Shown here: positions 1-64,000 of the stretch, one piece after another
How the letters are laid out: each line of letters opens with the position of its first letter
Numbering within the stretch: the first letter of the stretch is position 1
Assembly (NCBI GenBank): GCA_001664505.1
Contig: CP011806.1
Coordinates: 4,230,177 to 4,294,176, forward strand
Direction: 5' to 3'
From: Acidobacteria bacterium Mor1
Lineage (GTDB): Bacteria > Acidobacteriota > Polarisedimenticolia > Polarisedimenticolales > Polarisedimenticolaceae
Length of the DNA stretch: 64,000 bases
The notes under the pieces: generated by a model
The model's database searches: none
What the model was told of the DNA's origin: nothing
Seen by the model: the letters and a program-made list of their open reading frames with translations, nothing else
Translations under genes and position numbers: made by a program

Positions 1-2049
1 GCCTGTTTCTCCGAGGGGCCGACCACCGGCCTCGGTTTTCCCGTGGCGGTATCCGGCGACGGCAGCACCGTCCTGATCGGCGCCACCGGCGACGACGAGG
101 CGGGTGCCGGCAGCGCCGGTTCGGTGCGGGTCTACCGGGAGAGCGGCGGGGTCTGGCAGCAGGAGGCCCGGCTGGTCGCCGGGGATCCGACCAACAACGC
201 CCTGTTCGGTACCCGCCTGGATCTGGACCGGGACGGATCGACCCTTCTGATCGGCGCTCCCTACTTCGTCGAGAACCAGCTGGAGCAAACCGGCGCGGTC
301 TACGTGTTCGAGGAGCAGGGGAGTAGCTGGGTTCAGCAGCAGAAGCTGACGGTCAGCGGCTCCCGGCCCTGCGAGAACGAGGGCTGCTTCGGCGGCGCCG
401 TCGAGATCGATCCACTGGGTACCCGGGCCTGGGTCGGCGCCTACGACGACAGTGACCGGGGCGCACGGGCCGGCGCGGTCTACCCCTTTGCACTCGACGG
501 GGGGAGCTGGGTCGAGGGGACCAAGCTGTTCGGGGCGAACACCGAAGAGTTCGACGCCTTCGGCCTGTCGCTCGATCTATCCGCCGACGGACAGACGTTG
601 GCGGTCGGCGCCGCTTTCGCCGGCCTGACCAACGGCGGCGCGGTCCATCTGTTCGGCCCGGCCTGTCAGACCGACCGGGACTTCGACGGCGCCGGAGACG
701 CCTGCGACTGCGCACCCGACGATCCGACCGAGTATCCGGGGGCTCCCGAGGTCTGCGACGGCGAGGACAACGACTGCGACACCGTCGTCGACGAGGTGCA
801 GGACGCCGACGGTGATCTGGTCGACGATTGTGTCGACCTTTGCCCCGGAACCTCCTTCTTTTCCCAGACCGACAGCGACGGCGACGGCATCGGTGATGAA
901 TGCGACAACTGCCGGGAGGTGAGCAACCCGGACCAGGCCGACGGGGATGCCGACGGGTTCGGCGATGCCTGTGACAACTGCCCCGCGGCACCGGCACGCA
1001 GTCAGCGGGACCGTGACGGCGACGGCATCGGCGACTTCTGCGACACCGACCGGGACGAGGACACGATCCCCGACGACGACGGGGACGGAGTGTTCGATCG
1101 CTGCGCCGCCGGCGCGACCTCGAACTGCGACGACAACTGCGTCGGGATCGCCAACCCGGATCAGGCCGATGCCGATGGTGACGGCATCGGCGATCTGTGT
1201 GACAACTGCCCCGCGGTGGCCAACCTGTTCCAGAGCGACGGGGACCGGGACGGGGCAGGCGACGCCTGCGATGCCTGCCCCGACTTCGACGGCGACGGAA
1301 CCTGTGACGATGTCGACCTCTGTCCCTCGGATGCCGAGGGGGATGTCGACGGAGACGGCGTCTGCGCCGAACTGGACAACTGCCCGCTGACCGCCAACGC
1401 CGGGCAGGCCGATACCGATGGCGACGGTGTCGGGGACGCGTGCGATCTGTGCACGACGGTCAGCAATCGCCGGCAGCGGGACCGGGACCGGGACGGGGTG
1501 GGTAACGCCTGCGATCCCGACCTCGACGGTGACGGCACCCCCGACGCCTCGGACAACGATCGGGACGGCGACGGCGTCCCCGAGGATGACGGCGACGGTC
1601 AGTTCGACCCCTGCCCCTCTCACGTGTTCGTCGACTGCGACGACAACTGTTCCACCGACGCCAACCCGACCCAGATCGACGGGGACGACGACGGGCAAGG
1701 GGACGTCTGCGACGAGGGGGATCGCCGAGCGGCCCGCGCCGCAGCCCGGCGGGGACAGACCGGAGGCAGCTTCGCCGCCGGGCCCGAGGACACGGTGTTG
1801 AGCTGGATTCCCGAGGAGGGTGCCGGCAGCTACAACGTCTACCTCGCGACCCGAGCCATGCTGACCGCCGGCGACTACGGGAGTTGCTACCGCTCGGGCC
1901 TCGAGGCGTCCGAGGTCACCATCGTCGACACCCCGGCGAGCGGCGAGGTGCTGTACCTGCTGGTTGCGCCGGTGGACTTCTTCGGAGAGGGGAGCGTCGG
2001 CGCCGACAGCGACGGCGTCGAGCGGATCATCGATCAGCCATGCCGCTGA
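1..2049 (+). CDS. Secreted FG-GAP / thrombospondin type 3 repeat protein (5' partial)
   Basis: The reading frame is open from base 1, so the gene starts upstream of the window; 682 residues are visible. The first ~215 residues hold about four FG-GAP-like beta-propeller blades (recurring phrases such as AVSGDGSTVLIGA and LDLSADGQTLAVGA). Next comes a MopE-like segment (EVCDGEDNDCDTVVDE) and then a long run of calcium-type TSP3 repeats of the form DxDGDGxGDxCDNC, to about residue 575. The last ~90 residues form a fibronectin-like domain (SWIPEEG, YLLVAPVDFFGEGSVG, ending PCR) that recurs in four other proteins of the window. Likely an exported, Ca2+-rigidified surface protein; ligand unknown. 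The 3' end overlaps the convergent kinase gene by 23 bases. Confidence 0.85.
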   Translation, partial: ACFSEGPTTGLGFPVAVSGDGSTVLIGATGDDEAGAGSAGSVRVYRESGGVWQQEARLVAGDPTNNALFGTRLDLDRDGSTLLIGAPYFVENQLEQTGAVYVFEEQGSSWVQQQKLTVSGSRPCENEGCFGGAVEIDPLGTRAWVGAYDDSDRGARAGAVYPFALDGGSWVEGTKLFGANTEEFDAFGLSLDLSADGQTLAVGAAFAGLTNGGAVHLFGPACQTDRDFDGAGDACDCAPDDPTEYPGAPEVCDGEDNDCDTVVDEVQDADGDLVDDCVDLCPGTSFFSQTDSDGDGIGDECDNCREVSNPDQADGDADGFGDACDNCPAAPARSQRDRDGDGIGDFCDTDRDEDTIPDDDGDGVFDRCAAGATSNCDDNCVGIANPDQADADGDGIGDLCDNCPAVANLFQSDGDRDGAGDACDACPDFDGDGTCDDVDLCPSDAEGDVDGDGVCAELDNCPLTANAGQADTDGDGVGDACDLCTTVSNRRQRDRDRDGVGNACDPDLDGDGTPDASDNDRDGDGVPEDDGDGQFDPCPSHVFVDCDDNCSTDANPTQIDGDDDGQGDVCDEGDRRAARAAARRGQTGGSFAAGPEDTVLSWIPEEGAGSYNVYLATRAMLTAGDYGSCYRSGLEASEVTIVDTPASGEVLYLLVAPVDFFGEGSVGADSDGVERIIDQPCR

Positions 2050-4522
2050 GCCGGGCCTCGAGGGCAGCGGTGCCCTCGGGGTTCCCCATCTGCCGGCGCA
2101 GGGCGACCCAGGCTTCGAGGTTCATCTTCTGCTCGGGATGATCCGCGGGGAGTGCGGCGTCGAGGATCTGCTGCACCTCGCGGTACTGGCGGTCGGCGGT
2201 GGCGTGCTCTCCGGCCAGGGCGTTGGCTCCGGCAAGGTTGTGCAGCGTCAGTCCGGTGAAGCGGTGGGCCGGTCCCAGCTGGTCGCGGAAACCCTCGAAG
2301 ACCCGGCGGTGCATGCCGCGCCCCTCTTCGAGTTTGCCGTTCTCGATCAACACCGCCGCCAGGTTGGCCAACAGCGCCAGGGTCTCCCGATGGTCCGGCG
2401 AGAGGGTGCGTTCGGACGCGGACAGCGCTTCCCTGAACAGCGCCTCCGCGGCCTCCAGGTTGCCGGTGTAGTGTTCGGCGATGGCCAGGCCGTTGACCGA
2501 CCGCAGGGTGTCGGCATGATCGTCGCCGAGCACCCGCCGCTTGTCGGCAAGGAGCGGCAGCAGCAGTTCTCGGGACTCGGCGTAGCGCTGGCGGCGTAGC
2601 CACAGGGTCGCCAGATTGCCGCGCTGCATCAGCGTGGTCGGATGATCCGCTCCGAGCCGCCGGGTCAGTTCTCCGATCGCCTCCTCGTACAGTTCGCCCG
2701 CTTCGTCGAAGCGGCCCAGGTGGCTGTAGACCGAGCCCAGGTTGGCCACGACCTGGAAGTAGCGATGGCTCGTCTCCGGTCCGGGCAGGGCGCGCAGCCC
2801 CGGGAGCACCTCGAGGAACAGCGCTTCCGCCTGCTCCAGGTCACCGCGAAGCCATCGGAGGTGCGCCCGCTTCGACTGAAGCGCCAGCCGGTCCGGTTCC
2901 GCGATATCCGTGGAAGCATCGGCGAGGAGCGCCTCGGCCTCGTCGAGTTCGCCGAGCTGCAGATGCGCACCCGCCTGTTCCGCGAGGAGAGTGGCCGCCG
3001 AGGGGCCGTCGCCACCTGCTTCGACCACGCTCCGTCGTGCCGCGGCCAGCGTCTGCGCCTGCTCCCGGTAGAGTCCGAGGCGGTCGTAGGCCCGGGCGAT
3101 GGCGTGGAGGAAACGAGCCCGGTCTGCCGGGCGTTGAGCCGCCGCGGCGGAATTGGCCGGCGGATCCAGCAGGCGGGCGGCCGCATGGTCGAGCAGCTCT
3201 CTCGCCGGGACTTCCCGTCCCCGGGCCGCAGCCGGGTCCGACGAGCCGAACACGTCGACCAGGAAACTCGAGAGCTGTTCCGCCGCGGCTCGTTCGGCCA
3301 GGGCCACATCCCGCTGTTCGGCCAGTCGCCGGGACTGGGCCAGGATCACCGCGCCGGCGGCGACGAAGCCGGCGAGCACCAGGGCGGCCAGGGTCACCCC
3401 GGTCCGGTGGCGGCGGACGAACTTTCGAAGCGCCACCCCGGGAGCGCCGTCCAGAGCCTGCACCGGGTGGTGGGTCAGCATCCGGCGGACGTCCTCGGCC
3501 AGGGCGTCGACGGTGGGGTAGCGGTCCTCCGGCAGCAGCGCGGTCGCCCGTGAGCAGATGGCGTCCAGGTCCCGGCGGTCGCCGCCGGAAGCCGCCGGCC
3601 AGCCGCCGGGGATCTTCGAAGGCACGAGAGGCGCCGGGTCGGGTTCGGCGCTACGGTCCGCCGCAGCCGTGGGCAGTTGACCGCTGAGCATCTCGTAGAG
3701 CATGACCCCGAGCGCATACACGTCGGTCTGCACCGTTGCCGCTTCGCCGGCGACCTGCTCCGGAGCGGCGTAGGCCGGAGTGAACGCCGCGGCTTCCGGG
3801 CGCCCCTGGCCCTCCTCTTCGTCCTCGCGATCCATGCGCCGGGCGACACCGAAATCCAGCAGCTTGATCCGGGACGGACCGCCGTCGTCGGTCACCAGCA
3901 GGTTCGAGGATTTGAGATCCCGGTGGATCACTCCTCGGGCGTGGGCGTACTGCACCGCGGAGCAGGCTTCGAGAAACAGATCCAGCCGCGCCGTCAGCGT
4001 CAGGTTCTCCCGGTTGCACGCGGCGGACAGCGGCTGCCCCTCGACCATCTCCATTACGAAATAGGGAGTGCCGTCTTCGAGGGTGCCCGCGTCGTAGAGC
4101 CGGGCGATGCCGGGATGCTGCAAGGCGGCGAGCACCCGCCGCTCCCGGTCGAAGAGCTCCCGGCGCAACGGGGAGAGGGCGGTGCCGTAGAGCACCTTGA
4201 TGGCGGCGGCGCTGTCGAGGTCCTCCCGCGAGCCGCGATAGACCACGCCCATCCCGCCGCGGCCCAGTTCCCCCTCGATGCGGTAGGGACCGATGGTTGC
4301 CGGCGCCGGGGGGATCTCACCGAGGAGTTCGTCGCTCAGGGTTTGCGGCCGGCGGTCCAGGGACAGGCCAGTCCGGGCGTCGGCCTGCAGCATGCGCTCG
4401 ACCCGTTCGATCGAATCCCGGTCGGAACCGAGCCGCTCTTCGAGGAAGGCACGTCGATCTTCCGGCGCAACGTCGAGGGCAGCTTCGAAAAGCTGCTGGA
4501 TCTTCTCCCAGGCGCCGCTCAT
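2027..4522 (-). CDS. Membrane Ser/Thr protein kinase with C-terminal TPRs
   Basis: 831 residues. A Hanks-type kinase domain spans about residues 78-350: glycine loop GELGRGGMGVVY, lysine K109 in AAIKVL, catalytic VIHRDLKSSN with D202, and LLDFG at 222-226. It is followed by one transmembrane helix (about 375-395) and a long tetratricopeptide region facing the other side of the membrane. The start at 4522 is chosen because its ATG overlaps the stop of the upstream sigma factor gene (ATGA); a longer frame to 4588 would run into that gene. TPR-bearing kinases paired with a TIGR02999-type sigma factor are common in Acidobacteriota and Planctomycetes. The kinase probably senses a protein-protein signal through the TPRs and controls the sigma factor or a shared regulon; that link is inference. 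Confidence 0.93.
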   Translation of the reverse strand: MSGAWEKIQQLFEAALDVAPEDRRAFLEERLGSDRDSIERVERMLQADARTGLSLDRRPQTLSDELLGEIPPAPATIGPYRIEGELGRGGMGVVYRGSREDLDSAAAIKVLYGTALSPLRRELFDRERRVLAALQHPGIARLYDAGTLEDGTPYFVMEMVEGQPLSAACNRENLTLTARLDLFLEACSAVQYAHARGVIHRDLKSSNLLVTDDGGPSRIKLLDFGVARRMDREDEEEGQGRPEAAAFTPAYAAPEQVAGEAATVQTDVYALGVMLYEMLSGQLPTAAADRSAEPDPAPLVPSKIPGGWPAASGGDRRDLDAICSRATALLPEDRYPTVDALAEDVRRMLTHHPVQALDGAPGVALRKFVRRHRTGVTLAALVLAGFVAAGAVILAQSRRLAEQRDVALAERAAAEQLSSFLVDVFGSSDPAAARGREVPARELLDHAAARLLDPPANSAAAAQRPADRARFLHAIARAYDRLGLYREQAQTLAAARRSVVEAGGDGPSAATLLAEQAGAHLQLGELDEAEALLADASTDIAEPDRLALQSKRAHLRWLRGDLEQAEALFLEVLPGLRALPGPETSHRYFQVVANLGSVYSHLGRFDEAGELYEEAIGELTRRLGADHPTTLMQRGNLATLWLRRQRYAESRELLLPLLADKRRVLGDDHADTLRSVNGLAIAEHYTGNLEAAEALFREALSASERTLSPDHRETLALLANLAAVLIENGKLEEGRGMHRRVFEGFRDQLGPAHRFTGLTLHNLAGANALAGEHATADRQYREVQQILDAALPADHPEQKMNLEAWVALRRQMGNPEGTAALEARLSGMADR

Positions 4523-5067
4523 CGCTCTTCGTCGAAGATGCCCGGATCTTCCAACTCGACCGACAACCAGGCCCGGGCCGCCCGCCAATCCCGGGTGGCC
4601 TGGGAGACCGATATGTCGAGCAGCTCGGCGGCCTCGCGGACCTCGAGCCCGGCAAAGAAACGCAGTTCGACCAGCTTGGCCGCACGTTCCGACTGAGCCG
4701 CCAGCTTGTCCAGCGCCCGGTCCACCGCCAGCAAGCGGTCGAGATCGTCGAGGCGTGGATCCGGTTGGCTGTCGGCGGTCACGGCGACCCAGCCTTCGCC
4801 CCGCTTCAGGCTTTGACGCCGGCGGGCGGCGTCGATCAGCACCCGGCGCATCGCGCTGGCCGCCAGTCGTTTGAAGTGCTTCTCGTCGGTGGGCCTGACG
4901 CTCTTGGATCCGGCCAGGCGCAGAAAGGCCTCGTTCAGGAGGGCGGTGCGCTGTAGGGTCGCGCTCGGGTTATGGCGCCAGATCTGGCCGGCGAGGTCCC
5001 GCAGCTCGGTGTAGAGCTCGGCGAAGCGGTCTCCGAGTTCCTCCGGTTTGGGCGGGTCCTTGGACAT
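4519..5067 (-). CDS. ECF-type sigma factor (TIGR02999 / Sigma70_ECF family)
   Basis: 182 residues from the ATG at 5067 (an in-frame ATG at 5085 would add six residues). Region 2 includes LLNEAFLRL and FKRLAASAMRRVLIDAARRR. Region 4 holds the helix-turn-helix ELRFFAGLEVREAAELLDIS. The spacing and the phrase AAxAMRRxLIDxARR are characteristic of the TIGR02999 family, whose members usually sit next to a Ser/Thr kinase with TPRs, as here. The stop codon overlaps the kinase ATG, so the two are translationally coupled. There is no separate anti-sigma gene; the kinase may take that role. I did not find a recognisable ECF promoter. Confidence 0.92.
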   Translation of the reverse strand: MSKDPPKPEELGDRFAELYTELRDLAGQIWRHNPSATLQRTALLNEAFLRLAGSKSVRPTDEKHFKRLAASAMRRVLIDAARRRQSLKRGEGWVAVTADSQPDPRLDDLDRLLAVDRALDKLAAQSERAAKLVELRFFAGLEVREAAELLDISVSQATRDWRAARAWLSVELEDPGIFDEER

Positions 5068-5121
5068 GTTCTCAATGTACTGCACACACCGGGAAGAGGC
5101 TGCTGCGACTCGACCCGGTGG

Positions 5122-5853
5122 TCAATCGCCGGCCGGCGGCGCCGCCGGACCGGGCACCGCGGAACTCACGTGCAGCCCGACCAGCCGCGCGACAAGGATG
5201 GTCAGGTAGATCTGGCCGACGATCGCCTCCCACATGGCCAGCATCTGAGCGGTGGTGCTGACCGGGGAAACATCGCCGTAGCCCAGGGTCGTGAGGGTGA
5301 CGAAGCTGAAGTAGAACAGCACTCCCGAGCGCTGCAGAGGGTCGATCTCGGCCAGGGGCCGGCCGGGATCCAGTGGCGCGGCCAGGGTGAACGAGCCCGG
5401 CACGTACAGCTCGAGGGCCGAGTAGAAGAAGCCCCAGGCGACTCCCAGCATCAGGTAGACGCTCATCGCGCCGCAGAGCCGGTCGCTGGTTACCGCCGTG
5501 CTGGAGAAGAGATCTCGAAGGATGAACACGATCAGCAGCGCCAGGTAGAGCGCCATCGACAGGTGCTCGATGCTCTCGAGCAGCGCGGAGCCGGCCATCA
5601 TCGAATCCGAGAGCAGGATCGAACTCCAGAAGATCGTGACCCCGGGGAGGATCAGCACCAGCCCGGCCCATAGCCACATCCGCTCCTTGCGCATGGCGAT
5701 CAGGCCGGCCACCAGCACCAGTTCGAACACCACGTTGAACAGAACGCGGGCGTCCCGGTGCCCCTCTTCCAGCGGGTAGCTGGTCAGCAGCAGCGAGAGG
5801 GTGATCAGCAACAGCAGGAAGCGATGCCGGGTGAGCCGTTCGGCGAGTCCCAT
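5122..5853 (-). CDS. Six-TM potassium channel-like protein
   Basis: 243 residues with about six hydrophobic segments (near 11-25, 37-54, 59-80, 97-113, 128-148 and 200-226) and a pore loop before the last one. The loop carries the selectivity filter TLGYGD at 189-194, which defines K+-type Ion_trans_2 channels. No voltage-sensor arginine ladder and no cytosolic RCK/TrkA_N domain are visible; the C-terminus is a short Pro/Ala tail. The start at 5853 has GGAGA six bases upstream. The gene is divergent from the AraC regulator. Function: probable inner-membrane K+ conductance; gating signal unknown. Confidence 0.88.
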   Translation of the reverse strand: MGLAERLTRHRFLLLLITLSLLLTSYPLEEGHRDARVLFNVVFELVLVAGLIAMRKERMWLWAGLVLILPGVTIFWSSILLSDSMMAGSALLESIEHLSMALYLALLIVFILRDLFSSTAVTSDRLCGAMSVYLMLGVAWGFFYSALELYVPGSFTLAAPLDPGRPLAEIDPLQRSGVLFYFSFVTLTTLGYGDVSPVSTTAQMLAMWEAIVGQIYLTILVARLVGLHVSSAVPGPAAPPAGD

Positions 5854-5962
5854 GATCTTCTCCGGATTGAGTTCGGGGCCGCCATGGTATCCCCGCCGGA
5901 CGGACGGCCACGGCGGCGGTGGCGCTCGCCGATGGGGCGATGGCGCGATCCGCTAGTGTCGG

Positions 5963-5974
5963 AGGGTGCACCCT
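5963..5974. promoter_or_regulatory. 12-bp palindrome in the channel/AraC divergent region
   Basis: AGGGTGCACCCT is a perfect palindrome 44 bases upstream of the AraC start, followed at 5976-5983 by a second one, TCCTAGGA. Position in a divergent intergenic region suggests an operator or promoter-flanking site; no strong -35/-10 pair is evident. Confidence 0.35.
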
Positions 5975-6017
5975 GTCCTAGGATTAAGTCGATCCTGGGG
6001 GCTCAAAGAGGATCTCG

Positions 6018-7007
6018 ATGTCCGGTTACAGCATATCGCCGCTCTGGAAGGTGCTTTTCGCCGATCTCGGCTTGAATGCCGAGAACGTGCTGCGCCGGGC
6101 GGCTCTACCCGGAGACCTGTTTGCGCGGACGCGGACGACGCTGACCAGCGCTGAGTTCTACGAGTTGTGGCACGGCATGGAGCAGGAATCCGGCGATCCG
6201 CTGTTGCCGCTCCGTATCGGCGAGTCCATCTGTGTGGAGTCCTTCGATCCGCCGATCTTCGCGGCGCTTTGCAGCCCCGATCTGGACACGGCCCTGCGCC
6301 GGCTAGCCCTCTACAAGCGGCTCTGTGGTGCGGTTCGGCTGGAGGTGGAAAGCGACTCCTCGACGACGGCGATGTCGTTGGAATCCCTGGACAAGACGGT
6401 CACCGCACCGGCGAGCCTGCGCTGGATGGAGCTGGTGTTCTTCACCCAGATCGGCCGCATCGGTACCCGCAGCCGGGTCGAGCCGCTACGGGTCGAGACG
6501 CCGCAGCCGCCGCCCCAGCGCGAGGAGTACGCGGAGTTCTTCGGCGTGCCGGTCACCGAGGCGCCGCAGACCCGGCTGGTTTTTTCCCACGCCGATGCGA
6601 CCCGTCCCTTCCTCACCGCCAACGAGAAGATGTGGGAGTTCTTCGAGCCGGAGCTGAAGCGCCGGCTCTCCGAGTTGACGGAAGAGGCAACCACTGCCGA
6701 CCGGGTGCACGGAGCGCTGCTCGAGATGCTCCCTTCAGGGTCGGCCTCGATGGACTCGGTCTCCCGCCGGCTCGGCACCAGTACCCGAACCCTCCAGCGA
6801 AGGCTTCAGCGGGAAGGTCTCAGCTTCCAGCGAGTTCTCGACCGCACCCGGGAATCCCTGGCGCGGCACTACCTGCGGACCTCCAAGCTGACCGGTGCCG
6901 AGATCTCGTTCCTGCTCGGCTTCGAGGACCCGAACTCCTTCTTCCGGGCCTTCAGCTCCTGGACCGGGAAGACGCCGGAACAGGTGCGGGGATCCCGGGC
7001 GTGTTGA
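6018..7007 (+). CDS. AraC-family transcriptional regulator (Arabinose_bd type)
   Basis: 329 residues. The N-terminal ~190 residues match the Arabinose_bd (OruR/ArgR-like) ligand domain, with typical phrases FYELWHGMEQESGDPLLPLRIGE and a following all-alpha/beta stretch. The C-terminal ~85 residues are a double HTH of the AraC class (SVSRRLGTSTRTLQRRL and ISFLLGFEDPNSFFRAF). The ATG at 6018 has GAGG seven bases upstream. Proteins of this class often control lipid, amino-acid or aromatic catabolism genes, but no such operon adjoins it; the nearest divergent gene is the channel at 5122. The effector is unknown. Confidence 0.9.
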   Translation: MSGYSISPLWKVLFADLGLNAENVLRRAALPGDLFARTRTTLTSAEFYELWHGMEQESGDPLLPLRIGESICVESFDPPIFAALCSPDLDTALRRLALYKRLCGAVRLEVESDSSTTAMSLESLDKTVTAPASLRWMELVFFTQIGRIGTRSRVEPLRVETPQPPPQREEYAEFFGVPVTEAPQTRLVFSHADATRPFLTANEKMWEFFEPELKRRLSELTEEATTADRVHGALLEMLPSGSASMDSVSRRLGTSTRTLQRRLQREGLSFQRVLDRTRESLARHYLRTSKLTGAEISFLLGFEDPNSFFRAFSSWTGKTPEQVRGSRAC

Positions 7008-7029
7008 CCGGCGACCCCCGGGACGACCG

Positions 7030-8688
7030 TCACAGAGCCGGGACGCACTTGCAGCTGGTAGTGGTCGGTTCGTCGGCGGCGGTCCACACCGCTTCGTAGC
7101 GCGCCAGCGCCTCGGCAGCCTCTCCGTCCTTGCCCTGGGCCTCGAGGGCCCGGGACAGGCCGAACAGCGACCAGCCGTTTTCCCGCCACTTCTTCAGATC
7201 GTCGCGGAAGACCCGCTCGGCTTCCTCGAAGCGTCCGGCCTTCTGGTAGACCGCGCCCAGGGTGTGCCGGGTCGGCTGCAGCCACTGGGGTGGTTCCCCG
7301 TAGGAAAGCTCATCCTCGATCTCGACGGCGGTTTCCAGCAGCGTCGCGGCTCGATCCAGCTCCCCTTTCTGCAGCGCGATCTCGCCGTCGATGAACCACT
7401 CGCTGACCTCGAGCACCCGGCGAGAGGGGTCGCCGCCGAAGACGCTCTTCTCGGGAACCGCGTCCCGGGCCTCGGCGAACAGTTCCCGTTCCTTCTCGGC
7501 GTTCTCGAAATCGTGGAGCGCGGCGTAGGCCACCGCTCGATGGGCCCGCCAGATGGCGGTGGTGATCGGCAGGTACTCCGGCGGTTCGGGCTCGGCGAGG
7601 ATGTCCTCCCAGCGGCCGAAGCGTTTCTGCACGTCGTAGACCGACGCCATCCACGGGTCGATGAACCCGGCGACCATCTCGAACTTGTCTTCGGGGATAT
7701 CGGCCCAGATGGCGCGGGCGGCTTCCATGGCCTCGGCTTCGCGCCCGACCATCATCGCCGAGAAGGCCAGCATGTGGGCGTTGTGCACCATGTACATGTG
7801 CTGGATCGTCTGGTCCGGCGAGAGCTGGCGGTAGCGGTCGTCGGCCTTCATCGCCATGGCGTTCTGCTTGACCGAGGAATCCCAGCGGCCGACCTGCACG
7901 TAGATGTGGGAAGGCATGTGGTTCAGGTGGCCCGCGCCGGGCATCTGGTTGCTCAACCGGTCGGCGGCGGCGATGCCTCGATCGGGATCGAGGCTCGGCT
8001 CGACCGCGTGGATGTACATGTGGGCGGCGCCGGGGTTGCCGGGGTCGAGTTCCATCACCCGTTCGAGGGTCTCGACGATGATCGGCGTGTCCTCTTCCGG
8101 TTCCCCTTCGGCGCTGTAGAGCTTCCACGGTCGCAGGGTCATCAACGCCTCGGCGTAGAGGGTGCCCACATCGGAGTCATCGGGGTAGGCGGCCCAGACC
8201 TCGCCCATGGCGTCGGCGTAGGCGCGGTTGAGTTTGTCCCGGTTCTTGCGCGGCCGTTTGGAGTAGCGGGTGGCCAGCGCTTCGATCAGCGCCCGCTCCA
8301 GCGGTGTGGTGTTCTCGATTCGCGCCTGGGCCTGCTCGAGGGCGGCCCAGGCGGCGGCCACCCGTTCCTTGGTCATCTGCGCATCGTTGTAGTTGGGGCC
8401 CTCGCATAGAGCGATACCCCACCAGGCCATGGCCAGCTGCGGGTCGAGCTCGGCGGCCCGGGCGAAGGAACGGATCGCCTCGTCATGGTTGAAGGCGTAC
8501 ATCCAGGCGATGCCCTGGTCGAAGTAGTGCTGCGCCTCGGAGCTCTCGGTCGAGACCGGGCGGGTACGGCTACCCAGGCCTTCGAACAGTTGCGCCGAGG
8601 GGCTGTCCTCGATCAGGTGATCGGGGGCGCGCAGCGCGCAGCCGGCCGTGAGTCCGGCAATCAGGACGGCGACGAGTAAACGATGCAT
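7030..8688 (-). CDS. TPR-containing lipoprotein
   Basis: 552 residues. The N-terminus MHRLLVAVLIAGLTAGC has a lipobox with Cys at residue 17, so a membrane-anchored lipoprotein is expected. The rest is helical, with tetratricopeptide repeats near the start (HYFDQGIAWMYAFNHDEAI, FARAAELDPQLAMAWWGIA) and end (LGAVYQKAGRFEEAERVF). The middle has repeated patterns such as ALEQAQ and HNAHMLAFSAMM. Family members are widespread in Acidobacteriota with no assigned role. ATG 8688 is preceded by GGAGG eight bases upstream. It is convergent with the AraC gene, 22 bases apart. Confidence 0.85.
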   Translation of the reverse strand: MHRLLVAVLIAGLTAGCALRAPDHLIEDSPSAQLFEGLGSRTRPVSTESSEAQHYFDQGIAWMYAFNHDEAIRSFARAAELDPQLAMAWWGIALCEGPNYNDAQMTKERVAAAWAALEQAQARIENTTPLERALIEALATRYSKRPRKNRDKLNRAYADAMGEVWAAYPDDSDVGTLYAEALMTLRPWKLYSAEGEPEEDTPIIVETLERVMELDPGNPGAAHMYIHAVEPSLDPDRGIAAADRLSNQMPGAGHLNHMPSHIYVQVGRWDSSVKQNAMAMKADDRYRQLSPDQTIQHMYMVHNAHMLAFSAMMVGREAEAMEAARAIWADIPEDKFEMVAGFIDPWMASVYDVQKRFGRWEDILAEPEPPEYLPITTAIWRAHRAVAYAALHDFENAEKERELFAEARDAVPEKSVFGGDPSRRVLEVSEWFIDGEIALQKGELDRAATLLETAVEIEDELSYGEPPQWLQPTRHTLGAVYQKAGRFEEAERVFRDDLKKWRENGWSLFGLSRALEAQGKDGEAAEALARYEAVWTAADEPTTTSCKCVPAL

Positions 8689-8770
8689 CTGGAGTTCCTC
8701 CCGCCCGCAGTATAGGCGCGGGCGGGCTCGCGAGGAACTTCCGGCGACTCACCGGCAGCTTCGGCCGGTT

Positions 8771-10414
8771 CTAGGCGGCGGACTCGCCGTGCTTTTTGAT
8801 CGCCTCGGCGATGGCGGTCTCGGCGGAGTCGTAGATGTCTCCGGCCGCCACGGTGCCCGGGGCCACCTCGAGCTTGGTCAGGAGCTCCTTGGGCTCCTCG
8901 TGAAGTTCGGCGAGATAGACCCGGATGCCCCGCTTCTGCAGGTCGGAGACCAGGTCGTCCAGGGTGTAGACCCCGGACTGGTCGACGTACTTGACGTCTC
9001 CCATGTGGATCACGATCGCCTTGGCCGTGCTCAGGTCGGCACCCTCGATCTTGCGCTGCAGCGGGCCGGCGTTGCCGAAGAACAGCGACCCGTGGACCTC
9101 GACGACCCAGATGCCTTGGGCCACCTGGTCGGGAACCTCGAGAGCGGGGATCCAGGGACGGTGCGCGGCGATGTCGACCAGCGGCGAGTGGGTCGCCGGA
9201 TCGATGTCGCTGAGCCGTTTGAGCAGGATCATCGACGCCATCACCATGCCGATGCCCACCGCCCACATCAGGTCGACGAACACCGTGACGCCGAGCACGG
9301 TCAGCATGACCAGCACGTCGCCGACGGGAGCCTTGGTGATGTGCTTGAGGCCCTTGACGTCGATGATGCCGATACCGACGGTGATCAGGATGCCGGCGAG
9401 CACCGCCATCGGGATCGCCTCGGCCAACGGGCCGATGGCCAGCAGGACCGCCAGCAGCAGCAGCGAGTGCAGCACACCCGAGAGGTGCATGCGGCCGCCG
9501 GACTTGACGTTGACCACCGTACGCATGGTGGCACCGGCGCCGGGCAGGCCGCCGATGGTGCCGGCCAGCATGTTGCCCAGACCCTGGCCGATCAGCTCCT
9601 GTTCACTGTTGTGCCGGGTCTTGGTCACCGCATCGGCAACCAGTGAGGTGAGCAGCGAGTCGAGGCTGCCGACCACCGCCAGCATGATCGCGGGCACGAC
9701 GATCAGCTTGAACTGATCGAAGTCCCAGGCGGGGAGCGCGATGTCCGGGAGGCCGCGGGGGATCGAGCCGATGCGCTGTACATCGAGACCCGCGAGGACC
9801 GAGACACTGGTCATGATCACCAGGCCGATCAGGGTGCCCGGCACCTTCTTGGTGACGTAGGGCGAGGCGTAGATCACGGCGAGGGTGCCGAGACCCAGCA
9901 GCAACGCGCTGAAGTTGACGTTGGTGAAGTCTTCGGGGAGGCGCCGGATCGCCTCGACGGTGCCCTTGGCCGGAGCGTGCCCGACCATCTGGGCCATCTG
10001 CAGGATGATGATGATCACCCCGATGCCGCTCATGAATCCGGAGATCACCGGATAGGGTACGTAGTTGATATAGCGTCCGACCCTGAGTAGGCCGAGGACG
10101 ATCTGCAGCACGCCGGAGAGGATCACCGCGTAGAAGATCCAGCGTGGATCGCCGGTAAGGCTGCCGACCAGGCCGGCGACGACGACGGTCATCGGTCCGG
10201 TGGGTCCCGAGACCTGGGATCCGGTGCCTCCGAACAGCGCCGCCAGCAGGCCGACGGCGATGGCGCCGTACATCCCGGCGGCAGCACCGTTTTCGAGGCC
10301 CGACGCCACGCCGAACCCGAGGGCCAGCGGCAGCGCGACGACGCCGGCGGTCACGCCGCCGAAGATGTCTCCGGTGACATTACTGAAGAACCGGTGCTTG
10401 ATGGTCTGGATCAA
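8771..10414 (-). CDS. SulP-family inorganic anion transporter with STAS domain
   Basis: 547 residues. About 11-14 transmembrane helices fill residues 1-410; the SulP signature region includes GVASGLENGAAAGMYGAI, GTGSQVSGPTGPMTVVVAGL and NMLAGTIGGLPGAGATMRT. The C-terminal ~115 residues form a cytosolic STAS domain (IVIHMGDVKYVDQSGVYTLDDL). SulP proteins move sulfate, bicarbonate or related anions across the inner membrane, often with H+ or Na+. Substrate cannot be read from sequence; no carbonic anhydrase or sulfate-assimilation gene lies beside it. The start is a TTG at 10414 with GGAGG eight bases upstream. Confidence 0.93.
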   Translation of the reverse strand: MIQTIKHRFFSNVTGDIFGGVTAGVVALPLALGFGVASGLENGAAAGMYGAIAVGLLAALFGGTGSQVSGPTGPMTVVVAGLVGSLTGDPRWIFYAVILSGVLQIVLGLLRVGRYINYVPYPVISGFMSGIGVIIIILQMAQMVGHAPAKGTVEAIRRLPEDFTNVNFSALLLGLGTLAVIYASPYVTKKVPGTLIGLVIMTSVSVLAGLDVQRIGSIPRGLPDIALPAWDFDQFKLIVVPAIMLAVVGSLDSLLTSLVADAVTKTRHNSEQELIGQGLGNMLAGTIGGLPGAGATMRTVVNVKSGGRMHLSGVLHSLLLLAVLLAIGPLAEAIPMAVLAGILITVGIGIIDVKGLKHITKAPVGDVLVMLTVLGVTVFVDLMWAVGIGMVMASMILLKRLSDIDPATHSPLVDIAAHRPWIPALEVPDQVAQGIWVVEVHGSLFFGNAGPLQRKIEGADLSTAKAIVIHMGDVKYVDQSGVYTLDDLVSDLQKRGIRVYLAELHEEPKELLTKLEVAPGTVAAGDIYDSAETAIAEAIKKHGESAA

Positions 10415-10579
10415 CTGCCCTACCTCCCGAGGTGGGTTCGTTCGGTCCGGTCAGCGCCCCCGTGCGGGCGCGAAGCGGATGCAGTTTACATGAAATCCGA
10501 AGCCTGAATATTTTATCGGTTCTCGCCCGTCAGGTCTCTAGCGACCGGATTTCGGGCGGACCGGCGGGATTTCGGCTTT

Positions 10580-11893
10580 CTAGGCCAGAGATCGCCACAC
10601 CTGGAGGGTGGTTTCGGCCATGGTTTCGGCGCGGTGGCGTTCGCTCACCCCTCGCCGGCCGGCCTCACCCAACTCCGCGCGCCGCGCCCCGTCGGTCAGC
10701 AGCGCTGCCAGTTCCGTGGCGAGGGCGGCCGGGTCGTTCCTGGGCACTAGCAGGCCGCCGCCGGTGGACGCGAGCAGTTCGGGAAAGGCGCCGTGATCGG
10801 GCTGGACCACCGGGACTCCGGCCGCCAGGGCCTCGAGCACGTAGAGCCCCTTGGGCTCGAGGAACTCGGCGGGGACCGAGAACACGTCCAGCCCGGCCAG
10901 AAAGTCGACCTTGGCGTCGCGGTCCGGAATCGACTCGACGTGCTCGAGGTCGATGCCGGCATCGCGCAGCCGGGTTCGTTGCGCCTCGAAGAACGGCCGG
11001 TCCGACGCTCCGAGCCAGCCGCCGGCGCGCAGGCGAACCTGTTCCATACCCGGAAGCCCGCGCAGTTCCAGGAGCGCGTCGACCAGCCGGTGGAAGCCCT
11101 TCTCGGGGCAGAGGCGCGCCAGGTAGCCGACGGTCGGCGGGCGATCGCCCGGCGGCTCGGGCCGGTGGTACGCCTCGGGTTCGGCGATCCCCAGCGGCAC
11201 GATGTGAAAGCGGCTCTCGGGAACGCGCAGCAGATCGGCCATGAACCGGAGGTATGCGCGGTTGGGCACGATGAAGCCGTCGATCATCCCGGCGATCCGC
11301 CGCATCTCCTCGAGCACCACGGGCCGGTCATCGTCGTGCAGGCCATCGAGGAACACGTCATCCCCCTGGAGGTTGACCACGACGGGCACCGGCCGCTTTT
11401 TCTTGAGTCCGGGAACGAAGCCGGAGATCAGCAGGTTGGTCAGGGTCACCACGTCCGGCTCGAGTTGCCCGTCGATGAACTCGATCAGGTCGGCGATCTC
11501 GCCGGCGTGGTGCCCGCTCTCACCGCGAAGGAGCGACAGGGCGATCGCGCCGTCCTCCCGTCGCCGGGTCTGAAGGGACAGCTTCGACAACAACCGCAGC
11601 AAGCTTGGATGACTCAGCGCCCGCCGGGCGGCGTGGGGCAGGTGGCGTAGCCAGGGGATTTTCTGTTCCAGGTAGACGTTGATGCCGCCGAGGAAGACCC
11701 GGTCGAGACTGACATCCTGTTCGTCGGTGCGGATCGGGGTGAAGGTCGGTACCAGCGTGATCGGCACCCCGCGGCGATGGAGTGTCGCGGCGAGGGTGTT
11801 GTCCCGCATGCAGCTGCCGCAGAACATCCCCGCGCCGCCGGCGGTCACGTAGGTCACCCGGGGATGAGAAGCGTCGTCACGAGCGGTGGTCAT
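10580..11893 (-). CDS. Glycosyltransferase family 4-type enzyme
   Basis: 437 residues, GT-B fold. The N-terminal acceptor half opens with the striking motif GGAGMFCGSCMRDN. The C-terminal half has the nucleotide-sugar site, VGYLARLCPEKGFHRLVDA followed by FSVPAEFLEPKGLYVLEALA, in which the E-x7-E retaining GT4 motif is recognisable. The ATG at 11893 overlaps the stop of the upstream membrane protein (ATGA) and is preferred over a much longer open frame to 12352. Donor and acceptor are unknown; enzymes of this subgroup usually sit near membrane proteins and act on lipids or cell-surface glycans. Confidence 0.87.
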   Translation of the reverse strand: MTTARDDASHPRVTYVTAGGAGMFCGSCMRDNTLAATLHRRGVPITLVPTFTPIRTDEQDVSLDRVFLGGINVYLEQKIPWLRHLPHAARRALSHPSLLRLLSKLSLQTRRREDGAIALSLLRGESGHHAGEIADLIEFIDGQLEPDVVTLTNLLISGFVPGLKKKRPVPVVVNLQGDDVFLDGLHDDDRPVVLEEMRRIAGMIDGFIVPNRAYLRFMADLLRVPESRFHIVPLGIAEPEAYHRPEPPGDRPPTVGYLARLCPEKGFHRLVDALLELRGLPGMEQVRLRAGGWLGASDRPFFEAQRTRLRDAGIDLEHVESIPDRDAKVDFLAGLDVFSVPAEFLEPKGLYVLEALAAGVPVVQPDHGAFPELLASTGGGLLVPRNDPAALATELAALLTDGARRAELGEAGRRGVSERHRAETMAETTLQVWRSLA

Positions 11894-12396
11894 GAGGCGC
11901 TCCGCGAGCGCACGGCGGCGACGAGACCCCAGAGGCCCGCAACGGTCACGGCCGCACCGAACAGGCGGGTCGCCCCCTGCTCGAACACCACGGTGGCGTT
12001 GAAGATCATGAACAGGAAGAACCCGTGGATGGCTAGCAGGGCCCAGCGTGCGCGGTTGCCGGGCCAGCCGGGCCAGCGCCACCAGGCGATGGCGTCGACG
12101 AGCCAGACCAGGGTGAACAAATAGTTGAGGTAGAGACCGCTGCCGCTGCGGACCCCGAACAGTTCCTCGACCTGTCGAGCGGTCTCGCTCAGCGCTACCC
12201 CGTGGCTCCAGTCGTAGAACACGTGGAACGAGGCGGCGACGTGAGCCAGGAAAGCGGCGCAGCCGAGAGTCCAGATCAGGCGAAGCGGTCGCGAGCGGTC
12301 GGTGCGATCGCCGCTGCGGAACACCCGGCCCCAGGGCCCGGCGGGGTAGCACGCCAGCGCGACCCAGATCGTGGCAACGACCAGCGCTTCTCCCAT
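11890..12396 (-). CDS. Small four-helix membrane protein
   Basis: 168 residues from ATG 12396. Four hydrophobic stretches are visible: residues ~4-18, 36-53, 87-105 and 117-157 (probably two helices). The sequence has several Trp and His residues (FHVFYDWSHG). I do not recognise a named family. It is translationally coupled to the glycosyltransferase by an ATGA overlap, so it may act as its membrane partner or acceptor-lipid handling protein. The upstream start region is short; frames extending to 12591 run into the Kelch gene on the same strand and are rejected. Confidence 0.72.
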   Translation of the reverse strand: MGEALVVATIWVALACYPAGPWGRVFRSGDRTDRSRPLRLIWTLGCAAFLAHVAASFHVFYDWSHGVALSETARQVEELFGVRSGSGLYLNYLFTLVWLVDAIAWWRWPGWPGNRARWALLAIHGFFLFMIFNATVVFEQGATRLFGAAVTVAGLWGLVAAVRSRSAS

Positions 12397-12442
12397 GGAC
12401 ACGATTGTACGCCGCCTCGGCGGTGCCCCGCTCGTCCAGGCG

Positions 12443-15400
12443 TCAGGGGCAGGCGATGCCCGCTCGCGGCGTGCCGCTGCCGTCGTTGCCCAGGCTTCCG
12501 AGCCCGCAGGCGTTGCGCGGCCGCGCCAGATACCAGAAGCCCGCTGCGGCCGCAGGCAGGTCGCCGTCGACCGCCGACGTGCCGGGAGCATCGGCAGCGA
12601 TGCAGGTTTCGTCGATACCGCTACCCACCGGCCACTGTCCCAGCGCGCCGCGCACCAGATCGTAGGTCACGTCCTCCCCGGCTTCTCCCGCCGCGCTGTA
12701 CCAGGAGACCGTTTGCCGGTCCGGCCCGAAGCGCAGTCGTTGCACCTCACCCGGCGCAGCGGTGGAACCCGGGTCTGCCGGAGCGCAATCGCAGGCATCG
12801 GCCAGGCCGTCGCCGTCGAGGTCGGGGTTGCCGGCGAAGTAGCGGCCGCCGGTGTCGATGGCGTCGCCGGCCCAGACCAGCATCGAGTCGCCGGTCCACG
12901 CGGCCAGATGGCGGAAGCGGTTCTTCGGTGCATCCACCGTCGAGGTGTCGGACCAGCTGTTCGACTGGGGATCGTAGCGTCCGCCGTCAGCCTTCTCGTC
13001 GTTGAGCCCCGACTGACTGTTGCGGCCTCCCCAGGCGATGGCGACGCTTCCGGTCCAGACCAGGGTGTGTTCGATCCGCCCCGCCGGGGCGCCGCTGGTG
13101 GTGATGCCGGACCAGCTGTCGGCAGCCGGATCGTAGAGGGAGCCGTTGTTCAGGCTGCCGGTGAAGAAGCCTCCGTCACCGCCCCAGATCATCATCCGGT
13201 CGCCGGTCCAGACCGCGGCGTGGAGGGTGCGTGCCGAAGGGGCGCCGCTGGCCGAGATCGGGCTCCAGCTATCGGTGGCCGGGGCGTAGCGTGCGCCGTT
13301 GCCCAGGAACCCCCCGCCGGAACCCTCGCCACCCCAGACCAGCATCTCGCTGCCGCTCCAGACCGCGGTGTGTTCCCAACGCCCCACCGGAGCGCCGGTG
13401 GTGGGGAGGGGAGTCCAGCTGTCGTTTGCCGGGTCGTAGCGTCCGCCGTCGTTCCAGTAGTTGGCCCGTTCGACGCCACCCCACACGATCATCTCGCTGC
13501 CGGTCCAGACGGCCCGGGACTTGGTGCGCGCCGTCGGCGCGTCCACGCCGTTGATCGGCGTCCACAGGTCGGTCAGCGGGTCATAGCGCGCGCCTCCGTT
13601 CCGGTACCCGGCGACGCCGGCATAGCCGCCCCAGAACAACGCTTCGCTTCCGCTCCAGATCGCGACCGGGTTCTCCGCCGCCGGGGGAGCATCGAGGGTC
13701 GGCAGCGGCGTCCAGGTCTCGAGGACCGGGTCGTAGCGTCCGCCGTCGGCGAAGTAGGTGCCGAAGTCCGATCCACCCCAGACGATCAGTTCACTGCCGG
13801 TCCAGACCGAGCCTGCGGAGAGGCGCGGTAGCGGAGCGTCGCCGCGGCCGGTAGGGCTCCAGGTGTCGGCCTGGGGATCGTAACGGGCTCCCGTGTTGCG
13901 CGGGCTCGACGAGTTGTCGCCGCTACCCCAGAGCAGGAACTCGCTGCCGGTCCAGACGAAGGGGAACTGGGAGCGAGCCGCCGGAGGCTCGAGCACCGTC
14001 ATCGGCGTCCAGCTGTCGGCGACCGGGTCGTAGAGTGCGCCGTCATCGTAGACCGCGGCGGTGTAGCGGTCGCCGCCCCAGATCAGCATGGCGCTGCCGG
14101 TCCAGACCGCGCCGTGGCCTGCGCGCCATTCGGGAGTGCCGCTGTCACTGATCGCGGTCCAGCTGTCGAGAGCGGGGTCGTAGCGTGCGCCGTCCCGGAC
14201 GAAGGCCAGGACATCTTCGGGATCCGCCGTGCCGCCCCAGATCAACATCTCGCTGCCGTTCCACACTGCGCTGTGATCCAGCCGCGGGCTCGGCGCGTCG
14301 GCGCTCGCGATCGCGGTCCACGAATCGCTCTGCGGGTCGTAGCGGGCGCCGTCTCCCAGCGGGGTGAAGCTGCCGCCTGCCGTCAGGCTGCGGCCGCCGA
14401 AGATCAGCATGGCGCTTCCGTTCCAGATCGCGCTGTGCTCGACGCGGTCCGCCGGAGCGCCGGACGTATCGAGGGGCGACCAGGAGTCGGTGACCGGGTC
14501 GTAGCGGCCGCCGCTATTCACCGAGGCTCCGCTGGCGTCCCGGCCGCCGAAGAGAATCATCTCGCTGCCGGACCAGACTGCCGTCGGCTCGCGCCGCGCC
14601 GAGGGAGCCCCGGCGGCGGGAAGCGGCGACCAGGCGTCCAGGGCCGGGTCGTAGCGGCCTCCGCCGGAGACCACCGCGGCGGGATCGTTTTCATCGGTGG
14701 TGCCGCCCCAGACCAGCATCTCCTCGCCGGTCCAGACGGCGGCGTGGAAGTAGCGCGCCGGCGGTGCACCGATCGACGAGATCGGACTCCAGCGATCGAG
14801 CAGCGGGTCGTAGCGGGCGCCGTTCCGCAGCGCTCGCGGCTGATTCAGGAACCAGTTGGCGCCGCCCCAGACGATCGCCTCGCTGCCGGTCCAGATCATG
14901 CTGTGGCCGCCCCGTTCGACCAGATCGTCCAGGGCGCCGTTGGCCCAGCTGTCGTCGGGAACACAACTCGGGTCGACCGTCGCCAGGCTCGATGCCGCCT
15001 CCTCGACGGACCAATCCGGATCGGCCAGGTCGAGGGCGTCGGCGTCGGCAGTGAAGCGGTCGCGGCTCCGGGTCCACCAGTCCTCGAAACTCTCAGCGAT
15101 GCTGTCCGCCGGCGGCTCGGAGCGGAACAAGGCACGGGCGGTGGTTTCAGCCAGTCCGGGCCAGGCCAGGGTTTCCTGGATCCGACGCGAATCGTCGCCG
15201 AGAACGGTGAACATCTCACGCAGTCTCGCGGGGAAACGGCTCTCGCGGACGATCCGATGCATCTCGCGGCGCAGATCGGTTCGGGTCAGCGGCCGCTGCC
15301 AGACGGCGTCCAGGGCGACGGAGAGCCGTAGCGTGTCCTCCACGCTCCGGCGCATACGCTCCCGCAGCAGGGCCTCGTCCGGTTCCGAGGCGCCTTCGCG

Positions 15401-15529
15401 CATCGCGTGACGCAAGCGCTCGACGGCGAGCCGGTCGTCGAGGCGGGATTCGAGGGAGGTGTCGCCCGGCCAGGCTGCCAGGCAGGCAGCGGCGAGGACC
15501 GGGATCAGACAGACGATGCGCAGCTTCAT
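12443..15529 (-). CDS. Secreted Kelch-like beta-propeller repeat protein
   Basis: 1028 residues. A signal peptide (MKLRIVCLIPVLAAACLAAW) is followed by ~190 helical residues. Then come 13 complete and one partial ~48-residue Kelch/galactose-oxidase-type repeats, each reading roughly VWTGSEMLVWGG, RYDPxxDSWxP, GAPxxR. After them is a single TSP3-like segment (DLDGDGLADACDCAP) and the ~90-residue C-terminal domain shared with four other proteins here (FWYLARPRNACGLGSLGN, ending ACP). Two seven-bladed propellers would fit 14 repeats. Start 15529 chosen for the signal peptide; the frame is open a further nine codons. Probably a surface or periplasmic binding protein; no catalytic residues are evident. 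Confidence 0.88.
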   Translation of the reverse strand: MKLRIVCLIPVLAAACLAAWPGDTSLESRLDDRLAVERLRHAMREGASEPDEALLRERMRRSVEDTLRLSVALDAVWQRPLTRTDLRREMHRIVRESRFPARLREMFTVLGDDSRRIQETLAWPGLAETTARALFRSEPPADSIAESFEDWWTRSRDRFTADADALDLADPDWSVEEAASSLATVDPSCVPDDSWANGALDDLVERGGHSMIWTGSEAIVWGGANWFLNQPRALRNGARYDPLLDRWSPISSIGAPPARYFHAAVWTGEEMLVWGGTTDENDPAAVVSGGGRYDPALDAWSPLPAAGAPSARREPTAVWSGSEMILFGGRDASGASVNSGGRYDPVTDSWSPLDTSGAPADRVEHSAIWNGSAMLIFGGRSLTAGGSFTPLGDGARYDPQSDSWTAIASADAPSPRLDHSAVWNGSEMLIWGGTADPEDVLAFVRDGARYDPALDSWTAISDSGTPEWRAGHGAVWTGSAMLIWGGDRYTAAVYDDGALYDPVADSWTPMTVLEPPAARSQFPFVWTGSEFLLWGSGDNSSSPRNTGARYDPQADTWSPTGRGDAPLPRLSAGSVWTGSELIVWGGSDFGTYFADGGRYDPVLETWTPLPTLDAPPAAENPVAIWSGSEALFWGGYAGVAGYRNGGARYDPLTDLWTPINGVDAPTARTKSRAVWTGSEMIVWGGVERANYWNDGGRYDPANDSWTPLPTTGAPVGRWEHTAVWSGSEMLVWGGEGSGGGFLGNGARYAPATDSWSPISASGAPSARTLHAAVWTGDRMMIWGGDGGFFTGSLNNGSLYDPAADSWSGITTSGAPAGRIEHTLVWTGSVAIAWGGRNSQSGLNDEKADGGRYDPQSNSWSDTSTVDAPKNRFRHLAAWTGDSMLVWAGDAIDTGGRYFAGNPDLDGDGLADACDCAPADPGSTAAPGEVQRLRFGPDRQTVSWYSAAGEAGEDVTYDLVRGALGQWPVGSGIDETCIAADAPGTSAVDGDLPAAAAGFWYLARPRNACGLGSLGNDGSGTPRAGIACP

Positions 15530-15601
15530 GGGTGCCCCGGAGGTTCGGACCGCCAACTGGAGATACGGCGAATCCGGGTCCGGGGCAAACCCGGGGAGCT
15601 T

Positions 15602-17401
15602 CTAGCCGGTAACCCCCAGAATCCACTCGGCGATGCGCTTCATCGCCGCGGGGGCCCAGGTCTCGTCGATGGCCGCGTATTCCGTCGGCGAACCAGTTTC
15701 GGCGGTCTGGAACAGGTGGTTCAGCCCGGGCATCGTCACCGACTCGACCCGCTTGTTGCCGGCTCGTTTCAGCGCCGCCTCCATGTGCGGGATGTTCTCG
15801 GCAGCCAGTACCTGCAGGTCCTTGGCGCCGGTAATCAGCAGCACCGGTTGCTTGACCTTTTCCAACGCCGGGATCGGATCGTAGGTCAGGAAGTAACGGA
15901 ACCAGGGGGAGGTCAGCTGGGCCACCTGGGCGTTGACGATCTCGTCGCTGGGCCCTTCGGGAATCCCCGCTTGCGCTTTCTCGGCGTCGGTCATCGAGGC
16001 GATTTGCTCCTCGATGAACGCCTTGAGTTTCGCCGGTGCGTCTTCCGCCGAGTTTTCCTTCAGCAGTGTGTAGATCTTGCGCGCATCGACCAGGCTCTCC
16101 CGGACCGAGTCCTCGTCGGCGCCGTTGGCCCGCAGGATCGCCTCGGTCTGCTGGTAGAGGATCTCCTCGCCGGTGACCCCGGGGCCGGCCATGACGACGA
16201 TGAAGTCGACCGCCTTCTTCGAGCGGGATGCCACCATCGGTGCGACCAGGCCCCCTTCGGAGTGCCCGGCGATCCCGATCTTGCCCCTGGCGATCTCATC
16301 ACGGCCGCGAAGGTAGGCGACGGCTGCCTCGGCGTCCGCGGCGAAGTCGGCGGTGGTGGCGCCCTGGAACTCGCCGCCGGATTCGCCGACCCCCCGGTCG
16401 TCGTAGCGCAGCACCGCGATACCCCGGCGGGTCAGGTAGTCCGACAGCACCAGAAACGGCCGGTGATTCATCAGTTCTTCGTCACGGTTCTGGGGACCCG
16501 AACCGCTGACCAGGATCACGCCGGGGAAGGGGCCGTCTCCTTCAGGCAGGGTCAGGGTGCCGGCCAGGGTGATGCCGGCGCTCTCGTTGTCGAAGGTCAC
16601 GTCCTCGCTGCGGTAGGGGTAGGGCTCTGCGGGATCCTGGGGCCGCGCCGCGTTCTCGATCGGTCCCTCGGTGCGTTTCAGTTCGAGATCGAAGTTGACT
16701 CCGCCCTGGGACCAGGTGCCCTGGATCGTCTTGCCGTCTTCGGCGAGGCTGCCCTCGTAGGTGCCGCGGATCCGCGGAACGGTGATCGACAGCTTGCCGT
16801 CGACGAAACGGGTCACGCCGGTGGGGATGCCCTCGGCGCCCTGGTCGGGGCTGTCCATCGTCGTGATCAGGAGACCGTTGTCGCCGGCGCCGACGTGGAA
16901 CACGATGCGCAGTTTCTGGGGGCCGACCTGCATGCTGCCGAGCCAGTCGCCGATCGCCGGGCTGCCTTCCGCGGTGGTGCTGACCGCTTCTTGCTCGTCG
17001 CCGGCGGAAGGCTCCTTGGCGGCGGCACGGGTGAGGGTCAGGTCGAGGCTGGTACCCCGTTGGGACCAGGTGCCGCTCAGGCTCCCGCCGTCTTCAGCGA
17101 GCTTGCCCGCGAAGGTGGCGTAGAGCCCCGGGGCGTCGATGGACAGGGTGCCCTCTTCGAAGCGGGTGCTGCCGGTCGGCAGGTCGTAGGCGCCTTGGTC
17201 CGGACTGTCCATGGTGCTGGTCAGCGTGCCGTCGTCCCCCTCGGCGACATGAAACACGATCCTCAGCTTCTGCGGACCGACCTCGAGGGTGCCCTCCCAG
17301 CTGCCGGCTACCGGGCTCTCGGCGGCGGCAAGGCCGCAGGCCAGCCACAGCGTCAGGATCAGCACACTTCCACGGATTCCGAACAGTCGATTCAGGCGCA
17401 T
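15602..17401 (-). CDS. Exported alpha/beta hydrolase with duplicated N-terminal domain
   Basis: 599 residues with a signal peptide ending near AAAES. Two tandem ~95-residue domains follow; both contain VGPQKLRIVFHV and TMDSPDQGA and end in a GTWSQ phrase, so they arose by duplication. The C-terminal ~330 residues are an alpha/beta hydrolase of the dienelactone-hydrolase/S9-like type. It shows an oxyanion region VSGSGPQNRDEE, DDRGVGESGG, nucleophile elbow GHSEGG, an acid in TGAKDLQV and the catalytic His in GLNHLFQ. Likely an exported esterase or peptidase; substrate unknown. ATG 17401 chosen over the frame extension to 17437 because it gives a clean signal peptide. Confidence 0.88.
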   Translation of the reverse strand: MRLNRLFGIRGSVLILTLWLACGLAAAESPVAGSWEGTLEVGPQKLRIVFHVAEGDDGTLTSTMDSPDQGAYDLPTGSTRFEEGTLSIDAPGLYATFAGKLAEDGGSLSGTWSQRGTSLDLTLTRAAAKEPSAGDEQEAVSTTAEGSPAIGDWLGSMQVGPQKLRIVFHVGAGDNGLLITTMDSPDQGAEGIPTGVTRFVDGKLSITVPRIRGTYEGSLAEDGKTIQGTWSQGGVNFDLELKRTEGPIENAARPQDPAEPYPYRSEDVTFDNESAGITLAGTLTLPEGDGPFPGVILVSGSGPQNRDEELMNHRPFLVLSDYLTRRGIAVLRYDDRGVGESGGEFQGATTADFAADAEAAVAYLRGRDEIARGKIGIAGHSEGGLVAPMVASRSKKAVDFIVVMAGPGVTGEEILYQQTEAILRANGADEDSVRESLVDARKIYTLLKENSAEDAPAKLKAFIEEQIASMTDAEKAQAGIPEGPSDEIVNAQVAQLTSPWFRYFLTYDPIPALEKVKQPVLLITGAKDLQVLAAENIPHMEAALKRAGNKRVESVTMPGLNHLFQTAETGSPTEYAAIDETWAPAAMKRIAEWILGVTG

Positions 17402-17519
17402 CACGGTTCTCCTCTGGCTTACACCCCGCTTGTACACCCGTCCCGGGGGGCTATTCGGCCGGCGGGCAAAAAAAGAGGGCGGCCGGGCGGCGGCGGAGCC
17501 GGGCCGGTCGATTCTGCCC

Positions 17520-18608
17520 CTATTCCGGCCGCATCGGGTCGAACCGGAGCAGGTGATCGACCAGGGTCAGCGCCGTCATCGCCTCGACGATCGGCACCGC
17601 CCGGGGCAGCACGCAGGGGTCGTGGCGGCCCGAGGCGGCAAGCTCCGTCGGTTGCCCCTCCCGGGTCACCGTCTGCTGGGGCTTGCCGATGGTCGCCACC
17701 GGCTTGAACGCCACCCGGAAGGAAAGATCCTCGCCGGTGCTGATCCCGCCCAGGGTGCCGCCGGCGCGGTTGGCCATCGGGCGCGTCTTGCCCTGGTCGT
17801 CGAGGCCGAAGGGGTCGTTGTGTTCGCTGCCCCGCATGCGGGTGCCTTCGAAGCCGGAACCGATCTCGAAGCCCTTGACCGCGTTGATGCTGAGCATCGC
17901 CTTGCCCAGATCGGCGGGCAGTTTGTCGAAGACCGGTTCGCCCAGGCCCGCCGGCACGTTGCGCACATAGCCGCGAAGGATGCCGCCGATGCTGTCGCCG
18001 TCGGCCTGCACCTCCTTGATCCGTTCGATCATCTTCTCGGCGGCGGCCGGATCGGGGCAGCGCACGATGTTGGACTCGATTGCCTCGGCGGTAACCGTTG
18101 CCGGATCGATCGATGCTTCCAGTTCGCCGACGGTCTCGACCCAGCTCAGGATCTCGGTGCCGGCCCGCTCCCGCAGGATCTTCTTGGCCACCGCTCCGGC
18201 GGCGACCCGGGCCAGGGTCTCCCGGGCCGAGGCCCGGCCGCTGCCCCGCCAGTCGCGGAAGCCGTACTTCAGTTCGTAGGTGAAGTCGGCGTGGGACGGC
18301 CGGTACAGGGTGCGCAGCACGTCGTAGTCGCCGGGGCGGGCATCCTTGTTGTGCGCCAGCAGCAGGATCGGCGTGCCGGTGGTCCTGCCCTCGAACACGC
18401 CCGAGAGAATCTGGATCGTGTCCTGTTCCTTGCGGGGCGTGGTGATCTCGCTCTGTCCCGGCTTGCGCCGGTCCAGCTCGGGCTGGATGTCGTCGGTCGA
18501 AAGCGTCAGTCCGGGGGGGCAACCGTCGATCACGGCGCCGACACCTCCGCCGTGGGATTCGCCGAAGGTGGTGATGCGGAACAGGTGGCCGAAGCTGCTG
18601 CCGGGCAT
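17520..18608 (-). CDS. aroC: Chorismate synthase
   Basis: 362 residues, the normal length. Catalyses the last shikimate-pathway step, EPSP to chorismate, needing reduced FMN. All three family signatures are present: [20 protein letters not shown] near the N-terminus, [15 protein letters not shown] in the middle and [19 protein letters not shown] near the C-terminus. The conserved histidines at GESHG and RHDP are intact. No other aromatic biosynthesis gene is adjacent; the redoxin gene upstream is 54 bases away on the same strand. Confidence 0.98.
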
Positions 18609-18662
18609 GGGCTCTCCTCGTGACGCGAGAGCCTAATGTATCAGGGACCCGTTGCGGGTGGA

Positions 18663-19220
18663 TCAGGGACTCGTTTCCGGCATCGCGCAGCCGGTTTCGT
18701 CGCAGCCCTCGTCGGGCGCGTCCGGCGGGTCTGTTTGCTCCGCCGGCGTGGCTCCGAGGAGTCGGGCGATGGCCGCTCCCAGTACGAGGTCCTGCTCGAC
18801 GCCGAAGGACTGTCGGCGCAGGTTCCCTTCCCGGTCGATCAGGATCTGAGTCGGGGTACCGCGCATGGCGTAGGCGGCCATGGTCCGTGGAACGCCACCG
18901 CCGGGAGAGGGAGCGTCGATGCCGACGGGGAAGCGCAGCCGGTACTCGTGGAGGAATGCCTCGAGCGCTTCCCGGCTCCCCTGGGCTTTGTGGTGCTCGA
19001 ACACCGTATGCAGCCCGAGGACCGCGACCTCGTCAGGGTCGAAGGTCTCCGCGACCCGGGTGGCCTGGGGTAGGCCGTGGGACACGCAGCCCGGGCAGAG
19101 CATCTGGAATGCCTCGATCAACACCACTTTGCCGCGGAGCTGTTCGAGGCTGAGCGGGTGCGGCGTATTGAGCCACGTCGAGACCTGTAGTTCGGGCGCC
19201 TTGCGATGGTTCATGGTCAT
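18663..19220 (-). CDS. Redoxin / TlpA-like thiol-disulfide protein
   Basis: 185 residues from ATG 19220 (19214 is an equally good in-frame start; GAGGG lies just upstream of both). The thioredoxin-fold redoxin domain carries a CPGC active site at residues 42-45 in AFQMLCPGCVSHGLPQ, and the cis-proline region RGTPTQILIDREGNL. There is no signal peptide, so it is probably cytosolic. The C-terminal tail is acidic and carries two extra cysteines (DEGCDETGC), which is unusual for the family and might form a second redox pair. Function inferred: peroxide or disulfide reduction. Confidence 0.85.
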   Translation of the reverse strand: MTMNHRKAPELQVSTWLNTPHPLSLEQLRGKVVLIEAFQMLCPGCVSHGLPQATRVAETFDPDEVAVLGLHTVFEHHKAQGSREALEAFLHEYRLRFPVGIDAPSPGGGVPRTMAAYAMRGTPTQILIDREGNLRRQSFGVEQDLVLGAAIARLLGATPAEQTDPPDAPDEGCDETGCAMPETSP

Positions 19221-19303
19221 GCTCCCTCGGTGATCTCCGCGTTCGAGCCGTGAAGAGGATAAGACCGCCGGGCCGTTCAGGGGGAACGGCCCGGCGTCTG
19301 CAG

Positions 19304-20059
19304 TCACTTCCGCAGGAAGCGCCGGCGGTCGGGGAGGCTGAAGGTCCGCGGCAGGCTGAGGTCGCCGCTGAGGACGCTGTAGACCCGATAGACGCCGAGC
19401 ATCGGCCGGTTGGCGTCGGAGGCGTTGACCTGCATGTAGGCCACCACGGCGTCGTAGTTGAAGCTCTCCAGGTCGCGGATGCGCCAGCCGGGAACCACGA
19501 TGCGCAGCCGGTCGCGGTAGGTCACGATGGTGTGGCCGGGGGAGTCGAGATAGATCGGCATGCCCGGGGCGGTCGGGGGCAGGACCTCGCTCGGTTCGCC
19601 GGCTACCGCCTTGACCGACAGCCCGCCTGCGACCCGTTCGTCGGGGACCAGCACGACCCAGTGGGCGTGGAACACCCGGCCGTCTGCGGCGTCCCCGTAG
19701 TCGCCGTTGCCGTTCTCATCGAAAAGCGGCGTGTCGTCGAAGTCCGGATGGCTGGTCGCGGCCAGGGCGACGATGCCTTCTCCCGGCGCAAATCCGACCT
19801 GCTCCGGGCGCAGCGTGGTGGGGAAGACGTAGCCCAGGACCGGCGCCCCGTCGACCTGCCCGGCGGGCTCGGGGAAGGTGCCCCCTGCGTTCCCTTCGAC
19901 CTGGATCTCGAAGACCAGGGCGTCGATATCCACTCGGTACTCGACCTTGGCACGTTCGACGTTGAAGTCCTCGGAGGGCTCGAGGGGGGTGGGGTCCACG
20001 GCCAGCGCCGGCGTGGCAAGGGCGAGCAGGGTCACCAACGTGAGAAGCATCTGTTTCAT
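19304..20059 (-). CDS. Exported protein of unknown function, divergent from MarR regulator
   Basis: 251 residues. MKQMLLTLVTLLALATPALA is a clear signal peptide. The mature part is rich in beta-type sequence and Pro/Gly, with no cysteine; notable phrases are VFHAHWVVLVPDERVAGGLS and YLDSPGHTIVTYRDRLRIVVPGW. I do not recognise the family. It may be a periplasmic binding or dehydrogenase-accessory protein. It is divergent from the MarR gene, and three palindromes fill the space between them, so it is probably the regulator's main target. The start at 20059 is preferred over the open frame to 20326, which would cover the operators. Confidence 0.75.
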   Translation of the reverse strand: MKQMLLTLVTLLALATPALAVDPTPLEPSEDFNVERAKVEYRVDIDALVFEIQVEGNAGGTFPEPAGQVDGAPVLGYVFPTTLRPEQVGFAPGEGIVALAATSHPDFDDTPLFDENGNGDYGDAADGRVFHAHWVVLVPDERVAGGLSVKAVAGEPSEVLPPTAPGMPIYLDSPGHTIVTYRDRLRIVVPGWRIRDLESFNYDAVVAYMQVNASDANRPMLGVYRVYSVLSGDLSLPRTFSLPDRRRFLRK

Positions 20060-20094
20060 GATCGGCTCCTGAGGTCCGGAAGTGAATGCATTAA

Positions 20095-20109
20095 GTATCG
20101 AGTCGATAC
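20095..20109. promoter_or_regulatory. Putative MarR operator 1
   Basis: GTATCGA-G-TCGATAC, a perfect 15-bp palindrome with a one-base centre at 20102. It is the first of three related sites between the exported-protein gene and the MarR gene, lying 35 bases upstream of the former's ATG. Confidence 0.6.
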
Positions 20110-20143
20110 AGATATGGCAGGGCGAGAGGGTTTTGTCAAGGTG

Positions 20144-20158
20144 GTATCGACTAAATAC
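20144..20158. promoter_or_regulatory. Putative MarR operator 2
   Basis: GTATCGA-C-TAAATAC, centre at 20151. The left arm is identical to operator 1 and the right arm matches at four of seven positions. It lies 49 bases from site 1 and 50 bases from site 3, close to whole helical turns. Confidence 0.5.
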
Positions 20159-20193
20159 TAAGGCTCCGAGAGGTGTCCCGGTTTGCTTTTGAC

Positions 20194-20208
20194 GTAGCGA
20201 CTCGCTAC
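20194..20208. promoter_or_regulatory. Putative MarR operator 3
   Basis: GTAGCGA-C-TCGCTAC, a perfect 15-bp palindrome with centre at 20201. It differs from site 1 by one symmetric base per arm and sits 20 bases upstream of the MarR ATG, where binding would block transcription or initiation of the regulator itself. Confidence 0.6.
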
Positions 20209-20228
20209 ATTTGCAGGGGAGGCCCGAA

Positions 20229-20798
20229 ATGAGCGGCGAGACCGATCGATCCCGTAAGCGCGTGCTGATGCTGTTGGAGCGGCTGGGGCGGCTGATGCAG
20301 AGCCGCGGCCACGAGTTGGGTCTCAAGCCGGTTCAGTGGGAGGCGCTACGCTACCTCTCCCGGGCCAACCGCTTCTCTCGCACCCCCAGCGGGCTGACCG
20401 CCTATCTCGGTTCGACCAAGGGCACCGTCTCCCAGACCCTGATCGCCCTCGAGAGCAAGGGGCTGATTCGCAAGAAGTCGGACCCGGGCGATCGCCGGGC
20501 GGTGCGTCTGGAGTTGACCGCGGCCGGCCGCCGGGCGCTCGGGAGCGACCCGCTGCTGGAGTTCGCCGAATCGGTGGGTGCCCTGGGGAAAGTGGGGGAG
20601 GGGACGCTGGAGCGAAACCTGACGGCCCTGCTCACCGAGCGGTTAGAGCAGATCGAGGGCCGGCCTTTCGGCATTTGCCGTACCTGCACTCATTTCGAGA
20701 AGAACGCTCCCGAGGGCAAACCCCACCGTTGCGGGCTGCTGGAGCTTCCGCTTTCAGCCGACGAGTCCGAGCAGATCTGCGTCGAGCAGGAGAGCTAG
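20229..20798 (+). CDS. MarR-family regulator with C-terminal four-cysteine motif
   Basis: 189 residues; ATG 20229 has GGGGAGG six bases upstream. Winged-helix MarR core at about 10-140, with recognition helix region YLGSTKGTVSQTLIALESKGLI and wing KKSDPGDRRAVRLELT. The C-terminus adds a compact cysteine motif, C150-x2-C153-x14-C168-x15-C184, within GICRTCTHF, HRCGLLELPL and EQICVEQES. Such a spacing is suited to an Fe-S cluster or Zn site, so the protein may sense redox state, oxygen, iron or NO. It probably represses itself and the divergent exported protein through the three palindromes. The cofactor is inference. Confidence 0.9.
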   Translation: MSGETDRSRKRVLMLLERLGRLMQSRGHELGLKPVQWEALRYLSRANRFSRTPSGLTAYLGSTKGTVSQTLIALESKGLIRKKSDPGDRRAVRLELTAAGRRALGSDPLLEFAESVGALGKVGEGTLERNLTALLTERLEQIEGRPFGICRTCTHFEKNAPEGKPHRCGLLELPLSADESEQICVEQES

Positions 20799-20808
20799 CC
20801 CGCATCAC

Positions 20809-20837
20809 GAAAAACGCCGCCCGTTGCCGGGCGGCGT
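20809..20837 (-). terminator. Intrinsic terminator of the PQQ/esterase gene
   Basis: A perfect 10-bp stem (20814-20823 with 20828-20837, loop TTGC). On the minus strand it is followed by a run of five T. It lies 43 bases past the stop of the gene at 20880. Because the MarR stop is at 20798, it may also partly stop convergent transcripts. Confidence 0.8.
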
Positions 20838-20879
20838 CCATCGTTCGGTCGCTTTGTCGCAGGCCGTGCCTGCAGCGGG

Positions 20880-23291
20880 CTACATCCGCGGGAACAGCGC
20901 CTGGAGCATGTCGTCGGTACGCCCGCTCCAGATCGCCCAGCCGAAGCCCTCGGGCACTTCGCCACCGGCGGGGCTGTAGCCCTTGTCGCGCATGGCGTCC
21001 CAGGCCCGGGCGTTGTTGGCGCCCATGTCCCAGGCTTCGTGGGGGGAGCGCAGGTCGTAGCGTCCCCAGTTCATGTAGACCAGCATCGGCTGCTCTTCGG
21101 CGGTCTTCAACATGTCCCAGATCGGCACGCTGAACAGCTGCGCCGACTGGCTGCCCACCCGGCTGAAGACGTCGGGATGGTTGATGCCGCCCAGTAGCGC
21201 CGCGGTCCCGCCGCCGGACACGCCGGCGATTCCCCGGTGGCCCGCTTCGGCCATGGTCGGGAACTTCTCGTCGATCATCGGGACGATTTCCTTGGTCAAC
21301 ATCTCGAGCAGCGCCGGCGGCGGGTCGGCACGGCCGCCCTCCTCGGCGGGCAGTACGAACACGACGATGGCCGCTTCCATCGACTCGCCGATCAGGTTGT
21401 CCAGGGTGTTCTTCATCATGCCGGTGTCCAGGGCGGCTTCACCGTTGGCGTAGTAGAGGGTCGGGTAGCGTTTGTCCGCGCCGGCACTGAACCCGGCGGG
21501 GAGGTAGACCTTGACCTCGCGGCTCTGCTTCTCTTCCTTCTCCTCGCCGTCGACCTGCCGGGTCACCGTGCGTTCCCAGGTGACGCTTTCGAGGGTGCCC
21601 TGCCGTCCGGCGGGCGCTTCGGCGGTATGGGCCGGTGCGTCCCAGGCGGGCATGGTCAGCCGGGAAACGTCGCCGAACAGGCCGCTGGACTTGTGCTCGT
21701 TGCGCGGATCCGGACCTGGTTGGTCGGCGTAGGCCTCGATGAACCCGTAGGACACCGCGGCGTCAGGCTCCAGCCGCGCCGAGTAGAAGAACAGGTCGGT
21801 GCCGTCGACCTTGACCATCGGATCCTCGCGGCGGAAACCGATCAGGTCGCTGACGATGCCGACATCCTCGGCGTCTCCCTGGAACACGAAGTGCGCCAGG
21901 TCCGGACCCTCGATGATCGGGAAGGAGCTCTGCTTGGCCATGAAGGCGTCGACCACGGCCTGCTTGTCGCCGGCTTGCTGCACTTCCTGCAGGAAAGCGC
22001 CGAACTCGGTCTGGCCCAGCCAGGCGTATTCGTTTTCGATCACCGCAGCGGTCGCCGCCGCGGCGACGTCGATGCGGGCCAGCTCACCCATGCTGCGGGC
22101 GTAGAGGTGCTTACCCGAGAAGGCGGTTTCGGACCAGGAGTGCTCGTCCTCGGGGAACAGCCGCACCGAGGCCAGCTCCTGGTAACCGTCGGGAGAGGCC
22201 TTGGCCACGTGCAGGGTGCCCGGCTTGGTCATCACCACCAGCTGGTCGCCGATCACGGTGATGAAGCCGTCTCCAGGCTCGCGGGAGCGCCACTTGCGTT
22301 CGCCGCTTCCTGCGTCGATGCAGGTCAGCACCCGGCCGGAGATCCCGTAGAGGTGGCCGTCGTGGTAGACCGGGGTGACGTAGCTGCTCTTGAGGGCGTT
22401 GCTGCTCCAGAGCTCGTCGACCTTGTAATCGAGTTCCTTGTCCGCCTTGACCTGGACCATCGACGATGAGTCCTGCTTGTTCATCAGGAACAGCCGTCCG
22501 TCGCCGGCGGGAACCGGCACCATCGACGCGCCGCCCATGGCCCGCTCGTCGCCGCCGTGCTCGTGAGACCAGAGGGTCTTGCCGCTCTGGGCCTCGAGTC
22601 CGTAGAGGTGGGTGCTGGAGACCGCGACCACCATCGGCTTACCGTCGATCACCGCGGCGATGGGGGACTGGTACTCGACCTTTCCGCTGCCGGTGCTCCA
22701 GAGCATCTCGCCGCTCTTCGGGTTGAAGCCGGCGATCGCCTTGTCCTCGGCGCCGATCTCCACGATCAGCACGCCGTCGACCATGATCGGCGAGGTGGAG
22801 AAGCCGTAGTGCGGCTTGCGGCCGCCGTGGTCGTCGGCCAGGTGGGTGCTCCAGACCGGGCTCCCGTCGGCCAGCTTGACCGCGAACAGCTCGCCCCAGC
22901 CGCCCAGGCCGAAGACGTGGTCTCCGGCGATCAACGGCGTGGCGATCGGTCCGTCGTGGGAGCCGTCGTGGCCGTCGTAGGGCTTGCCCAGGCCGTGGCG
23001 CCACAGTTCCTCGCCGCTCTCCACGTCGAAGGCGCCGACGAAATCGTGCTCGTCGCCGTGGAACATGACCACGACCCGGTTGCCCACCACCGCCGGCGAG
23101 GAGTAGCCGGAGCCGATCGGGACCTTCCAGCCGATCTCGAGGCTCGAACGGTCGCCGAGCAGCCGGCCGCCGGGCACGGAGCCGGAGGTGTCGGGCCCGC
23201 GGAACCCGGGCCAGTCCGCCGAGGCGTTCAGGGCCAGCCCGAACAGAGCCGCGCCGAAAAGCGCGATACGAAGTCCATTCATCCGAAACAT
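20880..23291 (-). CDS. Exported PQQ-like beta-propeller fused to an esterase-like domain lacking the catalytic His
   Basis: 803 residues from ATG 23291, which has AAGGAG eight bases upstream (GTG 23300 is the alternative). A signal peptide precedes a PQQ-type propeller of ~390 residues (DWPGFRGP, repeated GxxxW blades such as SGEELWRHGLG and SGKTLWSHEHGG). An immunoglobulin-like segment then leads to a C-terminal esterase D/Fes-like alpha/beta hydrolase. Nucleophile elbow GVSGGG and a probable acid in GRYDLR are present. In the terminal motif, where the family has GGHxWxxWR, this protein has EGFGWAIWS, so the catalytic histidine is replaced by Phe. It may be a binding protein or a non-standard enzyme. 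Confidence 0.85.
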   Translation of the reverse strand: MFRMNGLRIALFGAALFGLALNASADWPGFRGPDTSGSVPGGRLLGDRSSLEIGWKVPIGSGYSSPAVVGNRVVVMFHGDEHDFVGAFDVESGEELWRHGLGKPYDGHDGSHDGPIATPLIAGDHVFGLGGWGELFAVKLADGSPVWSTHLADDHGGRKPHYGFSTSPIMVDGVLIVEIGAEDKAIAGFNPKSGEMLWSTGSGKVEYQSPIAAVIDGKPMVVAVSSTHLYGLEAQSGKTLWSHEHGGDERAMGGASMVPVPAGDGRLFLMNKQDSSSMVQVKADKELDYKVDELWSSNALKSSYVTPVYHDGHLYGISGRVLTCIDAGSGERKWRSREPGDGFITVIGDQLVVMTKPGTLHVAKASPDGYQELASVRLFPEDEHSWSETAFSGKHLYARSMGELARIDVAAAATAAVIENEYAWLGQTEFGAFLQEVQQAGDKQAVVDAFMAKQSSFPIIEGPDLAHFVFQGDAEDVGIVSDLIGFRREDPMVKVDGTDLFFYSARLEPDAAVSYGFIEAYADQPGPDPRNEHKSSGLFGDVSRLTMPAWDAPAHTAEAPAGRQGTLESVTWERTVTRQVDGEEKEEKQSREVKVYLPAGFSAGADKRYPTLYYANGEAALDTGMMKNTLDNLIGESMEAAIVVFVLPAEEGGRADPPPALLEMLTKEIVPMIDEKFPTMAEAGHRGIAGVSGGGTAALLGGINHPDVFSRVGSQSAQLFSVPIWDMLKTAEEQPMLVYMNWGRYDLRSPHEAWDMGANNARAWDAMRDKGYSPAGGEVPEGFGWAIWSGRTDDMLQALFPRM

Positions 23292-23655
23292 GCCGTCCAC
23301 TCCTTAAATATTCGACCTGGGCCGGGCCATCCGGGCCGGGCCGGACCGGGCAGGTCCGGAGCCCGCGCCCCGCTCCCCGGGTGTCGAGTCGAAGTGCGCC
23401 TTTCTTGTGGCACTTTTCACCGATCCGGGACCCTACAGGATAGCCTCCAGAACTGTCTGAGGGACCTGATTTACAAGCTTTGACAACGGGCGGGCGCCGC
23501 CGGAATTCCCGGCCTGGTCCCCCGGCCCGCAGAGCGGCCCCAGGGGTGGGCGGGGGATCCGCCGGGGAGGGTGCATTTCGACCCAGGCTTCACTAGAATA
23601 CTCGGCCTTCATCAGGCCGTATCCGGGGCATTAGAGCCCATATCGAGGTCATTGC
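23292..23655. other. Divergent intergenic region, PQQ/esterase versus nqr operon
   Basis: 364 bases without a gene. The Shine-Dalgarno of the leftward gene is at 23300-23305. Possible rightward signals are a TTGACA at 23480-23485 without a fitting -10, and TAGAAT at 23594-23599 without a good -35, about 60 bases before nqrA. The left half is a GC-rich stretch with short inverted repeats of GGCC/CCGG type. No small ORF with a convincing ribosome site is seen. Confidence 0.4.
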
Positions 23656-25011
23656 GTGGGTGTCTACAAGATCCGCAAAGGGTTGAACGTCCCGATCTCC
23701 GGCGAGCCGCGCCAGGAGATCTCCGACGGTCCCAAGATTCGTCGGGTCGCTCTCGTAGCGGACGACTACATCGGCATGCGGCCGACCATGGCGGTCGGTC
23801 CCGGCGACTCGGTCAAGACCGGCGACCTGCTGTTCACCGACAAGAAAACCGAGGGGGTGCGCTACACCTCGCCGGCCACCGGTACCGTCGCTTCGGTCAA
23901 CCGCGGTGAGAAGCGCAAGTTCGAGTCGGTGGTCATCGATTTGTCCGGCGCCGAGGAGCGGGTTTCGTTCAAGGCGTACAGCCTGTCGGAGATTCCCAGC
24001 CTCGCTCCCGATCAGATTCGCGAGAACCTGATCGAGTCGGGCATGTGGCCTGTCTTCCGCACCCGGCCCTTCAGCCGGGTTCCGGCGATCGACAGCACGC
24101 CCCACGCGATCTTCGTCACCGCCATCGACACCCACCCGCTGGCTCCCGATCCGGCGGTGGTGCTGGCCGGCAAGGCCGAAGCGTTCCAGACCGGCCTCAA
24201 GCTGATCGCCCGCCTGGGCGCCAAGTCCACCTACCTGTGCACCGCTCCGGGGGCGGATATCCCGGGCAAGGATGTCCAGGGCGTGGAGCTTGCCGAGTTC
24301 CAGGGGCCGCACCCCGCGGGCCTGGCCGGTACCCACATTCACATGCTCGATCCCGTCGGGCCGGACAAGGTGGTCTGGACCGTCGGCTACCAGGACGTCG
24401 TCGCCATCGGCGAGTTGTTCCGCACCGGTGAGCTCTACACCGACCGGGTGGTCTCCCTGGCCGGCCCTTCGGTCCGCGAGCCGCGTCTGGTCCGCACCCG
24501 GGTCGGCGCTTCGCTGGAAGATCTCACCGTCGATCAGCTGATCGAAGATCACGTGCGCCGCATCTCCGGCTCGGTCCTCGGCGGCCGCACCGGCACCGAC
24601 GTCCACGGGTTCCTGGGCCGCTATCACAACCAGGTCTCGGTGCTGCGCGAGGGGAACTTCAAGGAGTTCCTCGGCTGGCAGAAACCCGGTTTCGACAAGT
24701 TCTCGGTCAAGCGGACGTTCCTTTCGGCCCTGCGCGGCGGCAAGGCCCGCTACGCGATGACCACCAATACCAACGGAAGCCCCCGCGCGATGGTTCCCAT
24801 CGGTTGCTATGAGCAGATCATGCCGCTGGACATCCTGCCGACCTTCCTGCTGCGCGCGCTGACCGTCAACGACACCGACCAGGCCCAGGCCCTGGGAGCC
24901 CTGGAGCTCGACGAGGAGGATCTCGCCTTGTGCACCTTCGTCTGTCCCGGCAAGACCGAATACGGTCCGCTGCTGCGGGACAACCTGACCCTGATCGAGA
25001 AGGAGGGTTAG
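23656..25011 (+). CDS. nqrA: Na+-translocating NADH:quinone oxidoreductase subunit A
   Basis: 451 residues, as usual. NqrA is the membrane-associated, cytoplasmic subunit linked to quinone binding; it has no transmembrane helix. The N-terminal [14 protein letters not shown] and the downstream phrases [12 protein letters not shown] and [14 protein letters not shown] are typical. Start is a GTG at 23656. It is the first gene of an eight-gene operon in which neighbours overlap or are a few bases apart. The complex couples NADH oxidation to Na+ export and so supplies a sodium-motive force. Confidence 0.97.
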
Positions 25012-25013
25012 GC

Positions 25014-26240
25014 GTGAAGTTCCTCGAGAAGCAACTCGACAAGATGGAGCCGCTGTTCCTCAAGGGGGGCAAGCTCGAAAAGCTCTATCCGCTGTGGGAA
25101 GCCCAGGACACCTTCCTGTTCTCTCCCAAGAGCGTGACCAAGACTTCGGCCCACGTCCGCGACGCGCTGGATCTCAAGCGCATGATGTCGATGGTCATCG
25201 TGGCGCTGATCCCCTGCATCTTCATGGCGATGTACAACACCGGCCTCCAGGCCAACATCGCGATGGAAAACCTCGGCGTCGACTCCCAGGCGGGTTGGCG
25301 CGGCGCGGTGCTCGACGGCATCGGCATCGGGTATGACCCGGGGAACTTCCTGGCCTGCCTGCTCCACGGAGCCCTGTTCTTCCTGCCGGTCTACATCGTC
25401 TGCATGGCGGTGGGCGGTGCCTGGGAGGCGTTGTTCTCGATCGTCCGCGGTCACGAGATCAACGAGGGCTTCCTGGTCACGGGCATGCTGTTCCCGCTGA
25501 CGCTGCCGCCGACGATTCCGCTGTGGCAGGTTGCGATCGGCATCAGCTTCGGCGTCGTGGTCGGCAAGGAAATCTTCGGTGGCACCGGCCGCAACTTCCT
25601 CAACCCGGCGCTGACCGCCCGCGCGTTCCTCTACTTCGCCTATTCCAACCAGATCGTCGGAGACACGGTCTGGACCGCCGTCGACGGCTTCAGCGGCGCC
25701 ACGCCTCTGGGCGCCGCGGCGATCGCCGCTCCCGGGCAGGTGGTCCAGGACATGGTCGCCACCGTGGGCAGCATGCAGAACGCCTTCCTCGGCACCATCC
25801 AGGGCTCGATGGGTGAAACCTCGACCCTGGCCTGCATCATCGGCGCCGCGATCCTGATCGCCACCGGCGTCGGCTCCTGGCGGATCATGGCGGGGTGCGT
25901 CGCCGGAGCCGCCGGTTTCGCGGCACTGCTCAACTGGGCCGGATCCGACACCAACGCCATGTTCGCGGTTTCGCCGCTGTGGCACCTGGTGATCGGCGGC
26001 TTCGCCTTCGGCACGGTCTTCATGGCCACCGACCCGGTTTCGGCGGCGATGACCAATCCCGGCAAATGGGTCTACGGCGCGCTGATCGGCGCCATGACCA
26101 TCCTGATTCGCGTGATCAACCCGGCGTATCCCGAAGGGATCATGCTGGCGATCCTGTTCGGAAACGTGTTCGCTCCGCTGATCGACTATTTCGTCGTTCA
26201 GTCCAACATCAAGAGAAGGTTGGCTCGTTATGGCGCGTGA
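25014..26240 (+). CDS. nqrB: Na+-NQR subunit B
   Basis: 408 residues from GTG 25014, with GGAGGG just upstream inside the end of nqrA. Polytopic membrane subunit (about 10 helices) forming the main Na+ path. It carries covalent FMN on Thr230 in the motif [10 protein letters not shown], and the riboflavin-binding region is also expected here. Other family phrases: [20 protein letters not shown] and [17 protein letters not shown]. The FMN must be attached by ApbE, which is encoded five genes downstream. The 3' end overlaps nqrC by 11 bases. Confidence 0.97.
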
Positions 26241-27018
26241 TACCGTCGGGCATACCATCCTCGTGGCGGGCGTCCTCTGCGTCGTCTGTTCGGTGATCGT
26301 CTCGGGGCTTGCAGTCGGACTGCGGGCCCAGCAGGTCGAGAACCGACTGGCGGAAAAGCAGAAGAACATCCTGCTCGCCGCCGGCACCTACGACGAGAGC
26401 AAGCCGGTGGCCGACCAGTTCGGCAACATCGAGTCCAAGCTCGTCGACCTCGAGACCGGCACCTTCGTCGAAGACGGGTCGATCGACACGGCGACCTACG
26501 ACCAGCGCAAGGCGGCGGCCGATCCGGCGCTCTCCATCGAGATCGCCGGCGATGACGATCTCGCCGGAATCAAGCGCCGCGAGAAATACGCCTTCATCTA
26601 CGTGGTCAAGGACGACGCCGGCAACATCGATCAGTTCGTGCTGCCGATCTACGGCAAGGGGCTGTGGTCGACGCTCTACGGCTTCATCGCCGTCGACGAC
26701 GACATCCAGACCGTCAACGGCCTGACCTTCTACGAGCACAAAGAGACCCCCGGTCTCGGCGGCGAGGTCGACAACCCCAAGTGGAAGGCGCTCTGGCCGG
26801 GCAAGCAGCTGTTCAACGACTCCGGCACCCTGGCCATCGAAGTGATCAAGGGCCAGGTCACGGCCAACACCAGCAACGCCCAGCACAAGGTCGACGGACT
26901 GACCGGAGCCACGATTACCGCTCGTGGCGTCGGCAATACCCTGCAGTACTGGCTCGGCGACAACGGGTTCGGGCCCTTCCTCGAGAACTTCCGTACAGGA
27001 GCCCTGCAAAATGGCTGA
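26230..27018 (+). CDS. nqrC: Na+-NQR subunit C
   Basis: 262 residues. One N-terminal transmembrane helix ([19 protein letters not shown]) and a periplasmic FMN domain. The flavinylation motif is [13 protein letters not shown], with FMN expected on Thr228. Most NqrC have SGAT; here it is TGAT, within the range ApbE accepts. Family phrases [15 protein letters not shown] and [16 protein letters not shown] are present. It overlaps both nqrB (11 bases) and nqrD (8 bases). Confidence 0.97.
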
Positions 27019-27636
27019 TAAGCCCAAGGACGTCCTGCTCAATCCGCTGTTCAACGAGAACCCGATCGCCCTGCAGGTGCTCGGGATCTGCTCGGCGCTG
27101 GCGGTGACCACCTCGCTCAAGCCGACCCTGGTGATGTGCATCGCGGTGATCTTCGTCATCGCCCTCTCCAACACCTCGGTCAGCCTGATCCGCAATCAGA
27201 TCCCCAGCAGCATCCGCATCATCGTGCAGATGACGATCATCGCGTCGTTGGTGATCATCGTCGACCAGGTGCTGCAGGCCTACGCCTTCGAGATCAGCAA
27301 GCAGCTGTCGGTGTTCGTCGGCCTGATCATCACCAACTGCATCGTGATGGGCCGCGCCGAGGCCTTCGCGATGAAGAACGCTCCGGCGATGAGCTTCCTC
27401 GACGGCATCGGCAACGGGTTGGGCTACAGCCTGATCCTGCTGGTGGTCGGCTTCGTCCGCGAGCTGTTCGGCTCGGGCAAGCTGGCCGGTATCGAGATCT
27501 TCAAGACCCAGACCGACGGCGGCTGGTACCTGCCCAACAACATGATGCTGCTCTCGCCCAGCGCGTTCTTCATCATCGGCTTCTTCATCTGGGCGCTGCG
27601 TAGCTGGAAACCGGATCAGGTGGAGGAAAGCAACTG

Positions 27637-27637
<1 letters not shown>
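27011..27637 (+). CDS. nqrD: Na+-NQR subunit D
   Basis: 208 residues from ATG 27011. Six transmembrane helices. Together with NqrE it holds the intramembrane iron centre between conserved cysteines; [16 protein letters not shown] and [16 protein letters not shown] contain these Cys positions. The pseudo-twofold similarity to NqrE is visible in the shared [10 protein letters not shown] / [10 protein letters not shown] segments. Its stop overlaps the nqrE ATG (TGATG). Confidence 0.97.
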
Positions 27638-28254
<617 letters not shown>

Positions 28255-28279
28255 ATAACGCGTACCGGAGCACCTGCGC

Positions 28280-29497
28280 ATGGAAATCATTCTCGGCGTA
28301 TCGATGTTCACCGTCGTCGTCCTGGCCCTGGTCGGGGTGATCCTGGCCGCCCGCAGCAAGCTGGTGGCCAGTGGCGAGGTCAACATCCTGGTCAACGATC
28401 AGAAGACGATCACGGTCAACCCCGGGGGCAAGCTGCTGGGCGCCCTGGCCGATCAGGGCATCTTCGTCTCGTCCGCCTGCGGCGGCGGCGGCACCTGCGC
28501 CCAGTGCCTGGTCAAGGTGACCGACGGTGGCGGCGACATCCTGCCCACCGAGCTGTCCCACATCACCAAGCGCGAAGCCCGCGAAGGCTGCCGCCTGTCC
28601 TGCCAGGTCGCGGTCAAGCAGGACATGAAGGTCGAGGTGCCCGATGAGGCCCTCGAGACCAAGAAGTGGGAATGCACCGTCCGCTCCAACGGGAACGTGG
28701 CGACCTTCATCAAGGAATTGGTGCTGGAGCTGCCCGAGGGCGAGGACGTCGACTTCAAGGCCGGCGGCTACATTCAGATCGAGTGCCCGCCCCACGTCGT
28801 CAACTACAAGGACTTCGACATCGAGGAGGAGTACCGCGAAGACTGGGACAAGTACAACGTCTGGCAGTACGTGTCCAAGGTCGACGAAGAGGTCGTTCGC
28901 GCCTACTCGATGGCCAACTACCCGGGCGAGAAGGGCATCATCATGCTCAACGTCCGCGTGGCCTCGCCGCCGCCGCGGATGCCCGACGTGCCGCCGGGCA
29001 AGATGTCCTCGTACATCTTCAACCTCAAGCCCGGCGACAAGGTCACCATCTCCGGTCCCTACGGCGAGTTCTTCATCAAGGACAGCGACTCCGAGATGGT
29101 CTACATCGGCGGTGGTGCCGGTATGGCCCCGCTGCGCAGCCACATCTTCGAGCTGTTCAAGAACCTGAAGACCGGCCGCAAGGTGACCTACTGGTACGGT
29201 GGCCGTTCGCTGCGCGAGCTCTTCTACATCGAGCACTTCCGCAAGATCGAGGAGGAGTTCCCCAACTTCAAGTTCCACATCGCGCTCAGCGAGCCGCTGC
29301 CCGAGGACAACTGGACCGGCTACGTCGGCTTCATCCATCAGGTGCTCCACGACAACTACCTGAAGGATCACGAGGCGCCCGAAGATATCGAGTACTACAT
29401 CTGTGGGCCCCCGATGATGAACGCCGCGGTGTTCAAGCTGCTCGACGACCTGGGTGTCGAGCCCGAGAACGTCGCCTACGACGACTTCGGCGGCTGA
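28280..29497 (+). CDS. nqrF: Na+-NQR subunit F, NADH dehydrogenase
   Basis: 405 residues. One N-terminal transmembrane helix, then a 2Fe-2S ferredoxin domain with C67-x5-C73-x2-C76 ([12 protein letters not shown]) and C108. This is the same spacing as characterised Vibrio NqrF. An FAD/NADH reductase domain follows (YSMANYP for flavin, [17 protein letters not shown] for NADH, terminal [10 protein letters not shown]). It is the electron entry point: NADH to FAD to 2Fe-2S. A 25-base gap from nqrE makes it the loosest junction in the core operon. Confidence 0.97.
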
Positions 29498-29511
29498 TCC
29501 GGAGTCCTTCG

Positions 29512-30585
29512 TTGAAACGAGTCAACTCGCGCATTCATGCGGCGGCCGTCCTCGGGACGGTCGCCGTTTTTCTTTTCGCCGCCTGTTCCGCACCGGCGAC
29601 GGACACTGCCGCCACGGTCGAAGAGCCGGTGCAGATCACCGGCCAGACCATGGGCACCTACTACTCGGTCAAGCTGGCCGGGCCCGCCGGATCCGGGGCG
29701 GCGCCGGATACCGCCTCGTTGCAGGCGGCGATCGACGAGGTGCTGGTCGAGGTCAACCGGCAGATGTCGACCTACGACCCGGAGTCGGAGCTGTCCCGCT
29801 TCAACGGGTCGGACTCCACCGATCCCTTCGAGGTCTCCGCCGCCACCGCGTACGTGGTGGCCCGGGCTCTCGAGATCGGCGTGGCCACCCAGGGTGCTTT
29901 CGACGTGACCGTCGGTCCGCTGGTCAACCTGTGGAGCTTCGGCCCCGAGGCCCGTCCCCAACGAGTCCCGGACGCCGCCGAGCTGGACGGGGTGCGCTCC
30001 GACGTGGGAGCCGACCTGATCGAGACCGATGGGGCGGGTTCCCTGCGCAAGGAGCGCCCGGGGGTCTACGTGGACCTCTCGGGGATCGCCAAGGGGTTCG
30101 GCGTCGACCGGGTCGCGGCGCTGCTGGACGAGCGGGGCTACCGGGCCTATCTGGTCGATATCGGCGGCGAGATGCGTGCCAGGGGGCGCAAGGCCGACGG
30201 GGAGCCCTGGCGCATCGCCGTCGAGCGTCCCACCACCGGGGACAGGACGGCCCAGCGGATCCTGGAACTCGAGGATGTCTCCGTGGCGACCTCGGGGGAC
30301 TACCGGAACTACTTCGAGGCCGACGGAGTGCGCTACTCCCACACCATCGACCCCCGCAGCGGGGCTCCGATCCGGCACCGGCTGGCCTCGGTGACCGTTC
30401 TGGGGGATGACTGCACCGCCGCCGACGGCTGGGCCACGGCGCTGATGGTCCTCGGCGAGCAGGAGGGCTACACTGTAGCCGAGGAGCGGGGTATCGCGGC
30501 CCTCATGCTGGTGAGGGCCGAGGACGGCACGGACACCTTCGAAGAGCGCACCACCCCGGCGTTCGACGCGTGGAGCGGACCATGA
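29512..30585 (+). CDS. apbE: FAD:protein FMN transferase
   Basis: 357 residues. Attaches FMN to Thr of NqrB and NqrC. The start is a TTG at 29512 with GGAG seven bases upstream; no ATG or GTG fits. The N-terminus has a lipobox (VFLFAAC), so it is a periplasm-facing lipoprotein, as usual for ApbE. Conserved phrases: TGQTMGTYYSVKL, MSTYDPESELSRFN, YVDLSGIAKGFGVDR, YLVDIGGEMRARG, and SHTIDPRSGAPIRH for the Mg2+/FAD site. Its stop overlaps the nqrM ATG. Confidence 0.96.
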   Translation: MKRVNSRIHAAAVLGTVAVFLFAACSAPATDTAATVEEPVQITGQTMGTYYSVKLAGPAGSGAAPDTASLQAAIDEVLVEVNRQMSTYDPESELSRFNGSDSTDPFEVSAATAYVVARALEIGVATQGAFDVTVGPLVNLWSFGPEARPQRVPDAAELDGVRSDVGADLIETDGAGSLRKERPGVYVDLSGIAKGFGVDRVAALLDERGYRAYLVDIGGEMRARGRKADGEPWRIAVERPTTGDRTAQRILELEDVSVATSGDYRNYFEADGVRYSHTIDPRSGAPIRHRLASVTVLGDDCTAADGWATALMVLGEQEGYTVAEERGIAALMLVRAEDGTDTFEERTTPAFDAWSGP

Positions 30586-30773
30586 CGATCTTCCTGATCA
30601 CCATCACGGTGTTTGCGCTGACCATCGCCGCCATGGCGGTGGGCGTGATCTTCAGCAACCGGCGGATCCAGGGCTCATGCGGCGGGCTGGCCAACATGAG
30701 CGACGAGTTCGGCAAGCCGATGTGCGAGTGCGGCAAGAAGCCCGGCGAGTGCGGCACCGACCCGCTTATCTAG
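30582..30773 (+). CDS. nqrM: Na+-NQR maturation protein NqrM
   Basis: 63 residues from ATG 30582, overlapping the apbE stop (ATGA). One transmembrane helix (IFLITITVFALTIAAMAVGV) followed by the family hallmark IFSNRRIQGSCGGL and a C-terminal CxC...C cluster (MCECGKKPGEC), giving four cysteines. NqrM (DUF539) is required to assemble the iron centre of NqrD/E. Its presence and intact cysteines argue that the complex made here is fully matured. This is the last gene of the operon. Confidence 0.95.
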   Translation: MTIFLITITVFALTIAAMAVGVIFSNRRIQGSCGGLANMSDEFGKPMCECGKKPGECGTDPLI

Positions 30774-30838
30774 GGTGCCGTCCGGCACCCAGTGCGCCGT
30801 TCGGTCTAGGGTGCCGTCCGGCGCATCTAGTGCGCCGT
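30769..30838. repeat. Imperfect tandem repeat with hairpin at the end of the nqr operon
   Basis: TCTAGGGTGCCGTCCGGC occurs at 30769-30786 and again at 30805-30822; AGTGCGCCGT occurs at 30791-30800 and 30829-30838. The unit is about 36-38 bases, duplicated. The first copy forms a perfect hairpin, GGGTGCC-GTCC-GGCACCC (30773-30790), directly after the nqrM stop. The second copy breaks that stem but can pair GGCGCA with an upstream TGCGCC. No T-tract follows, so it is a weak or Rho-assisted stop between the convergent nqrM and lectin genes. Confidence 0.6.
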
Positions 30839-30840
30839 AC

Positions 30841-31317
30841 CTAGTAGTCCCACTCGCAGACGTAGCCGGTGGGCATCCAGAAGTCCTCTCCTGAAGCCTC
30901 GACATCGACCCAGCGCCCCTTCTTGTAGGTCGCCAGGTAGTCCTCGACGCCGCCGTAGTTGTTGGGCTGCCCGTCCATCCACCAGGTGAACTCCCAGGGC
31001 GTGCCGTCGACCCAGACCCAGGTCCCTTCCTCGCCATCGTCGGAAGCTCCGAGGAACGCGTAGGCGCCGTCGCACAGGGTCGCCACGAACTCCGCCTCTT
31101 CGGTGCTGGTCACCACCGCCAGGTGTCCGCCCATTTCGGCGCAGTGAGCCTTGCCCCGGTTCCAGGACAGGTCTTCCACGTCGTCGAACAGCTTGTAGTG
31201 GTGCCCCGCGTGTTCGACGGCACCCTCGGGCACGGCCGGGGCCTCGTCGGTCACGGCGAGGGAGACGGACAGCAGCAGCGCCGCCGCGGGAACGGTCAGG
31301 ATCTTGAGGTAACGCAT
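30841..31317 (-). CDS. Secreted C-type lectin-like domain protein
   Basis: 158 residues: a signal peptide and one CTLD. Diagnostic features are HYKLFDDVEDLSWNRGKAHC, EMGGHLAVVTSTEEAEFV, the FLGASDDGEEGTWVWVDG core and the long-loop motif GQPNN. The QPN type of this loop motif favours galactose-like ligands in animal lectins, though Ca2+ binding is not assured. Two cysteine pairs are possible (HC and LC early, YVCEW late). Bacterial CTLDs act as surface adhesins or as modules of larger proteins; this one stands alone. Confidence 0.85.
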   Translation of the reverse strand: MRYLKILTVPAAALLLSVSLAVTDEAPAVPEGAVEHAGHHYKLFDDVEDLSWNRGKAHCAEMGGHLAVVTSTEEAEFVATLCDGAYAFLGASDDGEEGTWVWVDGTPWEFTWWMDGQPNNYGGVEDYLATYKKGRWVDVEASGEDFWMPTGYVCEWDY

Positions 31318-31397
31318 GGCTCTACGTTACCGGATCGGCGCCACTCGCGCCCCTCGGGCTGCCCCCTGCGGCTTAGCTAAGGGCGAGCAGGGCGCTC

Positions 31398-31835
31398 CTA
31401 CGGGTTGGCGCCGTCTTCGATCCATTGGCGGAGCAGGTCGATCCGCGCCTGATCCAGCGGGTTGCCGAAGGGCATCGGGTCGCCCATGATCCGCGGATCG
31501 TCCACCACCTTCATGTAGAGGTAGGAATCGGTGGCGTTGCCCGGGGTGACCCGGTTGAACGACATGATCTCGGCGCTGGGTACGCCGACGGTGTTGCCGT
31601 AGCTCAGGCCGGTCGAAAGGTCGAGGCCGAAGGGAGCGCCGGCGCCGACGTGGCAGCCGGATTGGGCGCAACTCACGTCGAAGATCTGGGTCTGCACTTC
31701 GAGGAAGCTGGCCGAGCCGCCGGTCGGGGGCATCACGCCGCCGGTGGAGCCGCCGCCACCCCCGCCTCCGCCACCGCATCCGGCGCCGGCGAGTACCAGG
31801 GTTCCGAGCATCAACAGAAGAGTCGTCGTTCTCAC
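31398..31835 (-). CDS. Lipoprotein with CX4CH cytochrome-like motif
   Basis: 145 residues from GTG 31835 (GGAGG five bases upstream). The lipobox LAGAGC gives Cys20, followed at once by nine glycines, an unusual flexible spacer. The body holds FDVSCAQSGCHVGAGAPFG, in which C-x4-C-H resembles an atypical haem c attachment motif. It ends with MPFGNPLDQARIDLLRQWIEDGA, matching the acidobacterial/planctomycete lipoprotein family with SCAxxGCH. Haem attachment to a four-residue spacer is not established for this family, so electron transfer is inference. Confidence 0.82.
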   Translation of the reverse strand: MRTTTLLLMLGTLVLAGAGCGGGGGGGGGSTGGVMPPTGGSASFLEVQTQIFDVSCAQSGCHVGAGAPFGLDLSTGLSYGNTVGVPSAEIMSFNRVTPGNATDSYLYMKVVDDPRIMGDPMPFGNPLDQARIDLLRQWIEDGANP

Positions 31836-32025
31836 GGTTTCCTCCAGGCTTCTTCTGATGGCAGCTTTCGTGCCAACGGGCAGGTGTGGAGAACCGCAGG
31901 TTCCAAGTGTCTTCGGTGCAGCGGGTTATGGCGGAGATTCCGTTTCCGTAACCGGGGTCCCGGAAACGTAGCGACCGGACGGAGGGATACGCCGGGTAAA
32001 TGCCACCGGGTTTGCCGGGTAGAGG

Positions 32026-33414
32026 CTACTCCGCGCTGCTGGTCAGGAGCGCGCGGCCTGCCGGCTCGCTCCGCTCGGCCAGGCGGTGCAGCGAACGGCG
32101 GATCGCTTCGAGCTGAATCGGCTTGGCCAGAAAGTCGTTCATTCCTGCGTCGAGGCACCTGCGGCGCGCGTCGTCGGTGACCAGGGCGGTCATGGCCACG
32201 ATGGGAACCCTTGAGCAGGCGCCGGACATCGAGCGAATCACCCGGGTCGCCTGGAAACCGTCCATGTGGGGCATCGAGCAGTCCATGAACACCAGGTCGA
32301 AGCTGCGCGACGCGATCAGGTGGATCGCCTCGTCTCCGTCGACTGCGACGGTGGTCTCGATGCCGAGGCGGGCCAGGGTCTTCTGGGCGACGACACGGTT
32401 GATCGGGTTGTCGTCGACCACGAGGACGTGGCGGAAAGGGAGTACCTCGTCGCCGGCAAGCTGGGCCTGCTCTTCCACCGATTGGATCGAAGTGTCCGCG
32501 GGCAGCGGCACCTCGAAGTGGAACTTGCTCCCCACGCCGACCTCACTATCGACGCTGAACGCCCCGCCCATCAGTCCGATCAGCTCCTTGCAGATCGAAA
32601 GACCGAGCCCGGTGCCGCCGTAGCAGCGGGTCGTGCTGTCGTCGGCCTGGCGGAACTGCTCGAAGATTCGCTCCAGGGCCGATTCCGGGATGCCGATGCC
32701 GGTGTCCGTCACGGAGAAGGCGATATGGTCCCCGGGGCCCGGGTAGATCCGTAGTTCGACATGCCCCTTGGCGGTGAACTTGACGGCGTTGCTCAGCAGG
32801 TTGGCCAGCACCTGACGCAACCGAGCCGGGTCGCCACGCCGCAATCCGGCGAGGTCCCGTGCCAGGTCGATCCGCAGGGCGATGCCCTTGGCCCGCGCCG
32901 TTGCGCGGAACATGTCGCGGACCTCACCGGCCAACACGAGCAGATCGAACGGCACCTTTTCAAGGGTCATGGCCCCGGCTTCGATCTTGGACAGGTCGAG
33001 CACGTCGTTGACGATCGCCAGCAGCGCCGACGAGGATCCGCGCATGATGTCGGCGAGTTCTTGTTGCTCGTCGCCCAGCTCCGTGTCCAGCAGGCAGTCG
33101 AGGGTCCCGATGATGCCGTTCAGCGGCGTGCGCAGTTCGTGACTGATCGTCGCGACGAAGCGGCCCTTGGCAAAGCTGGCCTCTTCGGCCACCGTCTTGG
33201 CTACGCGCAGTTCCTCGATGGTCCGCTCCAGATCCTGGAGCGTACGCAGCATGACCCGCTTGCTGTGGGTCGACATCGACTCCGAGGTCTCGGCGACCCG
33301 GCGCCACTGGTCGGCGCTGCGCCTGGCCATGGCCAGTTCCTTGCGCAGCGCTGCCAGTTCCTGCTGCAGGTCCTCGGTCCGCGAAGCGGGATCCATGTCG
33401 GTCGGCGGGGCCAC
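32026..33414 (-). CDS. Hybrid histidine kinase with receiver domain, soluble
   Basis: 462 residues from GTG 33414. An N-terminal coiled coil (about 12-80) precedes HisKA with phospho-His H92 in ATISHELRTPLNG and HATPase_c (NLLSNAVKFT, DTGIGIP, GGTGLGLSI). A C-terminal receiver domain has phospho-acceptor D378 in FMDCSMPHMDG and the Lys in FLAKPI. There is no membrane segment or PAS domain; the signal is probably supplied by the FIST protein encoded just upstream (5-base gap). Output must pass by phosphotransfer to an unlinked HPt or response regulator, as no DNA-binding domain is fused. Confidence 0.94.
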   Translation of the reverse strand: MAPPTDMDPASRTEDLQQELAALRKELAMARRSADQWRRVAETSESMSTHSKRVMLRTLQDLERTIEELRVAKTVAEEASFAKGRFVATISHELRTPLNGIIGTLDCLLDTELGDEQQELADIMRGSSSALLAIVNDVLDLSKIEAGAMTLEKVPFDLLVLAGEVRDMFRATARAKGIALRIDLARDLAGLRRGDPARLRQVLANLLSNAVKFTAKGHVELRIYPGPGDHIAFSVTDTGIGIPESALERIFEQFRQADDSTTRCYGGTGLGLSICKELIGLMGGAFSVDSEVGVGSKFHFEVPLPADTSIQSVEEQAQLAGDEVLPFRHVLVVDDNPINRVVAQKTLARLGIETTVAVDGDEAIHLIASRSFDLVFMDCSMPHMDGFQATRVIRSMSGACSRVPIVAMTALVTDDARRRCLDAGMNDFLAKPIQLEAIRRSLHRLAERSEPAGRALLTSSAE

Positions 33415-33418
33415 GGAG

Positions 33419-34588
33419 CTACTTGCCTCGGCCGCGACCGAGGAGCACCGTCACGCAGGTCTCGTTGTGGAAGTCCGCGGGCTTGCCGGTCTGCACCGGA
33501 GCGATCTCGCCGTAGACGTAGAGGCCCGCGACCGCCAGGTCGGGGGCTCCGGCCGGCAGCGCGTCGCGGGCGACGGCGATCTCCCGTTCGGCAGAGGTGC
33601 CGAGCACCCACTTGCGGGCGGCGCAGGAGAACAGCAGCGCCAGTTCCGGCGCGCCGTCGCCGAAGCGCTCGACGGCTTGCCGCATCGACTCGGTGGTGCC
33701 GGAGAGGATTCCCTCGGGCAGCACCTCGGTCATGCGCACGTAGCTTCCTTCGGGAACGTCACCGGCGAAGCGCAATTCGCCGCTCTGTTCGTCCGCCGAG
33801 AGGATCGCGCGCAGTGTCCAGGAGTCGACTTTCTCGGAGGCGTAGACGGCCAGCGGATACTCGCCGAGGCTGTCCATCGGCAGGCTTCCGTAGTAGTCGC
33901 GATAGAGCTCCGTCGCGGGGCGGCCGCCGATCTCCTGGACGATGTGGCCCGATGAGCGGGTCACCTGATGAGACGCCCCGATCGGGAACCAGCCGGAGCC
34001 GATACCCCAGCTCGCCTCGATATCCCCGAACAGGTAGAGCACCGGGAGCGAATCCGTCAGCACCTCGGTTCCGCAGAACTCCATCATGCGGGAGAACTCT
34101 CGATGGTCACCGCTCAGGCCGCCGAGGACCGGGCATTGAGCGCTGTCCAGGTCGGCATCGAGCTGCGCCAAGACCTGATTGGCGCTGGTGGTCGGGGCGA
34201 AGGTCGTCAGAGCGAGGGCCGGGCGCTCTCGACCGGCGACGCAGGAGGTCGCTTCGGTGCAGGCCCGCTCCACGTCGGCGCTCAGGTTGCGACCCAGGCC
34301 GACACAGGCCTCGATCTCTTCGCCGGCGATCAGCGTCAACAGGACCGAGTCCATCTTGAAGCCGGCTTCGGAGGAGAGCTCGCCGTCGCTACTGGCGCCG
34401 ATCAGCGGCAGCCCTGGCCACGCCTCGTCGATGGCGGCGAGGATCGCCGAGTGGTCGTAGTCGACCGACATGTAGATCAGTCCCGCGGCGGGTCGTTCGC
34501 CGCCGAGACGCTCCCTGCATTCGTTGATGATCGTCTCGATCGCGTCGGTAGAGTCGACCGCATCGCTGTGGCTTACGATTGCGCGCAT
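33419..34588 (-). CDS. FIST-domain signal-sensing protein
   Basis: 389 residues. The ATG at 34588 has AGGAGG six bases upstream; the ATG at 34594 directly abuts that site and is less likely. FIST_N is recognised by GLIYMSVDYDHSAILAAID and PLIGASSDGELSSEAGF, and FIST_C by LALLFSCAARKWVLGT and AGLYVYGEIAP. FIST proteins are ligand sensors, perhaps of amino acids, that work with histidine kinases or GGDEF proteins. The 5-base gap to the hybrid kinase, with only a coiled coil for input, fits a two-protein sensor. Confidence 0.92.
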   Translation of the reverse strand: MRAIVSHSDAVDSTDAIETIINECRERLGGERPAAGLIYMSVDYDHSAILAAIDEAWPGLPLIGASSDGELSSEAGFKMDSVLLTLIAGEEIEACVGLGRNLSADVERACTEATSCVAGRERPALALTTFAPTTSANQVLAQLDADLDSAQCPVLGGLSGDHREFSRMMEFCGTEVLTDSLPVLYLFGDIEASWGIGSGWFPIGASHQVTRSSGHIVQEIGGRPATELYRDYYGSLPMDSLGEYPLAVYASEKVDSWTLRAILSADEQSGELRFAGDVPEGSYVRMTEVLPEGILSGTTESMRQAVERFGDGAPELALLFSCAARKWVLGTSAEREIAVARDALPAGAPDLAVAGLYVYGEIAPVQTGKPADFHNETCVTVLLGRGRGK

Positions 34589-34697
34589 TCCCATCCTCCT
34601 CAGTCTCCGGCGATGGCCGGAGACTTCTCGAAGATAGGTCGCGGGCTCCCCGGGGTCGACGGGCCCGGGCGTTACGAAAGGGTAATCGCGGCGGGGG

Positions 34698-35669
34698 CTA
34701 GCGGCCGAGTTTCTTCAGCGCTTCCTTGGCCTGCTTGTGGCCCGGATCCTGGTCCAGGGCCGCCTGGTGAGAGGCCTTCGCCGCGGCGCGGTCGCCCAGT
34801 TTCTCCTGGATCAGCCCCAGCCGGTGCCAGGCCCAGGCTTTGGACGGCTGGCCTTCTCCAAGCTCCTCGATCTCCAGGTAGGCCTGGAGTTTGCCGGCGC
34901 CCTCGGCCATCCGCGTCTCGGCGAAGATCGCCGTGCGGCCGAACTGGTAGAGGGCGGACGGGTGGTCGGCCTCCTTGGCCAGGACCTCCTCGAAGGTGGC
35001 GAAGGCGTTCTTCCAGTCTTTCTGTTGCTGGTAGAGCAGGCCGAGCTGTACCCGGGCGTCCAGATCCTCGGGGTGCTTCGCCATGTACTCCCGCCAGAGG
35101 GCGAATGCCTTCTCGGGGTTGTCGTCCTGCATCTCGACCCAGGCCAGGCGGCGGGTGCCTCGCCGCGGATCGATCTTGCGCAGCTCCGCGGCGTGCTTGC
35201 GTGCTTCCTTGAACGAGCCGCCGGCGATGCCCGGGGCCTGGGCATAGAAACCGATCAGGCTGCTGCGGGCGTCGAGGTGGGTCCTGTCGACGGTCACCGC
35301 CTGGAGCCAGGACTTCTTCATCTTCTTGGCCAGGGACAGCTTCTTCATCATCCCGGCGTCGTTTGACTGCTGGAAGTAGGCGTTGCCCAGCCAGTTGTGC
35401 AGGTCGGCGGAGCGGGGCCAACGCTTGACCGCGGCCTCGAGGATCTTGGCCGCGTCGGCGGGCTTGCGCTGTCCCAGTTGCAGGCGGGCTTCGAGGATGG
35501 CGTAGTCGGCGTTGCGCTTGCTCTCGGGCACCGCGGCCAGCCGGGTCGCCGCCTGCTTCCAGTCGGAGGCCTCCAGCGACTCGAGCACTTCCGGGAACGG
35601 CCGCTCGTCGGCGGCCGGCAGGGTGACGCAGCAAAGGACGGTGAGAATGGCGAGAAGACAGCGATGCAT
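34698..35669 (-). CDS. Exported TPR protein
   Basis: 323 residues. Signal peptide MHRCLLAILTVLCCVTLPAA, then some seven to eight tetratricopeptide units (e.g. ADLHNWLGNAYFQQSNDAGM, DARVQLGLLYQQQKDWKNAF, AWHRLGLIQEKLGDRAAAK), which form a helical solenoid through to the C-terminus. No catalytic domain. Likely a periplasmic scaffold. The gene is monocistronic: the FIST gene lies 109 bases downstream on the same strand and a 300-base gap lies upstream. Confidence 0.86.
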   Translation of the reverse strand: MHRCLLAILTVLCCVTLPAADERPFPEVLESLEASDWKQAATRLAAVPESKRNADYAILEARLQLGQRKPADAAKILEAAVKRWPRSADLHNWLGNAYFQQSNDAGMMKKLSLAKKMKKSWLQAVTVDRTHLDARSSLIGFYAQAPGIAGGSFKEARKHAAELRKIDPRRGTRRLAWVEMQDDNPEKAFALWREYMAKHPEDLDARVQLGLLYQQQKDWKNAFATFEEVLAKEADHPSALYQFGRTAIFAETRMAEGAGKLQAYLEIEELGEGQPSKAWAWHRLGLIQEKLGDRAAAKASHQAALDQDPGHKQAKEALKKLGR

Positions 35670-35969
35670 GGATACCCCCCGGAGCGCAGATCGGGACCGG
35701 CGACCACGCCGGGCCCTGTCAGCATAGACGCCGCTCGGGCGCTCCCGGTTGCAATAGAAGCAATCCCCGGGCCGGAGCGGAAAGCGGGCACCGAGAGGGA
35801 AAACGCACGACGCAGGCGGGGCGGGCGTCCTGTCCCGGAGACCCGGTGTCCGTTCACGGAGGCACTCCGCCGAGGAAGACGGCGCTACAAAGAAAAGCGG
35901 CGCCGAGAACCGGCGCCGCTCCAGGTATCGCGTATCGAATGGTGCCCGGTCGAGGGGCCTGTCCCGAGC
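35670..35969. other. Intergenic region between TPR and LysM/BON genes
   Basis: 300 bases without a gene. It holds the minus-strand terminator of the LysM/BON gene at 35888-35920 and the leader of the TPR gene. I see no tRNA, small ORF with a ribosome site, or clear promoter hexamers. Confidence 0.5.
35888..35920 (-). terminator. Intrinsic terminator after the LysM/BON gene
   Basis: Perfect 10-bp stem, AGCGGCGCCG (35896-35905) pairing with CGGCGCCGCT (35911-35920), loop of five bases. On the minus strand it runs into TTTTCTTTG. Located 50 bases past the stop at 35970. Confidence 0.8.
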
Positions 35970-36455
35970 CTAGTCGAGGGGCGGGATGCGCAGGACCTGC
36001 CCCGGGTAGATCTTGTTGGGGTCCTTGAGCATCGGGGTGTTGGCCTCGAAGATCGCGTTGTACTTCATCGCGTCGCCGTAGAACTCCTTGGCGATCTTCG
36101 ACAGGGAGTCGCCCGACTGGACGGTGTACATCTTGGCTTCCGGCTCCGGCTTCTCGACCTTGATCTGGTCGTCGACCTGGGCCACGCCCTGGGTGTTGCC
36201 GACCACCAGCACCGACTTCTCACGGTCGGCCTGGCTGGATGCGGTGCCGAAGATGGTGGCCTTGCCGTCGTCGAAGACCACACGGGCGTCCTCGAGGAAG
36301 CCCATGCTGCCCAGCATGCGGGTCAGCGAGCGGCTCTTGGCATCTTCCGCGGCGCGCTCCTTGGCCTCGGCGGCAGCCTGTTCGGCCTTTTCCTTCTCTT
36401 CATCCTTGCCGAAGATCCTCTCCCCGGCGTCCTTCACGAAATCGAACAAACCCAT
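35970..36455 (-). CDS. BON-LysM protein (YgaU/Kbp-like)
   Basis: 161 residues, no signal peptide. The N-terminus MGLFDFVKDAGERIFGK, a charged helical linker, a BON domain (about 45-105, ARVVFDDGKATIFGTASSQ, VLVVGNTQGVAQVDDQI) and a C-terminal LysM domain (YTVQSGDSLSKIAKEFYGD, IYPGQVLRIP) match E. coli YgaU/Kbp. Kbp is a cytoplasmic K+-binding protein induced by osmotic or K+ stress. Co-regulation with the DUF937 gene upstream is possible. Two palindromic GTTTGCAAAC boxes lie 18 bases before its start. Confidence 0.92.
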   Translation of the reverse strand: MGLFDFVKDAGERIFGKDEEKEKAEQAAAEAKERAAEDAKSRSLTRMLGSMGFLEDARVVFDDGKATIFGTASSQADREKSVLVVGNTQGVAQVDDQIKVEKPEPEAKMYTVQSGDSLSKIAKEFYGDAMKYNAIFEANTPMLKDPNKIYPGQVLRIPPLD

Positions 36456-36472
36456 GAGTCACTCCATCCTTG

Positions 36473-36498
36473 GTTTGCAAACGAGGTTTGCAAACGAG
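36473..36498. promoter_or_regulatory. Tandem palindromic boxes GTTTGCAAAC x2
   Basis: A 13-base unit, GTTTGCAAACGAG, occurs twice head to tail at 36473-36485 and 36486-36498. Each contains the perfect 10-bp palindrome GTTTGCAAAC. It lies between the DUF937 stop and the LysM/BON start and is much more AT-rich than its surroundings. Probably an operator for the LysM/BON gene; the binding protein is unknown. Confidence 0.5.
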
Positions 36499-36525
36499 TG
36501 AAAAGCGGCTGCGAAATCTCCGGAC

Positions 36526-37137
36526 CTACCGTCCGAACAGCTTGCCCAGAATGCCGGAACCCTTGACCAGATCGCCGAGGTCGACGTCGCCGTCGCCGTC
36601 CTGGTCGAGCAGAGACGACAGTGCGCCCATCGCCTTGGGCTGAGCGTTCTCCAGGGTCTGCCGCTCCTGGCCCAGCATACCGGCCAGGGAGCCGGCGTCC
36701 AGGCCTTGTTGGCGTTGCTGCTTGCCCAGGGCGCCCATGACGACCGGGGCGAGGCTGGCCAGCAGCCCGCCGATCTTGCCGCTTTCGATGCCGGTCGCGC
36801 CGCCGATGCCGCGCTCGACCGCCTGCTGACGGCCGCCGAGGACGTGGCGCAGGATGCCGGCGCCGTCGGACGCCTTGGACTGAGGCGCACCGCCTCCGCC
36901 CAGCAGGCTGCCCAGGTTGTCCAGCATGCTGCCGTCGTGATCCCGCTGCAGCGCGTTGGACAGCGCCTCGGCGCCACCGGGCTGTTGCGCGTTCTTGCTC
37001 AGGGCGCCGAGCAGCGCGGTAACCGCTGCCGAGGTGGCGTTACCCGCCGAAGCCTCGTCGGTCCCGAGTTTTCCGCTGATCTGCTTCATGGCGTCGCCGC
37101 CGAGCTGTCCCATGATCGATTCAAGTAGAGAAGACAT
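36526..37137 (-). CDS. DUF937 protein with a terminal EF-hand-like loop
   Basis: 203 residues from ATG 37137 (GAGGAG upstream). Glycine- and alanine-rich helices typical of DUF937/YidB-like proteins: MSSLLESIMGQLGGDAMKQI, AAVTALLGALSKNA and LASLAPVVMGALGKQQ. The C-terminus carries LLDQDGDGDVDLGDL, a DxDxDGDxD calcium-type loop often appended to this family. Cellular role unknown; no signal peptide. It is followed on the same strand by the LysM/BON gene. Confidence 0.88.
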   Translation of the reverse strand: MSSLLESIMGQLGGDAMKQISGKLGTDEASAGNATSAAVTALLGALSKNAQQPGGAEALSNALQRDHDGSMLDNLGSLLGGGGAPQSKASDGAGILRHVLGGRQQAVERGIGGATGIESGKIGGLLASLAPVVMGALGKQQRQQGLDAGSLAGMLGQERQTLENAQPKAMGALSSLLDQDGDGDVDLGDLVKGSGILGKLFGR

Positions 37138-37402
37138 TTTTCCACTCCTCAGACGGCGGCGCGCGCCGTGACGAAACCACGTTTTTTCGGGGAAATCCCG
37201 CGCGGCCGCCCGCACCTGCCCCGCGAAAACGCGGCAGAGGATGCCAGATGACGTGCCGGGGAGTTCCGTGCCTCCCAAAGCATAGACCAGATCGGAGGCG
37301 GAAAGTCACGTCGAGGCGGACTTTCCCGCCCCAGGGAGGTTCAGGGGCCGGGGATCGCTTCCCGAGGCCCCACGGGCGGCTTCCCGCCGCCTCCGCGGCG
37401 CG

Positions 37403-38350
37403 CTAGACGAAGTCGATGTTGCGCAGGAAGATCAACCACACCAGGCCGAGGATGAAGGCGTACTTGAGGGTGTAATACAGCGGCTTGTTGGCCTCTTTCA
37501 CCTTCTGCAGGAACATCTTGTACTTGTAGACGTAGGCGGTGACGTTGTTGAGCAGGCCGCTCTTCTCGGTCGCGTCGTTCTTGCTCGACGTGGCCTTGAC
37601 CAGGGTCTTCATCAACAGCTTGTTCAGCCCGCGCATGATCGGCGTGTGGACCGGACGGGTCACGTCGCAGAACAGGATCACCCGGGTCTTGTCGGTGTTG
37701 TTCTTGGCCCAGTGGACCATGGTCTCGTCGAAAACCACGTCCTTGCCGTCCCGCCAGGAGTGGGGCTCGCCGTCGATCCAGATGCAGCACTCGTCGTCGT
37801 TGGGAGTGATCAGGCCGAGGTGGTAGCGCAGGGAGCCGGCAAAGGGGTCCCGGTGTTTGCCCAGTTCGGCGCCGGGAGGCAGCAGGGTGAAGGCCGCCGA
37901 GTTGACGTTGGGAATCGACTCGACCAGCGCCACCGTCTTGGGACAGAGCTGTTTGGCCGAGGGCAGGAAGTCGCCGTACCACTTCAGGTGGAAGCGCTTC
38001 CAGCCGCGCTTGTAGAAGGCCATGAAGACCAGATCGTCGTGGCGGTGGGAGGCCTCGATCTTGTCGGCGTCCAGCAGCACCGACGCTTCGTCCCGGATCG
38101 TCTCCCAGTTGTCGCGCAGCGGGGAGAGTTCGGGGAAGTCGTTGACGTCGAGGATCGGCGTCGTCGGCACCGCCGAGAACAGGTACATCAGCGAGTTGAA
38201 CGGAGCCATCAGGCCCGAGTGCTCCAGGAGCTGCCGGCCGAAGCGCAGGCGCACCTTGCTGCGGAAGTGAATGAACATCACCGACGCGACGTACGCGTAG
38301 AGCACGAAGAACTTGGGTGTGACCAGCTCGTGCAGAGCCGAGTTCAGCAT
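37403..38350 (-). CDS. Aspartyl/asparaginyl beta-hydroxylase-family dioxygenase, membrane-anchored
   Basis: 315 residues from ATG 38350, which has GGAGG five bases upstream; longer frames overlap the promoter. The Asp_Arg_Hydrox double-stranded beta-helix holds the iron ligands: H-x-D-type motif in GKHRDPFAGSLRYHLGL and the distal His in FDETMVHWAKNNTDKTRVIL, whose Arg would bind 2-oxoglutarate. Hydrophobic stretches flank the domain at the N-terminus (FFVLYAYVASVMFIHF) and C-terminus (LKYAFILGLVWLIFL). Bacterial relatives hydroxylate lipid A or peptidyl residues; the substrate here is unknown. Confidence 0.9.
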   Translation of the reverse strand: MLNSALHELVTPKFFVLYAYVASVMFIHFRSKVRLRFGRQLLEHSGLMAPFNSLMYLFSAVPTTPILDVNDFPELSPLRDNWETIRDEASVLLDADKIEASHRHDDLVFMAFYKRGWKRFHLKWYGDFLPSAKQLCPKTVALVESIPNVNSAAFTLLPPGAELGKHRDPFAGSLRYHLGLITPNDDECCIWIDGEPHSWRDGKDVVFDETMVHWAKNNTDKTRVILFCDVTRPVHTPIMRGLNKLLMKTLVKATSSKNDATEKSGLLNNVTAYVYKYKMFLQKVKEANKPLYYTLKYAFILGLVWLIFLRNIDFV

Positions 38351-38482
38351 GACGGCCTCCCGGCGGCCTGGCGTCGAATGTTCCGAATCGTCCGTGGCGC
38401 GCCTGTGAATCCGCGCCAAGTGTAGCTCAGATCGGGATTTGGGGCAGGCCCGCCGCGGCCGGGCGAGGTCCGAAAGGCCCGG

Positions 38483-39802
38483 TCAGGGCAGCCAGAAGGA
38501 AACGGTGGTCCCTCCGCCGGAGCGGTTCTCGATGCGCAGAAAGCCTCCGTGGGCCTCGACGATCTCCCGGCAAAGGGGCAGGCCCACCCCGGTGCCCGAC
38601 TTCTTGGTCGAATAGAAGGGCAGCAGCGCCTTCTGCATCACCTCCTCGCTCATTCCCCGGCCCCGGTCGAGGACCTCGACCCGGGTGCGGCCGTCGGGAA
38701 TCGCCCGGATGCGCATCAGCGGGGGATCCTCCCCCTCGGTCGCCTCCTCGGCGTTTTTCAGCAGATTGATCACCACCTGCTGAAGCTGGGAGGGGTCGAA
38801 ATGGGCGGTGCCGGCGGGCGGGTCGCCGTCGAGGCGGAACGGGTAGATCTGCCGCAGGCTCTCGAGCCACTCGCTCCAGTCCACCGGCTCCTTGCGCGGC
38901 GCCGGCAGCTTGGCGAAGCGGGCGTAGCCGTCGAGGAAGTCGGTCAGATGGTCGACCCGGCCACGGATCGATTCGAAGATCGAGCGGAGTTGCCCTGCCC
39001 GTTCCGGCCGGTCGGCGATCAGGTCTCCCGAGTGGGCCAGCGACGAGATCGGGGCCAACGAGTTGTTCAGCTCGTGGGAGATGACCCGGATGACCTTCTT
39101 CCAGATCTCCGCCTCCTGGCGGGCCAGCTCGATGGTCATGCGCCGCAACAGGAACAGGGTGTGCTGCCGGCGATTGAGGAAGAAGGCCCGGCGGGAAAGG
39201 TGATAGGTCTCGGGCAGGGCGTCCGGCTCCTCGACGGTGAAGATGCCGTCGCCGCCGGAGTCCAGGACCGCCCGCATCGGCTCGGGGCAGCCGGCGACCA
39301 GTTCATCGAAGTGCAGACCCTCCAGCTTGCCCTCGCCGCCGAGGAACAGCGCCCGGGCTTCGGTATTCGAGTAGAGAATGCGCTGCAGCGGGTTGATCAG
39401 AAGGATCGCGATGGGCGATTGGTCCAGGGCGGTCTGCAGCAACAGTTCCCGCTGGCGGATCTGGCGGCGTTCCTCCTGCAGGATCTCGCCGACGGCGTTG
39501 TAGCTGGCCAGCAGTTCGCCGAGTTCGTCGTCCCGATCGGAGGTCGCCAGGCGCACGCTGAAGTCCCGGTCGCGGAAACTTCGGATGCCGTCGGAGAGGG
39601 ACGCCAGGGTGTGGGTCAGCGGTTGGAGGAACCAGCCGACCGCCCAGAAACTCAGCGGCAGGGTCATCAGCAGGGACACGCCGATGGCGAGTCCGTAGGG
39701 GAGCTCCAGGCGCAGCCCGGCCCAGGTACAGAGCGCGAACCAGCCCAGGGTGGCCAGCACGATCGCGGCGAGTTTGCCGGCTACCGAGCGTCGAGAGTTC
39801 AT
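38483..39802 (-). CDS. NtrY-type membrane sensor histidine kinase
   Basis: 439 residues from ATG 39802; ATG 39841 would add 13 residues, and neither has a good ribosome site. Two transmembrane helices at the N-terminus with almost no periplasmic loop, then HAMP (FLQPLTHTLASLSDGI), a PAS-like region (LDQSPIAILLINPLQRI), HisKA with RVISHELNNSLAPISSLAHS and HATPase (NLLKNAEEA, DRGRGM, GTGVGLPL). The HELNN box is typical of NtrY/NtrB-like kinases that pair with sigma-54 activators. It lies 51 bases after the response regulator and should phosphorylate it. Confidence 0.93.
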   Translation of the reverse strand: MNSRRSVAGKLAAIVLATLGWFALCTWAGLRLELPYGLAIGVSLLMTLPLSFWAVGWFLQPLTHTLASLSDGIRSFRDRDFSVRLATSDRDDELGELLASYNAVGEILQEERRQIRQRELLLQTALDQSPIAILLINPLQRILYSNTEARALFLGGEGKLEGLHFDELVAGCPEPMRAVLDSGGDGIFTVEEPDALPETYHLSRRAFFLNRRQHTLFLLRRMTIELARQEAEIWKKVIRVISHELNNSLAPISSLAHSGDLIADRPERAGQLRSIFESIRGRVDHLTDFLDGYARFAKLPAPRKEPVDWSEWLESLRQIYPFRLDGDPPAGTAHFDPSQLQQVVINLLKNAEEATEGEDPPLMRIRAIPDGRTRVEVLDRGRGMSEEVMQKALLPFYSTKKSGTGVGLPLCREIVEAHGGFLRIENRSGGGTTVSFWLP

Positions 39803-39853
39803 GGGGTCGCTATTGTCGGCGGGAGCATGCCCACAGGGCAAGCGCCACGAAGG

Positions 39854-41299
39854 CTAGCTGCGCAGCCGCTTTTCCAGGGTGATGCCCAGCCGGTCCATGC
39901 GGCGGTAGAGCGCCTGGCGGCTCAGTCCCAGGGCGTCGGCGGCCCGGGAGACGACGCCACCGGCGTTGCGCAGCGCCTCTTCCACCTTTTGCTTCTCGGC
40001 GGCGATCGGGCCGGTGGCCACCGCATGGTCCGCGGCACTGGAGGCGGCCGGCGTATCCAGCGTCGATTCGTCGACCTCGGGCAGTTCGAGTTCGGCCACC
40101 CCCACGCTTTCGCCGGGGCAGGTCAGGCGCACCCGCTGCATCCGGTTCTGCAGTTCCCGCACGTTGCCCGGCCACGGGTAGCGGGCGAGGGCGACCTCCG
40201 CCTCGCGGCTGAGGGTCTTCTGCGGCTCACCCTCGGGATTGAGGAAATGTTGCGCCAGGGCGACCACATCCTCGGGACGTTCGCGGAGCGAGGGGAGCTG
40301 GAGCTCGATCACGTTGACCCGGAAATAGAGGTCTTCGCGGAAGCGGCCCTCGGTGATCGAACGCTGCAGGTCGGAGTTGGTCGCGCTGATCACCCGCACG
40401 TCGGCCTTGCGGGTGCGGCTGCTTCCCAGTCGTTGGTACTCCCCGGTTTGCAGCACCCGCAGCAGCTTGACCTGGCCGGCGGGGGGCAGCGAGTCGATCT
40501 CGTCGAGGAACAGGGTGCCGCCGTCGGCAGCCTCGAAGCGGCCGACCCGCAGCCCGGTGGAGCCGGTGAAGGCGCCGGCCTCGGCGCCGAACAGTTCCGC
40601 CTCCATCAACTCGGCAGGCAGGGCGCCGACGTTGACCTTGACGAAGGGGCCTTCCTTGCGCGCGGAGTTGGCCTGGACGATCTCGGCCAGCTTCTCCTTG
40701 CCGGCGCCGCTGGGGCCGGTGATCAGTACCGGAGCGTCGGAGGGGGCGACGTTGATCGCCATGTTGACCACCCGGTGCATCTCGGCGCTGCGATAGATCA
40801 GGCCGCAGAGGTCGAAGCGGTCCCGCAGGTCGGCCCGGTCCTGGCGACCCTGCTCCAGCAGGGCGTTGTTCTCCAACTGCAGTCGGCGCAAGCGCAACAG
40901 GTTGCGCACCGAGTTGACCAGCTTGCGGTCGTCCCAGGGCTTGGACAGATAGTCCGAAGCGCCCTCCTTGATCAACTGCACCGCCGACTCCAGCGAGGCC
41001 CAGGCGGTGATCAGCAGCACCGGTAGTTCGGGATCGCGCTTGTGGATCTGGCGGAACAGCGCCAATCCGTCTTCACCGGAGGTCTCGTTGGTGCGGAAGT
41101 TCATGTCCTGAATGGCGACGCCGATGTCGCCCCGATCGATGGCCGCCATGGCGGTTTCGGGGGAGTCGGCGGTGACGCAGGGGAACCCGTGGACGTCCAT
41201 CAGAACTTCCAGCGCATGCACGATCGCAGGTTCGTCGTCGACGATCAGCACTTTCAACGGGCGACCCATCCTTGCGTCCAGATCGATCAAGACAGTCAC
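39854..41299 (-). CDS. NtrC-family sigma-54-dependent response regulator
   Basis: 481 residues with the GTG at 41299; a TTG at 41290 or an ATG at 41269 are possible starts. Receiver domain with phospho-Asp D65 (IQDMNF), AAA+ domain with Walker A GPSGAGKE, sigma-54 contact loop GAFTG, Walker B GGTLFLDEID and R-finger region, and a C-terminal FIS-type HTH (VVSRAADALGLSRQALYRRM). A perfect GAFTG means it can activate sigma-54 holoenzyme. The likely target is the adjacent efflux operon, which has a sigma-54 promoter and palindromic sites at 46125-46240. Confidence 0.95.
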   Translation of the reverse strand: MTVLIDLDARMGRPLKVLIVDDEPAIVHALEVLMDVHGFPCVTADSPETAMAAIDRGDIGVAIQDMNFRTNETSGEDGLALFRQIHKRDPELPVLLITAWASLESAVQLIKEGASDYLSKPWDDRKLVNSVRNLLRLRRLQLENNALLEQGRQDRADLRDRFDLCGLIYRSAEMHRVVNMAINVAPSDAPVLITGPSGAGKEKLAEIVQANSARKEGPFVKVNVGALPAELMEAELFGAEAGAFTGSTGLRVGRFEAADGGTLFLDEIDSLPPAGQVKLLRVLQTGEYQRLGSSRTRKADVRVISATNSDLQRSITEGRFREDLYFRVNVIELQLPSLRERPEDVVALAQHFLNPEGEPQKTLSREAEVALARYPWPGNVRELQNRMQRVRLTCPGESVGVAELELPEVDESTLDTPAASSAADHAVATGPIAAEKQKVEEALRNAGGVVSRAADALGLSRQALYRRMDRLGITLEKRLRS

Positions 41300-41374
41300 C
41301 TCATTTAACGCCCGGGCCAGGGGGTTCGTTGCTGATTACGACCGACTTTTTCGCCGGTCAGCCTGGATTGTAGG

Positions 41375-41407
41375 AAAACGGCGCGGCCCCAGGGGCGTCG
41401 GGGCCGC
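41375..41407 (-). terminator. Intrinsic terminator of the efflux operon
   Basis: An 8-bp GC stem (41383-41390 with 41400-41407) followed on the minus strand by CG and TTTT. It lies 49 bases beyond the last permease stop and separates the efflux operon from the response regulator genes. Confidence 0.7.
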
Positions 41408-41415
41408 ACCGCCCC

Positions 41416-41453
41416 GGTTGCCGGACGGCAACCTTGGTCACCGGACGGCGACC
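41416..41453. repeat. Two tandem hairpins at the permease 3' end
   Basis: GGTTGCC-GGAC-GGCAACC (41416-41433) is a perfect stem. GGTCACC-GGAC-GGCGACC (41436-41453) forms the same shape with one G-U pair on the minus-strand RNA. They begin two bases after the permease stop. The GTCC/GGAC loop and GCC/GGC closing pairs are the same as in the hairpin at 30773-30790. They may protect the mRNA 3' end or assist the terminator next to them. Confidence 0.55.
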
Positions 41454-41455
41454 TA

Positions 41456-42700
41456 TCACACACTGCGCGTGGCGATCACCGGTTGGACCAGGGAACCCCG
41501 CAAGGCGGGGATCAGCGCTGCAAGCAGGCCCATCAGCCACATCACGAGAATCGAGACCAGCAGGATCGGCGGCTGGATCTGGGGGACGCCCCCCATCGAA
41601 GCCAGCATGTAGTTGAGTCCGAAGGTCAGGGCGACGCCGACGGCGATACCGATCCCGGTCATGATCCAGTTCTCGACGAGGAACCAGCGCACGATGTCGC
41701 CACGGGTGGCGCCGAGGGCTCGCCGGGTGCCGATGTGCCGGGTGCGTTGGGTCACCGAGAACGAGGTCATGCCGACGATGCCCAGGCCGGTCACGGCGAC
41801 GAGCAGCACGCTGATCCAGCCGAGCAGCTGGTTCATGCTGGTGAAGCTGCTGTAGTAGTTGCCCTTCATCTCCGACAGGCTGCGTACGGTGACGATGCGT
41901 CCTTCCTCGACCTCCCGCAGCTTCGGCTCGAGAGCGACGAACACCTCGTCGAAGCGGCCGGGCTCGGTGCGCACCAGGTAGCGGGTCTGCCGGTTGTTCA
42001 CCGGATGCGACGGATGGATCATCAGGTTCTCGGGGTCGGGACCGAGGGGCCAGGAGTTGTGCATCAGGCGCACGATGCCGACGATGGTGTCGACGTTGTT
42101 GTTGTTGCCTTCGATCTGCTTGCCCAGGGCGTCACCGTCGGGGAAGAACTTGTCGGCGGTGTACTGGGTCACCAGGATGTTGGTCACGTGGTCCGTGTCC
42201 TCCTCCTCTTCGGCCTGTTCTTCATCGTCGTCGTGAAGATCCGGGAAATCACCCGGCTCGAAGGTTCGGCCCTGGACCAGTTCGACGCCCAGGGTGTCGA
42301 TGGCGTCGGGCCCCATCAGGAAGTAGGGCACGGTGGTTCGTTGATCTTCGCTGCCGGCGATGCGGCGGCCGGTGGCGCTGCCGCTCCCGCTCAGCGGGAA
42401 CTGCAGGATCGACGTGACCGAGCGCACGCCGGGCATCGCCTCGATCTCCCGCAGATCCTGCTCGTAGCTGGCGACGGAATAGCCCTCCTCCTGGAAGGCG
42501 GGGTCGAAGGGGACCGAGGTCACGGCGATCAGGTTCTGTTCGTCCATGCCGGTCGACCGGCCGATCTGAGCCTGTTGATCGCGGATCAGGACCAGGCAGT
42601 TGACGACAACCGCCAGGGTCAGTCCGATCTCGAGCACGATCAGCCAGGTGCGGGCGCGGTTTTGAAACAGGGAGCGGAAAATAGGTCCGAATTCCATCAC
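41456..42700 (-). CDS. MacB-like ABC transporter permease (second)
   Basis: 414 residues. One N-terminal transmembrane helix, a large MacB_PCD periplasmic domain (about 45-270, including a very acidic stretch DDDEEQAEEEEDTDH), then three C-terminal FtsX-type helices (SVLLVAVTGLGIVGMTSFSV, RHIGTRRALGATRGDIVRWF). These proteins do not transport through the membrane but transmit ATP-driven movement to periplasmic partners. It is the last gene of the operon, four bases after the other permease. Confidence 0.92.
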   Translation of the reverse strand: MMEFGPIFRSLFQNRARTWLIVLEIGLTLAVVVNCLVLIRDQQAQIGRSTGMDEQNLIAVTSVPFDPAFQEEGYSVASYEQDLREIEAMPGVRSVTSILQFPLSGSGSATGRRIAGSEDQRTTVPYFLMGPDAIDTLGVELVQGRTFEPGDFPDLHDDDEEQAEEEEDTDHVTNILVTQYTADKFFPDGDALGKQIEGNNNNVDTIVGIVRLMHNSWPLGPDPENLMIHPSHPVNNRQTRYLVRTEPGRFDEVFVALEPKLREVEEGRIVTVRSLSEMKGNYYSSFTSMNQLLGWISVLLVAVTGLGIVGMTSFSVTQRTRHIGTRRALGATRGDIVRWFLVENWIMTGIGIAVGVALTFGLNYMLASMGGVPQIQPPILLVSILVMWLMGLLAALIPALRGSLVQPVIATRSV

Positions 42701-42704
42701 TACC

Positions 42705-44015
42705 TCACTGGGTCTTGAGGTGCATGCCCGGCGCGATGCGGCAGATGCGCCAGGCGGGGTAGATGCCGGCCACGAGTGCGGCGAGCAGGGACAGGCCGAT
42801 GCCGACGCTCAGCATCGTCATATCGAGTGGGTTGTCGAGTTGCACGCCGAACAGGCGCTGGATGTAGCTGACGCCGGCAAGGGAAAGGGCGAGCCCGATC
42901 ACCGAGCCTGCGATGCCGATCAGCGCACACTCGACCAGATGCAGCGAGAAGATCCACATGCGCGAGGCACCCAGCGCCCGGCGCACGCCGACCTCCGACG
43001 CCCGGCTGAGGAACTTGCCCAGCAGGATGCCGATCAGGTTGACTGCGCAGACCAGCAGGAACAGGAGTGCGATGATCACCATCGCCCGCTGGGACGGGTC
43101 GACGACCCCCCAGAACTCGAGCCAGGCGTTGACGTCCCGCAGACGGTGGTTGTTCGGTCGCTGGAAGCGGCCGGCGGCGCGCTGCTCTTCGGCGTATCCG
43201 GTCAGGAACTGGGCGTAGCGTTCCTCCTGCTCCTGGGTGTCGAGCTGGGCCCAGAACTGCACCCAGACCGCCTCCGACTGCAGCTTGCCCTCGTAGGAGT
43301 TGTCGTAGGGCTTCCAGCCCGAGGTGTTCCCGGAGTTGACGACCTGCATCTCACGGGCCCAGTGGATCGGCATGAATACCGGCTCGGCGAAGTCGAAGCT
43401 GCCGTTGTGTGGATCGTAGTACTTGGGCGTCGGATGCCACGGCGCGAGTACGCCGATGACCTTGAACTCCTGGTCTTCGAGACGCAGGGTGCGCCCGACG
43501 CTGTTCTCGCCGCCGAATAACTCGTCGTTGGTCTCGGCGCTGAGCACGATCACCGGCTCCGGGCCTTCATCGGCGGCGGAGTCCCAGGGGCCGCCGTAGT
43601 CGAAGGGCACGTCGAACAGCGAGAAGAAGTCCGAGAAGCACATGCGGATCTCTTCCTGGGTCGGCTGCACCGAGTCGTTGGGCGGATGGATCACCATCAC
43701 CGTCTTGTACATCGCGGTGTGGTAGGTCGGGATGTCGCTTTCCATCAGCGCCATCGCGTCCATGTAGGTCAACTGGTTCGGCGGTTCGGTCGGATCGTCG
43801 TCGCTGAACGGGTTGTCCGGGTTCCAGCTGTCGAGCTGCACGTAGAACAGCTTGTCGCTCTTGTGCGGAATCGGGTCGCCGGAAATGATGTAGTAGGCCG
43901 AGACGAAGCTCATCGAAACGGCGATGCCGAGGGCGATCCCCAGCACCATGACCGTCGAGAGCACCGGGTTGCGCCGGATGCTCTTGAGCGCGAGTCTGAG
44001 TTGATAGAGCAGCAT
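42705..44015 (-). CDS. MacB-like ABC transporter permease (first)
   Basis: 436 residues with the same layout as its neighbour: N-terminal helix (NPVLSTVMVLGIALGIAVSM), MacB_PCD ectodomain, and FtsX helices at the C-terminus (SRASEVGVRRALGASRMWIF). The two differ greatly in sequence, so they probably form a heterodimer on one ATPase. The ectodomain contains several Trp/Tyr-rich loops. It lies seven bases after the ATPase gene. Confidence 0.92.
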   Translation of the reverse strand: MLLYQLRLALKSIRRNPVLSTVMVLGIALGIAVSMSFVSAYYIISGDPIPHKSDKLFYVQLDSWNPDNPFSDDDPTEPPNQLTYMDAMALMESDIPTYHTAMYKTVMVIHPPNDSVQPTQEEIRMCFSDFFSLFDVPFDYGGPWDSAADEGPEPVIVLSAETNDELFGGENSVGRTLRLEDQEFKVIGVLAPWHPTPKYYDPHNGSFDFAEPVFMPIHWAREMQVVNSGNTSGWKPYDNSYEGKLQSEAVWVQFWAQLDTQEQEERYAQFLTGYAEEQRAAGRFQRPNNHRLRDVNAWLEFWGVVDPSQRAMVIIALLFLLVCAVNLIGILLGKFLSRASEVGVRRALGASRMWIFSLHLVECALIGIAGSVIGLALSLAGVSYIQRLFGVQLDNPLDMTMLSVGIGLSLLAALVAGIYPAWRICRIAPGMHLKTQ

Positions 44016-44022
44016 GATCGCC

Positions 44023-44748
44023 TCAGACCGCCTGCCCGGCAGGGGAGGGATCGTAGAGCGGTGCGGGACGCTCCTGGGCCAGATCGATCAACTTGCCGTC
44101 GAGCAGGTGGATCTGCCGGCTGGCGCGGTTGGCCAGTTCCGGGTCGTGGGTCACCATCACCACCGTCGCGCCGGAGCTGTTGATCTTCTCCAGCAGGTCC
44201 ATGATCTCGCTGGCCATGGCCGAATCGAGGTTCCCCGTCGGCTCGTCCGCCAGGATCAGCTTCGGCTGGCCGACCAGCGCCCGGGCGATCGCGACCCGCT
44301 GTTGCTGTCCACCCGAGAGCTGGGAGGGGTAGTGCTTGTAGCGCGCCGAGAGTCCGACGGTGGCCAACGCTTCTTCGATCGCCTGCTTGCGCGAGGCGGC
44401 GCCCAGGCCGCGATAGCGCAGCGGCACGTCGACGTTGTCGAAGACGTTGAGGTCGGGGATCAGATTGAAGGTCTGGAAGATGAATCCGATCTTCTCGTTG
44501 CGCACCTTCGACATCTCACGATCCGAGAGCCGGCTGACATCGACGCCGTCGAGGGTGTAGGTCCCCTCGTCGAAGGCGTCCAGCAGCCCGGCGATGTTGA
44601 GGAAGGTGGTCTTCCCCGAGCCCGAGGGGCCCATCACCGAGACGAACTCCCCCTCGTTGACCGCGATGCTGAAGTGGCTCAGCGCGTGGGTTTCCACATG
44701 CTCGGTGCGGTACACCTTGCGAACGTCCTGCATGGTCAGCATGTCCAT
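44023..44748 (-). CDS. MacB/LolD-type ABC transporter ATPase
   Basis: 241 residues. Walker A GPSGSGKTTFLN, Q-loop IFQTFNLIPD, signature LSGGQQQRVAIARAL, Walker B LILADEPTGNLD and the switch His in VMVTHDPELA are all intact. The family is that of MacB/LolD/FtsE-type ATPases serving mechanotransmission permeases. Positioned between the adaptor gene (62 bases upstream) and the two permeases, it supplies energy for a tripartite efflux or envelope-lipid system. Confidence 0.96.
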   Translation of the reverse strand: MDMLTMQDVRKVYRTEHVETHALSHFSIAVNEGEFVSVMGPSGSGKTTFLNIAGLLDAFDEGTYTLDGVDVSRLSDREMSKVRNEKIGFIFQTFNLIPDLNVFDNVDVPLRYRGLGAASRKQAIEEALATVGLSARYKHYPSQLSGGQQQRVAIARALVGQPKLILADEPTGNLDSAMASEIMDLLEKINSSGATVVMVTHDPELANRASRQIHLLDGKLIDLAQERPAPLYDPSPAGQAV

Positions 44749-44810
44749 CCTCCAGGCCCCTCTCTGCTCGTGACGTGTTCTGTCGTTGATTCTTTGTTTC
44801 AGCCCCGCGC

Positions 44811-46088
44811 CTAGCGGGTCAGGTAGATGTTCTCGGCGCGCTGGAAGCGGGCGGTGTCGGAGACGACGATGCGGTCTCCTTCCTTCAGTCCGCCGAGTAC
44901 CTCGACTTCGCGCACGCTGCTGACGCCCAGCTCGATTTCGCGGCGAATCGCCGAGTCGCCCGAGATGACGTAGGCGTAGCGGCCGCCGCCGGCGTCGATG
45001 AACGGGCCGCGCTCGACCTTGAGCACGCTGTCCCGGGATTCGAGCAGCAGCCGCACCGAGAGCCGTTGGTTCTGACGCAGGCCGTCGGGGACACCGTCGG
45101 CAAAGGTCACGACGGCGCGCACCTGGTTGCTTTCGACCTCGGGAGAAATCGACGCGATCCGCGCGTTGTAGATCTCGGAGCCGTTGCGCACTTCGGCTTC
45201 GGTCTGGGGGCCGACGTCGTCGGCGTAGGCTTCCGGGATCATCACCTCGATCTCGAAGGCGGAAAGATCCACCACCGCGACCAGCGGCTGGCCCGGGGTC
45301 ACCGGGTCGTGATCGTCGACGTCCAGCCGTGAAACCAGCCCGTCGACCGGCGAGCGAATTTCGAGCTCATCGACCCTGCGCCCGGCCTCGGCGACGATCA
45401 TCCGCTGCCGCTCGATCTGGATCTCCCGGTTGTGAATCTCGAACTCCAGCCGTTCGGCCTCGAGTCCGGCGTCCTGTTCGGCGTGGCGCAGCGCCAGCTG
45501 GGAGCGGCGCAGGTTGTCCTGGGCCTCTTCGTACTCGACCTGGTTGACGATCCCTTCCTTGCGGGAGCGCTCGGCCCGGTCCATCGCCCGGGTGGCCGCT
45601 TCCAGCTCGACCCGGGCCAGATCCACCGCTTGCCGGTTGGAGAGGTTCTCCTGCTTGGTCTGGATCCGCTCCCGCTCCAGTTCGGCGGCCAGGGACTGCA
45701 GGGTCGAGCGTTCCTGGTTGAGGAGCGCCGTGGCCTCGGGGCTGTCGACCACCGCCAGCACCTGGTTGCGGGTGACCACGTCACCCGCCTGGACCCGCAG
45801 GCCGACCAGCCCGGCCGCCGGGCTCGAGGTGGTGGGGTGGAAGGCGGCGACCACCCGGCCCTGGACCGACAGCTCGCGCTGCAAGTCTCCACGCTCCACC
45901 GTGGCGAAGCGCAGCAGGGAGCGATCGAAGGAGCGTTCCGCCTGGAACCAGCTGGCGAAGGAGGGGGCCAGCAAGACGGCGGCGATCAGCACGGCCAGCA
46001 GCATCCCACCCAGGACGAGCCGTTTGGTCCAGCTCTTGCGCGGGCTGTGCTCCACCGGGCGGTCCATCGAAGCGACGTCTCGAATCAT
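44811..46088 (-). CDS. MacA/HlyD-type periplasmic adaptor
   Basis: 425 residues. One N-terminal transmembrane helix (LVLGGMLLAVLIAAVLLAPS), a lipoyl/barrel-sandwich half-motif (LSVQGRVVAAFHPTTSSPAAG), a long alpha-hairpin (about 120-215), the second half-motif and a beta-barrel (MIPEAYADDVGP), then a membrane-proximal domain. It bridges the ABC permeases to an outer-membrane channel; no TolC gene is in the window, so a distant one must serve. First gene of the efflux operon; ATG 46088 has GAGG eight bases upstream and the sigma-54 promoter 37 bases upstream. Confidence 0.93.
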   Translation of the reverse strand: MIRDVASMDRPVEHSPRKSWTKRLVLGGMLLAVLIAAVLLAPSFASWFQAERSFDRSLLRFATVERGDLQRELSVQGRVVAAFHPTTSSPAAGLVGLRVQAGDVVTRNQVLAVVDSPEATALLNQERSTLQSLAAELERERIQTKQENLSNRQAVDLARVELEAATRAMDRAERSRKEGIVNQVEYEEAQDNLRRSQLALRHAEQDAGLEAERLEFEIHNREIQIERQRMIVAEAGRRVDELEIRSPVDGLVSRLDVDDHDPVTPGQPLVAVVDLSAFEIEVMIPEAYADDVGPQTEAEVRNGSEIYNARIASISPEVESNQVRAVVTFADGVPDGLRQNQRLSVRLLLESRDSVLKVERGPFIDAGGGRYAYVISGDSAIRREIELGVSSVREVEVLGGLKEGDRIVVSDTARFQRAENIYLTR

Positions 46089-46124
46089 GTTCAGGTCCTC
46101 ATCGGTCGTGGACCCTGGCCTATC

Positions 46125-46139
46125 GCAAGGTGGATGCCA
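46125..46139 (-). promoter_or_regulatory. Sigma-54 promoter of the efflux operon
   Basis: On the minus strand, TGGCATCCACCTTGC matches the -24/-12 consensus TGGCACG-N4-TTGC at the GG and GC elements with exact spacing. It lies 37 bases upstream of the adaptor ATG, giving an expected start of transcription near 46113. The NtrC-family activator with intact GAFTG encoded beyond the same operon supports it. Confidence 0.7.
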
Positions 46140-46181
46140 TGGGCCGAACCGCCGGATTCCGGCGGAAAAACGGCAAATCGA

Positions 46182-46240
46182 CTGTCCGGACAGGGGTGCC
46201 GCGGACAGGTGTCCGCGTCCGCCGGTGACAGGTGTCCGGC
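46182..46240. promoter_or_regulatory. Palindromic activator sites upstream of the sigma-54 promoter
   Basis: Three related elements built on GGACA/TGTCC: CTGTCCGGACAG (46182-46193, perfect), GCGGACAGGTGTCCGC (46201-46216, perfect arms, GG centre) and the core GACAGGTGTC within 46221-46240. They lie about 70-125 bases upstream of the predicted transcription start, the usual place for NtrC-type enhancers. They also fall just upstream of the divergent DNA glycosylase gene and may affect it. A further hairpin, CCGCCGG-ATT-CCGGCGG (46149-46165), lies between them and the promoter. Confidence 0.6.
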
Positions 46241-46284
46241 AGCGGGCCTCGCCGCGGACGCCGGCGCCGTTCTACGATCGGCGG

Positions 46285-47160
46285 GTGCAGGTCGACGCCC
46301 AGTATCACTTGCCCTCGACCCTCTCCGGCCTGCGGATGGGGGCGGGAGATCCCTGTGTGCGGATCGACGGAGGTGGGTGGCGCGGGGCCCAGGCGACTCC
46401 CGACGGGCCGGCGGTGCTCCAGGTTCGGCAGGAGGGGAGCAGGCTGAACGTCGAGTTGACGGGGCCCGGGGCCTCCTGGCTCGAGCCGCGGGTCCCGGCC
46501 TGGCTCGGCCTCGAGGACGACCCGTCGGGATTCCAGCCGGGCCGCCGGCTGGATCGTCTCCATCGGCGCTACCCCGGCATCCGTTTGCCCCGGGTTCCGC
46601 GGATCCTGCCGACCCTGGTGCAGATCGTACTGCAGCAACTGGTCACCGTGGGCGAGGGCTACCGCGCCTGGCGAAACCTGCTGCGGGAGCACGGAGAGCA
46701 ACTCTCCGACGGGCTCTACGTCCCCCTGGAGGCCGGGACCCTTTCCCGGATCTCGGTGGACGAGTACATCCGCCTGGGGGTGCTGCCCCGGCAGGCCCGC
46801 ACGATTCGTCGTCTGGCGCGGCTCGAGCCGGCCCTGGAGCGCGCCGCCGCCGAGGGGCCGCAGGCGTTCGTGTCCGTCCTGCACGCGGTTCCGGGTGTCG
46901 GTCCGTGGACGGTGCAGAACGCGTTGGGGGGCGGGCTCGGTTTTGCCGACGCCGTTCCCGTGGAAGACGTGCACCTGCCCAACACCGTCTCCTGGGCGCT
47001 GGCCGGCGAGCCGCGGGGGGACGACCGGCGGATGCTGGAACTTCTCGAGCCCTATCGGGGGCACCGCTACCGGGTGTTCCGTTTGCTCTTCGTTTCGGGC
47101 ATCAAGGCGCCACGCCGCGGGCCGCGAAGGGCGCCCCGCCCGCTTCCCCGGATGAGCTGA
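46285..47160 (+). CDS. AlkA-like DNA-3-methyladenine glycosylase
   Basis: 291 residues from GTG 46285; no ATG is suitable and the ribosome site is weak, so the start is uncertain. Base-excision repair of alkylated purines. The helix-hairpin-helix AVPGVGPWTVQNAL and the catalytic-Asp segment FADAVPVEDVHLPN match the HhH-GPD superfamily (AlkA subgroup), though the aspartate lies in PVED rather than the usual PxxD. The N-terminal ~90 residues are poorly conserved. Basic C-terminal tail (PRRGPRRAPRPLPRMS). Divergent from the efflux operon. Confidence 0.82.
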   Translation: MQVDAQYHLPSTLSGLRMGAGDPCVRIDGGGWRGAQATPDGPAVLQVRQEGSRLNVELTGPGASWLEPRVPAWLGLEDDPSGFQPGRRLDRLHRRYPGIRLPRVPRILPTLVQIVLQQLVTVGEGYRAWRNLLREHGEQLSDGLYVPLEAGTLSRISVDEYIRLGVLPRQARTIRRLARLEPALERAAAEGPQAFVSVLHAVPGVGPWTVQNALGGGLGFADAVPVEDVHLPNTVSWALAGEPRGDDRRMLELLEPYRGHRYRVFRLLFVSGIKAPRRGPRRAPRPLPRMS

Positions 47161-47320
47161 GCACAGAGCTCCATCGATGCCGCGGACGTTAACTCCGCGT
47201 AAGGTGCCAATCCCCGCAAACCCGCACCGGGAGCGGCTCTTCCCAACTTCTTACCGCGCTGTCGCAGACCTGTCACAGACCGCCGATAGCTTGCCTCGCG
47301 TCTGATCCAGCCGCGAGCTT

Positions 47321-47358
47321 GAGCGATGGGCGCGGCCTCCGACTTGTCCACATCGCTC
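47321..47358 (+). promoter_or_regulatory. Leader hairpin before the duplicated surface protein gene
   Basis: GAGCGATG (47321-47328) and CATCGCTC (47351-47358) form an 8-bp stem enclosing 22 bases. The stem ends directly before the ribosome site GGGAGGAG of the GTG start at 47372. It may stabilise the mRNA or control access to the ribosome site. Further up, 47161-47320 holds a small hairpin (CGCGGA / TCCGCG at 47181-47199) and no gene. Confidence 0.4.
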
Positions 47359-47371
47359 GGGAGGAGAGATT

Positions 47372-50300
47372 GTGAGAAAGCTGTTCACGCTCGCCATCTT
47401 CCTGATGGCGGCCCTGGTCCTCGCCGGTACCCCGGCCATGGCCCAGCAGTGCTCGGGCGGCGTGTGCCAAACCTGCGCTGGCGGCGACAATGATGGGGGG
47501 GCCTGTACCTCCAACGCCGATTGCCCCAACGGCGGTGTCTGCGATCCGGGTGGCCCGGGTCAGTGCGCCGTCGCCGGTCAACCTGCCAACACCTTCCGCG
47601 TCACAGCGGACATCGCCACCAGCACGCTCTGGACGGCGGACACCGAATACATCCTGACCAAACCGATCTTCGTGCTGGACGGCGCGACGCTCTCGATCGA
47701 ACCCGGTACCGTGATCCGCGGTGAGGGGGAATCGGCGCTGGGCAACAACGACCCCGGCGCGCTGATCGGAGCTCGAGGCTCCAAGATCCGCATGGCCGGT
47801 ACCCGCGGCGCCCCGATCGTCATGACCGACTGCGAGGACGACAACCTCGGCAGTAACCCGGGTACCCCGCCCTACGACACTGCCGCCAATGCACAGGGCC
47901 TGGAAGGCCGCTGGGGCGGCCTGATCCTGTTGGGCTACGGCTATGTCGGTGCCGGTACCGCCGGCGCCATCGACCCCACCAACACCGAGTTCATCGAGGG
48001 TCTCGAGGCGACGAGCAACGGTCTCTACGGCGGTTGCTCCGATTTCCTCTCGGCTCCCTTCGATCGCAACTGCGACGACGGCGACAGCGGTCTGATCAAC
48101 TACGTCTCGCTGCGCTACGGCGGTTTCAACCTGGCTGCGGCCAACGAGATCAACGGCCTGACCCTGGGTGGTGTCGGCCGTGAGACCGAGATCGACTACA
48201 TCGAGGTCTACCAGAACCAGGACGACGGCATCGAGTGGTTCGGTGGCGCCGCCAACGTCAAGCACGCGGTGGTGGTCGCCGTGGGTGACGACACCTTCGA
48301 CTACGACCAGGGTTGGCGCGGTAAGGGCCAGTTCTGGTTCGCTATCCAGGGTGAGGCCGGCAACGAGCAGGGCGACAAGGGTGGTGAATGGGATGGTGGC
48401 GACGGTCCCGACGCCTCGCTTCCGTTCTCGCTGCCGACCATCGCCAACATGACCCAGATCGGCCTGGGCGCCGCCGGCGTCTGTCTGATCGGCGGTGAGA
48501 CCTGCTTCGAAGATCTGGACTGCCCGCTCCCGGGAGACACCTGCGAGCAGTGGGCCGCCCAGAACGACAACACCGGCCTGCACATTCGCGACGCCGCCGG
48601 CGGCCGCGTGCTGAACTCGTTCATGGGTGACTTCGGCGGTGCGGTGGCCTGCATCGAAGGGCAGCCAGGCTCCGTCGGAACGCCGGCGGACAACTGGGAC
48701 GACCCCTACGTGGCCAACGGCGTCGAGTTCGTCGAGTTCGAGCTGGGCACCAACGAGCTGGATCTCGATCAGAACACCTTCTTCTGCTACGAGCCGGGAC
48801 AGGCGCTGCCCGACGGCAGCGGCACCGGCGCCCAGTTCAACTGCGGCGGTGGCGATCACTTCGCCCCGGCCGACTTCTACAGCAAGAACGACTACATCGC
48901 CTGCGGTTCGACGCTGCCGATCGAGGTCCTGGACCGCGAGCCGGCGACGCTGAGCAACCCGGGCCGCGTGCTCGAGATCGACCCGCGTCCGACGCCGGGA
49001 AGCCCGCTGCTGACCAGCGGCGTGTTCTCGCTACCGAACGACGGTTTCTTCGAGCCGGCTCCCTACCGCGGCGCCTTCGCCGCGGAAGGCAACTGGGCCA
49101 ACGGCTGGTCCACCGCTTCGCGGTTGGGCACCGTGACCTTCTCCGAGTGCTCGGGCGGCGTTTGCCGCACCTGCGCCGGTGGCGACAACGACGGCGCTGC
49201 CTGCACCTCCGACGGCGACTGCCCCAACGGCGGCGTATGCGATCCCGGCGATGTCGACTTCTGCGAGGTCGACGGCGACGGCGATGCCGATCCGCAGCCC
49301 AACGGCACCTTCCGCGTGACCTCCAACATCTCGGTCTCGACGACCTGGGCCGCGGATACCACCTACATCCTGACCAAGCCGATCTTCGTGGAGAACGGTG
49401 CGACCCTGACCATCGAGCCCGGCACCGTGATTCGCGGTGAAGGGGAGTCGGCGTTGGGCAACAACGATCCGGGCGCGCTGATCGCTGCTCGCGGCGGCGT
49501 GATCGACGCGGCCGGTACCGAGGCCGCTCCGATCGTGTTCACCGACTGCTCCGACGACAACGTCCAGGGCAACAACAACCCGACGGCGCCCTACGACACG
49601 GTGCAGAACGCCCGCACGCTGGAAGGCCGCTGGGGTGGCCTGATCCTGCTGGGCTACGGCTACGTCGGTGCCGGCACCGCCGGCGCGGTGGACCCGACCA
49701 ACACCGAGTTCATCGAGGGCCTCGAAGCCACCAGCAACGGACTCTACGGTGGCTGCGACGACTTCCTCTCCGGTCCCTTCGGCCGCAACTGCGACGACGG
49801 GAACTCCGGTACGCTCAACTACGTCTCGCTGCGCTACGGTGGGTTCAACCTCGCCGCGGCCAACGAGATCAACGGTTTGACCCTCGGTGGTGTCGGCCGC
49901 GAGACCGACATCGACTACATCGAGGTCTACCAGAACCAGGACGACGGCATCGAATGGTTCGGTGGCGCCGCCAACGTCCGCCACGCCATCGTCATCGGCG
50001 TCGGCGACGACTCCTTCGACTACGACCAGGGTTGGCGCGGAAACGGTCAGTTCTGGCTGCAGCTCCAGGGCGAAGCCGGCAACGAACAGTCCGACAAGGG
50101 CGGTGAGTGGGACGGCGGCGACGGCCCCGACGCCTCGCTTCCCTTCGCGCTTCCGACCATCGCCAACATGACGGCGGTCGGACTGGGCGGCGGCGGTGTC
50201 TGCCTCATCGGCGGCGAAGCCTGCTTCGTCGACACCGACTGCCCGATCCCCGGCGATACCTGCAGCGAGTGGGCCGCCCGCTCGGACAACACCGGCCTGC

Positions 50301-51223
50301 ACATCCGCGACGCAGCGGGCGGCCAGGTGCTCAACTCGATCATGGCCGACTTCGGTGGCGCCGTGGCGTGCATCGAGGGCCAGCCCGGTTCCGCCGGAAC
50401 CCCTGCCGACAACTGGGACGATCCCTACAACGGCGGCAACGGATCCGGCAACACCGACATCTACCTGCCTCAGGGCTTCGCTCTCAACGAGCTCGATCTG
50501 CGGGATAACGAGTTCTACTGCTTCGGCGGTGGTTCGGACCTTCCCGACGGATCGGGCACCGGCGCCGCATTCAACTGCGGTGGCGGTGATCACTACTTCC
50601 CGGCGGACTTCTACACGGCCCGGGGCAACAGCTACAACGCCTGCGGCGATCCGCTGCCGTTCACCGCGCTCGATCGCGACGCTCCGACGCTGAGCAACCC
50701 CGGTGCGGTCAACAGCTTCGATCCCCGCCTCGCCGAGGAGCCGACCGAAGCCACCTCCTGTCCGACGATCGATGCGCCTAGCGTCGGCGGGTTCTTCCAG
50801 AGCGCTCCCTACAAGGGCGCGATGAGTTTCGGCAGCAACTGGGGCCTCTGCTGGTCCAACGCCGGTTCGCTCGGGTTGTTCCCGACCTGTGACGAGAGCA
50901 CCGGAAGCGGTTCTGAGCCGAACGAGGTCGGCAACTCGTTGATCTTCGTCAGCAAGACCGATTTCGTCTGGGCCGGCGCCGCGTGCAACACCGCCGGGTA
51001 CGACGCCCTGCGCTCCAACGACGCCTCCGACTTCTCGTCCGCTCAGGGAGTGAGCTCCGACGAGTGCGGGGACGATGACAGCAGCGCTTCCGACGCCCAG
51101 ACTCCGGCCGCCGGCAGCGCCTTCTTCTACCTGGTACGGGGAACCAACGCCTGCGGCGACGGCTCCCTGGGGCAGAGCAACGAAACGTGCGGAGAACGCA
51201 CGGGTCCGGCCAGCTGCCTGTAG
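47372..51223 (+). CDS. Large secreted protein of two ~566-residue repeats
   Basis: 1283 residues from GTG 47372. A signal peptide (to AMAQ) is followed by two copies of the same unit, starting at Cys27 and Cys593. Each opens with a Cys-rich header (CSGGVCxTCAGGDNDG, DCPNGGVCDPG) and continues with a beta-helix-like region containing LTKPIFV, IEPGTVIRGEGESALGNNDP, GRWGGLILLGYGYVGAG, YIEVYQNQDDGIEWFGGAAN and DNTGLHIRDAAGG. The copies are mostly identical, so the duplication is recent or maintained. The last ~95 residues are the shared C-terminal domain (FFYLVRGTNACGDGSLGQ, ending SCL). Probably an abundant outer-surface protein; ligand unknown. It precedes a TonB-dependent receptor and TonB module. 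Confidence 0.9.
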   Translation: MRKLFTLAIFLMAALVLAGTPAMAQQCSGGVCQTCAGGDNDGGACTSNADCPNGGVCDPGGPGQCAVAGQPANTFRVTADIATSTLWTADTEYILTKPIFVLDGATLSIEPGTVIRGEGESALGNNDPGALIGARGSKIRMAGTRGAPIVMTDCEDDNLGSNPGTPPYDTAANAQGLEGRWGGLILLGYGYVGAGTAGAIDPTNTEFIEGLEATSNGLYGGCSDFLSAPFDRNCDDGDSGLINYVSLRYGGFNLAAANEINGLTLGGVGRETEIDYIEVYQNQDDGIEWFGGAANVKHAVVVAVGDDTFDYDQGWRGKGQFWFAIQGEAGNEQGDKGGEWDGGDGPDASLPFSLPTIANMTQIGLGAAGVCLIGGETCFEDLDCPLPGDTCEQWAAQNDNTGLHIRDAAGGRVLNSFMGDFGGAVACIEGQPGSVGTPADNWDDPYVANGVEFVEFELGTNELDLDQNTFFCYEPGQALPDGSGTGAQFNCGGGDHFAPADFYSKNDYIACGSTLPIEVLDREPATLSNPGRVLEIDPRPTPGSPLLTSGVFSLPNDGFFEPAPYRGAFAAEGNWANGWSTASRLGTVTFSECSGGVCRTCAGGDNDGAACTSDGDCPNGGVCDPGDVDFCEVDGDGDADPQPNGTFRVTSNISVSTTWAADTTYILTKPIFVENGATLTIEPGTVIRGEGESALGNNDPGALIAARGGVIDAAGTEAAPIVFTDCSDDNVQGNNNPTAPYDTVQNARTLEGRWGGLILLGYGYVGAGTAGAVDPTNTEFIEGLEATSNGLYGGCDDFLSGPFGRNCDDGNSGTLNYVSLRYGGFNLAAANEINGLTLGGVGRETDIDYIEVYQNQDDGIEWFGGAANVRHAIVIGVGDDSFDYDQGWRGNGQFWLQLQGEAGNEQSDKGGEWDGGDGPDASLPFALPTIANMTAVGLGGGGVCLIGGEACFVDTDCPIPGDTCSEWAARSDNTGLHIRDAAGGQVLNSIMADFGGAVACIEGQPGSAGTPADNWDDPYNGGNGSGNTDIYLPQGFALNELDLRDNEFYCFGGGSDLPDGSGTGAAFNCGGGDHYFPADFYTARGNSYNACGDPLPFTALDRDAPTLSNPGAVNSFDPRLAEEPTEATSCPTIDAPSVGGFFQSAPYKGAMSFGSNWGLCWSNAGSLGLFPTCDESTGSGSEPNEVGNSLIFVSKTDFVWAGAACNTAGYDALRSNDASDFSSAQGVSSDECGDDDSSASDAQTPAAGSAFFYLVRGTNACGDGSLGQSNETCGERTGPASCL

Positions 51224-51234
51224 TTCGATTCGAT

Positions 51235-51268
51235 ATCCCGGGGGCTCTTTTGGGCCCCCGGGATTTTT
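51235..51268 (+). terminator. Strong intrinsic terminator after the duplicated surface protein gene
   Basis: Perfect 11-bp stem (51235-51245 with 51254-51264, 8-base loop) running into TTTTT. It starts 12 bases after the stop and ends only about 25 bases before the next gene's ATG, so it probably sets a high:low expression ratio between the surface protein and the downstream genes rather than a full stop. Confidence 0.9.
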
Positions 51269-51293
51269 CTCGTTTTCGGAGAGAGGTTTGATC

Positions 51294-52487
51294 ATGCCGT
51301 TCGGACGTGTGTGGAAAGTGTCTTTCGTCGCGGTTCTCCTGCTGGTCGGCTCAGGGGTTGCAGCTGTCGCCGACGTCGCTCCCAGGGAAGAGGCAGCTCG
51401 CGACTATCTGGACTACGGCTTCCAGTTCGCTTCGGCACTTAGCGTCGATCCGAAGGACATGACCCGGGCCCAGGAATCGGTCGTGCGCGAACTGATCGAG
51501 GTTGGGGAACTCGAGCGTGCCGCCGGAATGGCCGAGCGCATCGAGGGTTGGCGCCGTGGCGTGGCTCTCGCCGATCTCGCGGCGGAGTACGCCAAACAGG
51601 GCGACCTGACCCGGGCGAGGCGCCTGGTCGATGCCGCAGATCGGTTTCAGCGCGGCATGACCGGATGGTACGGTCCGCGTATTCGCGCGCACATCGCCGA
51701 AGCGTTGGCGATGATCGGCGAACAGGATCGGGCCACACGGATTTCCGGGGATCTGGCGTCGTCGGATCGCTCCCAGTATCTGGGCCGTTCCGCGGCTGCC
51801 GCGGCTGTAGCCATGGCCGTCAACGGAGACTTCGAGGGCGCGCTCGGGAGGCTCGACTCCCAGGAGAGCAAGACGTACGAGGATGCCTGGTACCGCACCG
51901 GCGGGTACATCGAGATTTCCAGGCAGAAACCGCTGAGCCGCCAACAGCGCGTGGAAGCGCTGGATGCCGCCTGGCAGTCTGCGCTGGTCGTCCCCGGCTG
52001 GCGGGCGATCGAGGCCTTTTCGGTCATCGGCGACGAGTACGCCCGGATCGGCGAGAAGGACAAGGCCCGCGAGGCACTGGCCGACGTCGAAGAGAAGCTC
52101 GGCCGCATGGCGGCCGATCACGTGGCGAAAGCGCCGCTTCTGGCCAAGACCGGCATCAGTTTCGCGCGGATCGGAGATCGCGATCACGCCCGCGAGTTGA
52201 TCGAGCGGGCCGAGGCGGTTGCGCGCGGTGAGCGGATCTCGGTCATCGAACGCCCGAAGTTCATGGCCATGGCCGCCATGGCTTATCTGATCAACGAAGA
52301 CGATGAACAAGCGACGCGCCTGTTCAACGAAGCTCTCGATCAGGCCGCGAGTCTCGTGAATGCGAGGCCGCGTGCCCTGGCGGTCGTCGAGATTTGTCGG
52401 GCGATGTCGCGACACGGCTACCCGGTAAATGACATCACGCGTCACAAACTCGACACGCTTTACACGGGCTTAAAGTCACCCTGGTAG
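51294..52487 (+). CDS. Exported helical-repeat (TPR-like) protein
   Basis: 397 residues from ATG 51294, with GAGAGG seven bases upstream. Signal peptide, then a run of ~35-residue helical pairs (LADLAAEYAKQGDLTRARRL, IAEALAMIGEQDRATRI, IGDEYARIGEKDKAREAL, FARIGDRDHARELIERAE), i.e. TPR-like solenoid with no catalytic motif. The position between the surface protein and the TonB-dependent receptor suggests a periplasmic scaffold in the same pathway. Start 51294 rejects the frame extension into the terminator. Confidence 0.83.
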   Translation: MPFGRVWKVSFVAVLLLVGSGVAAVADVAPREEAARDYLDYGFQFASALSVDPKDMTRAQESVVRELIEVGELERAAGMAERIEGWRRGVALADLAAEYAKQGDLTRARRLVDAADRFQRGMTGWYGPRIRAHIAEALAMIGEQDRATRISGDLASSDRSQYLGRSAAAAAVAMAVNGDFEGALGRLDSQESKTYEDAWYRTGGYIEISRQKPLSRQQRVEALDAAWQSALVVPGWRAIEAFSVIGDEYARIGEKDKAREALADVEEKLGRMAADHVAKAPLLAKTGISFARIGDRDHARELIERAEAVARGERISVIERPKFMAMAAMAYLINEDDEQATRLFNEALDQAASLVNARPRALAVVEICRAMSRHGYPVNDITRHKLDTLYTGLKSPW

Positions 52488-52640
52488 TTTCAGTTCGTAG
52501 GGTCCTGGATGGAGGTTCGCGTTCGGGCTAGGAACGCGACCCGGGGCTGAGACGCGCAAGCCGAATCCGCGATGACGTGGTTCCTGAAAGCGGACAAAAG
52601 CGTGCTCAACCATCCCGCGACCAGGTAGAGGAGCAGCTAC

Positions 52641-55600
52641 ATGGGCGCCATCGCGCCGGCGATTCGTAGCCGTGCACTTCAGTGCGGTCGACGAATCGCC
52701 ATCAGCGTTTTCTCGGTGATCGTTGTTCTTGCGAGCGTCGGCGTGGCCGCCGCCCAGGAGGGCGGCATCCGCGGCACCATCGTCGAGGAGGGTTTCGACA
52801 CCCCGCTCGACGGCGTGCGCATCACCGTGGCTGGATCTCCGCTGAGCAAGACGACCGATCAGGACGGCAGTTTCCTCATCGATGGTTTGACCCCGGGGAA
52901 GTACACCCTGATTCTGGCCAAGCCGGGGTACGAGCGGGCGGTTCTGACCGATGTGGTCGTACTGCCGGGCAGGTTGGCCAATGCCGATGCGACGCTCGGT
53001 CTCGAGATCATCGACATGGCTCCGATGGTCGTCGTCGGGCAGGCACTCCTGGGTAACTCCGAACTCGGTTTGCTCTCGATTCGCCAGGAATCGCTCCAGG
53101 TTCAGGACGCGATCTCATCGGAACTGATCAGCAAGGCCGGCGTCGGCGATGCCGCCGGTGCTCTGAAGCTGGTGGTCGGCGCGTCGGTGGTCGACGGCAA
53201 GTACGCAACGGTCCGGGGGCTGAGCGACCGCTATACCGGTACGACCCTGAACGGCGTCCGGGTGCCGAGTTCGGATCCTCGCCGCCGGGCGGCCCAGATC
53301 GACGTCTTTCCCACGGCCACCATCGAAAACGTGACCGTGACCAAGACCTTCGCCCCCGATCTGCAAGGTGACTTCACCGGCGGTGGTGTGGACATCCAGA
53401 CCAAATCGGTGCCCGACGCCTTTACGGTGAGCTTCTCGTCGTCGGTCGGCGACGACTCGCTGGCCACCGAGAACCCGGCCTTCGTCACCTACATCGGCGG
53501 GGGGACACGATCGAGCGGCCGCGGGCTTCCGGCGGTGCTCGATCGCCGCCTGGGCGCGGTCTTCCCCACCCCGGGCGCCCCGACCCGCGACGGCAGCAAC
53601 CTGGAACTCAACAGCGTGATCGACGAGCAGAGCAACGCGTTGCCGCCGGTACTCGGTACGGCCCGCAGGGCTCCCAACAAGAACAACGGCTATTCGCTGA
53701 CGATCGGGCACCGGATGGACTTCGGCCGCGAGGGCCGCATCGGTGTGATCGCCGCCCGCACCGAAAAGGACTCGGCGCAGTTCTTCGGCAACGCCGTCAA
53801 TAACCAGGTCGACTACAACCCCACCTCGGTCGTGCCGACCTTCCGTGACGACAATCGCGGAACCCTGAGCCGCCTGACGGGAACCCTGGGGACCCTGGTG
53901 GTGCAGCCGAACATCAACCACGAAGTCGCGTTGCGCTACATCCGCAACGAGTCGATCTCCGACGAGGCACGGTTCCAGCTGTCCTCGGACAACATCGACC
54001 TGCAGACCAACCTCGAAGAGAACCAGGCGCTGCGTTTCTCCGAGCGCACCGTCGAGTCGCTGCAGCTCGCGGGGGAACACAAGATTCCGCTCGGGGTCGG
54101 TGAAGGTGTGTTCAAGTCCGTCGATATCGACTACACCCTGGCCCGGAACTCCACCGAGCAGGATGAGCCCGACCAGCGACTGTTCCGCAACCAGTTCAAC
54201 GAGATCAACGTGGGCGACATCTACCTGAAGATCTCCCGGCGCCCGGCCAACATCGGTGGCCCCTCCGATGCGATCCGCAGGATTTTTCGCAACGTGGTCG
54301 AGGACAGCGACATCGCTGCGCTGAACGTGTCCGTTCCCTTCGAACAGTGGTCTCAGGAAAAGGGCAAGATCAAGTTCGGTGGTTACTTCGAGAGCGCCGA
54401 CCGGGACTTCCGGCAGGATTCGTTTTCGTATCTCCCGGTCAACGACTACCTCGGTTCTTCGCAGCGCAATACGGCTGCCCAGGCCAACCAGGACCGCGCG
54501 GTCCAGTTCCGCAACTCGAACACCGACCTGTTCGACGGCCGTTTCCCCAACGACCCCGCAATCGCACCGGGGCTGTGGACCGACAACTTCCTCGACCCTG
54601 CGTTCGTCGGTTTTGCCGGCAACCGTTGCACCCTGGACGACCCCGACGGGATCGATCCGACGATCAACCTCGATTGCTCGGCCATCGACCAGCTGGTCTG
54701 GACCATCGGCCCGATCGGCGCCAACCTCGACGTCGACTACGCAGGGGAGCAGGAGATCGAAGCGGCCTACCTGATGGCCGAGCTCCCGGTGACCCGCCGG
54801 CTGGGCTTCACCTTCGGCGCCCGCCAGGAATCGACCCTGATGTCGACGGTGCCGGAATCGCGCTCGCTGGTGCAGATCATCGTGACCCAGCCCGACGGCT
54901 CCCGGAACTTCGAGAACGTGAACGAGGCCGACCCCCGGGCCGCCGGCCGCGTCGAAGACGACGCCCTGCTGCCCTCGATCGGCGCGACCTACGAGATCGT
55001 CCCGGGCGAGATGAAGCTCCGCGCGTCCTGGAACCGGACCATTGCCCGCCCGACCTTCCGTGAGCTGGCCCCGGTGGCGACCATCGAGTTCCTCGACGGG
55101 GACGAGTTCACCGGAAACCCGGAGCTGGGTCTTTCGGATATCGAGAACGCCGATCTGCGCTGGGAGTGGTTTCCCTCTCCCGGCCGGGTGTTGGCCTTCA
55201 GCCTGTTCCAGAAGGAGATCACCGACCCGATCGAGCTGATCAGCTTCACTGTCGGTGGTCGAGATCTGGTGCAGCCGATCAACTACCCGTCGGGCCGCGT
55301 CGAGGGATGGGAATTCGAGTCCCGTTCGGATCTCGGTCTGTTCAGCGAGTGGCTGGACAACTTCTCCGTGGGCCTGAACTTCACCTCACTCGATTCCGAA
55401 GTGGACGTGCCCCTGGACGAGCAGGAGTCCCTGGGCGACTTCGGGATCCGGCAGGAGACCCGGCGGCTTCAGGGTCAGCCCGAGTACCTGTTCAACGCCA
55501 ACGTGACCTACGACAACAACCGCTCGGGAACGACGGTCTCGCTGTTCTACAACGTGATCGGCGAGACCCTGCTCACCGGTGCGGCTCGGGGTCAGGAGGG

Positions 55601-55856
55601 CGCCAGGCCCAACGTCTTCAATCTCTCGTTCAAGCGCTTCGATCTCAACTTTCGACAGCGCTTCAAGAAGCACTTTTCGTTTTCGCTCAAGCTGAAGAAC
55701 GTCACCCGGGAGCAGCAGCTCTCGGTCTTCCGCACCCCGCAAGGGGTTGACGTGCCCTTCGAGGGGTGGACTCAGACGTCGGACGGCGCGCAGTTCCTGC
55801 GCACCCAGCGACCGACGGCCCGTGAGTTCAGCCTCGGTGTCGGTTTCAGTTGGTAG
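52641..55856 (+). CDS. TonB-dependent outer-membrane receptor
   Basis: 1071 residues; GAGGAG is seven bases before the ATG. Signal peptide to about 38, a carboxypeptidase-regulatory-like Ig domain (40-120; GIRGTIVEEGFDTPLDGVRI, DQDGSFLIDGLTPGKYTL), a plug domain (KYATVRGLSDRYTGTTLNGV, FTGGGVDIQTKS) and a 22-strand-type barrel ending in ...TAREFSLGVGFSW with the terminal aromatic residue needed for BAM insertion. The large size and N-terminal regulatory domain resemble receptors for oligomeric or proteinaceous ligands. Substrate unknown. It precedes by 26 bases the DUF3450 gene that starts the TonB module. A stem at 52518-52538 lies in the 153-base leader. Confidence 0.95.
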   Translation: MGAIAPAIRSRALQCGRRIAISVFSVIVVLASVGVAAAQEGGIRGTIVEEGFDTPLDGVRITVAGSPLSKTTDQDGSFLIDGLTPGKYTLILAKPGYERAVLTDVVVLPGRLANADATLGLEIIDMAPMVVVGQALLGNSELGLLSIRQESLQVQDAISSELISKAGVGDAAGALKLVVGASVVDGKYATVRGLSDRYTGTTLNGVRVPSSDPRRRAAQIDVFPTATIENVTVTKTFAPDLQGDFTGGGVDIQTKSVPDAFTVSFSSSVGDDSLATENPAFVTYIGGGTRSSGRGLPAVLDRRLGAVFPTPGAPTRDGSNLELNSVIDEQSNALPPVLGTARRAPNKNNGYSLTIGHRMDFGREGRIGVIAARTEKDSAQFFGNAVNNQVDYNPTSVVPTFRDDNRGTLSRLTGTLGTLVVQPNINHEVALRYIRNESISDEARFQLSSDNIDLQTNLEENQALRFSERTVESLQLAGEHKIPLGVGEGVFKSVDIDYTLARNSTEQDEPDQRLFRNQFNEINVGDIYLKISRRPANIGGPSDAIRRIFRNVVEDSDIAALNVSVPFEQWSQEKGKIKFGGYFESADRDFRQDSFSYLPVNDYLGSSQRNTAAQANQDRAVQFRNSNTDLFDGRFPNDPAIAPGLWTDNFLDPAFVGFAGNRCTLDDPDGIDPTINLDCSAIDQLVWTIGPIGANLDVDYAGEQEIEAAYLMAELPVTRRLGFTFGARQESTLMSTVPESRSLVQIIVTQPDGSRNFENVNEADPRAAGRVEDDALLPSIGATYEIVPGEMKLRASWNRTIARPTFRELAPVATIEFLDGDEFTGNPELGLSDIENADLRWEWFPSPGRVLAFSLFQKEITDPIELISFTVGGRDLVQPINYPSGRVEGWEFESRSDLGLFSEWLDNFSVGLNFTSLDSEVDVPLDEQESLGDFGIRQETRRLQGQPEYLFNANVTYDNNRSGTTVSLFYNVIGETLLTGAARGQEGARPNVFNLSFKRFDLNFRQRFKKHFSFSLKLKNVTREQQLSVFRTPQGVDVPFEGWTQTSDGAQFLRTQRPTAREFSLGVGFSW

Positions 55857-55882
55857 GTCCGCGGCCAACGTAGGAGTTCGGA

Positions 55883-56656
55883 ATGGTCAAGTTCGTCGTC
55901 AAGGTAGGCCTGTGGCTCGCGGTTGCGGGTGTCCTGGCCGGAGGTTCGGCCCTGGCCGAGAGCTCCCCCTTGGAAAACACCCGCGATCTCGTCACCAAAT
56001 GGGTCGAGGCGCAGCAATTGATCTCCAAGGAGAAGGAGGACTGGCGCCTGGGCAAGGACGTGCTCGAGCAGCGCATCTCGCTGGTCGACGGCGAGATCTC
56101 GTCGCTCGAAGGCCGCATCCAGGAGTCCAGGGAGGGCCTGTGGGAGACGCGCAAGCAGAAGCGCGATCTCGAGCTCAAGACCGGCCAGCTCAAGGCGGCG
56201 ACCTCGTCCCTCGAAGTCTCGATCGCGTCGATCGAGCGCAAGACGAAGGCGCTGTTCAAGCGTCTGCCGTCTCCGGTGAGAGACCAGGTCGAGCGTCTGG
56301 AGCGCCAGATTCCGGCGAATCCGGCGAGCACCGAGCTGAGCCTCGCGGTTCGCTACCAGAACGTCCTGGGAATCCTCAACCAGGTCAACAAGTTCAACAA
56401 CGACATCTACGTCGCGTCGGAATTGCGCGACCTGGACAACGGCAGTTCTGCCGAGGTCAGCGTGATCTACGTCGGCCTGGGGCAGGCCTTCTTCGCCAAC
56501 TCGACGGGCACCATCGCGGGCACCGGCCGGCCGGGTGACGACGGTTGGGTCTGGACCGAGAACAACGATCTGGCGCCCGATGTGCTTCTGACGCTGCAGA
56601 TCCTGAAAGATGAAGCCCAGCCGGCCTTCGTGCCGCTGCCGGTGACGATCCAATGA
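55883..56656 (+). CDS. DUF3450 periplasmic coiled-coil protein
   Basis: 257 residues: signal peptide, then a long coiled coil (about 45-130; LEQRISLVDGEISSLEGRI, LKTGQLKAATSSLEVSIASI), and a C-terminal conserved region (LAVRYQNVLGILNQVNKFNN, YVGLGQAFFANSTGTIAGT) diagnostic of DUF3450. In gammaproteobacterial TonB2/TonB3 clusters this protein is encoded right before TtpC, as here. Its exact role is unknown; the coiled coil suggests a periplasmic tie between TonB complex and peptidoglycan or receptor. Overlaps the next gene by 4 bases. Confidence 0.92.
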   Translation: MVKFVVKVGLWLAVAGVLAGGSALAESSPLENTRDLVTKWVEAQQLISKEKEDWRLGKDVLEQRISLVDGEISSLEGRIQESREGLWETRKQKRDLELKTGQLKAATSSLEVSIASIERKTKALFKRLPSPVRDQVERLERQIPANPASTELSLAVRYQNVLGILNQVNKFNNDIYVASELRDLDNGSSAEVSVIYVGLGQAFFANSTGTIAGTGRPGDDGWVWTENNDLAPDVLLTLQILKDEAQPAFVPLPVTIQ

Positions 56657-58215
56657 CGGGGGGTAGGCGGATCATGAACTTCGAGACCCGTATGCCGGCC
56701 CTGGCGCTGGTTCTGGTTCTTTGCGTCTCCGGCCTGGCGGCCCAGGATGCGACGCTGACGGACACCGCGGACAAGGCCAGGCAAGATCTGGACAAAGCGA
56801 CCCGGGCGCTGGCCGATCTGCGCAAGCAGATCGCCGCCGAGAAGATCCCGATGAACCGCCGTCTCGGAGAACGCGAGAACGAGCTGACCCGGGTGCGCAA
56901 GCAGTTCGAGGAGGTCGGCGCCGAGCTCGACCTGCAGACCCTCGATCTGACCAACCTGACCAAGGAACTCGAGGGCCGGCAGCAATCCAAGCGCTACCTG
57001 GAGAACCTGCTGGGTGAGTACCTGCGAAACGTCGAATCCCAGGTGCACATCTCCGAGCTGCAGCGCTACGAAACGACGTTGGAGAAGGCCCGGGATGCCT
57101 TCGACGATATTGAGCTGACTCCGTCCGAGGTCTTCCAGGCACAGACCGACGCCATCGAGATGTCGATCGACCGGCTGGAGGGTCTGCTGGGAGGTGAGTC
57201 CTTCGACGGCACCGCCGTGGGCGAAGGCGGCCTGGTCAAGGAGGTCACCTTCGGCATCCTCGGCCCCGTCGCGGTCTTCCGGGCCAAGGATGGCTCCGAC
57301 GCCGGCCTGGCGATCCAGGAAAACTCCCTGCAGCCCAAGATGCAGTTGCTGAAGGACCCGGCCAACGGCGAGGCGATCGCCTCGCTGATTCAGTCCGGTT
57401 CCGGCATCCTGCCCTTCGACCCCAGCCTGGGCAACGCGATCACCATGGAGACCATCGACGAGGGCCTGCTGGCGGAGTTCAAGAAGGGGGGCGTGGTCAT
57501 GTACCCGATCGTCCTTCTCGCCGCGTCGGCGCTACTGGTCGCGCTGATCAAGCTGATTCAGATGATGCTGGTGCGCACCCCTTCCAACCGGCGCATCGAC
57601 ACCCTGCTCGAAGCGGTCAAGGCGCAGGACTACACCAAGGCCGAGCGGGTCGTCGGCGATGTTTCCGGGCCTACCGGAGAGATGCTCAAGGCCGGCGTCG
57701 AACACATCCGCGAGCCCAAGGAGCTGGTCGAGGAGGTCATGTACGAGCAGACCCTCGAGACCCGGCTGCGGCTCAACAGCTTCCTGCCCTTCGTCCAGGT
57801 GGCCGCCGCGGCAGCACCGCTGCTCGGCCTGCTCGGTACCGTGACCGGCATCATCTCCACCTTCCAGATGATCACCGTGTTCGGCACCGGCGATGCAAAG
57901 ACCCTCTCCGGAGGTATCTCCGAGGCGTTGATCACCACCAAGTTCGGTCTGGTCGTCGCGATTCCGTCGCTGCTGCTCTACGCCTACCTCTCGCGCCGGG
58001 CGCGCCGGGTCATCGACGGCATGGAGAAAACCGCGGTTCGCTTCCTCAACCGCCTGCACATCGGTAGCGCCGGCATGCAGGGCGTGATGGCCGGTGGAGC
58101 CGGCGGTGCCCAGGCCGACGCGGCCGGGGCCGGGGGCGGTACGGTGCAGCATGGTGGGCCGCTGCCGGTCGGCGCCCAGGCGTCGATAGCCCAGGCCCAG
58201 GGCCCGGACCACTAG
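56653..58215 (+). CDS. TtpC-like MotA/TolQ/ExbB proton channel protein
   Basis: 520 residues. ATG 56653 overlaps the DUF3450 stop; ATG 56674 is a plausible alternative with an AGGCGG upstream and still keeps the signal peptide (MPALALVLVLCVSGLAAQ). A periplasmic N-terminal ~270 residues (coiled coil 35-125, then a globular part) is followed by three transmembrane helices of the MotA/TolQ/ExbB family ([59 protein letters not shown]). This long form is TtpC, the extra component of Vibrio-type TonB2 systems. It ends in a Gly/Ala-rich cytoplasmic tail. Confidence 0.93.
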   Translation: MTGGRRIMNFETRMPALALVLVLCVSGLAAQDATLTDTADKARQDLDKATRALADLRKQIAAEKIPMNRRLGERENELTRVRKQFEEVGAELDLQTLDLTNLTKELEGRQQSKRYLENLLGEYLRNVESQVHISELQRYETTLEKARDAFDDIELTPSEVFQAQTDAIEMSIDRLEGLLGGESFDGTAVGEGGLVKEVTFGILGPVAVFRAKDGSDAGLAIQENSLQPKMQLLKDPANGEAIASLIQSGSGILPFDPSLGNAITMETIDEGLLAEFKKGGVVMYPIVLLAASALLVALIKLIQMMLVRTPSNRRIDTLLEAVKAQDYTKAERVVGDVSGPTGEMLKAGVEHIREPKELVEEVMYEQTLETRLRLNSFLPFVQVAAAAAPLLGLLGTVTGIISTFQMITVFGTGDAKTLSGGISEALITTKFGLVVAIPSLLLYAYLSRRARRVIDGMEKTAVRFLNRLHIGSAGMQGVMAGGAGGAQADAAGAGGGTVQHGGPLPVGAQASIAQAQGPDH

Positions 58216-58218
58216 GCC

Positions 58219-58860
58219 ATGGGAGTGGTGCTCGAACAGATCCAGACTCTGGCCCAGCGTGCGGTCGAGATCTGGTTGCAGGGCGGATGGGCGATGATCG
58301 CCCTGGCGGTGAACAGCTTCATCCTGTTCGTCGTGGGGCTGAACATCTGGTTCGGCCTGCGGGCCAGCGGCTTCAAGTCGATGCCCGAAAAGAAGTGGCG
58401 CCCCTGGATCACCGACGAGACCAAGCGCAAGGGTGCCGTCGGCCGGCTGATCCGCTACGTGATGGATGCCGACAATCTCAAGGACATGACGGTTCGCTTC
58501 AGCGAGCTGCGTTCCAGCGAGATCGCTCCGTTCGTGCGCGAGCTTCGCTTCATGAAGCGGGCGGTCGGCACGGCGCCGCTGCTCGGCCTGCTCGGCACGG
58601 TGACCGGCATGTTGACGACCTTCAAGGGGTTGGCCGGCGGCTCCGGCGGCGATCAGACCATGGAGCAGATCGCGGCCGGTATTTCCGAGGCCTTGGTCAC
58701 GACCGAGACCGGGCTGGTCATCGCGCTGGTCGGCGTGTTCTTTCAGTACCGCCTCCAACGCCAGGCCGAAGCCTACGACGCGTTTCTTCAGCACCTGGAA
58801 TGTGCATGCGCTCAGCACGTCTACAAGCGTGACCAGGAAGCGATGCCCAAGGGAGCCTGA
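58219..58860 (+). CDS. exbB: ExbB-type proton channel subunit
   Basis: 213 residues, the short form. Three helices: [20 protein letters not shown], then [19 protein letters not shown] and [20 protein letters not shown]. The family's signature phrase GLLGTVTGM is intact. ExbB pentamers with ExbD convert the proton-motive force into movement of TonB. It lies three bases after the TtpC gene and two bases before exbD. Confidence 0.94.
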
Positions 58861-58862
58861 CC

Positions 58863-59270
58863 ATGAGTCGATTCCGATCGATGTTCGAGGGAGAAGACGA
58901 GGGCGAAGTGGTGAACATGTCACCGCTGATCGACTGCGTGTTCATCCTGCTGATCTTCTTCATCGTGACCACCACCTTCGTCGACGAGACCGGCATCGAG
59001 GTGCAGAAGCCTCAGGCCGCCTCCAGCGTGAACCTCGACAAGAACAGCATCCTGCTGGCGGTGACCGCCGACGGCAAGGTGGTCTACGGCGGTCGTGAAA
59101 TCGGTCTGACCGGAGTGCGGCCGTTGGTCAAACGCATGACCGCCAAGGAAGACCTGCCGGTGATCATCCAGGCGGACGATCAGGCGATGACCGGTCTGTT
59201 CGCCCGGGTGCTCGACGAGGCCAAGCTGGCCGGTGCAACCCAGGTCTCTCTGGCAACCAAGCGCAACTAG
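58863..59270 (+). CDS. exbD: ExbD-type proton channel subunit
   Basis: 135 residues. One transmembrane helix with the essential proton-carrying aspartate D24 in [17 protein letters not shown], then a periplasmic domain ([39 protein letters not shown]). Matches ExbD/TolR length. Part of the TonB-energising complex; 8 bases separate it from tonB. Confidence 0.95.
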
Positions 59271-59278
59271 AGGCTGCG

Positions 59279-59950
59279 ATGGACCAGAAGAAGAGCTTCA
59301 TCAAGCGTCTGTTCCAGCACACTTCTGCGGTGGTGCTGGCGCTGGTGGCGACCCTGCTGGTCTTCCTGGTGTTGCCCTTGATGCAGACCCTGGGAGATCT
59401 GGTCAAGGACACCACGGTGACCCGAGTCGACGCGACCACCCTCGAGCCTCCGCCGGAAGTGGAGATGGCCGAGGAGGAGCCCCCGGAGGAAGAGCCCGAG
59501 CCCGAACCGGAGCCGGAGTTCGAGCCCCAGGCTCAACCGCTGGACCTCGGTCAGTTGGAGTTGGCCCTCAACCCGGATGCGGGTGGTGGTGCCGGAAGTT
59601 TCGATGTCGCGAGCTTCCTCAAGGACGTGGTGGGAGATGCAGGCGGTTCGGTGGAGGACATCTTCTCCGCGGCCCAGCTGGACCAAACACCGCGGATCGT
59701 GTTCCAGCGTCAACCCGGCTATCCGCCCGACCTGATCAAGACGAAGCAGGAGGGAGTCGTCTACGTCGTGTTCCAGGTAGGAACCGACGGACGGGTCAGC
59801 AATCCCAAGGTGACCCAGTCGACCAACCCGCTGTTCGACAAGTTGGCCATGGACGCCGTGCGGCAGTGGCGCTTCGAACCCGGAACCCGTGGTGGCAAGA
59901 AGGTGCGCTTCAAGATGCGTATTCCGGTCACCTTCCAGTTGCCGAGCTAG
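59279..59950 (+). CDS. tonB: TonB energy-transduction protein
   Basis: 223 residues. N-terminal helix (AVVLALVATLLVFLVLPLM), an acidic proline linker (EEEPPEEEPEPEPEPEFEP; Glu-Pro rather than the usual Lys-Pro) and the TonB C-terminal domain (PGYPPDLIKTKQEGVVYVVF, MDAVRQWRFEPG). The linker is short, so it would span a thin periplasm or need DUF3450 or the TPR protein to extend reach. It should contact the TonB box of the receptor at 52641. Confidence 0.94.
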   Translation: MDQKKSFIKRLFQHTSAVVLALVATLLVFLVLPLMQTLGDLVKDTTVTRVDATTLEPPPEVEMAEEEPPEEEPEPEPEPEFEPQAQPLDLGQLELALNPDAGGGAGSFDVASFLKDVVGDAGGSVEDIFSAAQLDQTPRIVFQRQPGYPPDLIKTKQEGVVYVVFQVGTDGRVSNPKVTQSTNPLFDKLAMDAVRQWRFEPGTRGGKKVRFKMRIPVTFQLPS

Positions 59951-59988
59951 TTCGTCGCGGGCCGCCGGCCCGCAAGAGGATCTGAGTC

Positions 59989-61707
59989 ATGTTGAAGTCT
60001 TTTGCCGAACTGTCCCTCGCGCCGGCCATGTGCATTGCGCTCCTGTGGATGCCCGCCGCGACGGCCCAGGCCGCCGGAGCCGGCGATGTTGCGCCGATGG
60101 GTGCCGATCTCGCCGCGCCGGGAGCGGATTCCGCCGCGGAGGGCGGGGACGGCGAGAAGGCGACCGAGAAGGCCGAGCGCGAGGCGGACAAGGCCAAGAA
60201 GAAGGCTGAGCGCGAAGCCGAGCGCGCCAGGAAGAAGGCCGAGCGTGCTGCGCGACGGGCCAAGAAGGACGGCGTCACCAGCGAGGGTGAGCAGCTGACC
60301 CCCGAGGAGCTGTTGGAGCAGAACAAGCAGGCCCTCGATCTGGTGGGTAACGGTCTCAGCGAACCCACCGAGCGAAACAAGGCCGGTCTGGACCTCTGGT
60401 CGGACCCCAACTTCGCCCGGCAGTTCGACGAGCAGTTCAAGCGCCGGGCCGAGGTCGAGCCCGATGTCAGTGAGACCGAGCGCGAAACCCTGCGCACGGT
60501 GTTGGGCCTGATGCAGGACAACGATGAGACCGGTGAGCAGGCGAATCCGGCTGCGGCTGCCGAGCAGCTCGAGGCCGCCATCGACGCCGACCCCGCCGGC
60601 ACCAGCGCGCTGCTCGATTTCACCCTCGGTTCGATCTACGTGCAGCTCGACAAACAGGAAGAAGCCCTCGATTGCTACGAATCGGCCCTGGCCAAGTTCC
60701 CCAGCTTCATGCGGGCGCACCGCACCGTCGGCCTGGTCTACGTGCAGAACAACCGCTTCAAGGAGGCGGTCGGTCATCTGAGCCGGGTCATCGAGCTCGG
60801 TGGGGGAGACGGCCTGACCTACGGGCTGCTGGGCTACGGCTACCAGTCCGAGGGGCAGCACATCTCGGCCGAGTCCGCCTTCCGCCAGGCGTTGTTGTTC
60901 CAGCCCGGAACCCTGGACTGGAAGCAGGGCCTGGCCCAGGCCTTGCTCAAGCAGAACAAGTGGGAAGAAGCCATCGCTCTGTCCAACGAGCTGGTTTCCC
61001 AGTATCCCGATGCCGAGAAGTTCTGGTTGCTCCAGGCCAACGCCTTCATCGGCAACGAACAGCCGCTGATGGCCGCCCAGAATTTCGAGATCCTGCGCCG
61101 CATGGGCAAGGCGACTCCCGAGAGCCTGATGACCCTGGGCGATATCTACGTCAATCAGAGCATGTGGGATCTGGCGACCAACGCTTACCTGGCCTCGATC
61201 GAGCTCGATAGCAAGCAGCCGGTGGCCGCGCCGGTGCAGCGGGTCAACTGGCTGCAGCAGCGGGGCGCCATGGATCAGGCCAAGGAACTGCTCTACCGCA
61301 TCAAGGATGTCTACGCCGGCAGGCTCGAGGAGGAGCAGCACAAGGATCTGCTCAAGGTCGAGGCGCGGATCGCCGTGGCCGAGGGTGTCGGCGGCGAGAT
61401 GATCTCGGTACTCGAGGAGATCGTGGCGCTGGATCCGCTGGATGCCGAGACGCTGATGTTGCTCGGCCGGCACTACGCCACCGGGGAGCCGGAGAAGGCG
61501 ATGTTCTACTACGAGCGCGCCGAGAACATCGACGGCTACGAAGCGGACGCCAAGGTCCGCCGGGCGCAGCTCCTGGTCGGCCAATCCGAGTACTGCAAGG
61601 CCCGGGACCTGCTCAACCGGGCCCAGCAGGTCAAGCCTCGCGAAGACGTGGGCAAGTACCTGGAGCAGGTCGAGCGGGCCGCCAAGGCCCGGGGCTGCGG
61701 CGCCTAG
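59989..61707 (+). CDS. Exported TPR protein of the TonB module
   Basis: 572 residues. Signal peptide to about residue 25, a highly charged Lys/Glu/Arg/Ala helix (about 45-90), then about ten TPR units (FTLGSIYVQLDKQEEALDCY, HRTVGLVYVQNNRFKEAVGH, LLGRHYATGEPEKAMFYYER). TtpC-type TonB operons of gammaproteobacteria end in a similar TPR gene. Likely a periplasmic partner of TonB or of the receptor. It lies 38 bases after tonB, and a strong terminator follows it. Confidence 0.9.
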   Translation: MLKSFAELSLAPAMCIALLWMPAATAQAAGAGDVAPMGADLAAPGADSAAEGGDGEKATEKAEREADKAKKKAEREAERARKKAERAARRAKKDGVTSEGEQLTPEELLEQNKQALDLVGNGLSEPTERNKAGLDLWSDPNFARQFDEQFKRRAEVEPDVSETERETLRTVLGLMQDNDETGEQANPAAAAEQLEAAIDADPAGTSALLDFTLGSIYVQLDKQEEALDCYESALAKFPSFMRAHRTVGLVYVQNNRFKEAVGHLSRVIELGGGDGLTYGLLGYGYQSEGQHISAESAFRQALLFQPGTLDWKQGLAQALLKQNKWEEAIALSNELVSQYPDAEKFWLLQANAFIGNEQPLMAAQNFEILRRMGKATPESLMTLGDIYVNQSMWDLATNAYLASIELDSKQPVAAPVQRVNWLQQRGAMDQAKELLYRIKDVYAGRLEEEQHKDLLKVEARIAVAEGVGGEMISVLEEIVALDPLDAETLMLLGRHYATGEPEKAMFYYERAENIDGYEADAKVRRAQLLVGQSEYCKARDLLNRAQQVKPREDVGKYLEQVERAAKARGCGA

Positions 61708-61736
61708 GCCGAAAACCCCGATCGAGAAACGGTCAG

Positions 61737-61770
61737 AAACGGCAGCGCAGGGGTGCGCTGCCGTTTTTTT
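61737..61770 (+). terminator. Intrinsic terminator of the TonB operon
   Basis: Stem ACGGCAGCGCA (61739-61749) with TGCGCTGCCGT (61754-61764), loop GGGG, followed by seven T. It lies 30 bases after the TPR stop and defines the end of the TonB module transcript. Confidence 0.95.
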
Positions 61771-61847
61771 GTTTCAGCCTGAAGGCAAACTGCCGCGGCG
61801 GGCGTCTCTTCCTCGAGGCCTGGATCGGGCCGGCGGAGGGGCAAGAG

Positions 61848-63230
61848 ATGCGCTTTGCGATCATTGCGATGGTCTGGACGATGGCGTTCGGGGTGTGGGC
61901 ATCTCCATGCGCCGTCGACGCCGATTGCGACGATGGGCTGGCCTGCACGGGGCTCGAGACCTGCGGCTACGACGGTGTTTGCCGGGAGGGCATCGGGCTC
62001 TGCGGGCCGCCGACCCAGGCGCTCGAGACGCGGATCTGGGCCAGCTCTTCCTACAGTCCCGGCTACCTGCCTCGGAAGGCCATCGACGGCGATCCCGGTG
62101 TGACCTCGAGCTGGTGTTCCGCCGACGGCGACCCCGATCCGGCGCTCCACGTCGAGTGGGTCTACCCGGCCCGGATCTCCGAGATCCGGATCCATAACGC
62201 CTGGCTGACCCACGATTTCCAAACAGGCCGTTTCGAGCTGCGCAACGCCGCCGGCGGTCTGCTCTACGACTCCGGCATCGTCTCGTTGACCGCCGGGGCG
62301 ATCACGCACCCGGTGATCCCCGCGGTCGGCGGGGTGCGCCGACTATCCTTCATCGGAGAAACCTGGCGTAGCGACGACCCGTGCATCAGCGAGATCGAGG
62401 TCAGCGCCGACGCGCCCTGCCTCGTCGATGCCGACTGCGCCTTTGCCTCCCCCTGTATCGCCGTCGGGATCTGCGGCACCGACAAGCAGTGCACCGCCAC
62501 CGCACCCCGCTGCCGCAATCTGGCCCTGGACCACGAGGCGGTCGCTGCCAGCAGCGAGTACTCCGCCGGCTACCGGCCGGAGCTGGCCGCCGACGGCAAC
62601 CCGGCGACCTCCAGCAGTTGGTGTTCGGCCGCCGCCGACCAGGCGCCGGAGATCGCGCTGACCCTGCCCAACGCCCACGCGATCAGTCTGGTGCGCCTGA
62701 GCAACGGTTGGCTCCTGAACAACTTCGAGAGCATCGACCTGCGCTTCGAGGACGAACAGGGCATCTCGATCCTCGAGGAGCAGGACATCCCGGTCGACGA
62801 GGGGCAGCGCACCGTTGCCCTGGAGCATCAGGTGCCCCGCGCCCACAAGGTGGTGCTCCAAGGGCGAAGCTTCGACGAGGGGCCCTGCATCGGCGAGCTG
62901 GAGCTCTATGGCGAGTACTGCTTTCTCGATATCGCGGGCCACAGCCCCATGAGCTGGCGTTTTCGTCCGGCGACCCCCGAGCCGGACTACGAGATGCGCT
63001 ACGGACTGCTGTCGGAGATGCGGGCCGACGCGGGCTTTCAGCGGGCGGGGTGCCTCGGGCGCTACCAGGGGGGCACCGCCGAGACGCTGCTGCCGGACCC
63101 GCCGGTGGGGGATGGTTTCTATCTGATCGCCCGGGGCTTCAACGTCTGCGTCGGCGAGCAATTCGGCCTGTCGCGGGTGTCGCCGGACCCGCGAGCGGTG
63201 ATGGAAAAAGAACCGGCGTGCACCCCGTGA
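61848..63230 (+). CDS. Secreted protein with two discoidin-like domains
   Basis: 460 residues. Signal peptide MRFAIIAMVWTMAFGVWA, then twice the same pair of modules: a short Cys motif (DADCDDGLACTGLETCG; DADCAFASPCIAVGICG) and an F5/8 type C (discoidin)-like beta-sandwich. The latter is marked by ASSSYSPGYLPRKAIDGDP and ASSEYSAGYRPELAADGNP at the start and a C-terminal Cys-I-x-E phrase. The last ~95 residues are the C-terminal domain shared by five proteins here (GFYLIARGFNVCVGEQFG, ending EPACTP). Discoidin domains usually bind glycans. No enzymatic part. Confidence 0.88.
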   Translation: MRFAIIAMVWTMAFGVWASPCAVDADCDDGLACTGLETCGYDGVCREGIGLCGPPTQALETRIWASSSYSPGYLPRKAIDGDPGVTSSWCSADGDPDPALHVEWVYPARISEIRIHNAWLTHDFQTGRFELRNAAGGLLYDSGIVSLTAGAITHPVIPAVGGVRRLSFIGETWRSDDPCISEIEVSADAPCLVDADCAFASPCIAVGICGTDKQCTATAPRCRNLALDHEAVAASSEYSAGYRPELAADGNPATSSSWCSAAADQAPEIALTLPNAHAISLVRLSNGWLLNNFESIDLRFEDEQGISILEEQDIPVDEGQRTVALEHQVPRAHKVVLQGRSFDEGPCIGELELYGEYCFLDIAGHSPMSWRFRPATPEPDYEMRYGLLSEMRADAGFQRAGCLGRYQGGTAETLLPDPPVGDGFYLIARGFNVCVGEQFGLSRVSPDPRAVMEKEPACTP

Positions 63231-63244
63231 GGAATGCACGCCGG
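63205..63244 (-). terminator. Terminator for the partial TSP3 gene
   Basis: CCGGCGTGCA (63213-63222) and TGCACGCCGG (63235-63244) form a perfect 10-bp stem; on the minus strand it is followed by TTCTTTTTCC. It lies within the 3' end of the convergent discoidin gene. Confidence 0.8.
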
Positions 63245-63279
63245 TCTGAGTCGAAGGGGATGGACGTGAGTGGCCCTGG

Positions 63280-64000
63280 TTACATGCAGGGGCGGGTGGT
63301 CACCCTCGGGTGGCCGTTCTGGATCCGTCCCAGCGGGCTCTCGCTGCCGGCGACCTCGCCGGTCACCAGGTAGAACACCGCTTCGCCGGCCGCCGGCGTG
63401 AAGCTGTCCGCCAGCGAGTTGCTGCTCAGGCCGCAGAACGACGCTGCGTCGGGGTGTTGAGCCGGGTCCTGGGTGTAGTCGGCGCCGGCATGCAGTGCCG
63501 CCAGCTCGCCACGGTAGACGTTGTAGCTGGTGAAATTGCTGTCGGCCTGCCAGTTCAGGGTGTCGGTGCCGCCGGCGGTGAAGTGCAGCAGGCCGTCGTC
63601 GACATCGCAGAGATCGCCGGTCAGGTCGAAGTCATCGTCGTTCTGGTTGGAGTTGGCGATGGCCGGGCAGTTGTCGCAGGCGTCGCCGAAGCCGTCGCCG
63701 TCGCTATCGGTCTGAAGCGGGTTGTTGACCGTCGGGCAGTTGTCGTTGAGGTCGGTGCTGCCGTCGGTATCACTCTGGGCCACTCGCGGGTTCGAGCCGA
63801 TCTCCGCTTCACGCAGGTTGATCAGGCCGTCGCCGTCGGTGTCGTCGTAGGGCGGCAGGCCGTCGACGTTGAGGATCTCGAAGGTGTAGGTGCCGAAGGG
63901 GGGCACCACGCCGTCGACCTCGACCGGATGGCCGGTCAGCAGGTAGATCGGCATGTGCGGGTTGGCCGGGGCGTTGCCCGATTCGTAGCTGGCGCCGGTG
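63280..64000 (-). CDS. Secreted TSP3 protein (5' partial)
   Basis: About 240 residues visible; the frame is open to the window end, so the ATG at 63954 is internal. It begins with a beta-rich segment ending GTYTFEILNVDGLPPY, then about three TSP3 calcium repeats (DTDGDGLINLREAEIGSNP, DGSTDLNDNCPTVNN, DSDGDGFGDACDNCP). It ends with the shared C-terminal domain (SYNVYRGELAALHAG, VFYLVTGEVAGSESPLGR, ending PCM). The layout matches the protein at 1-2049. Probably exported and Ca2+-binding. Confidence 0.85.
   Translation of the reverse strand, partial: TGASYESGNAPANPHMPIYLLTGHPVEVDGVVPPFGTYTFEILNVDGLPPYDDTDGDGLINLREAEIGSNPRVAQSDTDGSTDLNDNCPTVNNPLQTDSDGDGFGDACDNCPAIANSNQNDDDFDLTGDLCDVDDGLLHFTAGGTDTLNWQADSNFTSYNVYRGELAALHAGADYTQDPAQHPDAASFCGLSSNSLADSFTPAAGEAVFYLVTGEVAGSESPLGRIQNGHPRVTTRPCM

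Follow-up and report, generated by a model that had tools for sequence, protein, structure and literature searches.

A MarR-family regulator with a conserved four-cysteine C-terminal tail, divergent from a P0002-redoxin gene pair, in Acidobacteria bacterium Mor1

Few regulators are as common in bacteria as those of the MarR family, whose known members respond for the most part to small molecules or to single thiols; what, then, would a member of this family with four cysteines gathered in its C-terminal tail be sensing, and which genes would it control? The regulator raising this question is encoded within a 64,000-nucleotide stretch of Acidobacteria bacterium Mor1 DNA (contig CP011806.1), the whole of which is referred to here as “the window”. 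The answer preferred, and given roughly even odds (a probability of about 0.5), is an autoregulated MarR-type repressor whose Cys4 tail would bear a cofactor, most likely an Fe-S one, and which would respond to NO or a related oxidant. The features that this answer draws upon are:

18663 to 19214, minus strand: P0003, an AhpC/TSA-redoxin protein with a CPGC site and a C-terminal CDETGC
19304 to 20059, minus strand: P0002, the divergent gene, 251 aa, its family present in 25 of 61 homologous loci
20095 to 20109, no strand: O1, operator-like palindrome GTATCGAGTCGATAC, the only perfect copy of GTATCGAnTCGATAC in the 6-Mb genome
20144 to 20158, no strand: O2, operator-like site GTATCGACTAAATAC, with an identical site in Agarilytica (L080)
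20194 to 20208, no strand: O3, operator-like palindrome GTAGCGACTCGCTAC, 20 bp upstream of the regulator ATG
20229 to 20798, plus strand: P0001, the MarR-family regulator, 189 aa, above the gathering score for Pfam MarR_2/MarR
20676 to 20780, plus strand: the Cys4 tail motif C150-x2-C153-x14-C168-x15-C184, full in 54 of the 60 loci returned by the searches

By the domain test, the protein is a member of the MarR family: the Pfam search gave 48.5 bits for MarR_2 (PF12802; cut-off 27) and 36.1 bits for MarR (PF01047; cut-off 24.6), both matches falling in residues 30-92 (about 30-100), and the normal winged helix that a preliminary description had placed ahead of the tail is thus real. The start is the ATG at 20229, with an in-frame TTG at 20211. 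There is no Rrf2 model among the Pfam and NCBIfam matches of the regulator, and the NCBIfam model of the zinc-dependent MarR protein AdcR (NF038251) is not matched by it, while eight relatives score at most 37.4 bits against that model's cut-off of 175. Within the host genome no second four-Cys relative appears at E 0.001, the other genomic match (L199) being a 27 % hit with a single cysteine, and no relatives were found in viral contigs.

The only cysteines of the regulator are C150 (20676-20678), C153 (20685-20687), C168 (20730-20732) and C184 (20778-20780), residues 1-149 having none, so that the four cysteines and the C-x2-C-x14-C-x15-C spacing reported previously are exact. The collection of homologues with this spacing, as proposed in the preliminary description, was drawn from two profile searches, one across 396 genomes of the window's phylum, Acidobacteriota (matches in 30 at E 1e-10), and the other across 398 genomes of the phylum of a Mesorhizobium hit (matches in 25 at E 1e-15). 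Besides the 54 loci with the full motif (taken here as C-x2-C-x(6-24)-C-x(13-17)-C), the 60 loci returned, the window and the Mesorhizobium protein used in the query profile being counted among them, comprise five with tailless relatives (L073 and L109-L112) and one with a disrupted end; as the search profile included the tail, this retrieval favours tailed proteins. The disrupted one (L113) has three cysteines and an end that is out of register, which is the sole incomplete set among the 60 loci. The same regulator, appearing as L125 in the neighbourhood set, stands alone among the tailed homologues of the sets in having its fourth Cys position disrupted, and its genome also has a second, intact copy (L094/L124). 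The motif is likewise present in a further match of the second search that came without a locus and was fetched as L119, and all four cysteines are there in each of five close homologues (49-53 % identity; four from Rhizobiales and one from a Lysobacterales MAG), meaning that the loss of the cysteines among close homologues, named beforehand as the outcome that would speak against a cofactor, did not occur.

The 54-locus set used for the neighbourhoods has 53 loci matching the motif, with a Cys2-Cys3 loop of 10-21 residues and 15 residues between Cys3 and Cys4 (the spacing script took the fit nearest 15 where several fits existed). Once eight near-duplicates are removed, the four Cys columns are occupied in 46/46 of the aligned homologues, L125 qualifying only via its misplaced terminal Cys, and 18 hand-picked diverse tails have the four cysteines and one Leu as their only invariant columns. 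With the DNA-binding part scored alone across the 60 loci, the best 17 are all tailed, and yet the tailless L109-L112, at 65-96 bits, outscore a distant tailed group at 23-50 bits, from which it follows that the tail was lost or gained at least once and that the tail and the DNA-binding part are not simply coupled.

As to the nature of the tail, this region lies outside every Pfam match of the window regulator and outside every NCBIfam match of the regulator and eight relatives, a tail profile run against the PDB gave, with a limit of E 10, five sequences, all of them short and weak matches that favour neither kind of cofactor (E 0.026 over 19 residues for the best one), and an AlphaFold2 model from a six-sequence alignment has a mean pLDDT of 66, falling below 50 over most of residues 142-189. 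Among the papers listed by full-text searches, whose coverage is mostly without subscription journals, none recognisably describes this Cys4 tail. The conserved pattern is of the kind seen where cysteines coordinate a metal or cluster, and the nearly all-or-none conservation of the cysteines lends sequence-level support to the cofactor that had been suggested to sit on them. It is very likely that the tail binds a metal or a cluster, and this cofactor is probably Fe-S, which is more likely than zinc.

Zinc is, however, the main rival to the Fe-S reading: the tail would then be a small Zn module that stabilises the dimer, or one that senses zinc or thiol oxidation via Zn release. Four cysteines with one CxxC knuckle also fit Zn, but Zn ribbons usually have a second CxxC knuckle, and the tail does not have one. 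A metal-free switch, with the cysteines forming disulfides or persulfides on oxidation in the manner of OhrR- or MexR-type MarR proteins, agrees less readily with the same data, seeing that all four cysteines are kept together in the 60 loci with the one exception of L113, and that the cysteine-free residues 1-149 are the region where OhrR-type sensors carry theirs (the reactive Cys of such sensors is in the N-terminal region).

The divergent partner, P0002, has an apparent signal peptide (judged by eye) and no match in Pfam or NCBIfam, and its family occurs in Pseudomonadota, Bacteroidota and the window's phylum, mostly within 400 bp of the regulator in the loci where the distance was measured. 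Residues H104, D106, D109, D114, E115, N116, D126, H131 and H133 are invariant in 13 P0002 homologues, as is the core H-P-D-F-x-D-T-P-L-x-D-E-N ... D-G ... H-x-H-W-V, which looks metal-binding. The P0002 model has a pLDDT of 54 and finds no PDB match at E <= 0.001 by Foldseek, a profile of the 13 proteins has one match among PDB sequences (E 0.99), and P0002 was not found in phage records. The redoxin, for which both the CPGC site and the extra C-terminal cysteines noted earlier are present, the latter as CDETGC, starts 89 bp downstream of P0002 on the same strand, and the two genes are likely to form one operon. This pair is repeated in L118, L121 and L125, and the Lysobacterales contig L005 has the redoxin alone divergent to the regulator, all of which supports the redox link that had been drawn from the redoxin gene. 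Of the ten redoxins in the locus set, that of the window among them, nine have CPGC and six a C-terminal Cys pair. Farther out in the window, the redoxin is followed on the same strand by the chorismate synthase gene aroC (17520-18608, minus strand) and a long kelch-repeat protein lies at 12443-15556 (minus strand); on the other side there are a protein combining a PQQ/BamB-type beta-propeller with a putative esterase domain (20880-23300, minus strand) and nqrA-E in order (23656-28251, plus strand), coding for subunits A-E of the Na+-translocating NADH:quinone reductase, each above its NCBIfam cut-off.

Control of the neighbouring genes was approached through 61 loci, i.e., the 54 (window included) plus seven plasmid loci, with an eighth, unannotated plasmid locus left out. 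The full motif is carried by 60 of them, all seven plasmid loci included, L125 being the disrupted one. These loci were fetched from the search matches by choice, passing over the tailless matches, and since several are from near relatives, and L085 and L126 have the same regulator, the counts are not independent. The controls were 20 MarR loci from the window's phylum only, and they are of similar length (median of 10.1 kb vs 10.5 kb for the homologous loci).

The window has a divergent regulator-P0002 layout with three palindromic candidate sites in between, and palindromic operators in such a layout are typical of the MarR family. O1-O3, all of the GTATCGAnTCGATAC type, are 49 and 50 bp apart and make up three of the 14 GTATCGAnTCGATAC sites that the genome has with at most two mismatches; further targets of the regulator elsewhere in this genome are possible. 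Allowing up to three mismatches between 300 bp upstream of the regulator gene and 90 bp inside it, a GTATCGAnTCGATAC-type site is found in 30 of the 61 loci, 20 of which have two or more, whereas rearranged palindromes of the same composition are found in 3, 0 and 2 (a fourth control palindrome was malformed, scored 0 loci and was left out). The sites fall mostly in one group, L138 being the only bearer among the 20 fetched loci of the window's phylum, and within the site-bearing group, judging by these sequences, the regulator very probably acts on its own gene and on the gene beside it. The genome-wide count at up to three mismatches (166 vs 22 for the reversed pattern) was set aside as operator evidence and taken to reflect composition. 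A second site type, TTAGGAnTCCTAA, has exact palindromes upstream of L145, L149 and L152, but it was rejected as an operator type, its 12 of 61 loci not beating all of its controls (15, 0, 7 and 1).

Neighbour families, counted by phmmer over whole loci with sequences derived in the analysis as queries, give P0002 in 25 of the 61 loci, thioredoxin-like proteins in 17, MOSC and redoxin in 10 each, DUF2024 and Rof in 9 each, and, more rarely, cytochrome P460 (6), protoglobin (5), HTHP (3), DUF438-hemerythrin (3) and YgbA_NO (1), vs none in the 20 control loci; the marker families were picked after viewing the neighbourhoods, which makes this contrast post hoc and descriptive. Hmp was counted in four loci, three of which (L085, L087 and L126) have PDR/VanB-type oxidoreductases by annotation, leaving that of Hymenobacter. 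Any heme or NO gene is thus present in 16 of the 61 loci (19 before the PDR/VanB-type proteins were removed) vs 0 of 20 controls, and within the window's phylum in 10 of 20 vs 0 of 20; eight of the 61 loci have no marker at all. There is no NO gene adjacent to the regulator in the window itself, and in Leisingera thetidis and Octadecabacter a redox theme close to the regulator is absent.

A second tally, not preselected, took the Pfam families of the two nearest ORFs per side, the top 25 families being considered and the ORF picker sometimes having taken antisense ORFs in GC-rich DNA. For 77 neighbour proteins of the window's phylum, it has DUF2024 (3), histidine-kinase ATPase (3), protoglobin (2), P460 (2), and DUF438 and hemerythrin (2), while RND efflux and TonB receptors rank first for the 78 control neighbours, and MOSC (4) and ROF (3) lead the 107 neighbours of the other set. 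In the window's phylum, this unselected tally points the same way as the marker counts. Individual arrangements include P0002-HTHP-redoxin-MOSC divergent to the regulator in Ruegeria pomeroyi, cytochrome P460 directly before it in Thermus thermophilus, divergent thioredoxin-DUF2024-Rof genes in Pseudomonas aeruginosa, YgbA_NO next to the regulator and followed by a ferredoxin-type protein in L149, and, on a Hymenobacter volaticus plasmid (L086), catalase, P0002, HTHP, protoglobin, DUF2024 and a Cys4 MarR in a row. The stretch 1-8633 of this L086 locus also holds hmp, an Rrf2 regulator, a Rof-clustering gene and MOSC, and is possibly a stress island.

The genes found beside the regulator in its relatives, then, indicate a theme of thiol-redox, heme and NO stress. 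For zinc, the recurrence of redox, heme and NO genes is unfavourable, as is the lack of a zinc transport family among the top 25 nearest-neighbour families, and the zinc reading is considered unlikely. Redoxin, thioredoxin-like and GST-type genes adjoining the regulators would suit a purely thiol-based switch, although, with the joint retention of the cysteines and their absence from residues 1-149 weighing against it, such a switch appears decidedly improbable. An ordinary MarR protein responding to a small-molecule ligand and serving its local operon, with the tail as a mere structural extension, would account for the MarR domain, the family-typical divergent layout, its intergenic palindromes and the existence of tailless relatives, but hardly for cysteines that are invariant in an otherwise variable tail or for the redox/heme/NO theme of the neighbours, and is very improbable.

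In the preferred reading of a cofactor-bearing, autoregulated repressor, the motif and its retention among homologues, the palindromes conserved beside the regulator and the recurring gene order are observed parts, to which the following steps would be added. Each subunit would carry a single cofactor, most likely an iron-sulfur cluster, in its C-terminal C-x2-C-x(10-21)-C-x15-C module. As long as this cofactor is intact, the regulator would bind the GTATCGAnTCGATAC-type sites that separate its gene from P0002, binding that is predicted from the palindromes, and would thereby keep the regulator gene and the P0002-redoxin operon repressed. Attack on the cofactor by NO, or by a related reactive nitrogen/oxygen species, would abolish binding and induce the operon. 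That the regulator represses rather than activates is something we infer; a search for sigma-70-like promoters found none, which leaves no promoter overlap from which repression could be read. NO or reactive nitrogen as the signal is plausible, if somewhat short of an even bet, and the many loci with only thiol-redox genes mean that oxidant or disulfide stress fits as well. A broader reading, which can be offered only tentatively, would have a widespread class of Fe-S MarR-fold repressors sensing NO or reactive nitrogen, many of them controlling a secreted His/Asp-rich P0002 family that gives protection from NO or peroxide beyond the cytoplasm; the spread would take in Pseudomonadota, Bacteroidota, Deinococcota and the window's phylum, and, taken jointly with this reading and just as tentatively, the regulator class and the P0002 family would both be undescribed. 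A widespread MarR subfamily with a conserved four-Cys module would extend the known sensor classes by one based on a metal or a cluster, the regulator would gain a role in bacteria that are being studied (Pseudomonas aeruginosa, Thermus thermophilus, Ruegeria pomeroyi and Phaeobacter), and the orphan stress genes P0002, DUF2024, HTHP, protoglobin and P460 would join testable regulons. The Cys4 MarR regulator is conserved across several phyla and lends itself to direct tests.

Among known systems, the design has a precedent in the [4Fe-4S] NO sensor ArnR of Corynebacterium glutamicum, which, according to passages of PMC12343034, likewise has an N-terminal MarR/ArsR-like winged helix and a Cys-bearing C-terminal part, so that an Fe-S design on such a winged helix does work; the same passages state that, once the [4Fe-4S] dimer of ArnR is in its di-nitrosyl form, promoter DNA is no longer bound. 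By that description, ArnR has three conserved cysteines (179, 193 and 223) and no fourth, unlike the four at other spacings in a short tail seen here, its C-terminal part is weakly similar to TRAPPC3, and nearly all ArnR homologues come from Actinobacteria (PMC12343034). With the number and spacing of the cysteines and the C-terminal part being different, the likeness is one of concept only, and ArnR was rejected as a member of the same family, the comparison being one of descriptions. CioR of Chromobacterium violaceum, with a Cys at 52 and its place in the GbsR subgroup as given in a passage of PMC11837568, was likewise rejected as a relative. NsrR follows a logic like the proposed one, its intact cluster repressing and NO derepressing hmp, ytfE and ygbA, which passages of PMC1274295 describe as NO-responsive NsrR targets in E. 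coli. The overlap of these genes with the neighbours in the relatives' loci consists of hmp and ygbA, but NsrR is of another DNA-binding family (Rrf2), to which the window regulator has no match. The MarR oxidant sensors of the OhrR/MexR/OspR type share the MarR fold and the redox theme; their sensing relies on one or two thiols, with no metal involved, in place of which there is a Cys4 tail here. The same Cys4 tail is found in a Pseudomonas aeruginosa protein, WP_003086060.1, encoded on a plasmid, which we take to be PA0942. PMC10344964 is among the papers that name PA0942 or its neighbours; in the passages considered from others, these figure only in expression tables, gene lists or a list of oxidative-response genes. 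Unlike the window, the stretch around WP_003086060.1 is without P0002, while it has the same operator type with one mismatch and, divergently arranged, the thioredoxin-DUF2024-Rof genes.

Follow-up and report, generated by a model that had tools for sequence, protein, structure and literature searches.

A conserved surface protein, TonB-dependent receptor and Ton gene set with a probable role in phosphorus scavenging

Within the 64-kb window, the whole stretch of DNA analyzed here, nine genes encode in order a putative surface protein (SURF), a TPR-like protein, a TonB-dependent receptor (TBDT), TtpB (DUF3450), TtpC, ExbB, ExbD, TonB and a TPR protein (TtpD) (Table 1). As an earlier note on this DNA had described, the nine ORFs lie on one strand, and Pfam/NCBIfam searches matched CarboxypepD_reg and Plug, DUF3450, MotA_ExbB, ExbB, ExbD, TonB_C and TPR domains. 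The F5/8-type-C gene at 61848-63230 was considered as a further member and rejected, as it lies 3' of the closing terminator and has no homologue in related loci. The hairpin behind the SURF gene may be either a partial terminator or an mRNA-stabilizing hairpin, and a strong hairpin of unrelated sequence occupies the same place in related cassettes (n = 8). A scan for sigma-70 promoters found none.

Table 1. Features of the locus, with coordinates in the window
Feature	Coordinates	Strand	Basis or remark
Putative PhoB box	47259..47276	+	CTGTCGCAGACCTGTCAC; two direct half-sites 11 bp apart, ~96 bp 5' of SURF start
Nine-gene set, ~14 kb	47372-61707	+	All nine ORFs present
SURF, 1283 aa	47372..51223	+	Sec signal peptide, two predicted beta-helix repeats, C-terminal module
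SURF half 1	47450..49147	+	Self-alignment
SURF half 2	49148..50875	+	Self-alignment
SURF C-terminal module	50864..51217	+	Ends at stop codon
Strong intrinsic-terminator-like hairpin, T-tail	51235..51264	+	Between SURF gene and downstream genes
TPR-like exported protein, 397 aa	51294..52487	+	Signal peptide; weak TPR matches
TonB-dependent receptor	52641..55856	+	CarboxypepD_reg N-terminal domain, plug, barrel (Pfam/NCBIfam and model)
TtpB, DUF3450 protein	55883..56656	+	Sole DUF3450 protein in genome
TtpC	56653..58215	+	DUF3450-like N-terminus and MotA/TolQ/ExbB domain (Pfam/NCBIfam)
ExbB	58219..58860	+	Pfam/NCBIfam
ExbD	58863..59270	+	Pfam/NCBIfam
TonB	59279..59950	+	Pfam/NCBIfam, TonB_C
TPR protein, TtpD position	59989..61707	+	Pfam/NCBIfam
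Strong terminator closing the set	61735..61768	+	5' of F5/8-type-C gene

SURF had been described as two near-identical halves; they are indeed alike, but self-alignment gives 72% identity over 578 positions, which is short of near-identity. On inspection, its N-terminus (VRKLFTLAIFLMAALVLAGTPAMAQQC) has no lipobox. A Pfam search assigned SURF to no family, with weak Beta_helix matches, and a SURF profile found no match among PDB sequences. Each half is predicted to fold as a right-handed beta-helix: the model of half 1 adopts this fold (pLDDT 81, pTM 0.88) with VIA Z values of 17-21 against beta-helix proteins, and Foldseek returned general beta-helix proteins alone, at E > 0.001. As a beta-helix protein with no SusD Pfam match, SURF is not a SusD-family partner and the pair is not of the SusCD type.

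The receptor has the plug, beta-barrel and TonB box expected of a TonB-dependent transporter. Its model (pLDDT 80) matches FecA with a VIA Z of 40.6, and a TonB-box-like stretch, MAPMVVVG, lies around residues 126-133 (consensus, LEEVVVTA). The N-terminal domain, which the earlier note took for an Ig domain, is really a carboxypeptidase-regulatory-like domain, common in TBDTs. Homologues of the TPR-like protein occupy the same place in related cassettes.

The last six genes form one operon in the TonB2/3 order, as had been proposed, and are headed by the receptor gene directly 5' of the DUF3450 gene, a trait of TonB3. The DUF3450 and TPR components had been said to lack a defined role; in TonB2 iron transport of V. 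vulnificus, however, both TtpB2 (DUF3450) and TtpD2 (TPR) are essential, by a mechanism that is unexplained (PMC6957404). The V. vulnificus TonB2 and TonB3 systems share TtpB, TtpC, ExbB, ExbD, TonB and TtpD with the present locus, and the TonB3 operon is likewise receptor-led, whereas an attached beta-helix surface protein is not described there and TonB2 serves siderophores (PMC6957404). Other Ton components are encoded in the window's genome as well (8 ExbD and 16 TonB_C matches), so the operon's Ton set is not necessarily the general one.

We further surveyed the gene neighborhoods of SURF relatives, as the earlier note had suggested. A homologous receptor adjoins SURF at ~93 of 102 assessable loci from many phyla, so the absence of a nearby receptor, which would have spoken against a dedicated pathway, is not the usual arrangement. 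An adjacent receptor on the same strand was found at 22/23 loci of the phylum, at 61/70 loci from other genomes (62 by eye) and at all nine plasmid loci. Since only 24 receptors with a plug are encoded in the 6 Mb of the window's genome, this linkage of the two genes is not due to chance, and the conserved adjacency supports the proposal of a dedicated surface protein, receptor and Ton pathway. All nine genes recur within the window's class in the order SURF-TPR-TBDT-Ton, while the order is TBDT-SURF-Ton or SURF-TBDT-Ton in Verrucomicrobiota, Ton-SURF-TBDT in Pseudoalteromonas, SURF-TBDT-Ton in Alteromonas and SURF-TBDT-T2SS in Sphingomonas and Indioceanicola. DUF3450 occurs in 9 of the 41 genomes of the class, namely all eight with SURF and one more, which is 7% contaminated and has no SURF nearby. 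That surface protein and receptor are mere neighbors with separate functions is scarcely credible: the terminator-like hairpin between their genes would fit, as would the different regulation of elpS and cc0171 in Caulobacter, where cc0171 is reported to be constitutively expressed (PMC2996285), but adjacency has been kept across many phyla despite shuffled gene order.

The attached surface protein, together with the TPR-like protein, had been presented as the new part of the set, yet the pair that the surface protein forms with the receptor matches two described systems. In Caulobacter crescentus, the surface-anchored ElpS (Cc0170) is induced by phosphate starvation and encoded next to the TBDT gene cc0171 and a T2SS (PMC2996285). 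The likeness, one of arrangement and description, extends to the SURF-TBDT-T2SS order in relatives. ElpS differs in being a lipoprotein of ~50 kDa tied to the T2SS, whereas SURF is duplicated, carries a C-terminal module of its lineage, and is accompanied by a TPR-like protein and by a Ton system of its own, of the TtpC type. Although the window locus shares the adjacent receptor of ElpS and FI/FII, SURF lacks their lipoprotein signal; it is thus not filed as ElpS, only as a relative working alike. Among secretins, the window's genome has no GspD match above the curated cut-off, and weaker secretin matches are present. In Flavobacterium johnsoniae, the pectin-lyase-fold surface proteins FI and FII stand beside TBDTs (PUSIII, PUSIV), FII within a phoBR cluster; they are strongly induced by Pi depletion, FI reaching 18.7% of the exoproteome (PMC8115612). 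These are lipoproteins from a different phylum, with no dedicated Ton genes reported (PMC8115612). No paper joining all parts (surface protein, receptor and TtpC-type Ton) was found among open-licence papers.

Several signs point to a phosphate-starvation context, which the earlier note overlooked. The putative PhoB box is the sole site in the window to score above 12.5 with a matrix written from a general consensus, on which all Pho-box scores are based. Among 103 homologous promoters it ranks first, with p = 0.003 relative to windows of its own locus. Pho boxes below p 0.05 were found at 21 of the 103, whereas 60 column-permuted matrices averaged 8.3 and never exceeded 16; half-site spacings other than the exact one of the window gave 5-9. 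A genome-wide pattern search returned one perfect match, which is not independent because the pattern was derived from the window site, and one-mismatch sites equal to the control. Judged by flanking gene content, Pho genes are over-represented near SURF relatives, phoU above all (13/120 loci, against 0.46 expected). Of 134 flanking ORFs, 5 are matched by PhoB models of NCBIfam, the best at 4e-94, while PhoB/PhoR matches beyond this test could be other two-component proteins. In Alteromonas, phoB-phoR-pstS lie 5' of SURF; within the window's class, one genome has a divergent pstS adjoining SURF and another has phoB, phoR and phoU upstream, phoU nearest.

These signals bear on iron or siderophore uptake of the Vibrio TonB2 kind, which we consider very improbable. 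It would draw on the same six Ton proteins, on the need for TtpB2 and TtpD2 in siderophore uptake (PMC6957404) and on one Pseudoalteromonas locus with a siderophore receptor and fhuF nearby. Against it stand the Pho box and Pho-gene enrichment, and the inactivity in iron transport of the receptor-led TonB3 operon of V. vulnificus (PMC6957404); being unsupported by regulation or neighbors, this reading was rejected.

We favor, with a probability of about 0.6, a reading in which the whole set serves Pho-controlled phosphorus scavenging, a surface capture protein feeding a receptor driven by a TtpC-type Ton system. It builds on the genes and their linkage, the Pho box, the Pho neighbors of relatives, the predicted folds and the terminators. 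At low phosphate, PhoB would bind its box and switch on the set. SURF would be exported by Sec and then placed on the cell surface, probably by means of its own C-terminal module. Because the hairpin lies between its gene and those of the machinery, SURF is predicted to outnumber the machinery proteins. At the surface it may bind an extracellular phosphorus-containing ligand (organic phosphate, polymer or mineral-bound phosphate) and hand it to the adjacent receptor. Powered by what may be its own ExbB/ExbD/TonB with TtpC, TtpB and TtpD, the receptor would bring the ligand into the periplasm, where the Pst/phosphatase system could use it.

The same capture and import machine could instead take up a polysaccharide or other polymer, with Pho control reflecting phosphate groups or general starvation. 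The beta-helix fold is common to pectate lyases, polygalacturonases, alginate epimerases and tailspikes, the weak Beta_helix Pfam matches point the same way, and a plant-polymer link has been suggested for FI/FII (PMC8115612). A common fold proves no function, however, and the flanking genes are enriched in Pho genes while no carbohydrate-enzyme family stood out among them; we regard a polymer ligand as unlikely.

Alternatively, the receptor and Ton system might export SURF or display it on the surface, a task that Oar performs for PopC in Myxococcus xanthus together with ExbB/ExbD/TonB (PMC6434023). Both systems combine a TBDT, a Ton system and a large extracellular protein, the present receptor likewise has a CarboxypepD_reg N-terminal domain, and SURF comes first in the operon with excess production predicted, as for a cargo. 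PopC, however, is a protease with no signal peptide, whereas SURF bears a Sec signal, and other export signals occur in its relatives. Relatives beside the same receptor carry a T9SS sorting domain (21/71) or a lipobox (at least 25/71), which makes receptor-mediated export less likely. The C-terminal module of SURF recurs at ~118 further places in its genome, which has only 24 plug receptors; a private exporter is therefore unnecessary. In Caulobacter, ElpS release requires the T2SS but surface exposure does not (PMC2996285). We judge export by the receptor quite unlikely; where the earlier note had left open whether SURF captures a ligand or is itself handled by the receptor, the export signals of its relatives favor capture over handling.

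Some observations run against phosphorus scavenging. In Caulobacter, deleting cc0171, the receptor gene with reportedly constitutive expression, did not abolish ElpS production, and no change in intracellular phosphate was detected (PMC2996285). The window genome's own pst/pho genes lie 1.6 Mb from the locus.

HasR and BtuB are among the fold matches of the receptor model. HasA/HasR/HasB and BtuB-BtuG each pair an extracellular capture protein with a TBDT, Has with a dedicated TonB; they would work alike if the scavenging reading holds, although the folds and ligands of the capture proteins are unrelated. More broadly, and with somewhat less than even confidence, we propose that the beta-helix proteins make up a general class, as yet without a name, whose members serve TonB-dependent receptors as capture partners at the surface. 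They would be used for phosphorus in many phyla and often recruit the TtpC/DUF3450 Ton system as a private motor. SURF-type proteins may play the part that SusD, BtuG and hemophores have elsewhere, being produced in excess and leaving the cell by whichever export route the host has. Orphan TonB3-type operons would then gain a substrate class, and three loose ends would be joined: the role of ElpS-type proteins, which are plentiful under phosphate starvation, the substrate of receptor-led TonB3-type systems and the mechanism of the DUF3450/TPR Ton parts. Cultured holders of the set, in which the phosphate prediction is testable, include Luteolibacter pohnpeiensis, Alteromonas macleodii with pBGP9 and Pseudoalteromonas sp. 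CF6-2. If true, many phyla would capture phosphorus at their surface by Ton-driven uptake of ligands exceeding porin size, beyond phosphatases and Pst.

A receptor gene adjoins most relatives of SURF, the 1283-aa surface protein that opens the nine-gene set. The earlier note had proposed surveying these neighbourhoods, and we compared about 20 kb around each relative in same-phylum genomes, genome-collection loci (the best 80 matches) and annotated plasmids; loci outside the class Polarisedimenticolia were picked by similarity to SURF, and many are MAG contigs. In 22/23 assessable same-phylum loci and 9/9 assessable plasmid loci, a homologous TonB-dependent receptor (TBDT) lies next to SURF and shares its strand; it also adjoins SURF in 61/70 assessable genome-collection loci, one of the 61 on the other strand (62 with L104, a locus outside the distance rule). 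With 24 plug receptors in the 6 Mb of the window's own genome, chance adjacency would be of order 1%. Within the class, the full nine-gene set recurs in unchanged order, some cassettes lacking a separate exbB, and DUF3450 occurs in nine of 41 genomes: all eight SURF carriers and one other, which has 7% contamination and no SURF nearby. At L091, a locus of class genome G303, a TtpC-ExbB-ExbD-TonB set with DUF3450 stands without SURF or receptor nearby; its contig looks like a contaminant. Outside the class, the order is TBDT-SURF-Ton in Luteolibacter, SURF-TBDT-Ton in an Akkermansia-labelled MAG and in Alteromonas, and Ton-SURF-TBDT in Pseudoalteromonas. Finding the same partners in shuffled order is strong evidence for a shared function of SURF, TBDT and Ton genes.

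The nine genes described earlier (+ strand, 47372-61707) and their domains were confirmed, and strong terminators follow SURF and the last TPR gene (see table), so that the set has the limits drawn in the earlier note. The modelled receptor resembles known TBDTs, with Z 40.6 to FecA, and a TonB-box-like stretch is present in the window receptor. Directly 3' of the SURF stop codon, the window and eight related cassettes carry a strong, GC-rich hairpin (51235-51264 in the window) whose position is kept but whose sequence changes from genome to genome. Such recurrence suggests that SURF is made in excess, which would fit a secreted capture protein, as hemophores are, better than a one-to-one lid. 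As the genome has 8 ExbD and 16 TonB_C matches, it does not lack further Ton components, and the SURF-linked set may be dedicated. A separate exbB is missing from 5/11 cassettes (L074, L076, L088, L089, L119), in which a divergent ExbD comes directly after TtpC; in these, TtpC may itself serve as stator.

Features of the SURF region and related loci
Feature	Position or loci	Strand	Remark
Putative PhoB box	47259-47276		CTGTCGCAGACCTGTCAC; top of 103 promoters
Terminator after SURF	51235-51264		strong
Terminator after last TPR gene	61735-61768		strong
C-terminal module of SURF	50864-51217	+	reaches SURF C-terminus
Further module copy	63295-63621	-	
Further module copy	12446-12799	-	
Further module copy	1738-2028	+	
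Further module copy	end of ORF 61848-63230	+	by eye
Post-SURF hairpin	L049, L058, L074, L075, L076, L088, L090, L096		
SURF tandem-repeat variation	L049, L052, L097, L100, L109, L128, L143		

Phosphate genes are over-represented among the neighbours. An Alteromonas cluster reads phoB-phoR-pstS-oxygenase-SURF-TBDT-DUF3450-TtpC-ExbB-ExbD; in one class genome a divergent pstS adjoins SURF on a contig that also carries phoU, phoB and phoR, and in another phoB, phoR and phoU lie upstream, phoU being nearest. PhoU occurs in 13/120 loci (1.93 Mb), where its density in class genomes would predict 0.46, NCBIfam PhoB models match 5/134 nearest-flank ORFs, and PstS-type PBP_like_2 gives a weak contrast (4 near vs 2 far). 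We scanned the promoters of 103 SURF/TBDT units for two CTGTCAT half-sites, using a matrix written for this analysis from the known consensus. At p 0.05, 21/103 pass; 60 matrices with permuted columns gave 8.3 on average (max 16), and six other spacings gave 5-9. Across the 64 kb, no site but the window's box scores above 12.5; a normal pst/ppk/phoU/phoB/phoR region is present elsewhere in the genome.

The SURF halves are 72% identical over 578 positions by self-alignment, and their family has no Pfam, NCBIfam or PDB-sequence entry. Half 1 is modelled by AlphaFold2 as a right-handed beta-helix (pLDDT 81, pTM 0.88; alignment of 62 sequences), and VIA-align matches it to tailspikes, alginate epimerases, NosD, pectate lyases and polygalacturonases at Z 17-21, which speaks to fold, not function. 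Repeat number varies from one to three in tandem (47450-50875 in the window). Halves are 74-82% alike within one protein vs about 50% between class relatives and less outside the class, a pattern that implies repeated duplication or homogenisation; class MAG contigs break within the gene.

Known proteins resemble SURF. Caulobacter ElpS is made under phosphate starvation, surface-anchored and released by T2SS; elpS adjoins the TBDT cc0171 and gspC-N, homologues of elpS and cc0171 co-occur, relatives exist in Shewanella and Bacteroides, and Sphingomonas alaskensis has the same gene order (Le Blastier et al., 2010, PMC2996285). That order is also the one of SURF-bearing Sphingomonas and Indioceanicola plasmids (HMM-confirmed): at these two alphaproteobacterial loci, L172 and L174, SURF-TBDT is followed by T2SS genes in place of Ton genes. 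Flavobacterium FI, the most abundant exoprotein (18.7%), and FII, a pectin-lyase fold within the phoBR cluster, adjoin TBDTs and rank with the strongest Pi-starvation genes of that genus; the Caulobacter protein is a relative of theirs (Lidbury et al., 2020, PMC8115612). The proposed identity of the SURF family with ElpS/FI is based on shared synteny, fold class and regulation.

The receptor could possibly export SURF, as in the Myxococcus precedent Oar/PopC (PMC6434023). However, among SURF relatives that have this neighbour, 21/71 bear a T9SS sorting domain and at least 25/71 a lipobox, and ElpS leaves by T2SS. The C-terminal module of SURF, which has no Pfam or NCBIfam name, ends ...FFYLVRGxNxCGxGSLGxxSxGxxRTGAxCP-stop and occurs in about 119 copies in the 6-Mb genome; of those inspected, nearly all sit at the C-terminus or a few residues from it. 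The module appears to serve sorting or anchoring across the lineage, much as the T9SS C-terminal domain does, and its spread argues for a shared rather than private export route. Together these observations favour capture by SURF for the receptor over export: outside the cell, SURF would bind a phosphorus ligand and pass it to the adjacent receptor.
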